Assembly: GCA_013817245.1 (NCBI GenBank)
Contig: JACDDA010000001.1
Location: 1 to 64,000 of the forward strand
Source: Gammaproteobacteria bacterium
GTDB taxonomy: Bacteria; Pseudomonadota; Gammaproteobacteria; HTCC5015
Direction: 5' to 3'
DNA: 64,000 bases
Shown: piece by piece, positions 1 to 64,000 of the stretch
How the letters are laid out: each line of letters opens with the position of its first letter
Position numbering within the stretch: the first letter of the stretch is position 1
Program-made: the position numbers and the translations under genes
The notes under the pieces: generated by a model
Databases searched by the model: none
Told to the model about the DNA's origin: nothing
The model's input: the letters and a program-made list of their open reading frames with translations, nothing else

Positions 1-1242
1 AGTCTTTGCCGGCATCCGTGTCGCCGGTTGAGCCGCAATTGGTGCTCCATTGCGCAAGGCCAATGGTGTCGTTCTCAACGTGGCAACGCTCGCAGGTATT
101 GGTGCTGCCCGGATGGCTCGCCGCCGCCGTCGGTTTGTTGCGCAGCGCGGCGGTGGTGCTGACGTGACACGCGACGCAGCTGTTGCCGTTCTTATCACTG
201 GCGTGGTTAAAGGTCCACGCGGTCCAGACGCTGAAGTTGGTGCCGCTGTTGGTGTGGCAACTTTCGCACTCGGCGGTGCCGGTCGGAATGTGGGTGGCAA
301 TTTTAAGATCCGCGCCCCAGGCATTGCCGCTGACGTGACAGGTATCGCAGGTGAGCGCCGCTGAGACGGTGTCGCTGTGGCGCATGCAATCCGCGCCGCT
401 GGTGCCGCCGTCGTTATCACCGCAGGTGGTCTTCCAGTTCGGGGTTACAACCCCGCCGGCATGGCATAACTCGCAGGTCTCGGTCGAGCTTATATGAGTC
501 ACCGCGCTGTAATCGTTCTTGTGCCGACCGCCGCCACTGATGTGACAGCCACTGGCGTTGCAGCCGCTAACGGTACTGCTGTGATCAAAGCCTGCACCGG
601 TCCAGTCGGTGTATTTAACGGGTGTATGGCAGGTATCGCATTCGGCACTGGTGATCGGATGGCCTACTTTGTCCGCTTTGGTCATCGCTAATGCATGCGC
701 CCCACTGTGACAGCTGTTGCAGTTGCTTAAGACCGTGCCACTGGCTTGGCCGTGATCCATGCAGTCTTTGCCCGCATCCGTGTCGCCGGTCGTGCCGCAG
801 TTGGTGCTCCATTGCGCAAGGCCAATGGTGTCGTTCTCAACGTGGCAACGCTCGCAGGTATTGGTGCTGCCCGGATGGCTTGCCGCCGCCGTCGGTTTGT
901 TGCGCAGCGCGGCGGTGGTGCTGACGTGACACGCGACGCAGCTGTTGCCGTTCTTATCACTGGCGTGGTTAAAGGTCCACGCGGTCCAGACGCTGAAGTT
1001 GGTGCCGCTGTTGGTGTGGCAACTTTCGCACTCGGCGGTGCCGGTCGGAATGTGGGTGGCAATTTTAAGATCCGCGCCCCAGGCATTGCCGCTGACGTGA
1101 CAGGTATCGCAGGTGAGCGCCGCTGAGACGGTGTCGCTGTGGCGCATGCAATCCGCGCCGCTGGTGCCGCCGTCGTTATCACCGCAGGTGGTCTTCCAGT
1201 TCGGGGTTACAACCCCGCCGGCATGGCATAACTCGCAGGTCT
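1..1242. repeat. 762-bp in-frame tandem duplication inside the cytochrome gene
   Basis: Positions 1-482 match 763-1244 almost base for base. I see four mismatches in the first 60 bases, one in the next 60 and none after that up to about 480. The period is 762 bp (254 codons), so the frame is kept and each copy adds the same set of CXXCH sites. The first copy continues past the left edge, so the number of copies is unknown. The near identity argues for recent duplication or ongoing homogenisation. Confidence 0.93.
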
Positions 1243-2176
1243 CGCTGGTGCTCGGATGTGCGCCGCTCTTGTACGGACCAATCCCGGTCGGTGTGTGGCA
1301 GCTCACGCCGCAATCCACCGTTAAAGCCGTGTGATCCGTACTAGAAACATCTCTCCAATCAACCGTACTGTTATGACAAACATCACAATCGGAATTAGTA
1401 GGAATATGTCCGGGATGTTTGCCTGTTGCTGTTTGCCCATCGTGACAAGCTTGGCAGTTATCGCGTATTGATAAGTCTATTTCACTGTGCGGCATCGGAA
1501 TTTTGACAGGATTCCATGCAGGTGCTGTGGGTTCATGACAGGCTTCGCAGTTGTTACTCGTGAGGATATGACCAGACAAATCGTCTTCTTTAGAGTTGCG
1601 CGCAAATTGGTCACCATCATTATGACAATCGACACAATCGCCCGTGACTTCGTTGTGATCCATTTTGTGTAATGGACGCCACGTTTGACCATTTAAATGG
1701 CAAGCGTCGCAATTATCGGTGCTGTTGATGTGGGCAGCATCTTTGTCCATAGCAATAACATCGTTATGACAATCCGCACATTCGCCGCGTACATGCTGAT
1801 GGTTTACGGTAACGATATCCGACCAAGCAATGGTGTTATGGCAGGCGACACATTGGGTATCAACGCCCATATGGTCGAGCGTTATAAGGGTTTTTTCACG
1901 CGATAAGGTGCCATTGTCAGGCGCATCAATACCATGACAATCTACACATTGATTAGGAGTATCTCGAAATAAGCCACCTAAATGGCAGGATGCACAGGGA
2001 GCTTTTTCATGAGCATTTTCGAGCACGAAGCCTGTAGTAAAATGATCGAATTTATCGCGAGCTTGTTCTTTTTTGGCGTGGGCAGGCTGTATACATAGAC
2101 ATAGCAATGCGAACAAGATCACGCTTAATGCACGACCTATCCGCTTATAGTCTCTAATAGTCTCACTCAACAACAT
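1..2176 (-). CDS. Giant multiheme c-type cytochrome, N-terminal part (cut by window edge)
   Basis: The minus strand is open for 725 codons from an ATG at 2176 to the window edge. A signal peptide (hydrophobic SVILFALLCLCIQ, then AHA) is followed by heme motifs throughout: I count 21 CXXCH sites (CASCH, CVDCH, CVACH, CADCH, CDACH, CERCH and others), one CX3CH (CGVSCH) and one CX4CH (CNASGCH). Spacing of 20-45 residues and HIPT-type linkers resemble large cytochrome c3/c7-like electron-transfer proteins. It should be exported and hemylated in the periplasm, and may act there or on the cell surface. The C-terminus lies outside, so anchoring and total heme number are unknown. Codons 312 onward are tandemly duplicated with a 254-codon period and are much more GC-rich than the N-terminal third. 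No strong ribosome binding site is visible, so the start is the least certain part. Confidence 0.9.
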   Translation of the reverse strand, partial: MLLSETIRDYKRIGRALSVILFALLCLCIQPAHAKKEQARDKFDHFTTGFVLENAHEKAPCASCHLGGLFRDTPNQCVDCHGIDAPDNGTLSREKTLITLDHMGVDTQCVACHNTIAWSDIVTVNHQHVRGECADCHNDVIAMDKDAAHINSTDNCDACHLNGQTWRPLHKMDHNEVTGDCVDCHNDGDQFARNSKEDDLSGHILTSNNCEACHEPTAPAWNPVKIPMPHSEIDLSIRDNCQACHDGQTATGKHPGHIPTNSDCDVCHNSTVDWRDVSSTDHTALTVDCGVSCHTPTGIGPYKSGAHPSTSETCELCHAGGVVTPNWKTTCGDNDGGTSGADCMRHSDTVSAALTCDTCHVSGNAWGADLKIATHIPTGTAECESCHTNSGTNFSVWTAWTFNHASDKNGNSCVACHVSTTAALRNKPTAAASHPGSTNTCERCHVENDTIGLAQWSTNCGTTGDTDAGKDCMDHGQASGTVLSNCNSCHSGAHALAMTKADKVGHPITSAECDTCHTPVKYTDWTGAGFDHSSTVSGCNASGCHISGGGRHKNDYSAVTHISSTETCELCHAGGVVTPNWKTTCGDNDGGTSGADCMRHSDTVSAALTCDTCHVSGNAWGADLKIATHIPTGTAECESCHTNSGTNFSVWTAWTFNHASDKNGNSCVACHVSTTAALRNKPTAAASHPGSTNTCERCHVENDTIGLAQWSTNCGSTGDTDAGKD

Positions 2177-2662
2177 AACTATTTGTTCATCTACATCCAG
2201 ATTACAACTTTCATTAGTAGAGTATATAGATAGTTAATTAACAATCTGTGCGCCAAATCTCACGGGCGGGCAAGTCTACAGATTCAACGGTAAAAATCGA
2301 AGTCTGAATGTTAAATGCTGCGTTGTCTTAACAGTTGCTCAGCATTCTGCCTGACACTGACAGATCACCCTAAGCTAGCGGCGGCCTGAAATAATAACTT
2401 TAAGTATTATTGCTATAGAGGAAACACTTCGATGAATAACAAGTAGTAAACGCATCCCTATCTTTTTCCGCACTGAAATAATGGGCTCGCCTCGTGCTAA
2501 TGGATTTAGCCATCGAAAACCTACTGTAAAAATTAAAACTCTAATTATGTTTTTTTAAAATTATTTTATTAATAATTTTAACGCGTGACATTGTTAGCGC
2601 TCACAGCAAAAACAAAACAGACCGTCATACTTACATATGACGGTCTGAAAATTTTCAAATAA
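2177..2662. other. Intergenic region, no gene seen
   Basis: An AT-rich 486-bp gap lies between the cytochrome gene and the end of the Glt-like operon, both on the minus strand. It must hold the cytochrome promoter, but I cannot pick a convincing -35/-10 pair. The only clear structure is the terminator hairpin next to the upstream operon, listed separately. No open frame of useful size was found. Confidence 0.6.
2600..2647 (-). terminator. Rho-independent terminator of the Glt-like operon
   Basis: A perfect 12-bp stem (2618-2629 with 2636-2647, arm CAGACCGTCATA) and a 6-nt loop are followed on the minus strand by a T-rich run (TTTTGTTTTTG). It starts 16 bp after the stop codon of the last gene of the operon. 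Confidence 0.85.
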
Positions 2663-4096
2663 TTATTGCGGGAAAAACTCGATCGGATAACGAATCGTAA
2701 TAGAGTCTACGTCTTTAGGACCAAAGTTAAATAAACGCACACGTGTTGCAATCTTCGCTTCAAGCTCTGGATCTTTAAGCTCACTCGACTCCACTGAAAC
2801 ATTTGTTACAGAGCCGGACGGCGAAATAGTTAATTTCAATACTACTTTACCGCGCAAAGTTGGATTGGTACGCAGAGCTCGCTGATACATTTGATACAAG
2901 CTACTCTTATTACGATCAAATACGATTTGAACTTCTTCATCAGTACGCGAACCACGTACTGAATCTTGAGCAAGCGGTTCATTCGCATCACCAAATTCAT
3001 CGCTGATCACACCCGTCATACGCTGTGTGCCACGCGAACCTAAACCTGTACCACCGAAACCAGATCCGCCAACGTCGCGACTCATGCCCGCAACCGCTAC
3101 GCCACCACTACTACCACCTCTGGCGCTAGTGATTAATGAACGTTCGGTTTTACGTGCATTCGCACCGTCTGCTGTTACGCGCGCATTTTTACCTAGCGAT
3201 TGATCTAAATCATTGTCCATTAAATCGGCAAAGCTATCTTGAAATGCGAGCAGACCGGAACGGCTCGCTTTTTCACGCGCTTGTTTTTCCGCGTCGTTTT
3301 TAGGACCGGGTGCTTTTTTCTCTGGCTTTATACCATCATCTTTTTTCACTGAATCATCAGTTTCTTTTTTAGGCGGTGGTGGCGGCGGCGGTGGCGGTGG
3401 TTTGCGCTCTTTAATTAATTGCGCAAAACGATCATCCAAGATGACAACTTTTGGTATCTCTCTGACAGGCAATCTATCAATGTAATAATCAATTAAAAAT
3501 GCCAACAAAAATGCCAACAACAATAACAACCAACGAATACGGTTGTAACGTTTATCGTCTTCGTCTCTATTCCACGGCATGTTTGTGGTATGCCGGAAAT
3601 ACATAACAAACTCGACAGGTCTGCCTTCTGCATCATTAATAATGTATTTTTGCGCACGTGTAAGCGGTCTGATTTTATCTAGTTCAGCACGTGCCGTATT
3701 CGTGATTTCACGTGCTTCACTAAGCACTTGACGTTTTTCGTCGTACTGCTTTTTGATTTCTGCGCGTTTACTTTGCAATGCTGTTAACTGACGATCAATG
3801 CGTGCTGCGTATGCATCACTACGTTTTTTTAATTGTTCGGGAGAAATTACATCTTCAAAAAATAAATGCCCCTCTTCGGTCAAAGGCGGCAAATCCCCCA
3901 AACGACTTAATTGTTGCGAGAGGTTTTTTAAAGCTTGTGCAGTAGCATCTTTAGCATCTAATTCAGCCATGGCCGCATTAATTTCTGCGTACTCATGCTC
4001 AACAATATCTAAACGTATTTTAGTCTCATCATATTTCTCTTGCAGCGCTTGTTCTTGTTCGCTGACGGGTGGTGTCGTATTGTTTTGATTCGCCAT
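2663..4096 (-). CDS. AgmX/PglI-type TonB-like energy-transducing protein (GltG-like)
   Basis: A 477-aa protein. Residues 10-150 are charged and predicted coiled coil. One membrane helix follows at about 188-206 (WLLLLLAFLLAFLIDYY), then a run of ten prolines at about 232-243, a Lys/Glu-rich and Gly-rich linker, and a C-terminal TonB-like AgmX/PglI domain at about 385-477 (VQIVFDRNKSSLYQMYQRAL ... GKVVLKLTISPSG). The layout is that of a TonB protein which spans the periplasm and couples an inner-membrane proton channel to outer-envelope partners. It is the last gene of an operon that supplies an ExbB and two ExbD proteins. In Myxococcus, PglI (GltG) and AgmX (GltJ) share this C-terminal domain and belong to the gliding machine; equivalence here is inferred from domain and context. 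The long cytoplasmic coiled coil is unusual for a plain TonB. Confidence 0.85.
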   Translation of the reverse strand: MANQNNTTPPVSEQEQALQEKYDETKIRLDIVEHEYAEINAAMAELDAKDATAQALKNLSQQLSRLGDLPPLTEEGHLFFEDVISPEQLKKRSDAYAARIDRQLTALQSKRAEIKKQYDEKRQVLSEAREITNTARAELDKIRPLTRAQKYIINDAEGRPVEFVMYFRHTTNMPWNRDEDDKRYNRIRWLLLLLAFLLAFLIDYYIDRLPVREIPKVVILDDRFAQLIKERKPPPPPPPPPPKKETDDSVKKDDGIKPEKKAPGPKNDAEKQAREKASRSGLLAFQDSFADLMDNDLDQSLGKNARVTADGANARKTERSLITSARGGSSGGVAVAGMSRDVGGSGFGGTGLGSRGTQRMTGVISDEFGDANEPLAQDSVRGSRTDEEVQIVFDRNKSSLYQMYQRALRTNPTLRGKVVLKLTISPSGSVTNVSVESSELKDPELEAKIATRVRLFNFGPKDVDSITIRYPIEFFPQ

Positions 4097-4117
4097 AACT
4101 CAAATAACCTATAAAAT

Positions 4118-4615
4118 TTATTGCACAGCTTTTTGGGAAACGGCTAAGGAGATTTTGTCGTAACCTGCAACCGTGCTAGTAGCCATAATTTTTTTCAATA
4201 CTTTAAATTGGATTTCACGATCACCCATAATATTGATATTACGTTTTGCTCCAGAGTCATCAGCAGGTAACACTAACCGAGCAGCTTCTTCTTCTAAAGC
4301 GACACGCAAAGGTTCGATCACAGGATCTTCTGCTGTACTTGCCATCACTTCTACCGTACTCGCAACAACGCGTTCGTTTAACCAAATATCGGTAGGCGTT
4401 ATCATGACGACAGTAGATTTTTCGGGTTTTTGTTCCGCTACTGAATCAGGCAACTTTAAACTACTGGGCGGTTGCATTTCTGCACTACCGGACGTGTTCA
4501 ATAAGAAAAACACAAGAATAGTAAAAACATCCATTAACGAAGTTAAATTGAGTGCTGGAACAGCGCGACTACGCGCACGCTCCATTCGTTTCATTCGCCG
4601 TGATTGTTGTTTCAT
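4118..4615 (-). CDS. ExbD/TolR-family proton-channel subunit (AglQ/AglS-like), with channel Asp
   Basis: A 165-aa protein with a short basic N-terminus, one membrane helix at about 25-42 (LTSLMDVFTILVFFLL) and a periplasmic domain. The conserved ExbD/TolR channel aspartate is present (D29 in SLMDVF). ExbD proteins bind an ExbB/TolQ channel and turn proton flow into movement of a TonB-like or TPR partner. This one lies between a second ExbD gene and the TonB-like gene. The start fits the usual short cytoplasmic tail; the first-position alternative MKRMER is possible. Confidence 0.9.
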   Translation of the reverse strand: MKQQSRRMKRMERARSRAVPALNLTSLMDVFTILVFFLLNTSGSAEMQPPSSLKLPDSVAEQKPEKSTVVMITPTDIWLNERVVASTVEVMASTAEDPVIEPLRVALEEEAARLVLPADDSGAKRNINIMGDREIQFKVLKKIMATSTVAGYDKISLAVSQKAVQ

Positions 4616-4640
4616 TTAATAATCCTGCTTCGAGCGCCTA

Positions 4641-5120
4641 TTAAGGCGCATCACCCACTGAAATTTCAGGGAATAATTCATACCTATCAATAATGCCGCC
4701 CGGTTTTTCAATTTCGACACGGCTTACCGCATCCATAACTTTTACCATGGCTTCGTAACGTAACTCGGGCTCCATCAATACGGTGGCATCTAATTTATCG
4801 GGGAAATTATTTTTAATTTCACGCAATACATTTCGCAAACCCGCAATATCGTATTCACCTTCTTTAGAATTTGGAAAACGCGTAACAATTTGCAAACCAT
4901 CACCAATTTCCAAACGATCTTTTCGTACGATAACTTCTAATGCAATTTTCTTTTCATCCGCGGCAGCAGCGCCACCCGGGGAAGGTAAATTTAATTGCAA
5001 AATTGTAACGCGTGAAAACACCGCCGAGATCAACAAAAACGGCACTAAAATCACCATCAAATTTAAGAAGGCGGTGATATCCAGATCCGGGGGGATTTGT
5101 GGGCCCCGACGTCTAGCCAT
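4641..5120 (-). CDS. ExbD/TolR-family protein lacking the channel Asp (Asn instead)
   Basis: A 159-aa protein from the ATG at 5120 (MARRRGPQ), overlapping the ExbB stop by 8 bp; a GTG five codons upstream is a weaker alternative. The single helix reads DITAFLNLMVILVPFLLIS. Aligned with the neighbouring ExbD (LTSLMDVFTILVFFLL), the proton-carrying Asp is replaced by Asn (N20). A periplasmic domain follows. The pair of unlike ExbD proteins beside one ExbB matches the AglR-AglQ-AglS layout of the Myxococcus machine, but the loss of the Asp suggests a structural rather than proton-relaying role. Confidence 0.88.
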   Translation of the reverse strand: MARRRGPQIPPDLDITAFLNLMVILVPFLLISAVFSRVTILQLNLPSPGGAAAADEKKIALEVIVRKDRLEIGDGLQIVTRFPNSKEGEYDIAGLRNVLREIKNNFPDKLDATVLMEPELRYEAMVKVMDAVSRVEIEKPGGIIDRYELFPEISVGDAP

Positions 5121-5769
5121 TTTTTGACGCCTCACGACGTGAAACTTCAGATAACAAATTTAAAGTTTTAACTGATGCCATTTCTAAGCTATCAACAATT
5201 TGACCGGTTTTGGTTGTTAAGAATGTATACAACAACAACAAAGGAATACCCGCAATCAAACCAAACGCTGTGGTATTCATGGCCACCGCGATCGCGCCTG
5301 ATAATACGTCAGCACGCTTAGCAGGATCGACACCAGTTACTTGACTAAACGCTTGAATCAAACCCATAACCGTACCCAGCAGACCCAACAAAGTTGAGAT
5401 GTTTGCCAAAATACCTAGATAGTGAGTACGACGTTCGAGCTGAGGAATAACTTCCATCATGCCTTCTTCCATCGCGATTTCGATATCATCACGACGACGA
5501 GCTGCGCCATGGCGACTCAAACCTAAACTTAACACCGTGCCAATTTCAGTATTCGAATGCGCTGTCATTTCACGTGCGCGCTCAAACTGACCTTCTTCTA
5601 AAACAGGCTGTAATTCTGCCCACATTCTGCGATTTTGACGTTCCACTTTGGATAATTTCATATAGCGTTCAATAGCAATTGCAACGCCCCAAGCAAACAC
5701 AAAACCGATTGGTGCCATAAAAATGCCACCTTCATACATAAATCGCCAAGTATCATAAATCAACTGCAT
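5113..5769 (-). CDS. MotA/TolQ/ExbB-family proton channel protein (AglR-like)
   Basis: A 218-aa protein with three membrane helices, at about 15-32, 115-140 and 160-185, and a cytoplasmic loop between the first two, as in TolQ/ExbB. The second and third helices carry the small-residue pattern of the family (LANISTLLGLLGTVMGLIQAF; AVAMNTTAFGLIAGIPLLLLY), with Thr residues lining the pore. It should form the inner-membrane proton channel with the two ExbD proteins encoded directly downstream. AglR is the matching Myxococcus protein; TolQ proper is less likely because no tolA, tolB or pal gene is nearby. Confidence 0.93.
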   Translation of the reverse strand: MQLIYDTWRFMYEGGIFMAPIGFVFAWGVAIAIERYMKLSKVERQNRRMWAELQPVLEEGQFERAREMTAHSNTEIGTVLSLGLSRHGAARRRDDIEIAMEEGMMEVIPQLERRTHYLGILANISTLLGLLGTVMGLIQAFSQVTGVDPAKRADVLSGAIAVAMNTTAFGLIAGIPLLLLYTFLTTKTGQIVDSLEMASVKTLNLLSEVSRREASKNG

Positions 5770-5824
5770 AACGCTCTCCTCACCTTCGTAATTTTAATTA
5801 ATTGTACAAAAAAATATTTCGCCT

Positions 5825-6124
5825 TTACGGCTCAACAGCAGCGACCGGGTCTCCGGAATTCGCGAATTGGTAATATTCTAATTCGCGCATAAACACATCT
5901 CTGTCTAACACTATCAAGCGTTCATCTAGAGTATTGGTCAATTGTGTTTCAAGACCTACCGCAGAACTTTTCCAAGGCACGATAAATAAGGTTTTTGGTA
6001 ATTCACGATTACCAATAATGGATGTACCCCGCATATCCACAACCTCACCTTGCGCGAAGCTCAGCGACGTAACACAGATCAATAAGATACAAACGCTAAC
6101 TCGTTGCCACAAAGTCATCATCAT
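5825..6124 (-). CDS. Small exported protein of the Glt-like operon, function unknown
   Basis: A 99-aa protein with a signal peptide (VSVCILLICVTSLSFA, then QGEVV), so it is probably periplasmic, with a mature part of about 75 residues. I do not recognise a family. Its ATG overlaps the stop of the upstream TPR gene (TAATG), which implies translational coupling and membership of the same machine. The mature part contains PKTLFIVPWK and ends with an acidic tail. Confidence 0.75.
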   Translation of the reverse strand: MMMTLWQRVSVCILLICVTSLSFAQGEVVDMRGTSIIGNRELPKTLFIVPWKSSAVGLETQLTNTLDERLIVLDRDVFMRELEYYQFANSGDPVAAVEP

Positions 6125-6840
6125 TAACTTCCCTTGCTCACAGGAGCAACAGTTGTTGATTCAGGGGCAGGTACCGAATTGTCAACAGGTAGTGCCGATG
6201 GCGGAGTAGCGCTCGGCTCGGCAATACCCGCACGTTGACGTACGTCGCTCAACCACATGCTAACTTTTTGAGCATCACTAGGATTTAACTGTTGATACTT
6301 TTCAAAATGTTCCACTGCGCACTTCGGTAGATCAATATAAATATCACATAATACGCCTAAATTAAGATGCACTTTGGCATAAGCTGGATCACTTTTTATG
6401 GCTTTTTCATAGGCTTTTTTGGCTTCTTCGAATTGCCCCGTGCGCCGCAAAAATAAACCATATTCATTTTGCGCAACGGCATTCATAGGATCAACTGCTA
6501 CCGCTTTCGCTAACGCAGCGCCGGCTTTTTCCATGTTATCTGCATTATCAATATCACCGCTTAACTTCATATAAGCAATACCAAGATTGATATACGCGCC
6601 GGTTAACTGATCATTTTTTGCAACAATCGCTTCCAATAATGGAATCGCTTCGGCATATTTCTCTTGTTTCATAAAACTTAATGCTTCTTTAAACCGCGCT
6701 TCAACCGCAGCACTAACTTCTACTGGCTTACGATCGCGATAATTAGCACTCGTGCTCATTCCACCGGTGCATGCAGTCAACATCAACGTCATCATCAATA
6801 ACGCTGCATATAAACCCTGCGTTGAGTTAATAGATGGCAT
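6124..6840 (-). CDS. TPR lipoprotein (GltE/AglT-like)
   Basis: A 238-aa protein from the ATG at 6840, which has GGGGAG upstream and overlaps the preceding gene by 14 bp; a start 11 codons earlier is possible. A lipobox (LMLTAC) predicts a lipoprotein. Tetratricopeptide repeats fill about residues 45-190 (for example AIPLLEAIVAKNDQLTGAYINLGIAYMKL; AKVHLNLGVLCDIYIDL), and a Pro/Ser/Ala-rich tail follows. Size, lipid anchor and position suit an outer-membrane scaffold like AglT (GltE) of the Myxococcus machine; that match is inferred. Confidence 0.85.
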   Translation of the reverse strand: MPSINSTQGLYAALLMMTLMLTACTGGMSTSANYRDRKPVEVSAAVEARFKEALSFMKQEKYAEAIPLLEAIVAKNDQLTGAYINLGIAYMKLSGDIDNADNMEKAGAALAKAVAVDPMNAVAQNEYGLFLRRTGQFEEAKKAYEKAIKSDPAYAKVHLNLGVLCDIYIDLPKCAVEHFEKYQQLNPSDAQKVSMWLSDVRQRAGIAEPSATPPSALPVDNSVPAPESTTVAPVSKGS

Positions 6841-9800
6841 TGACAAAGTTCTCCCCTGCTTCTTGCTTGGCATAACGCACTGGCAGCAACTTGCCTAACT
6901 GCTCAATACTTTTATCGATCCAACCATTAAATATACCGGTGGATAATAATTCGAGATTTTTCTCATAGACTGCAATTGCTTTTTCTTCGAAAGGATACGC
7001 TTGTTCTTCTAAGACCAACTGATACTGCTCTAACTCCAACTCATCTAAATTCTTAGGGCGCTCAGAATTAAGCAGATCGACACTAAATTGATAATAGATG
7101 CCCGCAATTTGATAAGTTGCCGCAGCAATCACTTCAGCTACACCATACTCGGTAAGCTCGCTATAAGCTTTAATAGCTTTTTGCATTTTTTCTTTTTTAA
7201 CCGCCAAGGTTTTTTGGAATGGTTCTTTTAATGGCGATTCTTTGAACACTTGTAAAATCGGTTCATTTAATACAAACGCAGATTTAGCGGCCAAATACTT
7301 TGTACGGTCGGTGCGTTCACTGCCCGCGGTTTTATCAACGCGCACAATTTCTTTTAGCATGTCGGTGTAATTATTTGTTTTACCGGTTTTTTGATACAAC
7401 TGAGCAATGTGATAACGCGCTTCCACTGCGTCCTCTACAGGCTTCGGATAATTTTTCACGAAACGCTCATAACGAGAAATTGCTGTGTCTAATTGCCCTG
7501 CTTTTTCATAAAACTCAGCGGACAATGTCATCGCTTCTTTTTTCACAGCAGGCTCTACTGCTTGCTCTGCAATTCGGTCATATTCCAACGCCGCTTCCGC
7601 TAATTTGCCATTTTTTTGATAAACGTAAGCTAATTTTGTAGTCACATCAAATTGCAATTTATGACTGGCGAATTGTTGACGAAAGCCACTTAATACGACG
7701 GTTGCCCGATCCCATTTTTCTGCAGTAATTAAAATAACTGCGGCGTCATATTCAGCATTGGGGCGAATTTTTGAATCTGGCGCCAATTGTCCTATGCGCA
7801 TGAAATTATCAACCGCTTTGTCAATCTCGCCTTTATCTTTTAATACTTCCGCTTGCTTATAAATGGAAGCAGCATAATTATCTACGACAATTAAACGACG
7901 CTGATCATCTTTGGGCAACAGGTCTAACACCGATTTATAAGACGCTTCGGCTTCATCATAACGCGCTAATTCAAACTTCGAATGTGCAATCACAATCCAG
8001 TTTGCCATTAACAATTTTGCATCTGCTTTAGGATGATCTTTAACGACTTTATCTGCCACATCAATAGCACGATCATACTCTTTCAATGCATACAAATTTT
8101 CCGCCGCATTCGTCAGCACTGCGGGCGCTTCAGGATGGGTAGGAAAAGTATCGCCAAATTGTAAAGAGCTACGAATCATTTCATTATGAGCATTCGCTTG
8201 TTGATGCACGGGCACAACTTTTTCATAATCGCGAAACGCTATAATCGCCGCGTAACCTGCTTCAGCTGATTTTTCATGTGCAGGATAAGCATAGGCAGTT
8301 CGTTCATACTCCACCGACGCTTCTCTATAAGCTTTATTTTCATAGAACAATTCAGCCAATAAGAAATTCATGGCCGGCGCTTGTACATCTTGAGGGAAAG
8401 ACGCTAAAAATTCTCGATACCAGCGAGCCGCTTCAACATACGCCGCTTGCCGTTCTTCCGGCTTTCCGGCGCGCTGCGACAAAGCATGATAATGCTTAGC
8501 CAGATCATTTAGATTGGTTTTAATAAAGGCCAAAATATCAGGGGATTTTTTAATATCATGTTGGCGCCAATAATCACCGTTGATGGCATAACGCGCGGCA
8601 AAATCTCGTTTAGTATCAATAATCAAAATAGGGAAGCGACCTTTGATATAAACATCGATCGTATTCATATGAAATGCTGGTGCTTTTTCGTGCATCGGAT
8701 ATTGATTAATAAAAGTCAAATACGATTCTGCCGCATCAGCATAACGACGTTTTTCTAAAAAGTGATCAGCCAAACTAGCGTAGACCAAATCTTCATAACT
8801 ACGCGGACCGCGAGTTTGGAAATACTCGACGATCGAACTCGGGCCGCCAATGTAGGAAAAAGTTAAACTCATCACGCGTAACGTGTCATCAACGCGCTGA
8901 TATTCGGTTTTATTGGCTTCAGGATTTAAGTGATAACCTGACGCTGTTTTCATATCAAGCAACACTACAAAATCATCAAGTGCTTCGGCATACATGCTTT
9001 GTTTAAATAATGACCAACCGCGTTTAAATAATGATTGATCATAATAAGCAGAAACTTGCCCAATTTTAATGACTTCACCGTAAGCCTTTTCAGCATCCAG
9101 GAATTTGCTACGCACAAAGAAAATTTCACCGCGTCTAAATTGGGTTTCGTCGATATGCCGCGTATTCGGATAAGTTTTAACGATGCGATCAAGAATAACC
9201 ATGGCTTCATCTTGACGGCCAGTTTCTTCATAGGCACGTGCTAATTGATAAAGCACTTCATCATTGCGATCGTAATTAGGATATTTTTCCAACAAGGTTT
9301 TATAAAGATTGATGGCTTGCTCAGTATCGGCGGCGGCTTCTGCACCCGGTATATCACTGCCGGCATTTGCTGCCAACGTTGTTACGCCAGTGGTACGGCG
9401 TTCAAAATCTTTATCTGATTCACCTGGTTGCTGAGGCTTATCATTATTTTTTTGCATCGCCGCGACAATCGGTGAATCTACTGCTGCACTACCTTCACGA
9501 CCTTTGATAACAGTTTTTTCTGCATTACCAGGAAACAATACTTCAAAATCAGCTGAACTTTGTTCGCCCCCAGCCGCAGAAAAAAACTTTTTGGGAGCCG
9601 CTTTAGGCGCGCCCGCAATCAATTTTCCATCCGCACCTAATTCACGATCACGACGCACTTGTTTCACGAATTCATAAGTGCCCGAGCCTTTTTCTAACTG
9701 CAAGTCGGCTAACCGACGCATCGCTTCAGGTGAAGCGGCTGCATCTTCCGGCATTTCTAAAAGAAACTGCTTATAAGCTGACATCGCTTTTTCTAATGAG

Positions 9801-9958
9801 TCTTCAATGATCGGCTCATCAATAACAACTTCTTGGTCACGCAAACTCGCAATACTGTCGCGATAATTAACACCGCCGCCTAAACAGCCCGCACCTAAGG
9901 TCGCAATGACGGTTATAAAACTCACTTTTAAATAGTTTTTATAAGTATCGGTTTTCAT
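6827..9958 (-). CDS. Large TPR lipoprotein (GltD/AgnA-like)
   Basis: A 1043-aa protein with a lipoprotein signal (ATLGAGC, Cys at about 25), an Ala/Pro-rich spacer to about 200, then TPR-like helical repeats to the end (AINLYKTLLEKYPNYDRNDE; AYEETGRQDEAMVILDRIV; EAALEYDRIAEQ). TPR solenoids bind other proteins, so this is probably the main periplasmic or outer-membrane scaffold. It overlaps its upstream neighbour by 4 bp (ATGA). Large TPR proteins of about this size are part of the ancestral Agl/Glt set (GltD). YfgC/BamD-like assembly roles cannot be excluded from TPRs alone, but the ExbB/ExbD/TonB-like neighbours favour an energised machine. Confidence 0.88.
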   Translation of the reverse strand: MKTDTYKNYLKVSFITVIATLGAGCLGGGVNYRDSIASLRDQEVVIDEPIIEDSLEKAMSAYKQFLLEMPEDAAASPEAMRRLADLQLEKGSGTYEFVKQVRRDRELGADGKLIAGAPKAAPKKFFSAAGGEQSSADFEVLFPGNAEKTVIKGREGSAAVDSPIVAAMQKNNDKPQQPGESDKDFERRTTGVTTLAANAGSDIPGAEAAADTEQAINLYKTLLEKYPNYDRNDEVLYQLARAYEETGRQDEAMVILDRIVKTYPNTRHIDETQFRRGEIFFVRSKFLDAEKAYGEVIKIGQVSAYYDQSLFKRGWSLFKQSMYAEALDDFVVLLDMKTASGYHLNPEANKTEYQRVDDTLRVMSLTFSYIGGPSSIVEYFQTRGPRSYEDLVYASLADHFLEKRRYADAAESYLTFINQYPMHEKAPAFHMNTIDVYIKGRFPILIIDTKRDFAARYAINGDYWRQHDIKKSPDILAFIKTNLNDLAKHYHALSQRAGKPEERQAAYVEAARWYREFLASFPQDVQAPAMNFLLAELFYENKAYREASVEYERTAYAYPAHEKSAEAGYAAIIAFRDYEKVVPVHQQANAHNEMIRSSLQFGDTFPTHPEAPAVLTNAAENLYALKEYDRAIDVADKVVKDHPKADAKLLMANWIVIAHSKFELARYDEAEASYKSVLDLLPKDDQRRLIVVDNYAASIYKQAEVLKDKGEIDKAVDNFMRIGQLAPDSKIRPNAEYDAAVILITAEKWDRATVVLSGFRQQFASHKLQFDVTTKLAYVYQKNGKLAEAALEYDRIAEQAVEPAVKKEAMTLSAEFYEKAGQLDTAISRYERFVKNYPKPVEDAVEARYHIAQLYQKTGKTNNYTDMLKEIVRVDKTAGSERTDRTKYLAAKSAFVLNEPILQVFKESPLKEPFQKTLAVKKEKMQKAIKAYSELTEYGVAEVIAAATYQIAGIYYQFSVDLLNSERPKNLDELELEQYQLVLEEQAYPFEEKAIAVYEKNLELLSTGIFNGWIDKSIEQLGKLLPVRYAKQEAGENFVNAIY

Positions 9959-12006
9959 AGCGCAGGTACCGTAGTACTTTTATCCGATTCGGCAGCAACG
10001 GGAGCAACCGATTCAGCAGGGGTTTCTACTGCTTTATCGCGCTCCTCTTTAATAATACTTTGTTGTTGCTTCATTATTTCTTCAGCATCACGCGCTTGTT
10101 TTTTGGTGGCCCGATCGTAACTTTCTGCTAATGCAAAGCGGGCTTTCACGCGATAGTCCGCCAACTTTTGGCGCCGACGATCAAGTTCCATTACGGTAAC
10201 TTTTTCTAAATAACGAGCTTGTTGATCCATTACACCATCAATACGCGTCAACATGGACTGTAAACTAGTGGCATTACGCTGAAACGGTGCCTGATAACCA
10301 TCGTAACTTTGATAAGCCTCTTTCTTTAAACGCACAATTACGGCGTGCTGTGCACGTAGCGTCGCTAATAATTGATCCAATTCTTTTGCGTGTTGGTGCG
10401 TTTGCGCTAATCGTGTGTCGTATTCGGTATTCAAGCTCCAAAAAATACGACCTTTTAAACGAGCAAGCCGCGCCGTTGCATCAGCAACACCCGGCTGTGG
10501 TGGTAATTGACGAATTTTATTTTCTATTTGCTGAAATTGACGCTGCCATTCCAATTCTTCTTTAGTCGACAATGCATAAACATCTCGACGATTTTGTGTG
10601 CTTTGTAACTGTGTTACTAACTGATTACGACGACGTTCAACCCAATTCAACATGGTGTCGAGATAATGGAATCGATCTTCAATGACAGGTAACAACGGTT
10701 GGTAATATTGTTTACGGGTTTTCAACAAATCATCATAAGCTTGCAAACTGCGTTGCCAATCTTGCACATTACGTTTCATTCGACCTAAATCACGATAATT
10801 TTTAATAGAATCATGAAAATCATTACTCGCCATTAAATCGAGCAAATAACGGGTTTCCGGTGCGTCTGGAGTTTTTACCAGTGACTCAATAAAAGAATCG
10901 TTTACTTCATCAGGATCACGCAAGAGTGCATCCCGTAATTTACCTTGCATGATATTTAAGATTGAACTATCGAGCCGGTCAATTTCTTTATCAAATTCTG
11001 CGACTGCTTTGCCATACAAAATCGCGGCGCGGCCATAAGCTTCTAATTTGGAATAAGCAAAAGGTAATGCAAGCAATGATTCTTGCACTGCTGCATCCCG
11101 TGGATCGCGAGCATTCAAAATCGTCCACGGTGTGAGTGCGCGCTTATATTGCCCTTGAGCCGCATCTGCCCAACCCGCGTGCAATAATGTTTTATTCGAA
11201 TACGGTCCGCTTAAACGCACGCGATCGAGATAAGGTCGGCCCAATTGCGGATAGCCTTCTTGCAATAAACGATAACCTAAAGCGACATTTGCTTTATCAC
11301 GTAAAGCATTCATCTCCTCGCCGCCCATGCTAAAGCGACCAATTTGATCCAGTTTTTGTGCGCCATCTTCTAATTTGCCATCCAACATCAAGGCTACGCC
11401 CGTGTTGTAAATGGCGTATGCATCCCACGGTGGTGAACGTACGTTTTTTAATAATTTAACGGCTTCAGGATATTTTTTTTGGGTAATTTGAATTTGGCCG
11501 CCCAACAAATAAATGCGGTCTTCCCATTCTTTGGGTAACTTACCTTTGATTTTGTTATAGGCCTGCAAGGCATTTTCAAAATCACTTTTTTGATAATACA
11601 AACGCGCTAAATGATAAGCCGCGGTATTGCGCGTCTGATCATCTGCTTTGTCGTTATTAATAAGCTTTTCAAGAGCGCGCCCGGTTTTTTGATGCATTCG
11701 AAAAGCGAGTTCGAGTTTACCGGTCGATAGCTCCGCATCATTACGATGTTCCACAAAAGGATCACGGCCAGGTTCATCCAAGCGATAATGCTGAATCAAT
11801 TCAGCGTCCAACCGTACGATGGCATTAAAATAATCTTTGCTATACCAGTAATACAATGCTTCGCCGTAATACAAATCACGTAAAGCCGGCGCTCGTTGTT
11901 CTTGTGCAGACGCAACTAGCATAGACATACATAACGCTAAACCTGCGCCAGCACGAATTGAATATTGCAAAAAAAGATTGTTACAACAGCGCACTGTGAT
12001 TACCAA
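9955..12006 (-). CDS. Exported TPR/coiled-coil protein (GltC-like)
   Basis: A 683-aa protein when read from the TTG at 12006; a GTG at 11994 is an alternative and neither has a clear ribosome binding site. A hydrophobic signal (AGLALCMSMLVASA) precedes a TPR-rich N-terminal half (ALQAYNKIKGKLPKEWEDRI; AVKLLKNVRSPPWDAYAIYN) and a long charged, largely helical C-terminal half (about 430-660) with a Gln/Lys/Glu-rich tail. Length and place before the large TPR gene fit GltC, one of the seven core genes of the Agl/Glt family. The name is inferred; the periplasmic location is better supported. Confidence 0.85.
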   Translation of the reverse strand: MVITVRCCNNLFLQYSIRAGAGLALCMSMLVASAQEQRAPALRDLYYGEALYYWYSKDYFNAIVRLDAELIQHYRLDEPGRDPFVEHRNDAELSTGKLELAFRMHQKTGRALEKLINNDKADDQTRNTAAYHLARLYYQKSDFENALQAYNKIKGKLPKEWEDRIYLLGGQIQITQKKYPEAVKLLKNVRSPPWDAYAIYNTGVALMLDGKLEDGAQKLDQIGRFSMGGEEMNALRDKANVALGYRLLQEGYPQLGRPYLDRVRLSGPYSNKTLLHAGWADAAQGQYKRALTPWTILNARDPRDAAVQESLLALPFAYSKLEAYGRAAILYGKAVAEFDKEIDRLDSSILNIMQGKLRDALLRDPDEVNDSFIESLVKTPDAPETRYLLDLMASNDFHDSIKNYRDLGRMKRNVQDWQRSLQAYDDLLKTRKQYYQPLLPVIEDRFHYLDTMLNWVERRRNQLVTQLQSTQNRRDVYALSTKEELEWQRQFQQIENKIRQLPPQPGVADATARLARLKGRIFWSLNTEYDTRLAQTHQHAKELDQLLATLRAQHAVIVRLKKEAYQSYDGYQAPFQRNATSLQSMLTRIDGVMDQQARYLEKVTVMELDRRRQKLADYRVKARFALAESYDRATKKQARDAEEIMKQQQSIIKEERDKAVETPAESVAPVAAESDKSTTVPAL

Positions 12007-12536
12007 TGCTTAACCTTGATTTGAGGATCAGCAGGATTACCTACCACTTGTATTTCAACAAACTTTGGACCCAACTCTTTATTGATCTCGAACGCTGCTT
12101 TGCGAGTATAACTAGTACCTTCACCCGCCGAACGACCTTTAACAGTGACGGTACCTTGATGTTTGCCAGTGGTCGCATTTCCCGTGTAAAGCCGTTGAAC
12201 GCCTCCTTTTTGCAAGGCCTCCACTTCACGGAAACTGTAAACGTGATTAGCAACTACTTGTGCATCTAAAGTGAAATCCACCGAATCAACTTGAAAGAAT
12301 TCATCTTTGGTGGATAAAGACAAGAAAACAGAGACTTGAGTGGTCGATGGGAAGAGTAACTTCTCTTCTAATAAAGACAGCTCCTGATTAATCTGGATAA
12401 CGTCTTTTTTAAGTGTCTGAACTTGATCATCAATACCTTTAAGTTCTTCACGTCCCGGCGCGCTGGTATCCGCGGCCCAACTCAAGGTGATCACACACAA
12501 GGCTGCAACGCCCACTAATGCACGTATTGAATTCAC
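12000..12536 (-). CDS. Exported protein of unknown function, first gene of the Glt-like operon
   Basis: A 178-aa protein from a GTG start with GGGGGAG seven bases upstream. A signal peptide (ALVGVAALCVITLSWA) precedes a short heptad-like helix at about 32-60 and a beta-rich domain (TTQVSVFLSLSTKDEFFQVDSV; GGVQRLYTGNATTGKHQGTV). I cannot name the family. Its stop codon lies inside the start region of the next gene, so it belongs to the operon and is probably a periplasmic accessory part. Confidence 0.8.
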   Translation of the reverse strand: MNSIRALVGVAALCVITLSWAADTSAPGREELKGIDDQVQTLKKDVIQINQELSLLEEKLLFPSTTQVSVFLSLSTKDEFFQVDSVDFTLDAQVVANHVYSFREVEALQKGGVQRLYTGNATTGKHQGTVTVKGRSAGEGTSYTRKAAFEINKELGPKFVEIQVVGNPADPQIKVKHW

Positions 12537-12699
12537 GTTGTCTCCCCCAGTACGGTACTAACAAATAGCGAGGTTGGTAAACCTTCAGCGCTTTGTTAGT
12601 CAATATACTGACTAATTTTACATTCTGGTTTCAGTCCCACTGCTAACCAGTTGATTTTTAAATGCTAATTGACTTACCAATTTCGCAGAAAGTGAAACT

Positions 12700-14322
12700 C
12701 TACCTGTTTTTTAGGCGTTCCACCAGCCGTCGAGTAGAACTACTCACCGTCGTCGGCATTTTTTCTTGCCCCAACCAAGCGCTCACTGACTTAGCCAAGG
12801 CCTTGCCGTATTCGACACCCCATTGATCAAAAGAATTCAAGCGCCAAATAACCCCCTGCACAAATACTTTATGCTCATATAAAGCTAACAATGCGCCTAA
12901 GCTGAAAGCATCAAGACGCGGTAATATCAGAGCATTGCTACAACGATTACCGGCAAACTGTCGATACACCGCTAAATATTTCGCTTCACCGGGCAATAAT
13001 TCGGTTTCTGCTTCGCTTCTACTTTTACCTTGCATTAAAGCTTCCATCTGCGCCAGCGCGTTAGCTAACAAAAACTGGTGGTGCTGCGGCCAATGTGCAT
13101 CACCTTCCGCAAGCAAAATAAAATCCATAGGAATTTGTTGAGTCCCTTGATGTAGTAATTGAAAAAATGCGTGCTGACCATTCGTGCCGGCTGCGCCCCA
13201 TAACACCGGTCCGGTACTATAATCGACCCATTCTCCTGCACGATCCCAACTCTTACCATTACTCTCCATATCCAGCTGCTGCATATACAAAGGCAGACCC
13301 GCTAAACGTTGAGCGTATGGCAACAACGCATAATTTGTGCAGCCCCAAAAATTGTGCTGCCAAATGCCTAACAAAGCCAAAATAACGGGCATGTTTTTTT
13401 CAATCGGTGCGGTACAAAAATGTTGATCCATCGCATACGCACCGGCTAGAAATTGATCAAATTGCTCAGATCCCACCGCCAGCACTAAAGGCAAACCAAT
13501 ACTGGACCAAATGGAATAACGCCCACCCACCCAATCCCAAAATAAAAAACAATTTTTAGCGGGAATACCAAATTCAATGGCGGCATTCGGCGCGGCGGTA
13601 ACAGCTACAAAATGCTGCGCAAAAGCTTTTGGATCGCTGCCTACTTGCTGCTCAAACCAAGCGCGCGCACCGCGGGCATTGGTTAACGTTTCCAGCGTCG
13701 TAAAACTTTTTGACGATACGATGAATAAAGTATTGCTGGGCTGACAATGAGCCAGCACATCATTTAACTGTGCACTATCAATATTAGAAACAAAAAATAA
13801 AGTTAAATCTGGGCTCGCATAAGGCTGCAATGCAGCATAGGCCATCGAAGGTCCAACATCGGAACCACCAATACCAATATTGACAATATTAGTAATCAAA
13901 TCGCCTTGATAGCCGCGCCATTGACCACTGCGCACCTGCTCAGCAAAGTCATACATTTTCTGACGTGCCGCTACAATCTCTGCGTGCAAACCGTCGGTTG
14001 ATGTCAAATGCGTTTCAGCAGGTACGCGCAAGGCCACATGCAGAACAGGTCGCCCCTCACTATGATTAATGTGCTCGCCGGCAAACATACGGTTACGCCA
14101 GTCTTGCCAAGCAGCATCTTCGACTAATTGATGCAATAAGCTGAGCGTTGGATCATCAATGTGATTTTTAGAATAATCGAGAAATAAACCAGCCGCTTCG
14201 ACACTATATCGTTCCGCTCGCGCGGGGTCTTCTTGAAATAAGCTGCGCAAAGTTCGGTCACGCCACTGCAATTGTTGGGCTTGCAGAGCCTGCCAAGTCG
14301 GTGATTCAGTCAAACGTGACAT
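12700..14322 (-). CDS. pgi: Glucose-6-phosphate isomerase
   Basis: A 540-aa enzyme from the ATG at 14322, close to the 549 aa of E. coli Pgi. It interconverts glucose-6-phosphate and fructose-6-phosphate in the cytoplasm. Family signatures are clear: NIVNIGIGGSDVGPSMAY in the first SIS domain, SSKSFTTLETLTNARGA in the phosphate-binding region, and a C-terminal FDQWGVEYGKALAK. It has no operon partner: a gap separates it from the Glt-like operon, and the panD terminator lies upstream. Confidence 0.97.
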   Translation of the reverse strand: MSRLTESPTWQALQAQQLQWRDRTLRSLFQEDPARAERYSVEAAGLFLDYSKNHIDDPTLSLLHQLVEDAAWQDWRNRMFAGEHINHSEGRPVLHVALRVPAETHLTSTDGLHAEIVAARQKMYDFAEQVRSGQWRGYQGDLITNIVNIGIGGSDVGPSMAYAALQPYASPDLTLFFVSNIDSAQLNDVLAHCQPSNTLFIVSSKSFTTLETLTNARGARAWFEQQVGSDPKAFAQHFVAVTAAPNAAIEFGIPAKNCFLFWDWVGGRYSIWSSIGLPLVLAVGSEQFDQFLAGAYAMDQHFCTAPIEKNMPVILALLGIWQHNFWGCTNYALLPYAQRLAGLPLYMQQLDMESNGKSWDRAGEWVDYSTGPVLWGAAGTNGQHAFFQLLHQGTQQIPMDFILLAEGDAHWPQHHQFLLANALAQMEALMQGKSRSEAETELLPGEAKYLAVYRQFAGNRCSNALILPRLDAFSLGALLALYEHKVFVQGVIWRLNSFDQWGVEYGKALAKSVSAWLGQEKMPTTVSSSTRRLVERLKNR

Positions 14323-14382
14323 CAATTTTAATCATGAAAAATGAAGGTGGAGCATCTTAGCAGTATTGTTCAGAGGCAACAA

Positions 14383-14408
14383 AAAAGCCCCGCTAGTGCG
14401 GGGCTTTT
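14383..14408 (-). terminator. Rho-independent terminator after panD
   Basis: The stem AAAAGCCCCGC / GCGGGGCTTTT (14383-14393 with 14398-14408) has a 4-nt loop and an extended T run on the minus strand. It lies 22 bp after the panD stop and before pgi. Confidence 0.92.
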
Positions 14409-14430
14409 ATAGGATATTAATATTAAGCGT

Positions 14431-14817
14431 TTAAGCAGCTTGTGTAGGAATAGTATTCGCGGTGCGAATAATTTTGTTTTCCAAAGATTGATTTAAATAA
14501 ATTAAAGTGGGTTTATACAATTTCGCTTCAGCAGCATTAAATACCGCATAAGTACAAATAATCACTTTGTCCTGCGGGCTGGCTTTATGCGCGGCCGCGC
14601 CATTCACCGAGATGATACCCGAGCCTTCTTTAGCGCGAATAGCATAGGTGGTGAAACGTTCACCATTTGTAATGTTGTAGATCTGGATCTGCTCGTATTC
14701 ATGAATACCCGCAGCATCCAATAAATTACCATCAATCGCGCAAGAGCCTTCATATTCCAGCTCTGCGTGCGTGACCATAGCTTTATGCAACTTAGCTTTG
14801 AGCAATGTAATTTGCAT
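14431..14817 (-). CDS. panD: Aspartate 1-decarboxylase precursor
   Basis: A 128-aa protein from the ATG at 14817, preceded by a G-rich ribosome binding site (AGGGGGCC); a GTG one codon upstream is also in frame. It makes beta-alanine from aspartate for pantothenate synthesis. The self-cleavage site is present at G24-S25 ([10 protein letters not shown]), the exact position used in E. coli, and gives the pyruvoyl cofactor at the new N-terminus of the alpha chain. It is the last gene of a pan group with panC and panB directly upstream. Confidence 0.97.
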
Positions 14818-14898
14818 CACCGGCCCCCTACAACTTTAAGTATTAAAAAAACCAATAGTAAACAGAGTTACTATCAAAGACGGGGCATAATAACTGGT

Positions 14899-15741
14899 TT
14901 AAATCGCAAATTCTAGATTATCAATCAGTCGAGTGGTGCCGAGTCGACCGGCGGCCAAAATCACCAATTGCGCATCCTGTTCATTCGCGGGCGCTAGATC
15001 TTGCGGTCGACAGATTTTCACATAGTCGGGCTGCCAGCCGCTTTTCTTTAAGGCTTTTATCGCATTGGTTTGCAAAACGGGATAATCCCGTCTGCCACTC
15101 ATTACCGCAGCAGCAATTTGCTGTAATGCAGCGTACAACTGTGGCGCTATTTGACGATCTTCCGGACTTAAATATTGATTGCGCGAACTCATCGCTAAGC
15201 CATCTGCTTCGCGCGCCGTATCAACACCGATAATATCCACCGGAAAATTCAGCTGATGCACTAGCTGTTTAATTACTGCTAATTGCTGATAATCTTTTTT
15301 GCCGAAAACAGCGATATCGGGTTGCACCAAATTAAATAATTTCGCAACTATGGTCGCTACGCCATCAAAATGTCCCGGTCGATGTAAACCACATAAACGT
15401 TCTGCCAACGCGCCCGCCTGTACGCGCATTGTTGGTTCGCCCTCGGGATACAAAATTTCAGGTGATGGCGCAAATAATAACGTTGCGCGTTCATTGCGTA
15501 ATTTTTCGCAGTCTTCATTTAAGGTGCGCGGATAGTTTGCAAAATCTTCATTCGGACCAAACTGCAGAGGATTAACAAAAATGCTAACGACGACACGATC
15601 AGCGCGACGCGCTTCTCGCACTAACCGCAAATGACCTTCGTGCAAATTACCCATTGTAGGTACAAAACTAATACTTTCGCCGGCGCGCCGCCAAGCGCGT
15701 AATTGATGGCGCAAAGCGCTCACCTCTTCCACTATACGCAT
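14899..15741 (-). CDS. panC: Pantothenate synthetase
   Basis: A 280-aa enzyme that joins pantoate and beta-alanine with ATP. It shows the nucleotidyltransferase motifs FVPTMGNLHEGH (HIGH-type), VSIFVNPLQFGPNEDF, GKKDYQQLAVI and a KMSKS-like AMSSRNQYLSPEDR. Length matches E. coli PanC (283 aa). It follows panB by 12 bp and precedes panD, so the three are probably co-transcribed. Confidence 0.97.
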   Translation of the reverse strand: MRIVEEVSALRHQLRAWRRAGESISFVPTMGNLHEGHLRLVREARRADRVVVSIFVNPLQFGPNEDFANYPRTLNEDCEKLRNERATLLFAPSPEILYPEGEPTMRVQAGALAERLCGLHRPGHFDGVATIVAKLFNLVQPDIAVFGKKDYQQLAVIKQLVHQLNFPVDIIGVDTAREADGLAMSSRNQYLSPEDRQIAPQLYAALQQIAAAVMSGRRDYPVLQTNAIKALKKSGWQPDYVKICRPQDLAPANEQDAQLVILAAGRLGTTRLIDNLEFAI

Positions 15742-15753
15742 ACTTTAAAACTC

Positions 15754-16596
15754 TTAAGTGAAACTATGTTCGCTGCTAGGAAAACGTTTAGCTTTAACGT
15801 CATTAACGTAAGTTTGTATAGCCGCGCGAATATCACCGCCATTTGCTAAAAAATCTTTGGAAAATTTCGGGCGCTTACCCGGCGTAATCGCCAAAATATC
15901 GTACAACACTAACACTTGACCATCACAATCAGAACCCGCACCAATGCCAATCACCGGCACTTCTACTTGTTGCGTAATTTGCGCAGCCAATGAAGCAGGT
16001 ACCGCTTCCAATAACAACACATCCGCACCCGCGTCTTGTAAACGTTGCGCTTCAATTAACATCGCTTCTGCCGCTGCCGCGTCTCGACCTTGTACGCGAT
16101 AACCACCTAGTTTATGCACCGATTGCGGACGCAAACCTAAATGCGCGCACACCGGAATACCTTCATTCACCAATGCACGAATAATCGCTTCTTGCGCTTG
16201 TGTGCATTCCAACTTCACCATTTGCGCGCCACCTTCTTTCATTAAACGCGCAGCATTTTGCAAAGCAGTATCAATCGACCAATAACTCATAAAAGGCATA
16301 TCAACCATACGCAAACCATGACGGCATTGCGTAGCGACAGCCCGCGCATGATAAATCATGTCATCAACCGACACCGGCAAGGTGCTATCTAAACCCTGGA
16401 TAACATTACCTAAAGAATCGCCGACTAATTGTATATCAACGCCTACATCATCTAATAATGCTGCGAAAGAAGCATCATACGCAGTTAATGCTGCAATTTT
16501 TTCACCACTGCTTTTCATATCACGCAGTGTTTTAACGGTCACAGTACGCTTAATTGGCGCACTATTTGCAGTGCCTTGATAAGGTGATGTGCTCAT
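15754..16596 (-). CDS. panB: 3-methyl-2-oxobutanoate hydroxymethyltransferase
   Basis: A 280-aa TIM-barrel enzyme that makes ketopantoate from ketoisovalerate and methylene-tetrahydrofolate. Motifs include ALTAYDASFAALLDDVGVD, VGDSLGNVIQGLDSTLPVS (metal and substrate site) and VPVIGIGAGSDCDGQVLVL. A GAGG ribosome binding site lies before the ATG. It is the first gene of the pan group and follows the deoxynucleoside kinase gene. Confidence 0.97.
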   Translation of the reverse strand: MSTSPYQGTANSAPIKRTVTVKTLRDMKSSGEKIAALTAYDASFAALLDDVGVDIQLVGDSLGNVIQGLDSTLPVSVDDMIYHARAVATQCRHGLRMVDMPFMSYWSIDTALQNAARLMKEGGAQMVKLECTQAQEAIIRALVNEGIPVCAHLGLRPQSVHKLGGYRVQGRDAAAAEAMLIEAQRLQDAGADVLLLEAVPASLAAQITQQVEVPVIGIGAGSDCDGQVLVLYDILAITPGKRPKFSKDFLANGGDIRAAIQTYVNDVKAKRFPSSEHSFT

Positions 16597-16616
16597 AATA
16601 TTTGCCTCAACAACGT

Positions 16617-17264
16617 TTAGGACAACGTTAAACTCACCGGATTAAAATAATGCCGACCATTACGGACTTTACGAATTTGATCTAGCAATTGCTGATAATC
16701 AGTTTCGCTTTCTACAAAATTCGCCTCTGCTGCATTCACAATTAACAAAGGTGCTTCGCTATAGTCATAAAAAAATTGCGTATAACTATCGACTAAACGC
16801 TGCAAATAACCAGGTTGAATCCAATGCTCATAATGCACGCCTCGGCGCTGAATACGCGTCAACAATACTTGCACTGGTGCTTGCAAATAAATAACCAAAT
16901 CGGGTTTAGGCGCATCAATGGTCAAATGCTCGAACACTTGATTATATAAAGTTAGTTCGTCAGCATCTAACGTTAGCTGCGCAAACAAACGATCTTTTTC
17001 CATTAAAAAATCTGCAACGCGAACCGGATTGAATAAATCTGATTGACGTAATTCTTGTAACTGCTGCGCGCGCTGTAGCAAAAAAAATAACTGTGTAGGC
17101 AAGGCATGTTGGCGGGGCTTGCGATAAAATTTTTCCAGAAACGGATTCTTATCTGGCGCTTCTAATAATAACTCAGACCCAAAACTTTCAGCCAAACGTC
17201 GACTCAAGGTAGTTTTACCTACGCCCACGGGTCCTTCAACAACAATGAAACTAGGTACGCTCAT
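16617..17264 (-). CDS. Deoxynucleoside kinase family protein
   Basis: A 215-aa kinase starting at the ATG at 17264, whose first base is shared with the folK stop (TGATG). The P-loop GPVGVGKTT is at about 12-20, followed by DK.PFLEKFYR, a DRLF motif (MEKDRLFAQLTL, the DRS/DRY-type motif) and a lid with RIQRRGVHYE. The family phosphorylates deoxyadenosine, deoxyguanosine or deoxycytidine for nucleotide salvage; the substrate cannot be told here. This gene often sits beside folK and panB in gammaproteobacteria. Confidence 0.88.
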   Translation of the reverse strand: MSVPSFIVVEGPVGVGKTTLSRRLAESFGSELLLEAPDKNPFLEKFYRKPRQHALPTQLFFLLQRAQQLQELRQSDLFNPVRVADFLMEKDRLFAQLTLDADELTLYNQVFEHLTIDAPKPDLVIYLQAPVQVLLTRIQRRGVHYEHWIQPGYLQRLVDSYTQFFYDYSEAPLLIVNAAEANFVESETDYQQLLDQIRKVRNGRHYFNPVSLTLS

Positions 17265-17782
17265 CAAGCGATCTCATTAATTTTCTGCAAACCTGCCAAC
17301 GGACAGTGCTGCAATAATTGCGCTAAATTATTATTAATACCAGGCAGTAATATATTTTGCTGCAAATCATACAAAGGATACAAAACAAATGCGCGTGCTA
17401 CTAAACCGGGATGCGGCACTTGCAAACCTGGCTCATTAATTATTGCATCACCAAACAATAATAAATCCAAATCTAGCGTACGCGCATCCCACTTATGACC
17501 ATCACGCACCCGACCATGCGTTTGCTCAATATATAACAATGCTGCTAATAAACGTTGCGCCGATACCTTCGTGCGCAAATGAGCAACGGCATTAATGTAT
17601 TCCGGTTGATCAGGAATTTCACCATCAATCGCCATCGGTGGACTACGATAAAACGGTGACACCGCGACTAATTCGCTGTGCTCCATACAGGCTAATACGC
17701 GCAACGCCGATTGTAATTGCGCAATCGGATCGCCTAAATTGGCGCCTAACCCAATATACGCATCAACATAATTATCGCTCAC
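17264..17782 (-). CDS. folK: 2-amino-4-hydroxy-6-hydroxymethyldihydropteridine pyrophosphokinase
   Basis: A 172-aa enzyme of folate synthesis that transfers pyrophosphate from ATP to the pterin. It starts with AYIGLGANLGDP and contains the family signature KWDARTLDLDLLLFGD (catalytic Asp residues) and VPHPGLVARAFVLYPL. It overlaps pcnB upstream by 11 bp and the kinase gene downstream by one base. Confidence 0.96.
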   Translation of the reverse strand: MSDNYVDAYIGLGANLGDPIAQLQSALRVLACMEHSELVAVSPFYRSPPMAIDGEIPDQPEYINAVAHLRTKVSAQRLLAALLYIEQTHGRVRDGHKWDARTLDLDLLLFGDAIINEPGLQVPHPGLVARAFVLYPLYDLQQNILLPGINNNLAQLLQHCPLAGLQKINEIA

Positions 17783-19097
17783 GCCGCACTCTCCGACGTC
17801 GACGCGGTTTATCGGATTTTTCTTTGATTAACGCTTGTGCAAGATTTTTTTGTTCCACTGGATTTTGTTCTTGTAGCTCCGTCCACCATGCAGCACGTTC
17901 TGCTAGTACAGGATTTAACGGTGCGCGCAAACATAAAAAATCATAACCCGCACGAAACGCAGGACTACTTAATTGCAACAACGCGCGTTGACCTTGATAA
18001 CGCTCTAACCGCGGCTGCATAGCCCAAATTTCACGTACCATGGCACTATAACGACGCGGCATCGCCGTAGCACTCGCTTGACCATCTAAGACGTCGCCCG
18101 CAGCGTCTTGCAAATCAACCATAATCGGCGAAGCATCTTGTACTGCATATCCTGCTTTTTTCATCATCGGCGCCCACAACATCACCGAATATAAAAAAGC
18201 CGGATTCAAACCTCGACCTGAAGCCACGCGCGCATCAGTGTTGCTTAAAGCTTGATTGAGCATACTCAACAATAACTCACCATCGTGCTGCAAACAGGCT
18301 TCTGTTAACGGAAACAAATGTCGAAATAAATCATACTGACGCAATAACACTAAACTACGCACCGCATGACCACTTTGAAATAATTTCAAAACTTCATCAT
18401 ATAAACGCGCTTTGGGCATTTCCGCTAACAATGATGCTAACGGCAAAACCTGTTTTTCTGTAGCAGGATCTAACACAAAACCTAATTTTGCAGTAAAACG
18501 CACCGCGCGCAATAAACGCACTGGGTCTTCATGAAAACGCGCTTCTGGATCACCGATTAATTTAATAACGCCGGCTTGCAAATCTTGCATGCCATTAACG
18601 TAATCAATAATAGAAAAATTGGCGATGTCGTAGTACAGCGCATTGACCGTAAAATCACGCCGCCATACATCTTCTTCCAAAGTACCGTAAACATTATCGC
18701 GAACGATACGACCTTCTTTGCTGTCATCAATTAAACGCGCATCATCCGCATCATCTTCGGCTGCATCTTGGCCACGAAATGTTGCAACCTCAATAATGTC
18801 ACGACCAAAATGCACATGTGCCAAACGAAAACGCCGACCAATTAAACGACAATTATCGAATACTTCGCGCACTTGTTCGGGTCGCGCATCGGTGGCGACA
18901 TCAAAGTCTTTAGGACGCAAACCTAATAATAAGTCGCGCACACAACCGCCGACTAAACAGGCACGAAAACCGGCTTCATGTAGTCGATACAAAACTTTCA
19001 ACGCCTTATCGCTAATTTGCTGGCGAGAAATACCGTGCTCAGCACGGGGAATAATGACGGGGTTAATGAGTGATACCTTAAAAGTAAATTCAATCAA
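17772..19097 (-). CDS. pcnB: Poly(A) polymerase I
   Basis: A 441-aa nucleotidyltransferase that adds poly(A) tails to RNA and so promotes its decay. The N-terminal domain has CLVGGCVRDLLLGLRPKDFDVATD (GG and DxD catalytic motifs, about 47-70), then RRFRLAHVHFG and RRDFTVNALYYD. A strongly basic C-terminus (RRRRRVRRER) is typical of PcnB and speaks against a plain CCA-adding enzyme. The start is doubtful: the only upstream candidate in frame is a TTG at 19097, which lies inside a strong hairpin. The conserved part begins near residue 17 (IPRAEHGISRQQIS). Confidence 0.93.
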   Translation of the reverse strand: MIEFTFKVSLINPVIIPRAEHGISRQQISDKALKVLYRLHEAGFRACLVGGCVRDLLLGLRPKDFDVATDARPEQVREVFDNCRLIGRRFRLAHVHFGRDIIEVATFRGQDAAEDDADDARLIDDSKEGRIVRDNVYGTLEEDVWRRDFTVNALYYDIANFSIIDYVNGMQDLQAGVIKLIGDPEARFHEDPVRLLRAVRFTAKLGFVLDPATEKQVLPLASLLAEMPKARLYDEVLKLFQSGHAVRSLVLLRQYDLFRHLFPLTEACLQHDGELLLSMLNQALSNTDARVASGRGLNPAFLYSVMLWAPMMKKAGYAVQDASPIMVDLQDAAGDVLDGQASATAMPRRYSAMVREIWAMQPRLERYQGQRALLQLSSPAFRAGYDFLCLRAPLNPVLAERAAWWTELQEQNPVEQKNLAQALIKEKSDKPRRRRRVRRER

Positions 19098-19122
19098 CCT
19101 TATGAGCTAGGCTCATAAGGTT
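19096..19122. terminator. 12-bp stem hairpin between glnB and pcnB
   Basis: The arms AACCTTATGAGC and GCTCATAAGGTT pair perfectly across a 3-nt loop, just after the glnB stop on the minus strand. The T-rich stretch that follows is not a clean run, so it is either a weak terminator of glnB or an RNA structure at the 5' end of pcnB, whose apparent start it overlaps. Confidence 0.5.
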
Positions 19123-19134
19123 ATATAGGGTGAG

Positions 19135-20521
<1,387 letters not shown>

Positions 20522-20558
20522 GGAATGTGCAAGCAGCTAGATTTATGCGCCTAAAAAT

Positions 20559-21041
20559 TTAACGCGGTAATTTCTTACGTGGATCATCTATGGCCATTAG
20601 ATCAACTAAGTCCCAACGACCTGTATTGCGATACAACCGTTTACCCGCAGCCGGATAATCAGAAATGTCATGCGCGCGACGTTCGCCGACTAATAAATAA
20701 ATCAAAGGCTCGCTGCTGTGATTGACTATTTTATGCGGCACGCCGTTACAAGGATAAGCAATAAAATCACCCGCCATAACCGAAAAGCTTTCATCACCTA
20801 AAATAGCGGTAGCAGTGCCTGCAATAATATATACACACTCTTCTTCATAATGATGCACATGAAACTCGGTACTATCATCACCTGCTTCTACACGCACCCA
20901 GTGTACGCCTAGATTTTTAAGACCTGCCGCATCACCCAAAGATTTTGTATGACGCGTCGCTTTGCTATTTAAAAAATGCCGTTTCGCTTCTTCCGGCAAT
21001 GCTTGAATATCGGTACTGCGCAAAAACATTTTATCGGACAT
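20559..21041 (-). CDS. Cupin-domain protein
   Basis: A 160-aa protein from the ATG at 21041, chosen because AGGTGA lies at proper spacing; a GTG three codons upstream is in frame. One cupin barrel is seen: STEFHVHHYEEECVYIIAGTA (His-His-Glu metal set) and AGDFIAYPCNGVPHKIVN (second His). Cupins of this size may be dioxygenases, isomerases or sugar-binding proteins; no function can be assigned. It lies alone between a flavoprotein gene and a sensor kinase gene. Confidence 0.85.
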   Translation of the reverse strand: MSDKMFLRSTDIQALPEEAKRHFLNSKATRHTKSLGDAAGLKNLGVHWVRVEAGDDSTEFHVHHYEEECVYIIAGTATAILGDESFSVMAGDFIAYPCNGVPHKIVNHSSEPLIYLLVGERRAHDISDYPAAGKRLYRNTGRWDLVDLMAIDDPRKKLPR

Positions 21042-21100
21042 CTCGTTCACCTTTGTAATTTTTTATTCGCAACAGCATGCATGAAAAATAATGCGAAGGC

Positions 21101-23041
21101 TTAATGCTGCTGATTATGACTAAGCAACAACTCTGCTACTACTTTAGCTAATTGTTTTAACGACACGGGTTTTTGCAAAAACTGCGCCATGCCTAACAAT
21201 TCTATCGTATCCATACTTAATAAATGACTATAACCAGTCGCAATAATTACTGGCATATCGGCACGAATACGGCGCACTCGATTAACAAAATCCATTCCGA
21301 TCATGCCCGGCATCGTTTGATCCGTAAACACCAAATCGAAACCCGCAGGATTTTTTTGAAATGCGATCAAGGCTTCACGCGGATCAGTGTACGCCGTGAC
21401 CACATAACCTAAATTTTGCAAATAATCTTGATACAACACGGCCAAATCTTCTTCGTCATCCACCACCAAAATATGGCCATCACCGGTCGCCGGCGCCACA
21501 TCCATGGTTTCAATTAAAATAGCCACCGCACTATCATGCGTGATCGGAAAATAAATATGGAAAGTAGTACCCGCACCGCGTTCACTTTCTACTTTAATGG
21601 CACCTTGGTGCTGCTCGACAATACCATGCACGACCGACAAACCAAGTCCCGTACCTTTGCCGCGCGGTTTAGTTGTAAAAAAGGGATCGAAAATACGTGC
21701 TAAATCTTCAGCATTAATACCTTCGCCGGTATCACTGACGCGCATTTCCAATACTTGTCGCGCTTTATTTTTTGCCAGCGGTGTCACACCCGCCGGTAAC
21801 GCAACTAAGGTTATTTCAAGCAAGCCGCCATTTGCTTCCATGGCATGCAAAGCATTGGTGCATAAATTTAATAAAATTTGCTGAAATTGATTTGCATCAC
21901 CATGCACGCGCGCTTTATCAACATGCGCATCAACACGAATATCAATATTGGCCGGTAAAGTGGCGCGCAATGTTTCTAAGGTTTCGCGCAACACCGCTTG
22001 TGGCGAAAACGCTTCATGCTTTTCCGCACTCCGACGACTAAACGCAAGAATTTGTCTAATTAAATTACTAGCTCGATCACACGCTTGGCGAATTTGTTCT
22101 GCATAATGACGGCCTTCTTCATTATTACTCATAGACAATTGCAGCAACTCATTACTGCCGACAATGATGCCTAAAATATTATTAAAGTCATGCGCAACGC
22201 CACCAGCGAGCACACCCAATGCTTCCATCTTCTGCGATTGCCGCAATTGTCGCTCTAATGTTAAACGCTCTTGTTCAACGGCTTTATACGCAGAAACATC
22301 ATATAAAACACAAACACACAACGCATTATCAACTACGCGTCCATCTTGTTGAACACCATCGTTTACATCTTGCAATATTGCCGCTGAAAATATCATTGGC
22401 AATAAATCACCTTTAGCATTTTTTACGACTAACTCAACACTGCGTAACTCAGCATATTGAAACAACACGCCATCCAGTAATTTTCTGCGCCAACTTTCAT
22501 CAGCGACCATCAAATCTGACAAGCGCAAACCTTGCTGCCCAGGTTCGCAACCCCACAATTCACAGGCTGCTCGATTACATAAGGTAATTTCTAAATTTCG
22601 ATTCACTACCATAATCGGTTCAGCAATGCCGTCCATGACGCTTTGCAAAAAATGGCTCAATAGTTCTGATGATTGTTTTGCCATTAACAATCGTCGCTGC
22701 TGACCTAATAGATTGCGCGTTAAAAAAACCACACCAATAGAAACGCAGATAATGCCGAACAAAGCAAAAAAACCAATGACGTAAGCGCGAATGGAATTAG
22801 TAATGTGCGCAGCTTCAGCTGGCGTAAACCACCAGGGCAACATCCAGATACTGCAAACATCAATGATATGTTTAAAAGAGAAACTACAAAGACCCAGCAA
22901 AATAATATAAAACCCACTAGTGTCTTCAAATTGACGGCGATAACGCAAGACCACACTCACCGCAACGGTGACGCAGATGATCACGACCAGGTCAAAAACA
23001 GTCATCCACACATCAGAAAACCAGACACCGGTCGTGCTCAT
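21101..23041 (-). CDS. Hybrid sensor histidine kinase / response regulator
   Basis: A 646-aa inner-membrane sensor. Three hydrophobic segments lie in residues 10-115, then a PAS domain (about 135-245), a HisKA domain with phosphorylated His at about 280 (GGVAHDFNNILGII), a HATPase domain (N box LLNLCTNALHAMEANG, G1 DTGEGI, G2 GKGTGLGLSVVHGI) and a C-terminal receiver (ILVVDDEED at about 524; phospho-acceptor Asp near 573 in FTDQTMPG). There is no DNA-binding domain and no separate response regulator gene nearby, so its output partner is unknown. The sensed signal is also unknown. Confidence 0.93.
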   Translation of the reverse strand: MSTTGVWFSDVWMTVFDLVVIICVTVAVSVVLRYRRQFEDTSGFYIILLGLCSFSFKHIIDVCSIWMLPWWFTPAEAAHITNSIRAYVIGFFALFGIICVSIGVVFLTRNLLGQQRRLLMAKQSSELLSHFLQSVMDGIAEPIMVVNRNLEITLCNRAACELWGCEPGQQGLRLSDLMVADESWRRKLLDGVLFQYAELRSVELVVKNAKGDLLPMIFSAAILQDVNDGVQQDGRVVDNALCVCVLYDVSAYKAVEQERLTLERQLRQSQKMEALGVLAGGVAHDFNNILGIIVGSNELLQLSMSNNEEGRHYAEQIRQACDRASNLIRQILAFSRRSAEKHEAFSPQAVLRETLETLRATLPANIDIRVDAHVDKARVHGDANQFQQILLNLCTNALHAMEANGGLLEITLVALPAGVTPLAKNKARQVLEMRVSDTGEGINAEDLARIFDPFFTTKPRGKGTGLGLSVVHGIVEQHQGAIKVESERGAGTTFHIYFPITHDSAVAILIETMDVAPATGDGHILVVDDEEDLAVLYQDYLQNLGYVVTAYTDPREALIAFQKNPAGFDLVFTDQTMPGMIGMDFVNRVRRIRADMPVIIATGYSHLLSMDTIELLGMAQFLQKPVSLKQLAKVVAELLLSHNQQH

Positions 23042-23113
23042 AAATAAAGTCTTGCCCTTCTAAAAAAAGCTTTTGTAAAGCTTATAGTGAGTTATCCGCC
23101 CAATGCAAAGAAC

Positions 23114-25036
23114 TTAATGCAGCAACAGTCGATTCATGCGTTTTACAAAAGCAGCGGTATCTGGCAATGCCGCGCCTTCCGCTAATAAAGCTTGATCTAA
23201 TAATAGCTGCGCCCAATCAGAAAAATCTTCAGCGGGAGCACTCGCAATACGTTGCAGTAAAGGATGTTGCGGATTAATTTCTAAAACCGGTTTGCTGCCT
23301 GGCACATCATGCCCGGCTTGTTTCATCAACTTTTGCATATACAAAGCCATTTCATGTTCATGCAACACCACGCACGCGGGCGAATCAATCAAACGCGTGG
23401 TTGCGCGCACTTTATCCACTTGTTCTACCAATGCATTTTGCAAACGTTCAACCAAACCTTGCGCTTCGGTTTTAATAACTTCTTCAGCTTGTTTATCCGC
23501 TTCACTTAGCAGATCACCTAAATCTAAATCGCCTTTAGCAATCGAGACAAAAGATTTACCCGCGTATTCGCGCAAAAACTGCATCATCCATTCATCAACT
23601 CGGTCGTGCAATAAAATAACCTCGATGTCGTGTTTGCGGAATATTTCCAAATGAGGGCTATTGCGCGCAACCGTCTCGCTGTCCGCTGTTACAAAATAAA
23701 TCTGATTTTGTTTGTCTTTTAAGCGCGCCACATACTCATCCAAAGACACCTCTTGCTTGCCCGCGTCGCTGCGGGTCGTCGCAAAACGCAATAGCTTAGC
23801 AATCGCTTCACGATTAGCAGCATCTTCACCAACACCTTCTTTAATCACATTACCAAAATGCGACCAAATCGTTTTATATTTTTCGCTTTCTTTATCTGCG
23901 ACATCCTGCAATAACGCTAAAATCTTTTTTACCGAGCCGCTGCGAATGCTTTCAAGTAACTTATTACTTTGTAAAATTTCACGCGAGACATTTAAAGGCA
24001 AATCACTTGAATCAATCAAGCCTCGCACAAAACGCAAATAACGCGGCAGCAATTGCGAGCTATCATCCATAATAAATACGCGCTGCACGTACAGTTTCAC
24101 ACCTTGCACATGCTCTCTATCCCATAAATCAAACGGCGCAACCGCTGGAATATAAAACAAATTGGTATATTCTTGGCGACCTTCAACATGGTTATGCGTC
24201 CATGCTAATGGTGCTTGAAAGTCATGTGACAAAGACTGATAAAAATCGATATAGTCTTGATCTTTTAAATCTTTTTTCGAACGACGCCACAAAGCAGTGC
24301 CACTGTTTATTTGTTCTTTTTTGTCAGCGGCTTTCTCTTCGGCATTTTCATCTTCATTATCTGCCGGCGAAACCAACCAAATCGGCAAAGTGACATGATC
24401 AGAGTAACGTTTAATGACACTGCGTAAACGCCATGCATCTAAAAACTCACTTTCCTCTTCTTTTAATTGCAAAGTGATTTCCGTGCCATGCGTTTTTTTG
24501 CTAATAGTTTCTAATGCATAACGGCCTTCACCTTTGGAACGCCACAACACACCTTCTTCAATCGGCGTTCCGGCTTTACGTGTTTCCACCGTCACTTCAT
24601 CGGCCACGATAAAAGCAGAATAAAAGCCTACGCCAAACTGACCGATCAATTGCGCATCTTTAGCTTGGTCACCACTTAAAGAAGCAAAAAATTCACGCGT
24701 GCCCGAACGAGCGATGGTGCCTAAATTAGCAATAACTTCATCGCGGGTCATACCAATGCCGTTGTCGCTGAAGGTTAGCGTTTTTTTATCTGCATCAAAA
24801 CGAATAGTGACGTGCAAGTCACCGTCACCTTCAAACAAGGCTTCGTTTTTTAAACCTTCAAAACGTAATTTGTCACACGCATCCGACGCATTCGAAATCA
24901 ACTCACGCAGGAAAATTTCCTTATTAGAGTACAGCGAGTGCACCATCAGGTGCAGCAAACGCGGCACTTCAGCCTGAAACTCAAAACTCTCACCTTTTAA
25001 ATCAGCGGGATTAACGCTCGCGGTAGCTGTGCTCAT
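23114..25036 (-). CDS. htpG: Molecular chaperone HtpG (Hsp90)
   Basis: A 640-aa cytoplasmic Hsp90. The N-terminal GHKL ATPase domain has LISNASDACDKLRFE, SDNGIGMTRDEV and IGQFGVGFYSAFIVAD; the middle domain has YVQRVFIMDD and RGLIDSSDLPLNVSREILQ. The C-terminal dimerisation domain is complete. Length is close to that of E. coli HtpG (624 aa). It is a single-gene unit; no sigma-32 promoter was identified with confidence. Confidence 0.98.
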   Translation of the reverse strand: MSTATASVNPADLKGESFEFQAEVPRLLHLMVHSLYSNKEIFLRELISNASDACDKLRFEGLKNEALFEGDGDLHVTIRFDADKKTLTFSDNGIGMTRDEVIANLGTIARSGTREFFASLSGDQAKDAQLIGQFGVGFYSAFIVADEVTVETRKAGTPIEEGVLWRSKGEGRYALETISKKTHGTEITLQLKEEESEFLDAWRLRSVIKRYSDHVTLPIWLVSPADNEDENAEEKAADKKEQINSGTALWRRSKKDLKDQDYIDFYQSLSHDFQAPLAWTHNHVEGRQEYTNLFYIPAVAPFDLWDREHVQGVKLYVQRVFIMDDSSQLLPRYLRFVRGLIDSSDLPLNVSREILQSNKLLESIRSGSVKKILALLQDVADKESEKYKTIWSHFGNVIKEGVGEDAANREAIAKLLRFATTRSDAGKQEVSLDEYVARLKDKQNQIYFVTADSETVARNSPHLEIFRKHDIEVILLHDRVDEWMMQFLREYAGKSFVSIAKGDLDLGDLLSEADKQAEEVIKTEAQGLVERLQNALVEQVDKVRATTRLIDSPACVVLHEHEMALYMQKLMKQAGHDVPGSKPVLEINPQHPLLQRIASAPAEDFSDWAQLLLDQALLAEGAALPDTAAFVKRMNRLLLH

Positions 25037-25137
25037 AATGTTCTGTTCCTAGGTATCAATTAATATAAAAATTAAAAATAATGCGAAATTCCAATCAGCT
25101 AACCGATATAAGGTCAATCCGACCAACTTCAAGTCGT

Positions 25138-26949
25138 TTAAGGTTGTGTTGCTTGGCTGCGCAAGCCAATTTCTTGTAATTTATATTTGATCATCGCGCG
25201 TCGATCCGCCGCTTGCGTCACGCTCAGCAATTGCTGATAAATCCGTCGCGCATCGTCAAACAAACCCGCCTCTAATAAAACATCGGCTGCTTGAAAACGT
25301 GCGGTTTGTCCCCATGGATCATCGCCGCGCCCGTCTAATAAGGTCGCAGAATTCAAATAATAAGCCGCGGCTAAGGGTGCATTTTTTTGCGCTTTATACG
25401 AATCCGCCATCCAAAATAAAATTTCTCGACGCGTTCCGTCTGCTAAAGGTCTACGCAGCAATTCGGTAAACATTAATAGTGCATCTTCATCGCGGCGCAC
25501 GGTTTGTAAATCAAAGATCACTTGCAAGACTTTATCGAGTTGATTTTTATCCAGAGTTTTCTGTGCATCCAAACCAGCATTCAAAGCTGTTATACCTTCT
25601 TTGGCACGACCACTTAAAATAAACACGCGTGCGCGCCGCAGTGCCCACTCTAAAGCATCTGAATTTTTTGGCGCTTGAGTTAAATCCGCCATTAAGCGAT
25701 TGGCCGCAGCTAAATCATTACGCGCCAAGGCATCATCGACTAAACGATAACGCAGCGCTGCCGGAAGACGCTGCACATCCGCAAACATATCGCTGTATAA
25801 AAATAATTGCCTAACCACCAGCATGCCATCAGTTTGTGTTTCTAATGACTCAACAAAACGCGCAAATGCTTCATCGCGTTGTTCACCGGCTAAACCTTTT
25901 AACATGACTACCGTAAATAATGCGCGCGCTTGGGTGGGCTGATCGCGAAACCATTTATTGGCTTCGATGACCCAATCTTTATCTTGGCCAATCAATAATT
26001 GCAAACTATTACCTTGTGCTAGACCATATTGCAGATAACTATCCCATAACACATCGTTTTTTATTTTAAAAAGGCGATCATCTTTAGGTACATAGGCATT
26101 TTTTATTACAACATTTTCCAATGCGCGAATCTGCGCTGGATAATCTTTGCTTTCTTTTGCCGTCAAAGCGACGATGTACCACAAGCGTGAACGATCCATA
26201 TCCTCGAGATTTTTTATCTTTAATTGCGCCAGCGCTTCCTGCGAAATGTTTTTAAGTTCGCGACTCTGGGTTTTTAATTGCGCTAATAATTTCAACGCAA
26301 TGGTTTCAGCATCAGATTCAGTTAATTGCTGTAATAAATCTCGCGCTTCTGCTTCGCGCGCCGTTAACAGCAACACGCGTGCGCGTAATTTGCCCCAGGC
26401 CAGCCCTTTGTCGCCGTAGTCTTGTTGATAACGCAACATGCTACGTTCCGCATCTTCCAAGCGATCATCAATAATATAACTACGAATAATTAAACGCCGA
26501 AACAACGCCAAATTATCAGCCGTCGGTGCAGGATCGCTATGCCAAATTAATTGCTGCAAAACTTCACGTGCGGCAACACCTTTGCCTTGTTGTAAAGCTG
26601 CATTGGCTAATTCTAATAATGCTTCGTGACGAAACGCGACGGGTACGATCGAAGGCAATTGTTGCAAGCGCTGCGTCAGTAAATCCCATTGCGCATTTTC
26701 ACGCATGATATTGATGCGCTGTTGCTCAAAAAATAACCAACCTTCAAGATTTGTTTGCGCAGACGGCTGCACATTGTCGAGTAACTTCAACGCCAACTCA
26801 GGCGCACCATCGCGTGCTAATTGGCCAATCGTGCGTAAATCTTGAGCAATGACTGGCGATTGATAAGCGAGCAATAACAACACTGCACCTAGCGCAACAC
26901 GGCATCGCGACCAAGCTCGAAGATATTTATAAAGAGTGGGCATCAACAT
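25138..26949 (-). CDS. Exported TPR-repeat protein, function unknown
   Basis: A 603-aa protein with a signal peptide (VALGAVLLLLAYQSPVIA, then QDLRTI). The remainder is almost all helical repeat, with TPR-like pairs such as AREVLQQLIWHSDPAPT and AYYLNSATLLDGRGD near the C-terminus. It is probably periplasmic and protein-binding. Its style resembles the TPR proteins of the Glt-like operon at 6-12 kb but I cannot link them. It lies downstream of rplS after a hairpin. The first ATG lacks a clear ribosome binding site; a second ATG two codons in is equally possible. Confidence 0.82.
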   Translation of the reverse strand: MLMPTLYKYLRAWSRCRVALGAVLLLLAYQSPVIAQDLRTIGQLARDGAPELALKLLDNVQPSAQTNLEGWLFFEQQRINIMRENAQWDLLTQRLQQLPSIVPVAFRHEALLELANAALQQGKGVAAREVLQQLIWHSDPAPTADNLALFRRLIIRSYIIDDRLEDAERSMLRYQQDYGDKGLAWGKLRARVLLLTAREAEARDLLQQLTESDAETIALKLLAQLKTQSRELKNISQEALAQLKIKNLEDMDRSRLWYIVALTAKESKDYPAQIRALENVVIKNAYVPKDDRLFKIKNDVLWDSYLQYGLAQGNSLQLLIGQDKDWVIEANKWFRDQPTQARALFTVVMLKGLAGEQRDEAFARFVESLETQTDGMLVVRQLFLYSDMFADVQRLPAALRYRLVDDALARNDLAAANRLMADLTQAPKNSDALEWALRRARVFILSGRAKEGITALNAGLDAQKTLDKNQLDKVLQVIFDLQTVRRDEDALLMFTELLRRPLADGTRREILFWMADSYKAQKNAPLAAAYYLNSATLLDGRGDDPWGQTARFQAADVLLEAGLFDDARRIYQQLLSVTQAADRRAMIKYKLQEIGLRSQATQP

Positions 26950-26967
26950 GGGGGCCTAGCATAAACA

Positions 26968-26995
26968 AACGGGCAGCTCCGTGGAACTGCCCGTT
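26968..26995 (-). terminator. Probable terminator of the rpsP-rimM-trmD-rplS operon
   Basis: The 9-bp arms AACGGGCAG and CTGCCCGTT pair around a 10-nt loop that can pair further (TCC with GGA). On the minus strand GTTTGTTTATG follows, a modest T tract. The hairpin lies about 110 bp after the rplS stop and just before the TPR gene. Confidence 0.6.
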
Positions 26996-27107
26996 AGGTT
27001 GTGCACTTGTGCAGCGCACATGGGGGGGAACCCAAACAAGCGCGGGCGATGGGGCGCCCGAACTCAAAAGGTTTATCGGCCACTGGCCAATAATCTTTAG
27101 GCTTTGT

Positions 27108-27449
27108 TTAGAGTTTTTCTTTAATACGGGCAGAACGACCGCTACGCTCACGTAAGTAATACAGCTTAGCGCGACGAACTTTGCCTTTACGCTTAACTTC
27201 AATACTAGCAATGATCGGGCTGTGCGTTTGGAAAACGCGTTCAACACCTTCGCCGTGCGAAATTTTGCGCACTGTGAACGCAGAATTAATACCCCGATTA
27301 CGAATCGCGATAACCACGCCTTCAAAAGCCTGCACCCGCTCACGGGTACCTTCTTTTACTTTCACGTTTACCACCACGGTGTCACCCGCGGCGAAATCAG
27401 GGATCTCTCTCAGTTGTTCGGCATCCAGCTGTGCAATGATGTTGCTCAT
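27108..27449 (-). CDS. rplS: 50S ribosomal protein L19
   Basis: A 113-aa protein from the ATG at 27449 ([12 protein letters not shown]), which aligns with the E. coli start and has AAGG at good spacing; upstream in-frame GTG/ATG codons are less likely. L19 sits at the 30S-50S interface. Family sequence includes [21 protein letters not shown] and the C-terminal [22 protein letters not shown]. It is the last gene of the rpsP-rimM-trmD-rplS operon. Confidence 0.97.
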
Positions 27450-27474
27450 GGTCATCACCTTAATAGTTCAATAT

Positions 27475-28257
27475 TCAATCTTTCACATTCGTTCCGTTTA
27501 CAGCGAGCACTTCAAGCCACGCTATATCCGGTGCATTTTTGCTCAACCAAGCACGATCATTCGCACTAAGACTGGGCCATTGCGCGCTCAACACATCCGG
27601 TCGACGCTGCGCCGTTCGTAATAACGCTTGTTGATGACGCCATTGCGCAATTTTTTGATGGTCACCGCCCAACAAAACTGCTGGTACTGTTTGGCCATCA
27701 TAAACTTCAGGACGCGTGTAATGAGGGCAATCTAGCAAACCCGTCATAAACGAATCTTGTAACGCTGAATCTGCATCACCTAATACACCAGGCAATTGCC
27801 GACCTATCGCATCAATCAACACCATGGCGGCTAATTCCCCACCACTTATTACATAATCACCAATCGACCATTCTGCATCGACATAACGTTCAAGAAACCG
27901 CTCATCAATGCCTTCATAACGACCGGCAATCAAAATCAAATCCTGGCCAGCAGCAAATTCTTGCACGGCGGCCTGTTGCAACACTCGACCTTGCGGCGAT
28001 AAATACACTACTTGCGCCGTAGGATTCGCAGCGCGTGCTGCCACTAAACAATCTTCCAATGGCTGAATCTTCATCACCATTCCGGGGCCACCACCATAGG
28101 GGCGCTCATCCACGGTGCGATGACGATCTAGGGCATAATCGCGTGGATTCCAACAATGCAAACTGAGTAAGCCTTGTTCGAATGCCCGACCAATAACGCC
28201 GCCCAGAGCCACGCTTTGTACTAATTCGGGGAATAGCGTGATGACATCAAAACGCAT
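27475..28257 (-). CDS. trmD: tRNA (guanine-N1-)-methyltransferase
   Basis: A 260-aa enzyme from the ATG at 28257, preceded by GGGAGG. It methylates G37 of tRNAs with SAM and prevents frameshifting. The trefoil-knot motifs are present: [36 protein letters not shown] and [22 protein letters not shown]. It lies in the standard place between rimM and rplS. Confidence 0.98.
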
Positions 28258-28288
28258 CAAACCTCCCTAATGCCGTAACTAACAAACG

Positions 28289-28813
28289 CTAATCTGTTTG
28301 CCAATCAACTGGCCAGTCTACTTGGATAATCCCTGCTTCCAGATTTACCGCATAGATAAAATGGTTCCAAACGTAGGGGATCAGGGTCTCCATACCCTCT
28401 TTTTTGATCACCAGCACGTCATGTGCACCGGTCTCCAACAATTGCTCAACATCACCCAACTCGATCCCTTGCAGATTCACTACTCGCAATCCCAGCAGAT
28501 CTCGCCAATAAAACTCATTCGCAGGCAAAGCGGCTAATTCGCTGCGCGCCACCGTAATGGAGTGGCCGATCAATAAAGCCGCGCTATCGCGGTCATTGAT
28601 ATCTTGTAACTTTGCGATCAAGCCTTTGCCGTGGATATGTAAAACTTCCAACACCACCGACTGGCTTTTAACGCCATTGCCCACTAACCAAGGAGCGTAT
28701 TGACCAATTTTTTCTTTCGGTTCGGTATAAGAAAAAAGTTTGACCCAACCCTTAACACCAAACACGCCAACAATCTCGCCAAGGGTAATAACTGCATTAT
28801 CCGGCTCGGTCAT
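28289..28813 (-). CDS. rimM: Ribosome maturation factor RimM
   Basis: A 174-aa 30S assembly factor that binds S19. The N-terminal RimM domain starts with LGEIVGVFGVKGWVKLFSYTEP and the C-terminal PRC barrel contains FYWRDLLGLRVVNLQGIELG and LIPYVWNHFIYAVNLEAGII. Position and size are as in other gammaproteobacteria. Confidence 0.97.
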   Translation of the reverse strand: MTEPDNAVITLGEIVGVFGVKGWVKLFSYTEPKEKIGQYAPWLVGNGVKSQSVVLEVLHIHGKGLIAKLQDINDRDSAALLIGHSITVARSELAALPANEFYWRDLLGLRVVNLQGIELGDVEQLLETGAHDVLVIKKEGMETLIPYVWNHFIYAVNLEAGIIQVDWPVDWQTD

Positions 28814-28874
28814 ATCAGCAAAACCCTCGCAGCCCTTAAATTTGTAAGGGGGCCAGGCGAAATCAAAAAACTAA

Positions 28875-29126
28875 TTAAGCAGCAGCCTTAGGTGCACGCT
28901 TGAACAAGCTTTTAACACGATCAGAAGCTTGCGCGCCTTGCGACAACCAATAATCAACCCGTGTTTGATCAAAATGCACAGGGATTTCATTGCCACGCGC
29001 CACTGGGTTGTAATAACCCAAACGCTCAATAAAACGACCATCGCGCTTATTGCGGCTGTCAGTGACAACCATGTGATAAAACGGACGCTTGTTGGTGCCG
29101 CCGCGTGATAAACGAATCACTACCAT
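28875..29126 (-). CDS. rpsP: 30S ribosomal protein S16
   Basis: An 83-aa ribosomal protein starting [21 protein letters not shown], with [15 protein letters not shown]. First gene of the rpsP-rimM-trmD-rplS operon, with its likely promoter in the gap upstream. Confidence 0.98.
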
Positions 29127-29518
29127 GAAAAATACCTATCCTGTCGAATCCGGAAATAGCCGCCCCACGGGCAGCCTTTATCGTGAGGCGCGAATTCTAC
29201 GCATTTTTTGGCAAATGTGAAGCGAATCAAGCAATTCCGTGGCTTTCACAGTAAAAAAATTGCCAATCGTCACTGACCCACCTTAAAAACCCCAAACTCA
29301 GCCCAATAGGTCAGCCTGTTGAAATTCCCGGAGACTCGCCTCCCATAAGCAAACACCAGGGAATGGTTCGTGTACCGCCGACCAACTCAACACGCGCACA
29401 CTCTCTATTCGTAAGATATTCAACAATTTAAAACTGTTTTAAATAATGTGGATAAAGCCATCAAAGTCATTGGCGTTATCGCCACTGCTTTAATCTAAAG
29501 TTGGGTTTAAAAAATTAA
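29127..29518. other. Intergenic region upstream of rpsP
   Basis: A 392-bp gap between rpsP and tadA, both on the minus strand. The right part next to rpsP holds a candidate promoter (listed separately). Near 29425-29505 on the plus strand a 26-codon open piece without its own start ends in NVDKAIKVIGVIATALI; it could be the tail of a decayed gene but is too short to call. Nothing else was recognised. Confidence 0.5.
29194..29222 (-). promoter_or_regulatory. rpsP: Candidate sigma-70 promoter of the rpsP operon
   Basis: On the minus strand CTTCAC (29222-29217) and TAGAAT (29199-29194) are separated by 17 bp, about 70 bp upstream of the rpsP start. The -10 matches the consensus at five of six positions but the -35 is weak. 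Confidence 0.35.
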
Positions 29519-29986
<468 letters not shown>

Positions 29987-30072
29987 TTAACTAACTCATT
30001 CAGCCAGTGGCATATCAGCAGCACCGGTGCAAACACATGGAAAATCGAAACACATACTCACTTTAACGCATT

Positions 30073-30102
30073 AAGGATTCCGCTTGAATTCAAGCGAGCC
30101 TT
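30073..30102. repeat. Palindrome after the RAYT gene (possible REP or terminator)
   Basis: A perfect 16-bp palindrome CGCTTGAATTCAAGCG (30081-30096) is flanked by further pairing AAGG/CCTT (30073-30076 with 30099-30102). It lies directly after the RAYT stop codon. The family often has REP hairpins beside it, but this one differs in sequence from the 19-bp repeats on the other side, and no clean T run follows. Confidence 0.5.
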
Positions 30103-30792
30103 TTAGAGGATCTTAGAGGGTCGACCGCGCTTTGCGTGCCCAACACGGCAATCAAGCTTTGCCTCAACCTTTTTACGAAAAGAATCATTGCCTAATGGCG
30201 TACCACTTTGCCATGCACAACGAATGTCATCTAACATCTCATCATCCACATGCGCTTTAAATAAAGCCTTATAAGCTTCTTCACGCAGCGCTTTTGTCCT
30301 GCCTAACGCCAAATACAAAGGATGCTCGGTGATTAATACATCGACTTTGCCTTGGCCATTCGCACGGTAACTCGACCAACGATAATGTGCAGGCGCACTT
30401 ACCATATTGGCACGCACAGGATTTAATTCGATATAACGCATACACATCAGCAGATAATCATTCGCTTGAACGAGGTTTGCTTTGTAACGTCCTTCCCACA
30501 AAGTACCGGTTGTGCCATAACTATAATTTATATAAGGCACATAACGTCTACCTACGTATTGCATCATGCGCGCAACACCCATCTCGTCTGCGGGCGTCGC
30601 AAGGATATGCACATGATTGGTCATCAACACATAAGCATGAATCGCACACTGATAACGATCAGCCGCTTCTTTCAACCAGCCCAAGTACGCAGAATAATCG
30701 CTGTCTTCAAAAAACGCCGGTTCACGACTGTGCCCTCGTTGCACGATATGCATGGGAACACCGGGAATCACAAAACGAGGTTTACGTGGCAT
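30103..30792 (-). CDS. REP-associated tyrosine transposase (RAYT, Y1_Tnp)
   Basis: A 229-aa single-strand transposase of the IS200/IS605-like Y1 family. The HUH motif is at H60-V-H62 (MTNHVHILATP), the likely catalytic Tyr is Y84 in GRRYVPYINY, and IELNPVRANMV and RWSSYRANGQG are typical family blocks. RAYTs are usually single-copy and are linked to spreading of small palindromic REP repeats. Palindromic 19-bp repeats begin about 50 bp from its start codon. The gene looks intact. Confidence 0.93.
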   Translation of the reverse strand: MPRKPRFVIPGVPMHIVQRGHSREPAFFEDSDYSAYLGWLKEAADRYQCAIHAYVLMTNHVHILATPADEMGVARMMQYVGRRYVPYINYSYGTTGTLWEGRYKANLVQANDYLLMCMRYIELNPVRANMVSAPAHYRWSSYRANGQGKVDVLITEHPLYLALGRTKALREEAYKALFKAHVDDEMLDDIRCAWQSGTPLGNDSFRKKVEAKLDCRVGHAKRGRPSKIL

Positions 30793-30845
30793 AACACAGC
30801 CCTAAACTAATCAAGCCACACTCTACCAGAGCTTTGTTTGTCTTT

Positions 30846-30883
30846 AAAGGGCTCTGACCCCTTTAAAGGGCTCTGACCCCTTT
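30846..30883. repeat. Two tandem copies of a 19-bp imperfect palindrome
   Basis: AAAGGGCTCTGACCCCTTT occurs at 30846-30864 and again at 30865-30883 with no spacer. The ends AAAGGG and CCCTTT pair, leaving a small core. These are likely REP-like targets of the neighbouring RAYT; this link is inferred. Confidence 0.8.
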
Positions 30884-30899
30884 AATGTTGTTTGCCCAT

Positions 30900-30917
30900 A
30901 AAGGGCTCTGACCCTTT
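30900..30917. repeat. Third copy of the palindromic repeat, one base shorter
   Basis: AAAGGGCTCTGACCCTTT has the same orientation as the tandem pair and lacks one C. It lies a few bases before the toxin remnant opens. Confidence 0.78.
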
Positions 30918-30922
30918 AATGA

Positions 30923-31111
30923 GGTCAAGGAAAAATATGCCAAATTAGATATAAAGGCAAACCAGTGTTTAGGGTTGATTATAAAGCCTACCCCGGAACC
31001 AATGGACTACCATATACTCACTATCATATGTCACCCAATATGAAAGAGTATCATGATTTGCCTAGGTGGATGGGTGGTATGGGTATGGGTAGTACTACAG
31101 GACACGACTAA
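30923..31111 (+). pseudogene. C-terminal remnant of a polymorphic-type toxin
   Basis: After an in-frame stop within the repeat edge, 62 codons are open to a TAA at 31109-31111 with no start codon or ribosome binding site of their own. The peptide includes KGKPVFRVDYKAYPG, YTHYHMSPNMKEYHDLP and a Gly/Met tail. A short tail of this kind, rich in His and Tyr and followed at once by a small acidic gene, is the pattern of the end of an RHS- or CDI-like toxin with its immunity gene. The rest of the toxin is missing; the repeat lies at the break. The toxin class is inferred. Confidence 0.55.
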
Positions 31112-31440
31112 TGAATGAACAAGAGATAAAGGATTTGCGGATACTCACCGGCAAGATGTTAAAACAGTATGCCGCAAAAAAAATTGACTATGAAAGTTTC
31201 ATGAACGCGCTACCACAAGAAGATCTTGACAAATCAGTCTCAACAGCGATTCATATGGTCGGACATTTTGATGATGATAAAAATCTTTGTGCGAAAGATA
31301 AAGATTACGAAGAATTACTTACTAAAGAACTGTTAGAAATGGCTGATATATTGGAAAAAGGTGAGGCGTTCCCGAAAATCGAACATATTAAATCGTGGGA
31401 TGCCTTCGTTATTTGGTTTCGGCGTGAATTTAAATTATAA
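31111..31440 (+). CDS. Small acidic protein, candidate immunity protein
   Basis: A 109-aa protein with no signal peptide and no membrane segment, rich in Asp/Glu/Lys and likely helical (ELLEMADILEKGEAFPKIEHI). Its ATG overlaps the TAA of the toxin remnant (TAATG), the coupling commonly seen for toxin and immunity genes. I do not recognise a named family. The next gene downstream is a truncated transposase gene, so the cassette appears to have been carried in and partly lost. Confidence 0.65.
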   Translation: MNEQEIKDLRILTGKMLKQYAAKKIDYESFMNALPQEDLDKSVSTAIHMVGHFDDDKNLCAKDKDYEELLTKELLEMADILEKGEAFPKIEHIKSWDAFVIWFRREFKL

Positions 31441-31534
31441 AATGGCAATCGAATCAATGGGGTCAGATTGAACTTACCCTGCTTTAACGAGCACTTCGAA
31501 AGAGGTTATATTAACCCACTTAAGGAGTGTTGCA

Positions 31535-31741
31535 ATGCCGAAAAAATACCGTCAATTCAGTGCAGAATTCAAAGCGGAAGCGGTGCGTTTAGCAGAATCA
31601 TCGGATAAAGCCGTCACGCAAATAGCGCGTGAATTAGATATTCGTGTTAATCAGATTTACAAATGGAAAAAAGAACTCACTGATAAAACTGTCCATGCTT
31701 TTCCTGGCAAAAAACAATTAAAGGGGTCAGAGCCCTTTTAG
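31535..31741 (+). pseudogene. IS3-type transposase OrfA, truncated
   Basis: A 68-codon frame behind AAGGAG. The first 50 residues are the HTH of an IS3-family OrfA (FSAEFKAEAVRLAESS; ELDIRVNQIYKWKKEL). Homology then ends at the 19-bp repeat, and the last codons (KGSEPF) are the repeat itself read through. OrfB and the right end are absent, so this is a dead fragment. Upstream, GGGGTCAGATTGAACTT at about 31459 could be near the original left end, but I cannot verify an inverted repeat. Confidence 0.85.
31720..31738. repeat. Fourth copy of the 19-bp repeat, inverted
   Basis: AAAGGGGTCAGAGCCCTTT is the reverse complement of the copies at 30846-30883. Together they bracket about 0.85 kb holding the toxin remnant, the candidate immunity gene and the OrfA fragment. 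Confidence 0.82.
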
Positions 31742-31860
31742 CAGTTTTCATGGAATTTTCCTTTGTCGCCGTCAGGATTATGACGACATTATTATTATTT
31801 TTCTACCTATTATTAACAAGATATTCCTAATCATAATCAGTTCATTAGATAATCTGCATT

Positions 31861-32382
31861 ATGAACACTCCCACTACCCTCTTCGCATTTCCACCACTGG
31901 CGCACACCGATGCGAGTGTGTTGATTCTTGGCAGCATGCCGGGAGTGGCGTCTTTAAGCGCTGCACAATATTACGCGCATCCGCGCAACGGATTTTGGCC
32001 AATGATGGCAAGCCTGTTTGCATTTGATGTGCTGCTGCCGTATGAGCAGCGAGTCGCGCTGTTGCTAAAAAATCGCATCGCGGTGTGGGATGTATTACAA
32101 AGTTGTGCACGTCCCGGCAGTTTGGATGCGAACATTATCCAATCATCAATTATCGCGAATGACTTTGTAAGTTTTTTTAATGCACATCCTTCGATCAAAA
32201 CGGTTTATTTCAACGGTCAGACTGCGGCAAAATTATATAAACGTTATGTACTACCGACGGTGATGACGCATACGCTGCATTATCAGACGCTGCCGTCAAC
32301 GAGTCCGGCGCATGCAAGTTTGTCATTTGCGGATAAACTTACTGTTTGGCAGCAATTAATATTACCAGCCAAAAAAAATTAA
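31861..32382 (+). CDS. DNA-deoxyinosine (hypoxanthine) glycosylase, UDG superfamily
   Basis: A 173-aa protein. The signature VLILGSMPGVASLSAAQYYAHPRNGFWPMM is that of the family-6 uracil-DNA glycosylase (HDG) group, which removes deaminated adenine from DNA; a second conserved block is TVYFNGQTAAKLYKRYV, then LPSTSPAHA, corresponding to the superfamily's motif 2 region. It is the first gene outside the accessory patch and runs on the plus strand against its neighbours. Confidence 0.88.
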   Translation: MNTPTTLFAFPPLAHTDASVLILGSMPGVASLSAAQYYAHPRNGFWPMMASLFAFDVLLPYEQRVALLLKNRIAVWDVLQSCARPGSLDANIIQSSIIANDFVSFFNAHPSIKTVYFNGQTAAKLYKRYVLPTVMTHTLHYQTLPSTSPAHASLSFADKLTVWQQLILPAKKN

Positions 32383-32456
32383 ACCACGAGTGCGGCCACC
32401 CTGAAGGGAATTTGCAAAATTGCAAAGCGTTCTCGATGAATCTGCAAAAACCGGAA

Positions 32457-32969
32457 TTATATTTTACAGTTCAATGCAGGCTGATATTGCATCAGCAAAC
32501 GCTGTAATTTTTCAGCGTCCATGTAACCGTTAATTTTTTCTAGATATTCACTGTGCTCGTTAAATATCAAACTATACGGGGTGAAAGGCACATCGCCTAT
32601 GGCTGCTAAAAACTTCTTATCGGCGATATAAGCGGGCAATGTAATTTGATGCGATTTTAATTTATTGCGAAAATTATTAATGCTGCCTGCACCTACCCCG
32701 ACAACAGCAATAGAAACCGATGCTCCGCAATGCTGCTGCAATAAATTTAAAGCTTTAAATTGACGTTCACACCACACGCAATCGGCTGCAAAAAAATTGA
32801 TTAATAAAATTTTTCCTGTAGCAGAAGCATCTAGGCTTTGAGCGTGGTTATTATTTAAATTGAAGAGCGGATACTGCAGCAGCGAAGACGCGGCTGCAGT
32901 ATTTAACATATTGAACGGCAAAACCAAAAAACACAGCAACAGTAAGAATGTACTACGTAATATTTTCAT
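32457..32969 (-). CDS. Exported thioredoxin-like (TlpA-type) protein
   Basis: A 170-aa protein with a signal peptide (STFLLLLCFLVLPFNML, AAA) and a thioredoxin fold. The redox pair is in FFAADCVWCERQF (CXXC = CVWC), and the cis-Pro region is VPFTPYSLIF. It should reduce or shuffle disulfides in the periplasm. It is the last gene of the metal operon, 13 bp after the TonB-dependent receptor gene, which suggests it acts on the receptor or on another metal-site Cys pair; this is inference. Confidence 0.85.
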   Translation of the reverse strand: MKILRSTFLLLLCFLVLPFNMLNTAAASSLLQYPLFNLNNNHAQSLDASATGKILLINFFAADCVWCERQFKALNLLQQHCGASVSIAVVGVGAGSINNFRNKLKSHQITLPAYIADKKFLAAIGDVPFTPYSLIFNEHSEYLEKINGYMDAEKLQRLLMQYQPALNCKI

Positions 32970-32982
32970 GTCTGATTATTGC

Positions 32983-35124
32983 TCAGAATGTAAGTTTCAT
33001 TCCGACATAAGCTTCACGACCACGCAATGGACCATAAATATACGCTACGTCATAACCGCCAGTCGCGTCATAGAATAACGGCGTTTCACTATCGCCGACT
33101 TGTGTATAATCAAACAAGTTTGTTGCACCGAGGTAAAGACTAAAGTCCGCTGCAAACTCATAACTCACTTTTGCATCTACAGTGGTATAAGCCGGTGCAT
33201 CGGTGGTTTTAGGCGCAGTGGCATCCGAACGGTTATAACCTTCGTAACCATAATCTGTCAGATCACGACTCCCTACCCACGTGGCACTGACGCTGAGATC
33301 CCATGCATTGATATCAAGATCAAGACCCAGCGACGCACGACGTTCGATAGGTGCAATTGAAAATGATTGTTTGAATACATCGTCGTATTGCAATTGTTCT
33401 AGAGTAGCCGACAACGTTAACGGCTCAATAATACGATAACCAATCACAATATCGGCCGAATTAACTTTTGCGGTTTCATCCAACTGCGTCAACAAAGGAA
33501 CACCCATATCTGTTTCAGATAATGCTGCAAGGTTATCAATCGACGTAGTCACATACGATGCTGTAGTGGTAAGCACGTCGCTTTCATAACTCAAGGCATA
33601 ACTCATTGACAGTGAACGCTCAAGCTTATCCACTTCTATTTGATAGCCCAAACCTGAATCCAATATGCCATGGTCGGATTCAAAAAACGATAAAGGCGCG
33701 CGATAACCACGACCCGCTGATAGACGCGATGCCCAATGTTCCGTGTGCATATATCGAATGTCTAAACGTGGCGATACAATGGATTCTTCGATTTCTATAC
33801 CGGGTTTTGCTGGATCTATGAAATCAGCTTTAACATTGTCATAACGCAAAGCGCCGGATATTTCTAACGCTTCAATCGGCTTCCACACATCTTGCACATA
33901 GACACTGTCGGTGTCGTAATCAAAACTATCAGTGACATAATCAGGCAATGTTTGTAATGCCAGATTCTCTGAGCGCAACGTTTCGCGTTTAATATTCGCA
34001 CCAAACGTCAACAGATGTTGCTGGCTTAAGAAATAATTAAAACGTAAATCAACATTACTCATTTTGTTGTCAGCATAATAATCAATGCCTTCATAAAAAG
34101 AATCTTGAATATGCTCAACCGTACTCAACGACAACGTAGCATTGAGCTTCTCATTAATTTCGTGCAGCCAGCTTAAGGCTAATTCTTCTCGATCAGTTTT
34201 AATCCATTCGGCAGTTTCCCAAGGATTAGCAATGTATTGATTACGCACATCGCCATCAACAAAAAAATCGCCTGCTGTTGGGCCATTTGCCAGTGTACTG
34301 AAAGTTTGTGCCAGCTGAGGACGAGATCCTAACTTAGGTCCACCAAATATTTCAGAACGAACATTGCCTAAACGAAACGTTACATTATCGCTGGTACCAA
34401 TATCGTGAGATATACGCACAACATAAGACGCATTTTTCAAAGAAGGTGACTCACTAACACCATTGTCATCACCATCATATTGATCACGTGTGTCTTGTTG
34501 GCCCACTAAAGTTGCACGTGTGTTTCCATCATCACTAACACCGGTCGCCAATATGGAAGTTTTTCTATAACCATTTTCACCGCCGGCAATATCTACTTCA
34601 GCAAGATCTTCTTTAGCTTCACGCGTAATTAAATTGATCGTGCCGCCAATCGCTTCGGGTGCAACTAATGAAGCGCCCGCGCCTCTCGCTATTTCTATAC
34701 TTTCAATGCCCGCAGCACTGCTAGCATCAAAACCATAAAAGCCCGAAATCAACGTATACATTGGAATACCATCAATTAACGTTGTCGTGTGCTCACCTTT
34801 CATACCATTCATTAACACTCTTTTTACGCCGCACATAGAGCATTCGTTCGCTACACGCACGCCCGGGGATTTTTGAATGGCTTCAGCCAACGTATTGGCT
34901 TGTTGTTTTTCAATCGACTCTTGCGAAATAAGCTCGGTTTGTTGAATCACATTCTTCAACACACCCGCTTGCTCTAAACGCATCTTAACGCCCGTAACCT
35001 CAACCTTTTCCAGCTGCGTCGCTGGCTCTGACTCTGGCTTATGATTATGCTGGATATCCGCCCAACAGATAGAAGGGATTACATTGGTTAACACCAAAAC
35101 CACAAACGCTGTCAAAAACTTCAC
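32983..35124 (-). CDS. TonB-dependent outer-membrane receptor (metal or metallophore)
   Basis: A 713-aa receptor with a signal peptide (FVVLVLTNVIPSICWA), a His-containing N-terminus, a plug domain (about 55-180: IQQTELISQESIEKQQANTL, then LIDGIPMY and GASLVAPEAIGGTINLI) and a beta barrel ending in VGMKLTF with terminal Phe. The plug has a Cys pair, NECSMCGVKRV, at a position where TBDTs normally carry none. It lies in an operon with a NiCoT permease and a CobW GTPase and ends next to a thioredoxin-like gene. The ligand is probably a metal or metal chelate; zinc, nickel, cobalt and copper are all possible. Confidence 0.93.
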   Translation of the reverse strand: MKFLTAFVVLVLTNVIPSICWADIQHNHKPESEPATQLEKVEVTGVKMRLEQAGVLKNVIQQTELISQESIEKQQANTLAEAIQKSPGVRVANECSMCGVKRVLMNGMKGEHTTTLIDGIPMYTLISGFYGFDASSAAGIESIEIARGAGASLVAPEAIGGTINLITREAKEDLAEVDIAGGENGYRKTSILATGVSDDGNTRATLVGQQDTRDQYDGDDNGVSESPSLKNASYVVRISHDIGTSDNVTFRLGNVRSEIFGGPKLGSRPQLAQTFSTLANGPTAGDFFVDGDVRNQYIANPWETAEWIKTDREELALSWLHEINEKLNATLSLSTVEHIQDSFYEGIDYYADNKMSNVDLRFNYFLSQQHLLTFGANIKRETLRSENLALQTLPDYVTDSFDYDTDSVYVQDVWKPIEALEISGALRYDNVKADFIDPAKPGIEIEESIVSPRLDIRYMHTEHWASRLSAGRGYRAPLSFFESDHGILDSGLGYQIEVDKLERSLSMSYALSYESDVLTTTASYVTTSIDNLAALSETDMGVPLLTQLDETAKVNSADIVIGYRIIEPLTLSATLEQLQYDDVFKQSFSIAPIERRASLGLDLDINAWDLSVSATWVGSRDLTDYGYEGYNRSDATAPKTTDAPAYTTVDAKVSYEFAADFSLYLGATNLFDYTQVGDSETPLFYDATGGYDVAYIYGPLRGREAYVGMKLTF

Positions 35125-35165
35125 GTATTATTCCTCACTAAAAATTAACAATAAAAATCCAATTA

Positions 35166-36146
35166 TTAAATGGCCACACAGCCATCTAACAAATTCCTAA
35201 TGGCGCGCTCTGGAAGATCTCGGCCAATAAATACCATCACGCTTTCGCGTTCGGCATTTTTGGGCCACAGTGAAAACTCATGACCACCCATAATCATATG
35301 CACACCTTGAAACACTAATTTTTTAGGGTTGTTCTCAATGTTTAATATACCTTTGTAACGCAGCATGTCATTGCCAAATTGCTGCACTAACATCGACATA
35401 ACCATTTCTAAACGGTCCAACACATACGGTCTCTTTTCGCGGATGACAAAAGATTTGATATTGTCATCATGCTCATGATGATCTTCTTCCAAAAAGCCCG
35501 GTTCTATTTTGAGGATGTCATCTAGATTAAAACCATTCACATCTAAAATTTCATTAATATCCGTTTCGCCAAAATGCACTTTTTTGATAGAGGCGCGCTG
35601 GTTAATACTTCGCAAGCGCTGTTGCAGTGTTTCATATGCTACAGCTTCTACTAGATCCGTCTTCGAAATTAAAATGCGATCCGCAAAACCTACTTGTTCT
35701 TGAGCTTCATGATGCTCATCAAGTTGCATAGAACCATGCACGGCATCGACGACCGTTACCACTGCATCTAATTTATAAAATGACTCTATGGATGGCTCCA
35801 TAAAAAAAGTTTGAGCCACCGGGGCAGGATCTGCCAATCCCGTGGTTTCAATAATGACGCGATTAAAATCCAATTCTTTGTTTTGTAATTTTTCTCTAAA
35901 CTCACCCAAGATCTTGACCAAATCGCCGCGTACGGTGCAACAAATACAGCCATTGTTCATCACTACAATCTGTTCTTTAATCGATTCGGCTAATAAAGCA
36001 TTATCAATACCTGCTTCTCCAAATTCGTTTTCGATAACAAGAATTTTATTAGAATGTTGTTCATTCAATATTCTATTTAACAACGTAGTTTTGCCGGCAC
36101 CCAAAAATCCGGTCAACACCGTTACTGGAATCAAATTATTTTTCAT
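35166..36146 (-). CDS. COG0523 (CobW/ZigA-type) GTP-binding metallochaperone
   Basis: A 326-aa G3E GTPase. Walker A is GFLGAGKTTLLN (about 11-22), the metal-binding CXCC motif is GCICCTVRGDL (about 66), and a DHHEHDD His/Asp run stands near 240 before the C-terminal CobW domain. These proteins insert or deliver a metal, most often zinc or cobalt. It overlaps the permease gene by 4 bp. Zinc is favoured by the nearby Fur/Zur-type gene, cobalt or nickel by the permease family. Confidence 0.93.
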   Translation of the reverse strand: MKNNLIPVTVLTGFLGAGKTTLLNRILNEQHSNKILVIENEFGEAGIDNALLAESIKEQIVVMNNGCICCTVRGDLVKILGEFREKLQNKELDFNRVIIETTGLADPAPVAQTFFMEPSIESFYKLDAVVTVVDAVHGSMQLDEHHEAQEQVGFADRILISKTDLVEAVAYETLQQRLRSINQRASIKKVHFGETDINEILDVNGFNLDDILKIEPGFLEEDHHEHDDNIKSFVIREKRPYVLDRLEMVMSMLVQQFGNDMLRYKGILNIENNPKKLVFQGVHMIMGGHEFSLWPKNAERESVMVFIGRDLPERAIRNLLDGCVAI

Positions 36147-36964
36147 AGCGAACCTATAGATGCGTAAGATTTAAAAGACTTTCGAAGTAGCAAAACAAAA
36201 TACATCATTAACGCAAGTAACATAAAAATCACACCCAATATAGATTTTTGGTCGTCGCTTAATTCAAAAGAAGAATTAAATGCGCTTAAAATCGCATAAC
36301 CAGCGACTCCAAATGACATAGCGACAATAAACCAACCCAAAAAGGTACGATAAGTTTTTATAGTAGTCGCGTCTGTGGCACGCGCCAAAATCCCGCAAAC
36401 AATATTGCTGTCAATCGTATCGGTAATAATCATGCCTGCCGAAAAAATCAAACCAATTACCAATGCACCCCATACGCCATGATTGACGGATGCAGCATAA
36501 CCCCAGGCAGCGGCTTGGGTGGCGGTATCAAATACTGTTGCAAATAAAACCCCAACCAATAACACCGACAATGCACTCGTACCATCACGAAGTTTTTGTG
36601 GAATAAAGTGACTACGCCAGCCTTGTGGACTAACGTAATTACCTTTAAGTAATTGAACTAAATTTAATGTGCCGACTAACAACAATAAAAGAACCGGCAC
36701 CCACTCAAGAATCACACTAATATTTTGCGGGATACTAAATTTTGTCGAGAGCAGGCTCACCAACACAGCGATACATGTGACGACGAGACCGTGTCCAATA
36801 GCAAATAGAGTCCCAACCCAACGCGCTAATGAAGGTCGCTGATCATGAATACGAATAACCATGTTATCAATGATCGCTATGTGATCAGGATCTAAGCCAT
36901 GCCTTAAACCCAACATGAACATCAGCGTAAAACCGGTAATATCAAAAATTAAATAATTTTCCAT
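36143..36964 (-). CDS. NiCoT-family (HoxN/NixA-like) metal permease
   Basis: A 273-aa inner-membrane protein with about eight hydrophobic segments. The family signature HX4DH is present in helix II (RHGLDPDHIAIIDN), and a second signature region reads GVLFATVFDTATQAAAWG. NiCoT proteins import Ni2+ or Co2+; some relatives are less specific. It is the first gene of the four-gene metal operon, about 180 bp downstream of a strong palindrome. Confidence 0.92.
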   Translation of the reverse strand: MENYLIFDITGFTLMFMLGLRHGLDPDHIAIIDNMVIRIHDQRPSLARWVGTLFAIGHGLVVTCIAVLVSLLSTKFSIPQNISVILEWVPVLLLLLVGTLNLVQLLKGNYVSPQGWRSHFIPQKLRDGTSALSVLLVGVLFATVFDTATQAAAWGYAASVNHGVWGALVIGLIFSAGMIITDTIDSNIVCGILARATDATTIKTYRTFLGWFIVAMSFGVAGYAILSAFNSSFELSDDQKSILGVIFMLLALMMYFVLLLRKSFKSYASIGSL

Positions 36965-37142
36965 ACCCTGTAACTTTTGTAATTGCGATAAACATCGCCA
37001 AGACGAAATCGTCTCTTAGGAATAATTTTTACTAGCAGACAAAACCACGCTATTTATTCTGCGCAGCCGCGCCTTTATGCATGAAAAAATCATGTGAAAA
37101 CGTGAGTTCGGTTAATTCGAGGGGGAGTTTATCAATGAGCAT

Positions 37143-37171
37143 ATTAAAATGCAACTGAGTTGCATTTTAAT
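37143..37171. promoter_or_regulatory. 29-bp near-perfect palindrome, probable Fur/Zur-type operator
   Basis: Two 14-bp arms (ATTAAAATGCAACT and its exact reverse complement) surround a single central base. It lies between the 3' end of the fur-like gene and the start of the permease gene, upstream of the metal operon. Length and symmetry fit Fur-family operators, which are AT-rich palindromes with a short or no spacer. A hairpin terminator for the fur-like gene is less likely, as no long T run follows. Confidence 0.6.
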
Positions 37172-37213
37172 TGTGTGCGACTTTATAACATTACACGATA
37201 TGACATTTCACAA

Positions 37214-37654
37214 TCAGGCACGACACGCCGGACACTGCCCTTTCAAAACAACTTCACTGGAAGCTAGACGATAATGGGCAGGTAAGCGGACGGGCAAACT
37301 TTCACTCGCTAGCGCTATACAAAAAACTTTTCCACAGTTATTACAAAAGAAATGCGCGTGCTCATCTAATTGAGAGGTCGGCGCATTAAAACGCCAGATA
37401 CGATCATCACCGCTAATTTTATGTGCGACCGCATGTTCCACTAACCAATCCAACGTTCTATATAAAGTAACCCGATCAACATCCTGTTTGCGTTTAAGCA
37501 AGAGCTGCTCGATATCTTGATGACTCAGCGCCCATTCGCTGTCGAGCAACAGCATTAGTACTGCAATTCGGTTAGGCGTAGCGCGTGCGCCCACCTCCAC
37601 TAACATTTGTCGAGCCTTCTGCTCGGTCAACGCTAACGGTTTAATTTTTGGCAT
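37214..37654 (-). CDS. Fur-family transcriptional regulator (Zur-like)
   Basis: A 146-aa regulator from the ATG at 37654 (MPKIKPLALTEQ), chosen for the AAGGAT upstream; a longer frame would add 33 unlikely residues. The HTH domain has TPNRIAVLMLLLDSE and VDRVTLYRTLDWLVE, and the C-terminal domain has HAHFFCNNCGKVFC and CPAC, the two structural-zinc CXXC pairs. The short type with adjacent zinc-type genes suggests Zur, but Fur or another metal sensor is possible. It should repress the neighbouring operon through the palindrome at 37143. Confidence 0.9.
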   Translation of the reverse strand: MPKIKPLALTEQKARQMLVEVGARATPNRIAVLMLLLDSEWALSHQDIEQLLLKRKQDVDRVTLYRTLDWLVEHAVAHKISGDDRIWRFNAPTSQLDEHAHFFCNNCGKVFCIALASESLPVRLPAHYRLASSEVVLKGQCPACRA

Positions 37655-37675
37655 ATTGAAATCCTTGTTACCACA

Positions 37676-37697
37676 GGCATATATATTTCTATATGCC
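37676..37697. promoter_or_regulatory. Inverted repeat upstream of the fur-like gene
   Basis: GGCATATA and TATATGCC (8-bp arms, 6-nt spacer) lie 22 bp upstream of the regulator start codon, where its promoter should be. It differs from the 29-bp palindrome, so any self-control would use another sequence or another regulator. Confidence 0.35.
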
Positions 37698-37805
37698 GAC
37701 AAAAATAGGATAAATAATTTTCCACATCGAAATAATAACTCATGCGTCAACATTTACGTCATTTAAATACAGCGAAGTGAATAGTTATAGCGTCTTTTTC
37801 ACACT

Positions 37806-38126
37806 TCAGGATCTGAAGGCTGCCAATCGCCGTGGATCTTGTACTACATATTCTTTTTGCTGTTTAGATAATTTTTTAATCGCGGCCTCTAACCGCAATG
37901 CTGATGAGTGATCACCCACTTCCATTGATAGCACCAGCTGCAAATTCGATTTCGCTTTTAGAAAACGCGCAGCTTTGGGACTTTTACTTTGATGTTCGGC
38001 AAAGCGGCGCTCAACATTGGTGGTGATACCGGTGTACAAGCTGTTATCACCGGAACGCACCATGTATAAAAACCATTGCGTCGATGGACTGTTTGGATTG
38101 GTGTCAGCCGTTTTTATATTAGGCAT
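37806..38126 (-). CDS. GIY-YIG nuclease-family protein (YhbQ-like)
   Basis: A 106-aa protein from the ATG at 38126 (MPNIKTADTNPN); a start 19 codons upstream is open but would lie deep in nrtS. The GIY-YIG core is WFLYMVRSGDNSLYTGITTNVERRFAEHQ, with the two Tyr, the Arg and a His/Glu in order, then KAARFLKAKSNLQLV. Small stand-alone members such as YhbQ are common and their role is poorly defined. It overlaps the nrtS-like gene by 8 bp. Confidence 0.88.
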   Translation of the reverse strand: MPNIKTADTNPNSPSTQWFLYMVRSGDNSLYTGITTNVERRFAEHQSKSPKAARFLKAKSNLQLVLSMEVGDHSSALRLEAAIKKLSKQQKEYVVQDPRRLAAFRS

Positions 38127-38370
38127 TGCTTTGCGCAAGCGCGGTTGCGCGCAACGACATGGCGCTCGAATAGGTGGAAACACAATACGGTACGCAGTAG
38201 GTTAACGCGACGCGCCACCAGGTAACTTCGCTCCATGCGAATACAACAATAATATCGCCTTGATTAATTAAATTTAAAATGGTGCCGACGATTAAACCAA
38301 TAATCAAACCGCGCTTGATAACGCTCGGCAAGGTTGCAAAATACCAAAACGAAATTGACGGCGCCTGCAT
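38119..38370 (-). CDS. Small membrane protein, NrtS-like nitrate/nitrite transporter family
   Basis: An 83-aa protein with two hydrophobic segments (RGLIIGLIVGTILNLINQGD; WWRVALTYCVPYCVSTYSSA). The IKRGL...GTILNLINQGD and VPYCVSTYSS patterns are those of the NrtS family. Its ATG shares one base with the stop of the VWA gene (TAATG). A transport role is known only for some members and is not shown here. Confidence 0.75.
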   Translation of the reverse strand: MQAPSISFWYFATLPSVIKRGLIIGLIVGTILNLINQGDIIVVFAWSEVTWWRVALTYCVPYCVSTYSSAMSLRATALAQSNA

Positions 38371-39548
38371 TACAATAGTTCTCGCATACCAGCGTCAAGG
38401 CCTGACAATGTCAACGGAAACATCCGCTGATTAACGAGTTGACGCATCATCGCAATGGATTGCGTGTAACTCCAATATTCTTCACTCATCGGATTGAGCC
38501 AAATCGATTTTTTAAAATGACTTAATAAACGATTCACCCACACAGCACCCGCTTCTTCGTTCCAATGTTCAACGCTGCCACCGGGCGCGGCAATTTCATA
38601 GGGACTCATGCTGGCATCGCCAACAAAAACCAATTTGTAATCAGCGCCATACGTGTGAATCACATCCATGGTGGATAAGCGTTCGCTGTAGCGCCGATTA
38701 TTATCGCGCCACACGCCTTCGTAGACGCAGTTGTGAAAATAAAAATATTCTAGATGCTTAAACTCAGTTCGCGCGGCCGAAAATAATTCTTCACAAATTT
38801 GGATGTGATCGTCCATCGAACCGCCGATATCTAAAAATAATAATACTTTTACAGCGTTATGACGTTCTGGCACGAGCTTAATATCGAGCATGCCTTTGTG
38901 CGCGGTGGAACGAATGGTGTCATCTAAATCCAATTGATCGGCTGCACCTTGCCGCGCAAATTTGCGCAGTCGTTTTAAAGCAACTTTAATGTTGCGAGTG
39001 CCGAGTTCAACGTTGCCGTCTAAATTACGAAATTCGCGTTTATCCCAGACTTTCGCTGCGCGGCGATGACGTGATTCGTGTTGACCAATACGAATGCCTT
39101 CGGGATTGTAACCATAGGCACCAAACGGTGAAGTGCCGGCAGTGCCTATCCATTTACCGCCGCCTTGATGACGTTCTTTTTGTTCGGCTAAACGTTCCAT
39201 TAATTTTTTCATCAGTTCTTCAAAACCACCTGATGATTGAATTTGCGCTTTTTCCTCGTCAGTTAAATATTTTTCTGCGAGTTTGCGCACCCACTCTTCT
39301 GGAATCTGCGTTTCAAATAAGGATTCTAAATTAATGTCATTAACGCCTTTGAAGTATTCGGCAAATGCTACGTCAAATTTGTCGTATTCACTTTCGTCTT
39401 TAATCAAACACAAACGGCTGAGCAAATAAAACTCTTCAACATCACCAAACACCACATGTTCTTTTAAGGCCTGCAACAAATCCAGCAATTCCTTCAACGA
39501 GGTTTTGACTTGATGTTTGCGCAGGGTTAAAAAGAAATCAATTAACAT
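38370..39548 (-). CDS. VWA-domain protein (CoxE-like), MoxR partner
   Basis: A 392-aa cytoplasmic protein. The C-terminal half carries a von Willebrand A domain with a MIDAS-like site (LFLDIGGSMDDHI at about 236) and FVGDASMSPYEI. The N-terminal half is charged and helical. It ends 7 bp after the MoxR ATPase gene begins its downstream spacing, the usual two-gene unit in which the ATPase remodels targets bound by the VWA protein. The target is not evident. Confidence 0.9.
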   Translation of the reverse strand: MLIDFFLTLRKHQVKTSLKELLDLLQALKEHVVFGDVEEFYLLSRLCLIKDESEYDKFDVAFAEYFKGVNDINLESLFETQIPEEWVRKLAEKYLTDEEKAQIQSSGGFEELMKKLMERLAEQKERHQGGGKWIGTAGTSPFGAYGYNPEGIRIGQHESRHRRAAKVWDKREFRNLDGNVELGTRNIKVALKRLRKFARQGAADQLDLDDTIRSTAHKGMLDIKLVPERHNAVKVLLFLDIGGSMDDHIQICEELFSAARTEFKHLEYFYFHNCVYEGVWRDNNRRYSERLSTMDVIHTYGADYKLVFVGDASMSPYEIAAPGGSVEHWNEEAGAVWVNRLLSHFKKSIWLNPMSEEYWSYTQSIAMMRQLVNQRMFPLTLSGLDAGMRELL

Positions 39549-39555
39549 AGTGTGA

Positions 39556-40404
39556 TTAAGGTTTGTTAGTGCGGCGTGACATAAACGCTAAGCGTTCGAA
39601 CAAGTGCACATCTTGTTCGTTTTTCAGCAGCGCGCCGTGTAAGACGGGAATCGCTTGGGCTTTATTTTTATTTCGCAATACATCCAGCGGAATATCTTCA
39701 GCAACTAACAGTTTCAACCAGTCTAGTAATTCCGAGGTAGAGGGTTTTTTCTTCAGGCCTGGCACTTCACGAATTTCGAAAAAGATTTCCAACGCTTCTC
39801 GCAGCAGATCTTTTTTTAAATTAGGCATATGCACGTCAACAATTTGTTGCAGCGTTTCTTTATCTGGAAAGCGAATGTAGTGGAAAAAGCAACGTCGCAA
39901 AAACGCATCCGGTAATTCTTTTTCGTTATTACTGGTAATAATTAAAATGGGTCGTTGCGCGGCTTTGATGGTTTCGCCGGTTTCATAAACATTGAATTCC
40001 ATTTTGTCGAGTTCTTGTAATAAGTCATTGGGGAACTCGATATCGGCTTTATCAATTTCGTCGATCAACAACACCGCACGCTGTGGCGACTCGAATGCCT
40101 CCCATAGCTTACCCTTCCTTATATAGTTGCGAATATCGTGCACTCGGACATCACCCAATTGCGAGTCACGCAAGCGACTGACCGCATCGTATTCATACAA
40201 GCCTTGTTGAGCTTTGGTGGTGGATTTGATGTGCCATTGAAATAGCGGCGCATTCAACGCCCGCGCGACTTCTTCCGCCAAACGAGTTTTGCCGGTGCCC
40301 GGTTCGCCTTTAATCAACAAAGGACGTTGCAAAGTCACAGCTGCATTGACCGCCAGCATTAAATCATCGGTTACAACATAAGAATCAGTTCCGGTAAAAC
40401 GCAT
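39556..40404 (-). CDS. MoxR-family AAA+ ATPase
   Basis: A 282-aa ATPase from the ATG at 40404 (MRFTGTDSYVVTDD), which has a GAGG ribosome binding site; the open frame continues 31 codons upstream but without support. Walker A is GEPGTGKTRLAEEVA, Walker B VLLIDEIDKAD, sensor 1 ILIITSNNEKELPDAFLRRC (Arg finger). MoxR proteins act as chaperones for metal or cofactor insertion and complex assembly together with a VWA protein, here the next gene. Confidence 0.93.
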   Translation of the reverse strand: MRFTGTDSYVVTDDLMLAVNAAVTLQRPLLIKGEPGTGKTRLAEEVARALNAPLFQWHIKSTTKAQQGLYEYDAVSRLRDSQLGDVRVHDIRNYIRKGKLWEAFESPQRAVLLIDEIDKADIEFPNDLLQELDKMEFNVYETGETIKAAQRPILIITSNNEKELPDAFLRRCFFHYIRFPDKETLQQIVDVHMPNLKKDLLREALEIFFEIREVPGLKKKPSTSELLDWLKLLVAEDIPLDVLRNKNKAQAIPVLHGALLKNEQDVHLFERLAFMSRRTNKP

Positions 40405-40596
40405 AACAGCCTCAATCACAGTGGGGATCAAACAGTAAGGGCGCAGAGTATAAGAGATAAGCACTGACAGATTAAAATTTGTCGCACTATTGAACAAAAA
40501 CCCGCGCGCAGTCCTACCAATAATATGGAGAGAATCTAGCGGGCTTTGCTACAATGCCGCCCCCCTTACTCCTTCTGGATTTGGCGCTGTTAGCCT

Positions 40597-41361
40597 ATGA
40601 CCAACACGGTTGCACTGAATGTAGTGGATTGGCATGCCTGGGCGCCCGGCCTCAATACGACCGATGCGTGGGCAGCATGGCTTAAAGTCGCAACGCCAGG
40701 CCAAGTACCGCCGATTGCGGTTGATACTGCCAGCGAACCCGATGTTTCTGCCATTCCTGCCATGTTACGCCGCCGACTCAGCCCGCTGTATCGTGCAGCG
40801 CTCGCAGTAGCCTATGCACTCGGTGATAAACACGGCCCCATGCCGACGATTTTTTGTTCGCGCCACGGCGACAACCACAAAACGGTTGAATTGCTCAAAG
40901 CCTTAGCCGAACAAATGCCGTTGTCGCCGACCGGCTTTAGCTTATCGGTACACAATGCCGCGGTAGGTCAATACACCATCGCCCGCCAAGAAGCTCTGCC
41001 TTCAAATGCGATCGCCGCTGGAGAATCAGGTTTAGAACACGCGTGCATCGAAGCCGCCGGTTTCTTAGCCGAAGGTCGTTATCCGCAGGTGCTGGTGTTG
41101 ATGTATGACGACATCTTGCCCGAGGTGTACCGCAATATTCCCGACAGCGTCGCCTGTCGGTATGCCTTGGGTTTGGTGCTGAGCGCCGCGCCCAGTGCGG
41201 TGCGTTTAGAACTGCAACTCACCACCGCCGCAAGCCTTAGTCACACCGCCATCCCAGAACCCAGCGCGTTTAGTTTATTGCGTTTATTGACTGGCAATGC
41301 GACCCAGGTGGATTGGCAAGACCGTGAACACCACTGGCATTGGCAATATGCAAACGCTTAG
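40597..41361 (+). CDS. apeC: Aryl polyene chain-length factor (half-size ketosynthase-like), ApeC
   Basis: A 254-aa protein of the beta-ketoacyl synthase-like N-terminal family. It is about half the length of a ketosynthase and has no catalytic Cys. The recognisable blocks are PTIFCSRHGDNHKTVELLKAL, FSLSVHNAAVGQYTI and PQVLVLMYDD. In characterised aryl polyene systems ApeC pairs with the ketosynthase ApeO and sets chain length. It opens the plus-strand cluster, divergent from the moxR gene, so the cluster promoter is probably in the 190 bp before it. Confidence 0.9.
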   Translation: MTNTVALNVVDWHAWAPGLNTTDAWAAWLKVATPGQVPPIAVDTASEPDVSAIPAMLRRRLSPLYRAALAVAYALGDKHGPMPTIFCSRHGDNHKTVELLKALAEQMPLSPTGFSLSVHNAAVGQYTIARQEALPSNAIAAGESGLEHACIEAAGFLAEGRYPQVLVLMYDDILPEVYRNIPDSVACRYALGLVLSAAPSAVRLELQLTTAASLSHTAIPEPSAFSLLRLLTGNATQVDWQDREHHWHWQYANA

Positions 41362-42145
41362 CCTGCCCTCCAGCAATGTGTTTGATTATTACTGGCGCAT
41401 TTTCGCTACAGCGCTTTGTTTTGCCTTGTTTGGTTTGTTTGGCGTGCTACTCAGTATTAGCATTTTTCCTTTGATGATTCTGCTCTTCTACCGCCACCCC
41501 ACTCACCGCCATCGTGCGGGGCAATACGTGATTCATAAACTGTTCTATTGGTATACCCATATCATGCAGGGCTTAGGTGTTTTAACCTTTAGTACCGCGG
41601 GCCTGGAAAAACTTCGCCACGCCGCTAATGAAAAAGGCTTATTAATCATTGCCAACCATCCCAGTCTTATTGATGTTGTATTTTTAATTTCATTCGTGCC
41701 TCAGGTTGGCTGCGTGGTGAAAAACAAACTGTGGAACAACCCCTTTACCAGCGGGCCGGTACGTGCTTGCGGCTATATTCGAAATGACACCGATCCTGAG
41801 CAAGTGATCAGCGCCTGCGCTGCCACTCTCAACGCCGGCCATTCCTTAATTATTTTCCCTGAAGGCACGCGTACCACACCGGGCATTATTACTAAACTGC
41901 AACGCGGTGCTGCCAATATTGCCTTACAAGCGGGTTCGTCTTTAACCCCGGTGCTTATCACAGCAGAGCCCAGCACGCTGACCAAACAGGAAAAGTGGTA
42001 TCATGTGCCCCCGCGAAAACCTCATTTCCATTTTGAAGTACACGCGGATATTGATATCACCCCTTTCCTCGAAGGGGATGGGCTGAACGCCGTTAAGGCT
42101 CGCAAACTCACGGAATATCTAGCCGACTATTTAAAGGCTAGTTAA
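41348..42145 (+). CDS. Lysophospholipid acyltransferase-like protein of the APE cluster (ApeD position)
   Basis: A 265-aa protein from the ATG at 41348, overlapping apeC by 14 bp. An N-terminal membrane segment (LFGVLLSISIFPLMILLF) precedes the PlsC-type domain with NHPSLIDVVF (HX4D, about 103) and FPEGTRTTPG (about 170). In APE clusters this enzyme is thought to help attach the polyene acyl chain to a lipid anchor. Confidence 0.9.
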   Translation: MQTLSLPSSNVFDYYWRIFATALCFALFGLFGVLLSISIFPLMILLFYRHPTHRHRAGQYVIHKLFYWYTHIMQGLGVLTFSTAGLEKLRHAANEKGLLIIANHPSLIDVVFLISFVPQVGCVVKNKLWNNPFTSGPVRACGYIRNDTDPEQVISACAATLNAGHSLIIFPEGTRTTPGIITKLQRGAANIALQAGSSLTPVLITAEPSTLTKQEKWYHVPPRKPHFHFEVHADIDITPFLEGDGLNAVKARKLTEYLADYLKAS

Positions 42146-42206
42146 AACTGCGGCTTGTCCCAAAGCCCTTTGAATATTTAACGAACGAAATACAGGTATT
42201 AAGCGC

Positions 42207-42461
42207 ATGAGTGATTTGAAATTAGAGTTAAAACAATTAATTATCGACAGCCTTAATTTGGAAGACGTCACACCTGCGGACATCATCGATGACGCGCCTT
42301 TATTTATCGAAGGCTTAGGTTTGGATTCCATTGATGCGTTAGAACTAGGCTTAGCATTACAAAAACAGTACGGCATTAAAATGGAAAAGGACTCCGAAGA
42401 AACACGCAAACATTTTGCGTCCATCAATGCATTAGCGGCTTTTGTAGCACCGCATCAATAA
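42207..42461 (+). CDS. apeE: Acyl carrier protein, first of two (ApeE)
   Basis: An 84-aa ACP. The phosphopantetheine Ser lies in GLGLDSIDALELGLAL (about residue 40). It carries the growing aryl polyene with the second ACP. Confidence 0.92.
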   Translation: MSDLKLELKQLIIDSLNLEDVTPADIIDDAPLFIEGLGLDSIDALELGLALQKQYGIKMEKDSEETRKHFASINALAAFVAPHQ

Positions 42462-42491
42462 GCGCTTACAATATTCGTGCAAGAGGTTGTC

Positions 42492-42752
42492 ATGTCCAGC
42501 AATGCCCTGACTAAAGAACAAATTTTTGCTCAAATCAAACTCATCTTAGTTGAGATGTTTGAAATTGACGCTGCCAAAATTAAACCCGAAGCTCATCTTT
42601 ATCATGACCTCGATGTTGATAGCATCGATGCAGTGGATTTAATTGTTGAACTCAAAAAACGCACGGGCAAAAAAGTAAAACCCGACGACTTTAAAGAAGT
42701 GCGCACGCTACAAGACGTCGTCGACGTCATTCACGGGTTAGCCGCCGAATAA
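42492..42752 (+). CDS. apeF: Acyl carrier protein, second of two (ApeF)
   Basis: An 86-aa ACP from the ATG at 42492, with AGAGG at good spacing; five codons upstream are also open. The carrier site is DLDVDSIDAVDLIVEL. Pairs of unlike ACPs are a fixed part of APE clusters. Confidence 0.92.
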   Translation: MSSNALTKEQIFAQIKLILVEMFEIDAAKIKPEAHLYHDLDVDSIDAVDLIVELKKRTGKKVKPDDFKEVRTLQDVVDVIHGLAAE

Positions 42753-42758
42753 GCCATA

Positions 42759-43319
42759 ATGAAAATTCTGCTCTCAGTTTTAACCGGAGCGGCGCTCTTT
42801 TTATATCCCTTCGCCGTTTATTTTGGCATTACTCATCTGCATGTTTCTCACTTAGCATTAGCATTGTTATCGCTACTGTTACTGCGCGTACTCGCATTAC
42901 CGAAAAAACCCGCTGACAACAATCGGCGTTTTTATTTAGCCACTTTACTTATCACCATCACTTTATGTTTATTAGCGGCTTGGCGCGCAGATGCACTGTA
43001 TTTAAAGTTTTATCCCGTGGTCGTCAATCTCAGTTTTTTATGCGTATTCGGTTTATCGCTCCGTTATCCACCGAGCGTAATAGAACGCATTGCACGGATT
43101 AAATATCCCGACATCCCACCTGCTGGCGTACAACATGCACGTAATTTCACGGTAATTTGGTGTGTGTTTTTTATTCTCAATGCAAGTGTCGCATTTTATA
43201 CAGCGGTATATGCGGACACCGCTACTTGGGCTTTATACAACGGCTTAATTGCGTATGCGCTAATGGGCTGTTTATTCGCTGCTGAATGGCTTTATCGCAA
43301 ACTGGTGTTAAAAGTCTAA
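42759..43319 (+). CDS. Polytopic membrane protein of the APE cluster (COG4648; ApeG position)
   Basis: A 186-aa inner-membrane protein with about five hydrophobic segments and a conserved cytoplasmic-like stretch, LRYPPSVIERIARIKYPDIP, typical of COG4648 proteins found in aryl polyene clusters. Its role is unknown. Its stop overlaps the AMP-ligase start (TAATG). Confidence 0.87.
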   Translation: MKILLSVLTGAALFLYPFAVYFGITHLHVSHLALALLSLLLLRVLALPKKPADNNRRFYLATLLITITLCLLAAWRADALYLKFYPVVVNLSFLCVFGLSLRYPPSVIERIARIKYPDIPPAGVQHARNFTVIWCVFFILNASVAFYTAVYADTATWALYNGLIAYALMGCLFAAEWLYRKLVLKV

Positions 43320-44734
43320 TGCCGTCGTATCTGACATTTGAACAATTACTGTGCGATAGCCGCAACGCAGATGACATTATTGCGTGGCGCCATAATCTGC
43401 CAATTACTCGCGCAGCATTTCAACAGGCAGTAGCCGACAACATTAGTGCGCTACAAAAAAACACCGGTAGGCGCTGGGCACTTTATGCAAATGACGCGCT
43501 AACATTTGCCGTGGGTTTATTAGCCTTGGCCGCTAGCGACAAGCACATCGTCATTCCAGGGAATCGTCAACCCGGTTTCATTGCATCACTAACAACGGGC
43601 GAACAGTGTGTCGATGGATTTTTAGGCGACTTTGAAAATACGCATACAAAAATTATCACTACTGCATTTACGCGTGCAGCAAGCGCGCCGATATTATTTA
43701 CAACGCCATTAAATGGCGACGCTATCGAAATTGAAATTTATACTTCTGGCACTACTGGCGATCCAAAACCTTTGCAAAAAAAATTACGCCAACTCTGCCG
43801 TGAAATCGATACCTTACATGCCACGTGGCCCAACGAATTAGCTGGCAGTACTGTTTTAGGTACGGTCTCTCACCAACATATATATGGTTTATTATTTCGA
43901 GTCATGTGGCCACTATCAGCCGGTGTTCCATTGCTCGCAGAAATGCTCGAGCATCCAACCGATATTTGTCACGCGTTGCGACAATACGCACCCGTTACTT
44001 TTATTTCTTCACCCGCACATTACAAACGTTTACCCGAACATGCAGACCTCAATAGCGCACAAGGCACTTTGCGCAAAATGATTTCTTCAGGCGGACCATT
44101 AAGTTATGACGCCAGTCGCACCATCAGTGAAATATTAGACGCGCCGATATTTGAAATTTTTGGCAGCTCTGAAACCGGTGGTATCGCGTATCGCATACAA
44201 GATGAACGTCAAGCCGATACGCCCTGGACACCCTTCAGTGGCGTAGACATTCGTTTAGAATCAGCCAGCCACGCTTTACAAATACGTTCCGCAAATTTGC
44301 TGGATGCAGAATGGTTTACGATGGCTGACGCAGCCCATATCGAAGACGGACAATTTCGTTTGTTAGGTCGTTTAGATCGCATTGTCAAAATCGAAGAAAA
44401 ACGCATTTCGTTGGATGAATTAGAAAAACAATTACAACGCCAGTCCTTAATACACGAAGTCCGCACTTTAGTATTGCAAAATGAAGCAAGCAAAGATGCT
44501 TCAACGCAGCGTGAAATTATTGGCGCCGCGATTGTCCTTAGCGCGGCCGGCGAAAAAATCCTGCAAGCACAGGGCAAACATGCGTTAAATCAACAACTAC
44601 GCAAAATTTTGCGCAATTATTTTGAGCCGGTAACATTACCGCGTAAATGGCGCTACGTTAAACAACTACCCGTTAATGCACAGGGTAAATTTGTACAAAC
44701 CGATTTGATAGCCTTGTTTGAGTCCGAATCATGA
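43319..44734 (+). CDS. apeH: AMP-dependent acyl-ACP ligase (ApeH)
   Basis: A 471-aa adenylating enzyme from the ATG at 43319. The AMP-binding motif is YTSGTTGDPKPLQKKL (about 141), followed by IFEIFGSSETGGIAYR and a C-terminal RLDRIVKIEEKRISLDELE. In the characterised pathway ApeH loads 4-hydroxybenzoate, the aryl starter, onto an ACP. The same starter is likely here but is not proved by sequence. Confidence 0.93.
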   Translation: MPSYLTFEQLLCDSRNADDIIAWRHNLPITRAAFQQAVADNISALQKNTGRRWALYANDALTFAVGLLALAASDKHIVIPGNRQPGFIASLTTGEQCVDGFLGDFENTHTKIITTAFTRAASAPILFTTPLNGDAIEIEIYTSGTTGDPKPLQKKLRQLCREIDTLHATWPNELAGSTVLGTVSHQHIYGLLFRVMWPLSAGVPLLAEMLEHPTDICHALRQYAPVTFISSPAHYKRLPEHADLNSAQGTLRKMISSGGPLSYDASRTISEILDAPIFEIFGSSETGGIAYRIQDERQADTPWTPFSGVDIRLESASHALQIRSANLLDAEWFTMADAAHIEDGQFRLLGRLDRIVKIEEKRISLDELEKQLQRQSLIHEVRTLVLQNEASKDASTQREIIGAAIVLSAAGEKILQAQGKHALNQQLRKILRNYFEPVTLPRKWRYVKQLPVNAQGKFVQTDLIALFESES

Positions 44735-45111
44735 CCTCTGCCGTAACCTTACCTATCATCAATAGCGAAACTCGTACGCAAGAAAATACTGAGTCGATTA
44801 TTGAACTTGCGTTAACCGTACCAGAAAATCTTCTGTATCTTGAAGGTCATTTTCCGCACGTGAAAGTATTACCTGGCGTAACGCAAGTTCATTGGGCTGC
44901 ACAATTAGCACGTGGTTATTTTGAAATGCCCGAATATTTTGTGGGCATGGAAGTCATAAAATTTCAACACGTCATCCTGCCCAACACCTTAATCAAATTA
45001 CAGCTGCGCTTTAATAGCGTCACCAACAAACTTCATTTTCAATACACTAGCGCGCATAGCCAGCATTCTTCTGGTCGTATGTTATTTAGCGCTGATGCGA
45101 TAACAGTGTAA
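44731..45111 (+). CDS. apeI: Hot-dog 3-hydroxyacyl-ACP dehydratase (ApeI)
   Basis: A 126-aa single hot-dog domain (LYLEGHFPHVKVLPGVTQVH, with the His-containing FabZ-like GHFP motif, then FVGMEVIKFQHVILP). It overlaps apeH by ATGA. ApeI forms a dehydratase pair with ApeP in known systems. Confidence 0.92.
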   Translation: MTSAVTLPIINSETRTQENTESIIELALTVPENLLYLEGHFPHVKVLPGVTQVHWAAQLARGYFEMPEYFVGMEVIKFQHVILPNTLIKLQLRFNSVTNKLHFQYTSAHSQHSSGRMLFSADAITV

Positions 45112-45116
45112 TTTTT

Positions 45117-46838
45117 ATGTCATTCAAACCTTGCATCATCATACCTGTTTATAATCACGCGCAAATGTTGCCTGCTGTGCTGGATCGTTTAGCGCATTTG
45201 CATTTGCCATGCTTAGTGGTCAACGATGGCTCTTCAACACTATGCAGCGCATTATTACAAAAAATCGCCCAAGAATATTCATGGCTTACCTTGTTAGAAC
45301 ATACTGTGAATCAAGGCAAAGGTGCGGCAGTCATGACCGGCATTCGCGCTGCAGCCGAATATGGTTATACGCATGCCTTACAAGTTGATGCTGATGGTCA
45401 ACACGCCATAGAAGATGCAACTGCCTTATTAAAGATGGCAGAATCAAATCCCAGCGCTTTAATCAGTGGTCGACCTGTTTACGACGAATCCGTACCCAAG
45501 CATCGTTTATATGCACGTTATCTCACGCATGTGTTGGTTTGGCTAAACACCTTATCACTCGAGATAAAAGATTCTATGTGTGGTTTTCGGGTTTATCCCA
45601 TCAGCGCTACGCTGCGATTGATAAACGAGGTGCGGCTAGGCGCGCGCATGGACTTTGACACAGAAGTGATGGTTCGCCTTTATTGGCGTAATACGTCGAT
45701 CTTACAAATACCTAGTCGCGTCATTTATCCTGAAGATGGTCAATCACACTTTAATTTAATTAATGACAACGCCTTAATCACTGCATTACACACGCGTTTA
45801 TTTTTTGGCATGTTATTGCGCTTGCCCTTTTTGTTAATGCGTTTAATAAAACGTTTTATCACGCGCCGAGTACAACGCAAGCATCAACAATGGCATCAAT
45901 TACAAGAACGCGGTTCTTTACTCGGCATGCGCTTATTATTAGCAGTGCATCGTTTATTAGGCGCCCGCGGCTTCCAAATCGCTATCGCACCGGCGCTTAT
46001 ACACTATTTTATATTTCATCCCACCGCACGCCGCAGCTCACACCAGTATTTAACTCATTTTTATGCGGCTTTCCCGCAGGCGCTTAAAAATAAAAAACCC
46101 AATTACTTAAGCACGCTACAGCACTTCAATCAATTTACGCACGTTGCCTTAGATAAAATTATTACCTGGGTTGGGCATTATCGCGAACACAATGTTACGT
46201 TTGAAGATCGCGAGGTATTATCCGATTTAGTCAGACGCAAACAAGGCGCGTTAATTATTGGCTCGCATTTAGGCAACATTGAAATTTCACGGGCTTTATC
46301 CCAAACCAATCCAGACGCCGTCATTAATGTGTTAATGCATACCAAACACAATCCTAAATTTAACCATCTGTTACGCGAAACACCGCAAGCACGCAGAATT
46401 AACTTGATTCAAGTCACCGACATAGGTGCTGACACCGCCATGATGCTTAATGAATGCATCAATCGTGGCGAAATGATTATTCTTACCGGTGATCGCGTAC
46501 CGGTGCAAAGCGCCGAACGGGTTAGCTTGGTTAATTTTTTAAATAAACCAGCGCCGCTGCCGCAAGGGCCTTACATTCTAGCCAGCTTATTAAAATGTCC
46601 CGTTTTAGTATTGTTTTGTCTTAAAGAAAAAAATCGTTACCGTATTTATTTAGAACCTTTTGCTGACGTCATTCAACTGCCACGTAAAGATCGTGAAACC
46701 CATTTGCAACACTACGCCCAGCGCTACGCCCACGTCTTAGAAAAATATTGTCAATTAGCGCCATTGCAGTGGTTCAATTTTTATGACTTTTGGCACACTA
46801 CAAAAATCACACCGCCTCCTAAAGAGCAAGCATCATGA
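45117..46838 (+). CDS. Family-2 glycosyltransferase fused to LpxL-type acyltransferase (ApeJ position)
   Basis: A 573-aa fusion. Residues 1-230 are a GT-A glycosyltransferase (IIIPVYNHAQMLPAVL; VVNDGSST; LQVDADGQHA; MDFDTEVMVRLYW). Residues about 270-565 are an acyltransferase of the LpxL/HtrB type (GSHLGNIEISRAL with HX4E, about 381; GEMIILTGDRVPV). One protein thus glycosylates and acylates, fitting attachment of the polyene to a glycolipid-like carrier. The two-domain form is normal for APE clusters. Confidence 0.92.
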   Translation: MSFKPCIIIPVYNHAQMLPAVLDRLAHLHLPCLVVNDGSSTLCSALLQKIAQEYSWLTLLEHTVNQGKGAAVMTGIRAAAEYGYTHALQVDADGQHAIEDATALLKMAESNPSALISGRPVYDESVPKHRLYARYLTHVLVWLNTLSLEIKDSMCGFRVYPISATLRLINEVRLGARMDFDTEVMVRLYWRNTSILQIPSRVIYPEDGQSHFNLINDNALITALHTRLFFGMLLRLPFLLMRLIKRFITRRVQRKHQQWHQLQERGSLLGMRLLLAVHRLLGARGFQIAIAPALIHYFIFHPTARRSSHQYLTHFYAAFPQALKNKKPNYLSTLQHFNQFTHVALDKIITWVGHYREHNVTFEDREVLSDLVRRKQGALIIGSHLGNIEISRALSQTNPDAVINVLMHTKHNPKFNHLLRETPQARRINLIQVTDIGADTAMMLNECINRGEMIILTGDRVPVQSAERVSLVNFLNKPAPLPQGPYILASLLKCPVLVLFCLKEKNRYRIYLEPFADVIQLPRKDRETHLQHYAQRYAHVLEKYCQLAPLQWFNFYDFWHTTKITPPPKEQAS

Positions 46839-47263
46839 GCAAGGCCACTGCACTTATCGGTGCTAGCGTAAATATCCGCGTGCCGTTTCACGATGTCGAT
46901 GTTATGGAAGTGGCTTGGCATGGCCACTATGTGAAGTATTTTGAAATCGCACGTTGTGCCTTGTTAGATAAAATTGATTATAACTACGCGCAAATGCGCG
47001 AATCGGGTTACGCTTGGCCCGTCATTGATTTACATATCCGTTACGCCCAAGCGGCTTATTTTGGGCAAGAAATCACTGTGTTAGCTGAAATAGTAGAATG
47101 GGAAAATCGTCTCAAAATAAACTATTTGGTCACCAGCCTGACTAAACAACAGCGCTTAACCCGCGGCCACACGATTCAAGTGGCTGTGGATGTCAGCAAA
47201 AAAGAAATGTGTTTTGTATCCCCACGAATATTATTTGAAAAACTTGGAGTCCCGTATGAATAA
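46835..47263 (+). CDS. Hot-dog acyl-CoA/ACP thioesterase (YbgC-like; ApeK position)
   Basis: A 142-aa 4HBT protein with the acyl-thioesterase pattern VPFHDVDVMEVAWHGHYVKYFEIAR (Asp and His of the YbgC site). It overlaps its neighbours on both sides. It may release or edit acyl chains on the APE carrier proteins. Confidence 0.9.
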   Translation: MSKATALIGASVNIRVPFHDVDVMEVAWHGHYVKYFEIARCALLDKIDYNYAQMRESGYAWPVIDLHIRYAQAAYFGQEITVLAEIVEWENRLKINYLVTSLTKQQRLTRGHTIQVAVDVSKKEMCFVSPRILFEKLGVPYE

Positions 47264-47873
47264 TTTAATCTTTCCTCGCCTTTTTATTATGGCACTGGCT
47301 TTTAATTTAAGTTTTTTATCGATCACGCCAGCCCATGCTGCGGATTCAATCGATGTTATTTTTAAACAGCTTAAGCCCTCCGATTTAGCAAAAGGTGAGT
47401 TTTTACAAAAGAAACATATTGCGGTTCTCAAACAACCGCTCATTAGCGAAGGCGATTTTTTGTTTGATACTCAATACGGGGTGTTGTGGCACACCATCAA
47501 ACCTTTCGAAAATAAATTAATCATTACTAAAAACAAAATCATGCCAGCGAATGATCCGCGTCAAGCGATTCCGCTGCCGGCGGGATTTGGCGAATTATTG
47601 CCGGCGTTGATTAGCGGACGTTTCAAATCCTTACAAAATGATTTTACTATTGAAGCGGTTAAAGAAAACCAAGGTTGGCGCGCTACCTTAACCCCTATCA
47701 ATGCAGGCCTCAAAAGTGTGTTAGCCAACATCGAGATCAGCGGTGCCGCTCAACCTGCGGTCATCAAACTAAAAGAACTCAATGGTGACGTTACTGAAAT
47801 TCAGTTACGCAATTTATCTCAACCTAAAGCATTAACAGATGCAGAGCGCAAAATCTTCGAATTGGTTAAGTAA
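47256..47873 (+). CDS. LolA-like outer-membrane lipoprotein carrier (ApeL position)
   Basis: A 205-aa periplasmic protein from the ATG at 47256 (GGAG upstream) with a signal peptide (FLSITPAHA). The LolA fold is suggested by GEFLQKKHIAVLKQPLISEGDFLFDTQYGVLWHTIKPF. It could carry the polyene lipid across the periplasm. In most APE clusters the exporter gene follows it; here a 217-bp gap follows instead. Confidence 0.88.
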   Translation: MNNLIFPRLFIMALAFNLSFLSITPAHAADSIDVIFKQLKPSDLAKGEFLQKKHIAVLKQPLISEGDFLFDTQYGVLWHTIKPFENKLIITKNKIMPANDPRQAIPLPAGFGELLPALISGRFKSLQNDFTIEAVKENQGWRATLTPINAGLKSVLANIEISGAAQPAVIKLKELNGDVTEIQLRNLSQPKALTDAERKIFELVK

Positions 47874-48090
47874 TAACGCCCCATTGCAGTCGCCGTTTTG
47901 TGATCGGTGACCGTGATTTTGACCATTAAAATAGGTACAATCTCGCGCCTGTGGACGTAGATTTAGGCAACAATTTAGACAATAGCAATACATTCCAACT
48001 TCAATTAAACACGTGGATATGTATTACCAAAATAGTAATGGCTGTTTAGTTACAGCCCAAAAAACTTAATTTTATTAGCGGTAAAGTAAA

Positions 48091-49326
48091 ATGGCAAAGT
48101 GGTTAGAAAATCCTGATATTTTAATTGTCGGCGCAGGCCCTTCGGGTGCGATCGCCGGCGCTTTATTAGCGCGTAAAGGTTATAGCGTCATGACGTTGGA
48201 AAAACAAACCTTCCCGCGTTTTTCAATTGGCGAAAGTTTATTACCGCAGTGCATGGAATTTATCGAAGAAGCCGGCATGCTGGAAGCCGTTAACAATGCG
48301 GGTTTGCAATATAAAAATGGCGCGGCCTTTAGACGCGGCGATACCTACACTGATTTTGATTTTAGTGAAAAATTTACGCCCGGCTGGGGCAATACGTTCC
48401 AAGTACAACGTGCCGGTTTTGATAAATTATTGGCCGATGAATCCGCCAAATCAGGCAATAATATTTTTTACGAACAAGAAATTATTGCAGTAACGCCTGA
48501 TGCGCAACAACCGAGCGCAGTATCGCGTGCCATAGATGGCTCCGAAAAAACGGTGCGCGCTAAATTTATTTTAGATGCGAGCGGTTTTGGTCGGGTCTTA
48601 CCTCGCCTATTAAATCTCAACAAGCCTTCTGAGTTTCCAGTGCGTCAAGCGTATTTCACTCACGTGATGGATAACATCGAACCCAGCGAATTTGATCGAC
48701 ATAAAATTTTAGTATCAGTACACCCCGAATTTAAAGACGTATGGTTTTGGTTAATTCCATTTGCAGGTGGCCGCTGCTCCTTAGGCGTAGTGGCGTCACA
48801 AGCGTTTCTTGATCGATATCCTGAAGATCCTGAAATTAAATTACGCCAACTCGTAAAAGAAACACCCGCCTTACAACATTTATTACGTAATGCAGAATAC
48901 GCCATGCCCGTACGCAGTATTGTCGGTTACGCCGCCGATGTAACAAGTTTGTATGGACAGGGTTATGCGTTGTTAGGTAATGCCGGTGAATTTCTGGATC
49001 CGGTATTTTCATCCGGCGTGACCATCGCAATGAAATCCGCCAGCATGGCTGCCAATCTTTTAGATCGACAACTACAAGGTGGTAGCGTTGATTGGCAAAC
49101 TGAATATGCAAAACCTTTGCAAGCAGGTGTTAATGCGTTTCGTATGTTTGTTGAAGCGTGGTATGACGGACGTTTTCAAGATATTATTTTTTATCAAGGA
49201 CAATCTCCAGAAATACGCGGCATGATTTGTTCGATATTAGCCGGTTATGCGTGGGATCAAAAAAACCCTTATGTGAGCGAACCGCGCCGCTTAAATACCT
49301 TGGCGGAAATATGTCGCAGCAACTAA
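48091..49326 (+). CDS. FAD-dependent oxidoreductase, halogenase-like
   Basis: A 411-aa flavoprotein. FAD motif ILIVGAGPSGAIAGALLARKG at about 10-30, then PRFSIGESLLPQCMEF, and VWFWLIPFAGGRCSLG, which matches the WxWxIP block of flavin-dependent halogenases, and a C-terminal GYALLGNAGEFLDPVFSSGV. This combination marks the tryptophan-halogenase/geranylgeranyl-reductase group. A halogenase could decorate the aryl head group, as in xanthomonadins; an oxidoreductase without halogenation is equally possible because catalytic residues cannot be verified by eye. Confidence 0.87.
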   Translation: MAKWLENPDILIVGAGPSGAIAGALLARKGYSVMTLEKQTFPRFSIGESLLPQCMEFIEEAGMLEAVNNAGLQYKNGAAFRRGDTYTDFDFSEKFTPGWGNTFQVQRAGFDKLLADESAKSGNNIFYEQEIIAVTPDAQQPSAVSRAIDGSEKTVRAKFILDASGFGRVLPRLLNLNKPSEFPVRQAYFTHVMDNIEPSEFDRHKILVSVHPEFKDVWFWLIPFAGGRCSLGVVASQAFLDRYPEDPEIKLRQLVKETPALQHLLRNAEYAMPVRSIVGYAADVTSLYGQGYALLGNAGEFLDPVFSSGVTIAMKSASMAANLLDRQLQGGSVDWQTEYAKPLQAGVNAFRMFVEAWYDGRFQDIIFYQGQSPEIRGMICSILAGYAWDQKNPYVSEPRRLNTLAEICRSN

Positions 49327-49916
49327 CTCATCGTGGCCCGTTTTATTTTAGCGCAATACTGCTAAGCAGTTTATTGTTGAGCGCTTGTGCTAATCAACGT
49401 TTAGCGCCACCCGATTTAACTGCTGGCTTTCCTTTGTCGAGCAATAGCTTAGGTGAAACGCGCAATGCTCAACAACATTTAGTGGGGCACTATTCTGCGC
49501 ATCGATTTACCAAAGATAAATCACAAGCGCAAAAGCACGAAATGTTGGCCTTAATCGAAGCGACGCCCGACGTGATTACTTTAGTAGGCATGAGTGGTTT
49601 AGGAAATCGTATTTTAACTATTCGTTTAAGCGGCGAAGATTTTACGGTAGATCGCAGTCCTTTATTACCCGCACAACTTGATGCCTTTTATGTATTACGT
49701 GATATTCAATTTTGTTTTTGGCCAGAACAAGCATTACGTGACAAATTAGAACCCAATGGTTGGCGTATTGAAACCACACCTAATAGTCGCGCTTTTTATA
49801 AAAAAAATCAGCTGATTACACAAGTGCAATATGAGGGTGCTACACCATGGTCCGGCAAAGTTCATTACACGGATAAAATCATGGGCTACACCTTAGACAT
49901 TAATCCACTTGATTAA
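49311..49916 (+). CDS. DUF3261 lipoprotein of the APE cluster (ApeN position)
   Basis: A 201-aa lipoprotein from the ATG at 49311, overlapping the previous gene by 16 bp, with lipobox LLLSAC. DUF3261 members accompany APE clusters and are likely outer-membrane-anchored factors for the finished lipid. The conserved block is GMSGLGNRILTIRLSGEDF. Confidence 0.9.
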   Translation: MSQQLTHRGPFYFSAILLSSLLLSACANQRLAPPDLTAGFPLSSNSLGETRNAQQHLVGHYSAHRFTKDKSQAQKHEMLALIEATPDVITLVGMSGLGNRILTIRLSGEDFTVDRSPLLPAQLDAFYVLRDIQFCFWPEQALRDKLEPNGWRIETTPNSRAFYKKNQLITQVQYEGATPWSGKVHYTDKIMGYTLDINPLD

Positions 49917-49967
49917 GACTCTACAGCCACTATTACAACCACTACTATATAAGCCTACGCATACAGC

Positions 49968-51170
49968 ATGAGTAATATATTTTCATTATCAGCTCCCGGT
50001 TTAGTCACGCCTCTCGGTCATGATGCGCACAGCGTATTGAGCGGGTTATTAGCGGGCTCACGCCAAGGCTTGATTGAAAACGATACACTCACACCTGGTC
50101 GCAAAATGTATACGGGCACAGCCGCTGTTGCCGAACAAAAATTACCCGCAAACACAGATTGGCCTTTGCCTTATCGTACGCGTAATAATCAATTACTGGT
50201 TATGGCGTATGAACAAATTAAAACTCAAGTTGATTCACTTATTAAACAACATGGCGCGGCGCGCATTGGCATAGTATTAGGCACGAGCACTTCGGGCATC
50301 CGCGAAGGTGAACTCGCTATTGCGCACTACATGCAAAACGGAAAACTGCCGCATGATTTTTCTTATCCGCAACAAGAATTAAGTTCGGCTACAGAATTTT
50401 TAAGCTGGTACAGCGGCGCACAAGGTCCGCGTTATGTTATTTCTACCGCGTGTTCTTCTAGCGGCAAAGCTTTTTTATCGGCGCGTCGTTTATTACGCTT
50501 AGGTTTATGCGATGCCGTTATCGTGGGCGGCGCAGATAGTCTATGTCAATTAACCTTGCGCGGCTTTGATGCCCTGGAATCCATCAGCAGTGGTATTTGT
50601 ATGCCGTGTAGTGCGACACGCGATGGCATTAATATCGGTGAAGGCGCTGCCTTATTTATTATGCAGCGTGATGCGCAAGCTGAAATATTATTTTTAGGTG
50701 GCGGTGAATCTTCTGATGCACATCATATCTCCGCACCACATCCCGATGGTTTAGGTGCGATTGCCGCGATGCAACAAGCTTTGAATGATGCACAGTTAAA
50801 CAGTGATGCAATTGCCTATGTTAATTTGCACGCGACCGGCACGCCGTTAAATGATGCGATGGAAAGCAAAGCTATGCATGCCGTGTTTGGTGCGAACACA
50901 CCGTGCAGCGGCACTAAAGGCATGACCGGACATTTGTTGGGCGCAGCAGCCGTCAGCGAACTCGCTTATTGCTGGTTATTATTATCGTCGCTGAATACTG
51001 CTCAACGCTTAGCGCCGCATGTCTGGGACGGACAATGGGATAATGAATTAATGCCGATGGCTTTAACCGATAACAATAGTCGTCTTGATAAAACGCGACA
51101 CGCGATGATGTCCAACTCATTTGCCTTCGGCGGTAATAACGTTTCATTAATCATTGGGCGCGCACAATAA
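49968..51170 (+). CDS. apeO: Aryl polyene ketosynthase (ApeO)
   Basis: A 400-aa beta-ketoacyl-ACP synthase. Catalytic Cys in STACSSSGKAFLSARRL (about 161), His in NLHATGTPLNDAMESK (about 287) and GMTGHLLGAAA (about 322). It should form the elongating heterodimer with the half-size ApeC encoded 9 kb away at the other end of the cluster. Confidence 0.95.
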   Translation: MSNIFSLSAPGLVTPLGHDAHSVLSGLLAGSRQGLIENDTLTPGRKMYTGTAAVAEQKLPANTDWPLPYRTRNNQLLVMAYEQIKTQVDSLIKQHGAARIGIVLGTSTSGIREGELAIAHYMQNGKLPHDFSYPQQELSSATEFLSWYSGAQGPRYVISTACSSSGKAFLSARRLLRLGLCDAVIVGGADSLCQLTLRGFDALESISSGICMPCSATRDGINIGEGAALFIMQRDAQAEILFLGGGESSDAHHISAPHPDGLGAIAAMQQALNDAQLNSDAIAYVNLHATGTPLNDAMESKAMHAVFGANTPCSGTKGMTGHLLGAAAVSELAYCWLLLSSLNTAQRLAPHVWDGQWDNELMPMALTDNNSRLDKTRHAMMSNSFAFGGNNVSLIIGRAQ

Positions 51171-51172
51171 AC

Positions 51173-51643
51173 ATGACACTAACAACATTCCCTCCGATTG
51201 CCGATTTATTGCCACACGCACCGCCGATGGTGTTAGTCGATGAATTAATTCAACACGACGCTGAAAGTGTTACCAGTCTCGTACATATTCATAAAGACGC
51301 CATGTTTTTTGAAACGGGTAAAGGTGTACCTGCTTGGGTAGGTATTGAATACATGGCACAAACGATTGCCGCGTGGGCAGGTCTGTGTGCATTGCAAGTA
51401 GGCGGCGAAATTAAAATTGGTTTTTTATTAGGCACGCGCCGTTATCAAACACCCATCTCATATTTTCCTGAAGGCTGTACGTTAACGGTACGCGGCGTGC
51501 GTCAACATCATGAAGCGGCAGGCCTTAGCGCTTTTGATTGTCATATTCATACTATTATTAAAGATCAACCGATTGATATTCACGTTGCGCTCAATGTGTT
51601 TCAACCCGATGATCCGGCCGCCTTTTTAGCAGGACAACACTAA
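51173..51643 (+). CDS. apeP: Hot-dog dehydratase (ApeP)
   Basis: A 156-aa hot-dog protein (LLPHAPPMVLVDELIQHDAES; WVGIEYMAQTIAAWAGL) of the ApeP/FabZ-like type, partner of ApeI. It overlaps the reductase gene by one base (TAATG). Confidence 0.92.
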   Translation: MTLTTFPPIADLLPHAPPMVLVDELIQHDAESVTSLVHIHKDAMFFETGKGVPAWVGIEYMAQTIAAWAGLCALQVGGEIKIGFLLGTRRYQTPISYFPEGCTLTVRGVRQHHEAAGLSAFDCHIHTIIKDQPIDIHVALNVFQPDDPAAFLAGQH

Positions 51644-52395
51644 TGTCAGATAATAACAATATCGTTACGGGCTTAACTATTTTTGTAACAGGTTCTAGTC
51701 GCGGCATCGGCAAAGCCATTGCGCTCGATTTAGCGCGCCATGGTTATGACATTGTGCTGCATTGTCGTTCGCGTCGCGAAGAAGCTGAACAAGTTGCGAT
51801 TGAAATTCAAGCATTAGGTCGACAAACACGTATTTTACAATTTGATGTTGCAGATCGCGCCGCAGCTAATGAAATATTAACCGCCGATGTTGAAACCTAT
51901 GGCGCCTATTATGGTGTCGTGTGTAATGCAGGCATTGCGCGTGATGCGGCATTCCCGGCAATGACCGGCGAAGATTGGGATGCAGTGATGCGCACCAATT
52001 TAGATGGTTTTTATAATATTTTACAACCGCTCGTGATGCCGATGATTCGCCGTCGCGCGGCGGGACGCATTGTTACCTTAGCCTCGGTTTCTGGCATTAT
52101 GGGCAATCGCGGACAAACTAATTACAGTGCTGCCAAAGCGGGTATTATTGGCGCAACAAAAGCCCTCGCAGTAGAACTGGCTAAACGCAAGATCACAGTT
52201 AACTGTGTGGCACCCGGCTTAATTGAAACCGATATGGTGGTTGATCAAGAAGTGGTTGCTGAAGCATTAAAAATTATTCCTATGCAACGCGTCGGCCAAC
52301 CCATTGAAGTTGCAAGTTTAGTAACTTATTTAATGTCTGAGCAAGCTGCGTATATTACGCGCCAAGTTATTTCGGTGAACGGAGGAATACTCTAA
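51643..52395 (+). CDS. apeQ: 3-oxoacyl-ACP reductase (ApeQ)
   Basis: A 250-aa short-chain dehydrogenase: cofactor motif VTGSSRGIGKAIAL (about 15-28), NAG (VCNAGIARDAAF), and catalytic Ser/Tyr/Lys in LASVSGIMGN and NYSAAKAGIIGATKALA. It reduces the beta-keto group in each polyene extension cycle using NADPH. Confidence 0.94.
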   Translation: MSDNNNIVTGLTIFVTGSSRGIGKAIALDLARHGYDIVLHCRSRREEAEQVAIEIQALGRQTRILQFDVADRAAANEILTADVETYGAYYGVVCNAGIARDAAFPAMTGEDWDAVMRTNLDGFYNILQPLVMPMIRRRAAGRIVTLASVSGIMGNRGQTNYSAAKAGIIGATKALAVELAKRKITVNCVAPGLIETDMVVDQEVVAEALKIIPMQRVGQPIEVASLVTYLMSEQAAYITRQVISVNGGIL

Positions 52396-53621
52396 TGAAA
52401 CGTGTCGTTATCACCGGCTTTGGCGGCTTTACTCCTATAGGTGCAGAATGGTCGGTTATTGAACAGCATTTACGCAATCGTAAAACCGGCATCGTTACTA
52501 TGCACGACTGGGATAAATACATCGATATGCATACGCGGCTCGCCGCACCCGTGCAAGGATTTGAACAACCTGCGCATTACACTCGCAAACGCACGCGCTC
52601 TATGGGTCGGGTCGCTTTATTAGCCACCGTTGCCAGTGAACGCGCGTTAGCACATGCGGGTTTATTAGATGATCCAGAAATTAGTAATGGCAGCATGGGT
52701 GTTGCTTATGGTTCATGCACAGGCAGTACCAGTGCCGCAGCTGATTTTTTTAATCTATTAGTTAATCACACGATGGATGGCATCACCGCTAACACCTATT
52801 TAAAAATGATGGGGCATACCACTGCAGTTAATGTCGGTGTGTTTTTTGAATTAAAAGGTCGCGTAATACCCACGTCGAGCGCCTGCACATCAGGTAGCCA
52901 AGGTATCGGTTACGCTTATGAAGCCATTCGTTATGGCAAACAATTGATGATGGTGGCCGGCGGCGCTGAAGAATTATGTCCTACTGAAGCGGCCGTGTTT
53001 GACACCTTGTATGCCACCAGCACTATGAATACTACACCGGAAAAATCACCACGACCGTTTGATAAAGAACGCGACGGACTTGTGATTGGTGAAGGCGCCT
53101 GCAGTTTAATTCTCGAAGAACTCGAACACGCGCAAGCACGGGGTGCGCCAATCTATGCTGAGATCGTAGGTTTTGCGTGCAACTCCGACGGTGCACATGT
53201 TACGCAACCTAGCGCTGCAACCATGCGTATCGCGATGGAACTGGCATTAAAAGATGCGCAACTGAGCAGCGATGCTATTGGTTATATTTGCGCACATGGC
53301 ACAGCAACGGAACATGGCGACATTGCGGAATCAAATGCGAGCAGTCAGTTATTTGGTGCCCGCACACCTATTAGTTCATTAAAAAGTTATATGGGACATA
53401 CACTCGGTGCTTGTGGCTCTATTGAAGCCTGGTTAACCATAGAAATGATGAATCGTAATTGGTTTGCGCCTACTGTTAACTTAGATAATATTGATCCGCG
53501 TTGTGGTGACTTAGATTACATCACCGGCCATGGCCGTGAACTATCTACCGAATACGTCATGAGCAATAACTTCGCATTCGGCGGGATTAATACTTCTTTG
53601 ATTTTTAAACGCTGGTCGTAA
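52395..53621 (+). CDS. apeR: Ketosynthase of the APE cluster, second copy (ApeR)
   Basis: A 408-aa beta-ketoacyl-ACP synthase with Cys in SSACTSGSQGIGYAYEA (about 164), His in CAHGTATEHGDIAESN (about 301) and SYMGHTLGACGS (about 334). It ends the O-P-Q-R block. It overlaps apeQ by one base. Confidence 0.94.
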   Translation: MKRVVITGFGGFTPIGAEWSVIEQHLRNRKTGIVTMHDWDKYIDMHTRLAAPVQGFEQPAHYTRKRTRSMGRVALLATVASERALAHAGLLDDPEISNGSMGVAYGSCTGSTSAAADFFNLLVNHTMDGITANTYLKMMGHTTAVNVGVFFELKGRVIPTSSACTSGSQGIGYAYEAIRYGKQLMMVAGGAEELCPTEAAVFDTLYATSTMNTTPEKSPRPFDKERDGLVIGEGACSLILEELEHAQARGAPIYAEIVGFACNSDGAHVTQPSAATMRIAMELALKDAQLSSDAIGYICAHGTATEHGDIAESNASSQLFGARTPISSLKSYMGHTLGACGSIEAWLTIEMMNRNWFAPTVNLDNIDPRCGDLDYITGHGRELSTEYVMSNNFAFGGINTSLIFKRWS

Positions 53622-53699
53622 TAAAAAATACTTATTATTGCGTCTCGTTATTTCCTTAATTCTATTTTCGTTATGCTTTTATTTATAAGGAGAACGTCT

Positions 53700-54278
53700 A
53701 TGTCGGTTTATAAAATTTTAATGATCAGCAGCTTGACCACCCTCACAATATTAATGAGCGGCTTTGTGTCGGCAAAAGATGCCCTATCCGAACTTAGCAA
53801 AGGCGCCATCGTTTACAATTTACTTAACCTACACGCAGATCCTACTCGTCACACGTTATCATCGGTAAATTATCAACTGGAAGGTCTCATTCCGCGGTGC
53901 ACGGCTTTGGAAATTACTGACGCTGGCAAAAAACGTTTGAAGTTTAAAATTAAAGAATCTGGCATTGAATACTCGTATGATTTTCACGCTAAATCTACGC
54001 CTGGCGAATTTGATAATCATTTAGCCAAGGTCTTCGCTGCCAAATGCAACACTGCTCTTTCAAAAAATCTTAACAATGCCGATCAAGCAGGCATTAAAAC
54101 CGGTCTTGCTAAAAAAGGCATGAGCAAAAATGGCGTGTTACTCGCGCTGGGTTATCCGCCTGAACACATTACACCGGATCCAAAAACAGCAGACCAATGG
54201 ACTTATTGGAAAAACAAATTTAATCGCTTTATTGTTCATTTCAACAGCAAAGGCATTGTTGAAAACGTCCAACAATAA
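53700..54278 (+). CDS. Exported protein with BamE/SmpA-like C-terminal domain
   Basis: A 192-aa protein from the ATG at 53700, which has AAGGAG upstream, and a signal peptide (LTILMSGFVSA). The C-terminal 70 residues (GLAKKGMSKNGVLLALGYPP, then WTYWKNKFNRFIVHFNSKG) have the BamE/SmpA-OmlA pattern of small outer-membrane assembly proteins. It has no lipobox. It follows the APE cluster by 78 bp on the same strand but is not a standard member. Confidence 0.78.
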   Translation: MSVYKILMISSLTTLTILMSGFVSAKDALSELSKGAIVYNLLNLHADPTRHTLSSVNYQLEGLIPRCTALEITDAGKKRLKFKIKESGIEYSYDFHAKSTPGEFDNHLAKVFAAKCNTALSKNLNNADQAGIKTGLAKKGMSKNGVLLALGYPPEHITPDPKTADQWTYWKNKFNRFIVHFNSKGIVENVQQ

Positions 54279-54299
54279 ATACTCTTAAAAAATGTTATA

Positions 54300-54334
54300 A
54301 AAAAAGCCGGTACTTAATTAAGCACCGGCTTTTT
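54300..54334. terminator. Terminator after the BamE-like gene
   Basis: AAAAAGCCGGT pairs with ACCGGCTTTTT around a short AT-rich loop, with T on both strands. It serves the plus-strand gene and may also serve the convergent anti-sigma gene. Confidence 0.88.
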
Positions 54335-54360
54335 ATTGATCGCTAAAACACGACTTTTAA

Positions 54361-55041
54361 TTAAATCATAATGCCTTTGTACATTATTTCACCCGTTGGT
54401 TTATCCATATTCGGCTTATCCATCGGCTCAAACGTAATTGCGATAGCTTCTGCTTCATGTAGCATCTGCAAACTATGCGGATCTAATTCAAAACGCGCCA
54501 TCTTGCCACTGATAACACCTATTGGCATCGGCTCACCACCACCTTTAGGAATACACCACACTTGCATAATGTGATGCTCAGGTGCTTGTGTATACGCAAC
54601 TTTTTCAATCATTAAGGTATTATCATTTGCCATTCGCGCCACCATCATCGCGCGCTCATCTGCTGTTTGTAAAACGGCAATAGTCGGTTGCATTACATTC
54701 GTTTGCGGCTTAGGTAATAACACCAGAGTAATTACCGCCAACACACTCGCGGTTACAAAACCTTGCCAAAAATTCCACTGTTGCCAAACGGGTAGTGATG
54801 ATGGCGCAATTTTTTGTTGGATACGTCGCCAGACACGCGCGGGCGGTTTTACAGCATGACTTAATTGGCCTAAAGGATTCAAACGTTGTTGCCAATATTC
54901 AACCGCTGTTTGCAGTGACGCATCATGCGGCAATAAACGCTCAAAACGCTGACGCGCACGGCCATGTAATGTACCTAACACATATTGGCCGGCTAATTTA
55001 TTTTGTAATTCTGGATTTGCATAACGTTGGGCAATTTTCAT
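54361..55041 (-). CDS. Anti-sigma factor (RskA-type)
   Basis: A 226-aa membrane protein from the ATG at 55041, overlapping the sigma gene stop (ATGA). Cytoplasmic N-terminus (KLAGQYVLGTLHGRARQRFERLLP, the zinc-less anti-sigma helix region), a membrane helix (FVTASVLAVITLVLLPK) and a periplasmic anti-sigma-K domain (RMANDNTLMIEKVAYTQ; PEHHIMQVWCIPKGGGEPMP). It should hold the adjacent ECF sigma factor inactive. Confidence 0.9.
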   Translation of the reverse strand: MKIAQRYANPELQNKLAGQYVLGTLHGRARQRFERLLPHDASLQTAVEYWQQRLNPLGQLSHAVKPPARVWRRIQQKIAPSSLPVWQQWNFWQGFVTASVLAVITLVLLPKPQTNVMQPTIAVLQTADERAMMVARMANDNTLMIEKVAYTQAPEHHIMQVWCIPKGGGEPMPIGVISGKMARFELDPHSLQMLHEAEAIAITFEPMDKPNMDKPTGEIMYKGIMI

Positions 55042-55601
55042 ATTGATAATTCTCCCATGCACATTTTTAAGCGTTCCATGCCACGTCGCACCCAACCTTT
55101 AATGGTGCCCAAGGGTTGAGTTAAATGCTTTGCTAATTCTTGATGACTATAACCACGATAATAAGACATCAAAATTGCATTGCGTTGTGGCTCATCTAAA
55201 TCTTGCAAACACATCATCAACGATTGCAAATCACTGCGAATCGCAGCGGCATGATCGGGATGCTGTCTATGATCAATCATGTCAGGCATAGCGCCAACAT
55301 CGCTATTATCTCGGAACTCCAAAAAATCTCGTTGCTGTTGCCGAATTTTATCGATGGCACGATGCCGTACAATCGAGCTCATCCAGGTTAATGCGCTACT
55401 CTCACCAGGACGAAACTGTTCTGCGCTGCGCCAGATTTTTAAGAATGCGTCTTGTAATACGTCTTCCGCTAACTCAGGTTGGCGTAACACGCCCAAAGCC
55501 AAACCATATAATTTTGCCGATGTTTGTTCATACAAACGCGCCAATGCACGTTGGTCACCCAACGCACATCTCGCCAACAATTCATTTAATTCATCCTGCA
55601 C
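55038..55601 (-). CDS. ECF sigma-70 factor (SigK/RpoE-like)
   Basis: A 187-aa sigma factor: region 2 ELAEDVLQDAFLKIWRS with LTWMSSIVRHRAIDK, region 4 NAILMSYYRGYSHQELAKHL and GTIKGWVRRGMERL. It forms a translationally coupled pair with the anti-sigma gene. The regulon is unknown; the envelope and APE genes beside it are possible targets but no shared promoter was recognised. Confidence 0.93.
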   Translation of the reverse strand: MQDELNELLARCALGDQRALARLYEQTSAKLYGLALGVLRQPELAEDVLQDAFLKIWRSAEQFRPGESSALTWMSSIVRHRAIDKIRQQQRDFLEFRDNSDVGAMPDMIDHRQHPDHAAAIRSDLQSLMMCLQDLDEPQRNAILMSYYRGYSHQELAKHLTQPLGTIKGWVRRGMERLKMCMGELSI

Positions 55602-55689
55602 AAAATCTCCTTACCCAGCGCCAAACTTTGAAACTTACTCTATATACGCTTGATATCATGTTTTGGATTCTTTTAATTAGCATCAGACA

Positions 55690-55719
55690 TAAAAAAGGGC
55701 GCTAGTGCGCCCTTTTTTG
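55690..55719 (-). terminator. Terminator after pnp
   Basis: AAAAAAGGGCGC and GCGCCCTTTTTT pair around a short loop, 20 bp past the pnp stop on the minus strand. It ends the long translation operon. Confidence 0.9.
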
Positions 55720-55739
55720 ATCTTGTTAACAAACAGCGA

Positions 55740-57833
55740 TTACGCTTCTGCTGTTTCGGTAACGGCTTTAATCGATAAACGCACACGACCTTGTTTGTCG
55801 ATTTCTAAAACCTTCACGCGCACAATATCGCCTTCAGATAATTTATCACCGACATTTTCCACACGCTCTTCACTGATTTGTGAAATATGCACTAAGCCAT
55901 CGCGGCCCGGCATAACCGTTACAAACGCGCCAAAATCCATGATCTTGGCAACTTTGCCTTCATAGATACGACCTACTTCTACTTCAGCGGTTAATTCTTC
56001 AATCATAATACGCGCACGTTCAGCAGCAATTTTATCAACCGCAGCAATTTTAATAGTGCCGGTGTCATCAATATCAATCACTGCGCCGGTTTGTTCAGTG
56101 ATAGAACGAATCGTCGCACCACCTTTACCAATTACGTCACGAATTTTGTCAGGATTAATTTTGATGGTGGTATAACGCGGCGCATATTCAGACATTTCAC
56201 CGCGTGGTTGACGCAGTACTTCGTCCATTTGTTCCAGAATATGCAAACGACCTTGTGCCGCTTGTGCTAATGCGATTTCCATAATTTCGCCGGTGATGCC
56301 GTCGATCTTAATATCCATTTGCAAAGCGGTAACACCGTTACGTGTACCCGCTACTTTAAAGTCCATATCGCCTAGATGATCTTCATCACCCAAGATGTCA
56401 GTCAAAATAGCAAACTGATTACCTTCTTTTACTAAACCCATCGCGATACCCGCGACGGATGATTTTAACGGTACGCCTGCATCCATTAACGCTAAGCTGC
56501 CACCACACACAGAAGCCATTGAGCTAGAACCATTTGATTCGGTAATTTCTGACACTAAACGAATCACGTAAGGAAATTCATCGGTGCTCGGCATCACTGC
56601 TTGTAAACCGCGTTTTGCTAAACGACCATGACCAATTTCGCGACGTTTAGGTGAACCCACCATACCGGTTTCGCCAACGCTGTAAGGAGGGAAATTGTAA
56701 TGCAGCATAAAGCTGTCTTTACGTTCGCCTTCAATCGCATCAATTAATTGTGCATCACGACCCGTGCCTAAAGTAGCTACTACGATGGCTTGCGTTTCAC
56801 CGCGCGTAAACAAAGATGAACCGTGGGTACGAGGTAACACACCGACTTTAATATCTAAACCGCGCACGGTTTTATGATCACGACCATCAATACGTGCTTC
56901 GCCGCGTAATACACGACCGCGAACAATTTTCTTTTCAACGCTACCAAATGCCCCCTTCACCGCATCTGTAGTCCACTGACTACCTTCAGCGGTCAATTTA
57001 GTGATCGCTGCATCGCGCGCTGCGCTGACTAAATCTTGACGTTGTTGTTTATCAGCTACGCTATAAGCTGCATTTAATGCGGTTTCCGCAGACTCCGTTA
57101 CCGCTTTCGCTAAACTTTCATCTTTCACGGGTGCTTGCCAGTTCCAAGCGGGTTTGCCTGCTTCTGCTTTTAATTCGTTAATCGCGCTGATAACAGTTTT
57201 TAATTGCTGATGACCAAACATCACCGCGCCTAACATAATCGCTTCTGATAATTCAGCCGCTTCAGATTCGACCATCAAAACAGCTTGATCAGTACCGGCG
57301 ACAACTAAATCTAATTTTGAAGTTTTTAATACTGCTGCTTCTGGGTTCAACACGTATTGACCGTCGATATAACCCACACGTGCCGCGCCGATAGGACCTA
57401 AAAATGGCAAACCACTCAACGCTAACGCTGCTGAAGCACCAATCAATGCCGCGATATCCGGATCAACTTGTGGATTTAACGACATCACTGTCGCGACCAC
57501 TTGAACTTCATTGGTGAACGCTTTGGGAAATAAAGGACGCAACGGACGATCGATCAAACGGCTGGTTAAGGTTTCTTTTTCAGAAGGACGACCTTCGCGT
57601 TTGAAAAAGCCACCGGGAATTTTGCCGGCTGCATACGTTTTTTCTTGGTAATTCACGGTCAACGGAAAAAAGTCACGACCTTCAATAGCCTTTTTTTGGC
57701 CTACTGCCGTCACTAAAACCACGGTGTCGGCAATGCTGACTAACACCGCACCATCGGCTTGACGTGCCACAGCGCCGGTTTCGATAGTGACCAAATGACT
57801 ACCGTACTGAAATGTTTTTTTAATGCTTTTCAC
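55740..57833 (-). CDS. pnp: Polyribonucleotide nucleotidyltransferase (PNPase)
   Basis: A 697-aa enzyme (711 in E. coli) that degrades RNA 3' to 5' with phosphate and joins the degradosome. Two RNase PH domains ([39 protein letters not shown]), a KH domain ([19 protein letters not shown]) and an S1 domain ([23 protein letters not shown]) are in the usual order. It uses a GTG start at 57833 with GGGAG upstream. Confidence 0.98.
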
Positions 57834-57848
57834 TGAGATATCTCCCTA

Positions 57849-57864
57849 TGCCGTGGACACGGCA
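57849..57864 (-). ncRNA. Hairpin in the pnp leader
   Basis: TGCCGT and ACGGCA pair across a 4-nt loop, 15 bp upstream of the pnp start. In E. coli the pnp leader is cut by RNase III and used for autocontrol; a comparable role here is only inferred. Confidence 0.35.
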
Positions 57865-57901
57865 ACGATTGGGGTAAAAAAAATGAGGTACTAGAAACGA
57901 C

Positions 57902-57925
57902 TTGCGCCGTTAATTAACGGCGCAA
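57902..57925. terminator. 24-bp perfect palindrome at the rpsO stop codon
   Basis: The arms TTGCGCCGTTAA / TTAACGGCGCAA form a strong hairpin that includes the rpsO stop codon. It lacks a good T run, so partial termination or an RNA-processing site between rpsO and pnp is more likely than full termination. Confidence 0.6.
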
Positions 57926-58183
57926 TCCTAGGCGTTCGATCAATGTTTTGTAGCGGCCTTGATCTTTACCCTTCAGATAATCCAGCAGCTTGCGGCGCTG
58001 GTTGACCATACGTAACAACCCTCGACGGGAGTGATGGTCTTTCTTGTGACTGGTAAAGTGTTCAGTGAGACCACTGATGTTCGCTGTTAGCAGCGCAACT
58101 TGCACTTCAGGTGAACCGGTATCATTGGCGACTTGACCGTATTCTTTGACTATTCGCCCTTTCTCTTCAATGCTTAGGGACAT
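57914..58183 (-). CDS. rpsO: 30S ribosomal protein S15
   Basis: An 89-aa protein, the standard length, with [22 protein letters not shown] and [20 protein letters not shown]. It sits between truB and pnp as in other gammaproteobacteria. Confidence 0.98.
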
Positions 58184-58317
58184 TGCCTAAAACTCCAATT
58201 CCGCTCGTCTTCGTAAGGGCGCACATTCTAACAGCACAGGTCTGGGAAAAGAATAGCTACTTGGGCTTAATTTCAATCCAAAAGCCCCAGACTGGTAGGC
58301 CAACGCCACTCGTTTAA

Positions 58318-59271
58318 TTACTCACAAATCAGACGTTTAGGCGCAATCCGCCCATCCGCCAAAATTTGGCCTATGCCCAGGAAAGTGGGTGCGGTCTCGA
58401 TCGTGGATTCGGCATTCATATCGACTTCAGCGCGATATAAACGCAAACAAACTAGACCCTTCATGTCCGGCACCGGCGTCACTGACACCGCTTGACCTTG
58501 CAACATCAGTCTTGCTAATTCAGCCGGCAACACAATCGCGGGTAACGCTTGGATTGCGCCATCTAATGGCAACAAATACGCATCGATAGATTCGACTCGA
58601 TGCAAGGCTTGTTCGAGTTGTTCAAAAGTAACACTTTGTTCAATCTCATACGGTCCAGCTTTTATACGTCGCAACATGGTTAAATGCGCGCCGCAACCGA
58701 TCGCTTCACCAATATCTTCCGCCAAACTGCGAATGTAAGTTCCCTTGGAACAACTTACATCTAAAACCAAACGATCCGCCTGCCATTCATTTAAATGTAA
58801 TGCATAAATTTTTATAGTGCGTGCCGCACGTTCAACCGTTTCGCCTTTGCGCGCTAATTTATACAGCGGCACACCATCGCGTTTTAATGCAGAGTACATC
58901 GGCGGGATTTGTTGCAAGGTGCCGGTAAACTTTGCTAACACCGTTTGCAAATAAACGTCACTCAATACCGGCACTTCACGGGTCAGTAAAACTTCACCCT
59001 CTGCATCACCCGTGGTCGTAGTCACTCCTAAACGACATTCACAGAGATAACGTTTATCTGCGTCCAATAAAAAACCGGAAACTTTGGTCGCTTCACCAAA
59101 GCATAAAGGCAACACGCCGGTCGCTAAAGGATCCAAGCTGCCGGTATGACCAGCTTTTTGTGCATTATAAAGACGTTTTACTTTTTGTAAGGCCGCATTG
59201 GAGGACATGCCAATAGGTTTATCTAATAGCAACACGCCATGTACTGGACGACCTTTGGATTTACGCGACAT
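58318..59271 (-). CDS. truB: tRNA pseudouridine(55) synthase
   Basis: A 317-aa enzyme that makes pseudouridine 55 in tRNA. Catalytic Asp in GHTGSLDPLATGVLPLCFGEAT; further motifs YSALKRDGVPLYKLARKGE and SCSKGTYIRSLAEDIGEA. It follows rbfA by 26 bp. Confidence 0.98.
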   Translation of the reverse strand: MSRKSKGRPVHGVLLLDKPIGMSSNAALQKVKRLYNAQKAGHTGSLDPLATGVLPLCFGEATKVSGFLLDADKRYLCECRLGVTTTTGDAEGEVLLTREVPVLSDVYLQTVLAKFTGTLQQIPPMYSALKRDGVPLYKLARKGETVERAARTIKIYALHLNEWQADRLVLDVSCSKGTYIRSLAEDIGEAIGCGAHLTMLRRIKAGPYEIEQSVTFEQLEQALHRVESIDAYLLPLDGAIQALPAIVLPAELARLMLQGQAVSVTPVPDMKGLVCLRLYRAEVDMNAESTIETAPTFLGIGQILADGRIAPKRLICE

Positions 59272-59297
59272 GGATTTTACAAATAAAGCAGGAAATA

Positions 59298-59672
59298 TTA
59301 TTGCGCAGTATCATCATCAGCGCGTGGCTTGCCCACGGCGCGATCAATTAATTCACTTATGCGTGCGCCTTCTTCACCCAAGGTATCGTAAATAAAATGT
59401 AAATCAGGAACTACACGCAAGCGCATGCGTTTACCTAATAAACTACGCACACGTCCTTTATAGCTATTTAATAATTCGACACTTTCTTCACCGCGATTAT
59501 CTAGCGAGGAAATATAAACTTTGGCATGTTGCAAGTCATGCGACAAACGCACTTCGGTCACTGTCAATAAAGTACTTAAACGCGGATCTTTAACTTCCGT
59601 GCGTATCAGTGCAGCCAGTTCTTGCTGCACTTGATCACCCACTCGATCACTACGGGGATAATCTTTCGCCAT
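59298..59672 (-). CDS. rbfA: Ribosome-binding factor A
   Basis: A 124-aa KH-fold 30S maturation factor. Blocks: RVGDQVQQELAALIRTEVKDPRL, TVTEVRLSHDLQHAKVYIS and LRVVPDLHFIYDT. Directly downstream of infB. Confidence 0.97.
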   Translation of the reverse strand: MAKDYPRSDRVGDQVQQELAALIRTEVKDPRLSTLLTVTEVRLSHDLQHAKVYISSLDNRGEESVELLNSYKGRVRSLLGKRMRLRVVPDLHFIYDTLGEEGARISELIDRAVGKPRADDDTAQ

Positions 59673-59692
59673 AATATCCGTCGCTTATTCGT

Positions 59693-62284
59693 TTATAGTG
59701 TTCTGCGAATTTCGATACGTTCAAAGACTTCGATTTGATCGCCAGGTTTAACATCGTTATAGTTTTTAACGGCAATACCACATTCCGTACCCGCACGCAC
59801 TTCTGCAACGTCGTCTTTAAAGCGGCGTAATGATTCCAGCACGCCTTCATAAACCACCACGTTATCGCGTAACACACGAATAGGATTGTTCTTTTTCACT
59901 GAGCCATCAATAACTAAACAACCTGCGACTGCACCAAATTGTGAAGACTTATAAACATCTTTAACTTGTGCCAAACCTACAAACTCTTCGCGAACTTCTG
60001 GCGCTAACATGCCAGAGAGCCATTGCTTCACATCATCAATCAATTCATAAATAATGCTGTAATACTTTACTTCGACGCCAGTTTCTTCAATTACTTTTTT
60101 CGCCGTCGCATCCGCACGCACGTTAAACGCTAAAATCCGTGCTTTAGAAGCCGATGCCAAATTCACATCTGATTCACTAATACCACCAACCGCAGTAGAT
60201 AATATTTTCACCTTGGCTTCGCTAGTCGACAAACTATTTAACGCTTGATTTAACGCTTCTGCGCTACCTTGTACATCGGTTTTTAATAACAAATAAACGA
60301 CACTGTTATCAGTATTTACTTGGCCGAATAAATCTTCTAAGCGAGCAGCATGCTGCGTCGATAATTTATTATCCCGCAACTTAGTTTTGCGCATTTCTGC
60401 AATCTCACGGGCGGCGCGTTCACTTTCCACGACTTGCACATCATCGCCGGCATTAGGCGTTGCAGACAAACCTAACACTTGCACAGGAATAGAAGGACCG
60501 GCTTTTTCAACACGATTGCCGGCTTCATCAAACAACGCGCGTACACGACCAAATTCAATGCCCGACAAAATCACATCGCCTACCTGTAAACAACCGGATT
60601 GCACTAATACGGTAGCAACTGGACCACGACCTTTTTCTAAACTAGATTCAATGATCACGCCTTTTGCAGGGCCTTCAGCCGGTGCTTTTAATTCCAAGAC
60701 TTCAGCTTGTAACAAAACGCTTTCTAATAAAGTATCGATGCCTTTGCCGGTATGCGCAGAAACATTCACAAAAATAGTATCGCCGCCCCAATCTTCTGGA
60801 ATCACTTCATGCTTAGTTAATTCTTGCTTAACACGATCAGGATCAACACCGTGTTTATCAATTTTATTAACCGCTACAACAATAGGTACACCCGCCGCTT
60901 TAGCATGTTGTACCGCTTCAATTGTTTGCGGCATAACACCGTCATCAGCAGCCACCACTAAAATTACAATGTCAGTAGCTTTTGCACCGCGTGCACGCAT
61001 GGCGGTAAACGCAGCATGGCCGGGTGTATCAAGAAAAGTAATCATGCCTTGATCAGTAGTCACATGATAAGCACCAATATGTTGAGTAATGCCACCGGCT
61101 TCTCCGGCGGTTACTTTGGTGCGGCGAATATAATCTAACAATGACGTTTTACCATGATCGACGTGACCCATTACGGTTACAACAGGTGAACGCGTGACAG
61201 ATCCTGACTTGTATTCAATTTCAATGGCGGCTTCTGCTTGTACTGCAGCCGTTTGTGTGGCCACAGCGGTATGACCAAACTCTTCCACAATTAACACAGC
61301 GGTATCACGATCAATCACTTGGTTAATCGTCGCCATGATGCCCAAAGACATTAATTTCTTAATCACTTCGCCGGATTTAACAGCCATGGCTTGCGCCAAA
61401 TCACCGACTAAAATGATATCGGGAATTTTAACTTCGTAAACAATCGGCACGCTAGGTTTAGCAAACACGTGTTTATTTTCTTTATTAGATTTAGGTTTGC
61501 GACGGCGACCACTTAAAGCGGCATCCACATGCAATTCTTCGCGTTGAATATTTTTACGAAGTGGAGCTTGTTTTTCTTCAAAACCACGACGGCCAGTGCC
61601 GCGTTGTTTTTCACCAACTTTTTTACCTTTCTTAGCGCCGCGATCATCTTCTTCAGTAGTCGGCGCTTTACGCGTCTTAGCTGATTCATCTACGTTGCGT
61701 TTATCGCTATCATTTTTAACCGGCACGCTTTCAACATGCGGGGCAAGCGGTTGGTTTTTATCTGTACGTTGTTTAACTAGTTCTTCAGCGCGACGTTTTT
61801 CGTCTTCAACTCGTTTACGGCTTTGCTCTTCTTCAGCACGACGTTTTTCAAGATCCGCTTGTTGACGTGATTGTTCTTCGGTTTTACGACGGTCTTCCGC
61901 TTCGCGCTTTAACGCATCACGATCCGCCTGAAAGTCTTGTTGAGTTCCAACTTCATCTTGCTCTGCGCCAGTCTTCACTAGGCTACGTTTTTTGCGCACT
62001 TCAACACTGACGGTTTTACTCGGGCTACCGCGCGTACTCGTGCCTACTTTTAATTCGCTAACGCTTTTACGTTTTAAAGTAATGCGGCCATTGCCAGCGG
62101 TGCTCACGGCGGGTTTACTGCCGTGGTTGCTGCGCAAATAATCTAACAAACGCATTTTTTCTTCGTTGCTGACGGAATCATCAACAGATGTTTTATTCAA
62201 ACCAGCTTCCGAAAGTTGCTGCAACAGCCGCTCAGTTGGAGTACCAACCATTTCCGCGAGTTGCTTTACTGTGACGTCTGACAC
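59693..62284 (-). CDS. infB: Translation initiation factor IF-2
   Basis: An 863-aa GTPase (890 in E. coli). An IF2_N domain at the N-terminus, a long charged coiled coil at about 115-190 ([20 protein letters not shown]), then the G domain at about 365-530 (G1 [16 protein letters not shown]3 DTPGHAAF, G4 NKID) and C-terminal domains. It brings initiator tRNA to the 30S subunit. A GTG start at 62284 is used. Confidence 0.98.
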
Positions 62285-62329
62285 AATGCCCCCTTATGGA
62301 CTCTGTCTGATTGTGCTACTAAACGAGCA

Positions 62330-63820
62330 TCAACCGGCTTTCTCTGTAAACCAATGTTCACGCGCTAACATGATCAACTTGGAAATGCGATCACGATCCA
62401 ACGTACCATCTATATCAAGCACGTCATCAACGGCTTGTTCAGCTAAATCATCTAAAGTAACAATACTGTTTGCAGCTAATAAATTAGCCAGCGCTGTATC
62501 CATACCGTCTAACGCTAATAACTCTGCAGTCGGTGCATTAGCTTCTTCTTTAGCAATTGCACGCGTTAATAAAGCATCTTGGGCTCGCGCTTGTAATTCA
62601 CTCGCGATATCTTCGTCAAATTCGGCAATCGCAGTTAATTCATCTAACGCGATATACGCCACTTCATCTACAGTAGTGAAACCTTCTTGCACTAAAATTA
62701 CGGCCACTTCTTCATCAACATCGAGTTGTTTCATGAAGAGATCTTGTAATTCGCGGGCTTCTGTTTCATTTTTTTGTTCAGCGGCTTTTTCATCCATGAC
62801 GTTTAAAGTCCAGCGCGTTAATTCGCTGGCTAAACGTACATTTTGACCACCACGACCAATGGCTTGTGACAATTTATCTTCAGCAACAGCTAAATCCATC
62901 GTACGAGTGTCTTCATCGACCACGATAGATAACACTTCAGCAGGTGACATCGCATTAATAACAAACTGCGCGGGATTATCGTCCCACAAAATAATATCAA
63001 CACGTTCGCCAGCTAATTCATTCGTGACTGATTGCACACGCGAACCACGCATACCAACACAAGCGCCAACCGGATCTAAACGGGGATCATGTGAACGCAC
63101 CGCAATTTTGGCGCGCATACTAGGATCACGCGAAGCGCCCATAATTTCGATCAAACCTTGACCTACTTCCGGGACTTCAATTTTAAACAGTTCAACTAAA
63201 AATTCAGGACAGGTGCGGCTAACAAATAATTGGGGGCCGCGTGCTTCTGCACGAACTTCTTGTAAATAACCGCGCAGACGATCACCCGGACGCACGGCTT
63301 CGCGAGGAATCATTTGTTCTTTAGGGACAAATGCTTCAGCGTTATTACCCAAATCTAAATAAACACTGCCGCGTTCCACCCGCTTAACAATGCCCATAAT
63401 AATTTCGCCGACTTTATTGCGATACGCATCAACGATTTGCATACGTTCTGCTTCGCGCACTTTTTGCACAATCACTTGTTTCGCGGTTTGCGCAGCAATA
63501 CGGCCGAATTCAACCGATTCAATTTGTTCTTCGATGTAATCACCGACTTGAATGCCAGGCTCTAATTCGTCAGCCGCTGCAAAAGTAATTTGCTGTTCAG
63601 GCGAATCTTGTTCGGCATCTTCAGCCAACACTTCCCAACGCCGAAAGGTTTCATAACCGCCGGTTTTACGATCAATAGTAACGCGCACATCAATGTCGCC
63701 CGGATGACGTTTTTTCGTCGCCGTGGCTAATGCGGTTTCCATTGCTTCAAAAATGACGGTTTTACTTACACCTTTTTCATTTGAAACAGCGTCTACTACC
63801 AATAAAATTTCTTTGTTCAT
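62330..63820 (-). CDS. nusA: Transcription termination/antitermination protein NusA
   Basis: A 496-aa protein from the ATG at 63820, with GGAG at good spacing; a TTG four codons upstream is less likely. N-terminal domain ([18 protein letters not shown]), S1 domain ([21 protein letters not shown]), two KH domains ([37 protein letters not shown]) and two acidic C-terminal repeats as in the E. coli protein. Confidence 0.98.
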
Positions 63821-63835
63821 CGATAACTCCAATCC

Positions 63836-64000
63836 CTAAAACTGCGGTACCAGCTTAGCTTTGTCGATTTGTTCAAATTCCAACTTAAATTCATCTTCAT
63901 CTACTTTAATCACTACATGACCATCTTGGACACCTAGCAATAGACCTTTAAAGTTGCGCCGTCCATTCACGTTATCGAACAAACGCACTTTAATTTGTTC
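63836..64000 (-). CDS. rimP: Ribosome maturation factor RimP, C-terminal end
   Basis: The last 54 codons are visible, ending in a TAG at 63836-63838 (RRNFKGLLLGVQDG; LEFEQIDKAKLVPQF). The location upstream of nusA and the sequence of this C-terminal SH3-like part identify RimP; the remainder is off the window. Confidence 0.93.
   Translation of the reverse strand, partial: EQIKVRLFDNVNGRRNFKGLLLGVQDGHVVIKVDEDEFKLEFEQIDKAKLVPQF

Follow-up and report, generated by a model that had tools for sequence, protein, structure and literature searches.

Which client does an Agl/Glt core machine serve in bacteria outside the myxobacteria? The Agl/Glt "core complex" (the group B genes) has been reported in Gammaproteobacteria (Luciano 2011, PMC3169522; Wartel 2013, PMC3858216), and the role of this orphan complex has been an open question since 2011. 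The window analysed here (the whole stretch of DNA, 64,000 nucleotides) contains an operon that, judged by its sequence, is a stand-alone core complex of this already described kind. Below, the parts of the operon are compared with their myxobacterial counterparts, followed by the genes that accompany it and what these suggest about its client.

The Operon and Its Distribution

The original prediction was of a one-strand set of nine genes with a single terminator, related to the Agl/Glt machine. All nine open reading frames are present, at 2663–12536 on the minus strand (Table 1), and their predicted make-up is borne out: Pfam finds one MotA_ExbB domain (6e-26, p4), two ExbD domains (1e-12 and 6e-13) and TPRs in all three large proteins, NCBIfam places AgmX/PglI on the 477-aa protein, and a 13-bp stem with a T tail lies directly past the last gene. 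The true start of p6 is probably inside the listed reading frame, which overlaps p7.

Table 1. Features of the operon, in transcription order, and of the adjoining start of the window
Feature	Description	Position	Strand	Evidence
p9	first gene, 178-aa exported protein	12000..12536	-	ORF; kept across 18 operons; without Pfam family
p8	683-aa exported TPR protein, GltC-position	9955..12006	-	Pfam TPR; HMM-HMM
p7	1043-aa TPR protein, lipobox, GltD homologue, long form with N-terminal extension	6827..9958	-	profile search, HMM-HMM
p6	~249-aa TPR protein, lipobox, GltE homologue (in part by gene order)	6124..6873	-	NCBIfam GltE, HMM-HMM
p5	99-aa exported protein, NxExPKxxxIVPWK motif	5825..6124	-	conservation in 18 operons
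p4	218-aa ExbB/AglR-type motor subunit	5113..5769	-	Pfam, tree, residues
p3	164-aa first ExbD, AglQ-position, Asn replaces proton-carrying Asp	4641..5135	-	Pfam, residues
p2	165-aa second ExbD, AglS-position, Asp kept	4118..4615	-	Pfam, residues
p1	477-aa GltG-like transducer	2663..4096	-	NCBIfam, HMM-HMM
terminator	intrinsic, past p1, 13-bp stem and T run	2618..2647	-	sequence
cytochrome	multiheme c-type, exported, 5' part, 725 aa, 21 CxxCH	2..2176	-	ORF, CxxCH count

Outside myxobacteria, the gene cluster occurs as a single unit (63 loci). The nine genes are complete and identically ordered in 42 of the 63 sampled gammaproteobacterial loci, much more often than chance would allow, and a different order occurs in none of them; the remaining loci are cut by contig ends, are without a detectable member or (three) are without the motor. 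About 24% of the sampled gammaproteobacterial genomes carry the operon (p7 in 88/369). In Nannocystis, the core genes, motor included, have the order of this operon (L225). Thus, the relation to Agl/Glt is supported by the ExbB tree, by profile searches, by HMM-HMM comparisons for GltD, GltG and GltE (see below) and by the fixed gene order, and is of a kind already published.

The Motor and Its Transducer

The ExbB subunit (p4) falls outside TolQ/ExbB, on one branch with the AglRQS-type ExbBs of Myxococcus, Hyalangium and Nannocystis (100/97), and the ExbBs of 16 operons form one clade (100/98). It scores 58 bits against NCBIfam tolQ, for which the cut-off is 221, and the source genome has a separate TolQ (L001) in the same tree. 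Both channel threonines (T145 and T178 of TolQ) are kept.

The profiles of p3 and p2 match, respectively, the first and the second ExbD of the Myxococcus and Nannocystis motors. In the first ExbD (p3), Asn stands at the position of the proton-carrying Asp in 55 of 56 operons; the second (p2) has Asp in all 56, and this split coexists with intact ExbB threonines. As a protonatable Asp is present in p2 but not in p3, the working axle would be p2/p2 or, more likely, a p3/p2 heterodimer. This bears on a question stated as open, namely whether AglRQ/S contains homo- or heterodimers of its two ExbD-type subunits (PMC9389320): when one partner is nearly always proton-dead, as in this natural motor family, a p3/p3 axle is impossible as a proton motor. 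This lopsided axle appears to be new: the Asn/Asp split, the giant-protein subclade and the HZS-alpha-linked operon type described below have no mention in the passages on the core complex of the literature found.

The transducer (p1) comprises a cytosolic coiled coil, one transmembrane helix, a proline stretch and an AgmX/PglI (TonB-like) C-terminus. In NCBIfam, it matches the AgmX/PglI C-terminal family at 2e-20 and GltG at 3e-18, the latter below the equivalog cut-off owing to a different N-terminal part; by HMM-HMM comparison, it aligns with the GltG C-terminus over 97 columns (7.7e-22).

The Scaffold and Small Exported Proteins

By HMM-HMM comparison, each of the three TPR proteins matches its own myxobacterial counterpart above other TPR families. 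The clearest case is p7, which aligns with GltD over 871 columns (1.2e-82; score 709, versus at most 110 off the diagonal) and whose profile finds its match in the Myxococcus genome with E=1.9e-76. For p6, the comparison with GltE gives 2.5e-19 versus 3e-10 for other TPRs (score 141 versus 84); NCBIfam gives GltE at 1e-11, but PilW higher, at 2e-18. The match of p8 to the myxobacterial proteins in the GltC position is 6.5e-17 versus a baseline of 2e-10 (score 141 versus 90–94 for other TPR families), its hmmsearch bits are not above TPR cross-matches, its search against PDB sequences returned generic TPRs only, and its gene position agrees with GltC. Overall, p8 is probably the GltC homologue, and the GltC and GltE assignments rest in part on gene order.

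The first protein (p9) is predicted to have a signal peptide, a single long helix and then an eight-strand β domain (single-sequence fold, pLDDT 71); when this model of moderate confidence was compared with the PDB, the best matches, many of them transthyretin, were not significant. A distant homologue of p9, found by profile and HMM-HMM, adjoins mglA in Myxococcus and Hyalangium. In p5, a motif, NxExPKxxxIVPWK, is conserved in the alignment of 18 operons, and the protein has no family in Pfam or NCBIfam.

A Giant Surface Protein as Candidate Client

The subclade of this operon co-occurs almost one-to-one with a giant DUF11-repeat exported protein (1,600–5,000 aa) and an OmpA/β-barrel partner, whose genes usually follow the operon immediately. 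Ten subclade genomes from other families than that of the source genome encode the giant directly 3' of p1, on the same strand. Its 120-aa C-terminal tag (profile, E<1e-35), for which there is no Pfam family, is found in 13 of 369 genomes, each with a long-type operon; a search of four myxobacterial genomes did not find it. In the 14th long-type genome (G319), the start of a DUF11 gene adjoins the operon at the point where the contig ends. The association of tag and long-type operon gives a Fisher p of 5e-23, uncorrected for kinship; as the tag carriers are one ExbB clade (100/94), it represents one inherited event, with less independent weight than this value implies. The length of p1 was rejected as a marker of the subclade, as a long p1 is also encoded at two loci that do not belong to the clade.

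In one genome (G001), an RHS-type protein is encoded downstream of the operon and the tag protein elsewhere. A shorter giant pair (~2,200 aa, with a weaker tag, E 1e-33 to 1e-23) occurs in six genomes, of which four are without the operon; thus, the pair can exist without the machine.

In the source genome, the tag protein (4187 aa) and its partner (1740 aa) are both encoded on another contig (C3). The window begins at base 1 of its own contig (C1), where the cytochrome gene runs off, a point that the original prediction missed. This gene carries a 762-bp internal repeat, which recurs at the end of C3, immediately 5' of the giant DUF11 gene (127 bp, 98%, same strand and frame). Very probably, therefore, the end of C3 joins the start of the window through this repeat, at a putative junction with a minimal gap of 54 bp. 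In the source genome, p1 is cut off from the genes that follow it by a strong terminator, which speaks against a link with the giant pair.

The mechanism that we infer is as follows. An ExbB pentamer around an axle of the two unlike ExbDs (p3 and p2) would use the proton gradient to move the TonB-like p1, which would span the periplasm to an outer-membrane scaffold made of the TPR proteins p8, p7 and p6 and the small exported proteins p9 and p5; in the subclade, the machine would export, mount or move one giant DUF11-repeat surface protein together with its OmpA/β-barrel partner. We favour, as probable, a stand-alone Agl/Glt core machine that in this subclade handles the giant protein and does not drive gliding. 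There is a precedent for surface cargo: in Myxococcus, Agl transports Nfs proteins and the polymer of the spore coat across the cell surface (PMC3858216). The original prediction that the operon may power something other than gliding fits this reading, with the giant partner a better pointer than its general list of secretion, transport and adhesin movement.

More tentatively, and with the balance somewhat against it, the subclade may have a dedicated trans-envelope system of 11 or 12 genes, in which a proton motor with an obligatory one-Asp heterodimeric axle would drive the TonB-like arm and the TPR scaffold to export the giant and mount it via the OmpA/β-barrel protein, here with a giant multiheme cytochrome in addition. 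If so, the subclade would represent a branch of the Agl/Glt class that handles proteins, and the role of the orphan core complex would be explained. The association of the subclade with the giant pair appears to be new; in the literature found, neither DUF11 giants nor multiheme cytochromes are linked to the core.

Alternative Clients and Functions

Alternatively, the machine may serve electron transfer by exporting or positioning giant multiheme cytochromes. The next gene in the source genome encodes an exported cytochrome with at least 21 hemes; in G059, a relative with 45 hemes is encoded at a distance of 3.4 kb from the operon, and G195 has one with 36 hemes in the operon's vicinity. The operon is present in 26 of the 40 genomes that have the cytochrome family and in 62 of the 329 that do not (p 4e-9; at family level, 21/29 versus 26/153). 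However, a control, the MtrB/PioB porin family, is enriched too (15 of its 27 genomes carry the operon, odds ratio 4.6), so that lifestyle accounts for part of the cytochrome signal; adjacency of a large cytochrome is confined to two lineages (G000; G059/G195), the G059 operon being without motor genes; and in the source genome the cytochrome gene lies beyond the terminator that follows p1. The multiheme cytochrome was therefore rejected as a general client, and this explanation is unlikely for the present operon.

Operons of other types are linked to an HZS-alpha-like module, whose proteins, with 2–3 CxxCH, would also fit electron transfer. This linkage appears to be new; the upstream genes common to these types were rejected as a clue here, as HZS-alpha is absent from the source genome. 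A constant partner pair in one subclade and another constant neighbour elsewhere would give the Agl/Glt core a concrete candidate client outside myxobacteria.

Less likely still is a machine that moves the cell over surfaces in the manner of Agl/Glt in Myxococcus, using its own adhesins. The motor, transducer and TPR scaffold are homologous, and the giant could be the adhesin that is moved; but MglA, the gliding polarity switch of Myxococcus, was found in none of 15 gammaproteobacterial genomes tested (the control was found), in agreement with the predicted lack of motility-specific genes, and Luciano 2011 (PMC3169522) argues that motility is not driven by the core on its own. A TonB/Tol-like system that takes up nutrients or maintains the outer membrane, suggested by the ExbB/ExbD/TonB-like parts, is the least probable, given the placement of p4 and the separate TolQ.

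Comparison with Known Systems

The closest likeness is to the gammaproteobacterial core complex, with homologues of aglR, aglQ and aglS and of gltD, gltE, gltG and (here probably) gltC in one region, plus extra gene(s). The extra gene of Luciano 2011 is described as being without a homologue in Myxococcales, whereas p9 has a weak one beside mglA; the two may or may not be the same gene. With the gliding machine of Myxococcus xanthus, the operon shares the AglRQS-type motor, GltD, the GltG C-terminus, GltE and probably GltC; no genes for GltA, B, F, H, I, J or K lie within it, its GltG-type protein is shorter, and the reference Myxococcus motors, in contrast to this one, have Asp in both ExbDs. 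The Agl-Nfs spore-coat machine of Myxococcus has the same class of motor and has been shown to transport polymer and Nfs proteins across the cell surface (PMC3858216), but its cargo is polysaccharide and its setting sporulation, whereas a protein client is proposed here. Finally, in GldLM/type IX secretion, a proton motor moves or exports giant surface adhesins, which can be seen as a functional analogy only, the likeness being that of the general 5:2 motor class (PMC9389320, PMC8986121).

Organization of the Operon

Nine open reading frames occupy 2663-12536 on the - strand, as the original prediction had placed them. Signal peptides, lipoboxes and the transmembrane helix were read by eye, as were the open reading frames upstream on the same strand, which are apparently pgi and pan genes.

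Features of the operon (in order of transcription) and of the contig start
Feature	Position	Strand	Description
p9	first	-	178 aa, exported
p8	second	-	683 aa, TPR
p7	third	-	1043 aa, TPR, lipobox
p6	fourth	-	249 aa, TPR, lipobox
p5	fifth	-	99 aa, exported
p4	sixth	-	ExbB, 218 aa
p3	seventh	-	ExbD, 164 aa
p2	eighth	-	ExbD, 165 aa
p1	ninth	-	477 aa: coiled coil, TM helix, proline stretch, AgmX/PglI C-terminus
Terminator	2647-2618	-	13-bp stem, after p1
Multiheme cytochrome, 5' part	2-2176	-	exported, 21 CxxCH, 762-bp internal repeat

Relationship to the Agl/Glt Proteins

An MglA query, 100% identical to its match on a Myxococcus contig, gave access to the myxobacterial genomes. The p7 profile matched four GltD-like genes in that Myxococcus genome (best E 1.9e-76). 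In profile-profile comparisons with myxobacterial counterparts, p7 gave 1.2e-82 over 871 columns, and the p1, p6, p8 and p9 families gave 7.7e-22, 2.5e-19, 6.5e-17 and 3.2e-08, respectively. Because any two TPR proteins tend to match each other, each of the three TPR families was also compared with the counterparts of the other two as a control; each matched its own counterpart best, with scores of 709 versus at most 110 off-diagonal for p7, 141 versus 84 for p6, and 141 versus 94 for p8, whose putative assignment to GltC is the weakest.

In a tree of 52 ExbB rows, the 16 operon ExbBs formed a single clade (support 100/98), which shared a single branch with the AglRQS-type ExbBs (100/97) and with one Sorangium ExbB (L214), to which no type was given. 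E. coli TolQ and ExbB, the source genome's TolQ and other myxobacterial ExbBs fell outside. The ExbB does not group with TolQ or ordinary ExbB, and the TPR proteins are related to GltD, GltE and probably GltC, the two points on which the original prediction of an Agl/Glt-type core depended. Judged from these profile matches and the tree, the operon is the core complex which Luciano 2011 (PMC3169522) defines, and which Wartel 2013 (PMC3858216) terms a possible basal transport machinery; the outline of the prediction was already in print. A further ExbB-ExbD pair of the source genome (L002, contig C5, 1303-3361) immediately precedes a gene for an MsbA-like ABC transporter; the ExbB of this pair falls close to the root of the Agl-type branch.

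In two Myxococcaceae genomes (L216, Myxococcus sp. CA023, 115-7301; L220, Hyalangium, 6185-16081), the GltD-like gene most similar to the gammaproteobacterial one is immediately adjacent to mglA, and a weak p9 homologue and a TPR gene in the p8 position come before this GltD-like gene. Luciano 2011 (PMC3169522) gives the extra core gene as having no homologue in Myxococcales; judged by the papers searched, this distant p9 homologue by mglA is new.

The Two ExbD Subunits

Where TolR/ExbD has its proton-carrying Asp, this residue is kept by p2 in 56/56 rows and replaced by Asn in p3 in 55/56; the sole exception, the p3 of L267 (at 5044), has Asp, and two further rows were spurious fragments. ExbB T145 and T178 (TolQ numbering), which are known to face that Asp, are retained. 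In this family p3 cannot by itself carry protons, so it either is a structural partner in a heterodimer or has another role. The Myxococcus and Hyalangium motors examined differ in having Asp in both ExbDs, whereas the Nannocystis motor has Asn then Asp, like p3/p2. AglQ and AglS each have a conserved aspartate, and whether they form homo- or heterodimers is not known (PMC9389320). The Asn/Asp split is new relative to the papers searched.

Distribution and Genomic Neighbors

In an even selection of 369 gammaproteobacterial genomes, 88 have a p7 homologue, some of them two. The full nine-gene set was found in identical order in 42 of 63 operon loci examined, and a different order in none of the 63. 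Three loci (L064, L067, L277) lack p4-p1, i.e., motor and transducer. In L067 (3-10950) and L277 (2-10924), from two families, motorless p8-p7-p6-p5 sets immediately follow type VI secretion genes (in L067, Pfam identifies TssF, TssG and a ClpV-like ATPase; similar by eye in L277); another machine may have taken over the scaffold there. L064 (G059, 363-12734) retains p9-p5, with an HZS-alpha module upstream and an exported 45-heme cytochrome 3.4 kb downstream.

Flank clustering and reading of longer stretches revealed two settings. In the first, that of the subclade to which the window belongs, p1 is immediately followed on the same strand by the gene for a giant exported DUF11-repeat protein (G139, G312, G302, G103, G319, G169, G022, G362, G347, G338; the start of the gene in G251). 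Wherever the sequence could be read further, the next protein has 1,700-1,800 aa, OmpA domains and a C-terminus resembling a beta-barrel. The giant proteins have a common 120-aa C-terminal tag, whose profile at E<1e-35 matches 13/369 genomes, every one with the long-type operon; six more, in which the protein is shorter, match at 1e-33 to 1e-23, and four of these six lack the operon. Tag carriers form one clade in an ExbB tree (100/94; G319 included via its truncated neighbor gene), and this subclade appears new against the papers searched. Shorter DUF11 proteins of ~2,200 aa (L347, L348, L349, L350, L356) carry a weaker version of the tag and mostly have an OmpA/barrel neighbor; some come from genomes without the operon. 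In G001, of the same family as the source, RHS/YD-repeat genes lie downstream of the operon (L291, 315-11952), and the tag protein is encoded at another site.

In the second setting, that of other operons, p7 is present in 51/56 genomes with an HZS-alpha (PF18582) protein (Fisher 1e-32, a significance overstated because genomes are treated as independent), and HZS-alpha lies 7-23 kb from p7 in 36/36 same-contig cases, among neighbors including outer-membrane barrels, a TlpA-like thioredoxin and DUF3570. This operon type, too, is new as far as the searched papers go.

The Cytochrome and the Probable Contig Junction

The window starts at base 1 of contig C1, within the cytochrome. The source genome's tag protein maps to contig C3 (270336-270668), in an open frame of 4187 aa. 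The next gene encodes a 1740-aa OmpA/barrel protein; on the upstream side, where C3 ends, lies the 3' part of a multiheme cytochrome gene on the same strand. Over its final 127 bases C3 is 98.4% identical to the C1 cytochrome repeat, with orientation and frame in agreement; the genome's other broken cytochrome (end of C9) has no match to this repeat. On the simplest reading, and very probably, C1 and C3 are neighbors, separated by 54 bp or by that length plus a whole number of repeats. The genes would then run operon, cytochrome, giant DUF11 protein, OmpA-barrel protein, as in the relatives except for the inserted cytochrome. A second multiheme cluster of this genome (L305, C9, 6297-9888) comprises a cytochrome-like membrane protein, a protein of 553 aa with 21 hemes, and a protein start with 8 hemes that the end of the contig truncates.

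Possible Function

The component genes, their homology, the Asn/Asp split, and the co-occurrence and linkage with the neighboring genes are direct observations. In the model proposed from there, the operon products would assemble across the envelope, p3 and p2 would form a heterodimer, and the giant DUF11 protein would be a likely client of the machine. A real rival is that the multiheme cytochrome is the client: p7 is present in 26/40 genomes with the cytochrome family versus 62/329 without it, although a control porin family gives a similar figure (15/27). Gliding is unlikely, because MglA was not found in the 15 gammaproteobacterial genomes tested. For the handling of cargo there is a precedent in Agl-Nfs, which moves both Nfs proteins and the polymer of the spore coat around the spore in Myxococcus (PMC3858216).
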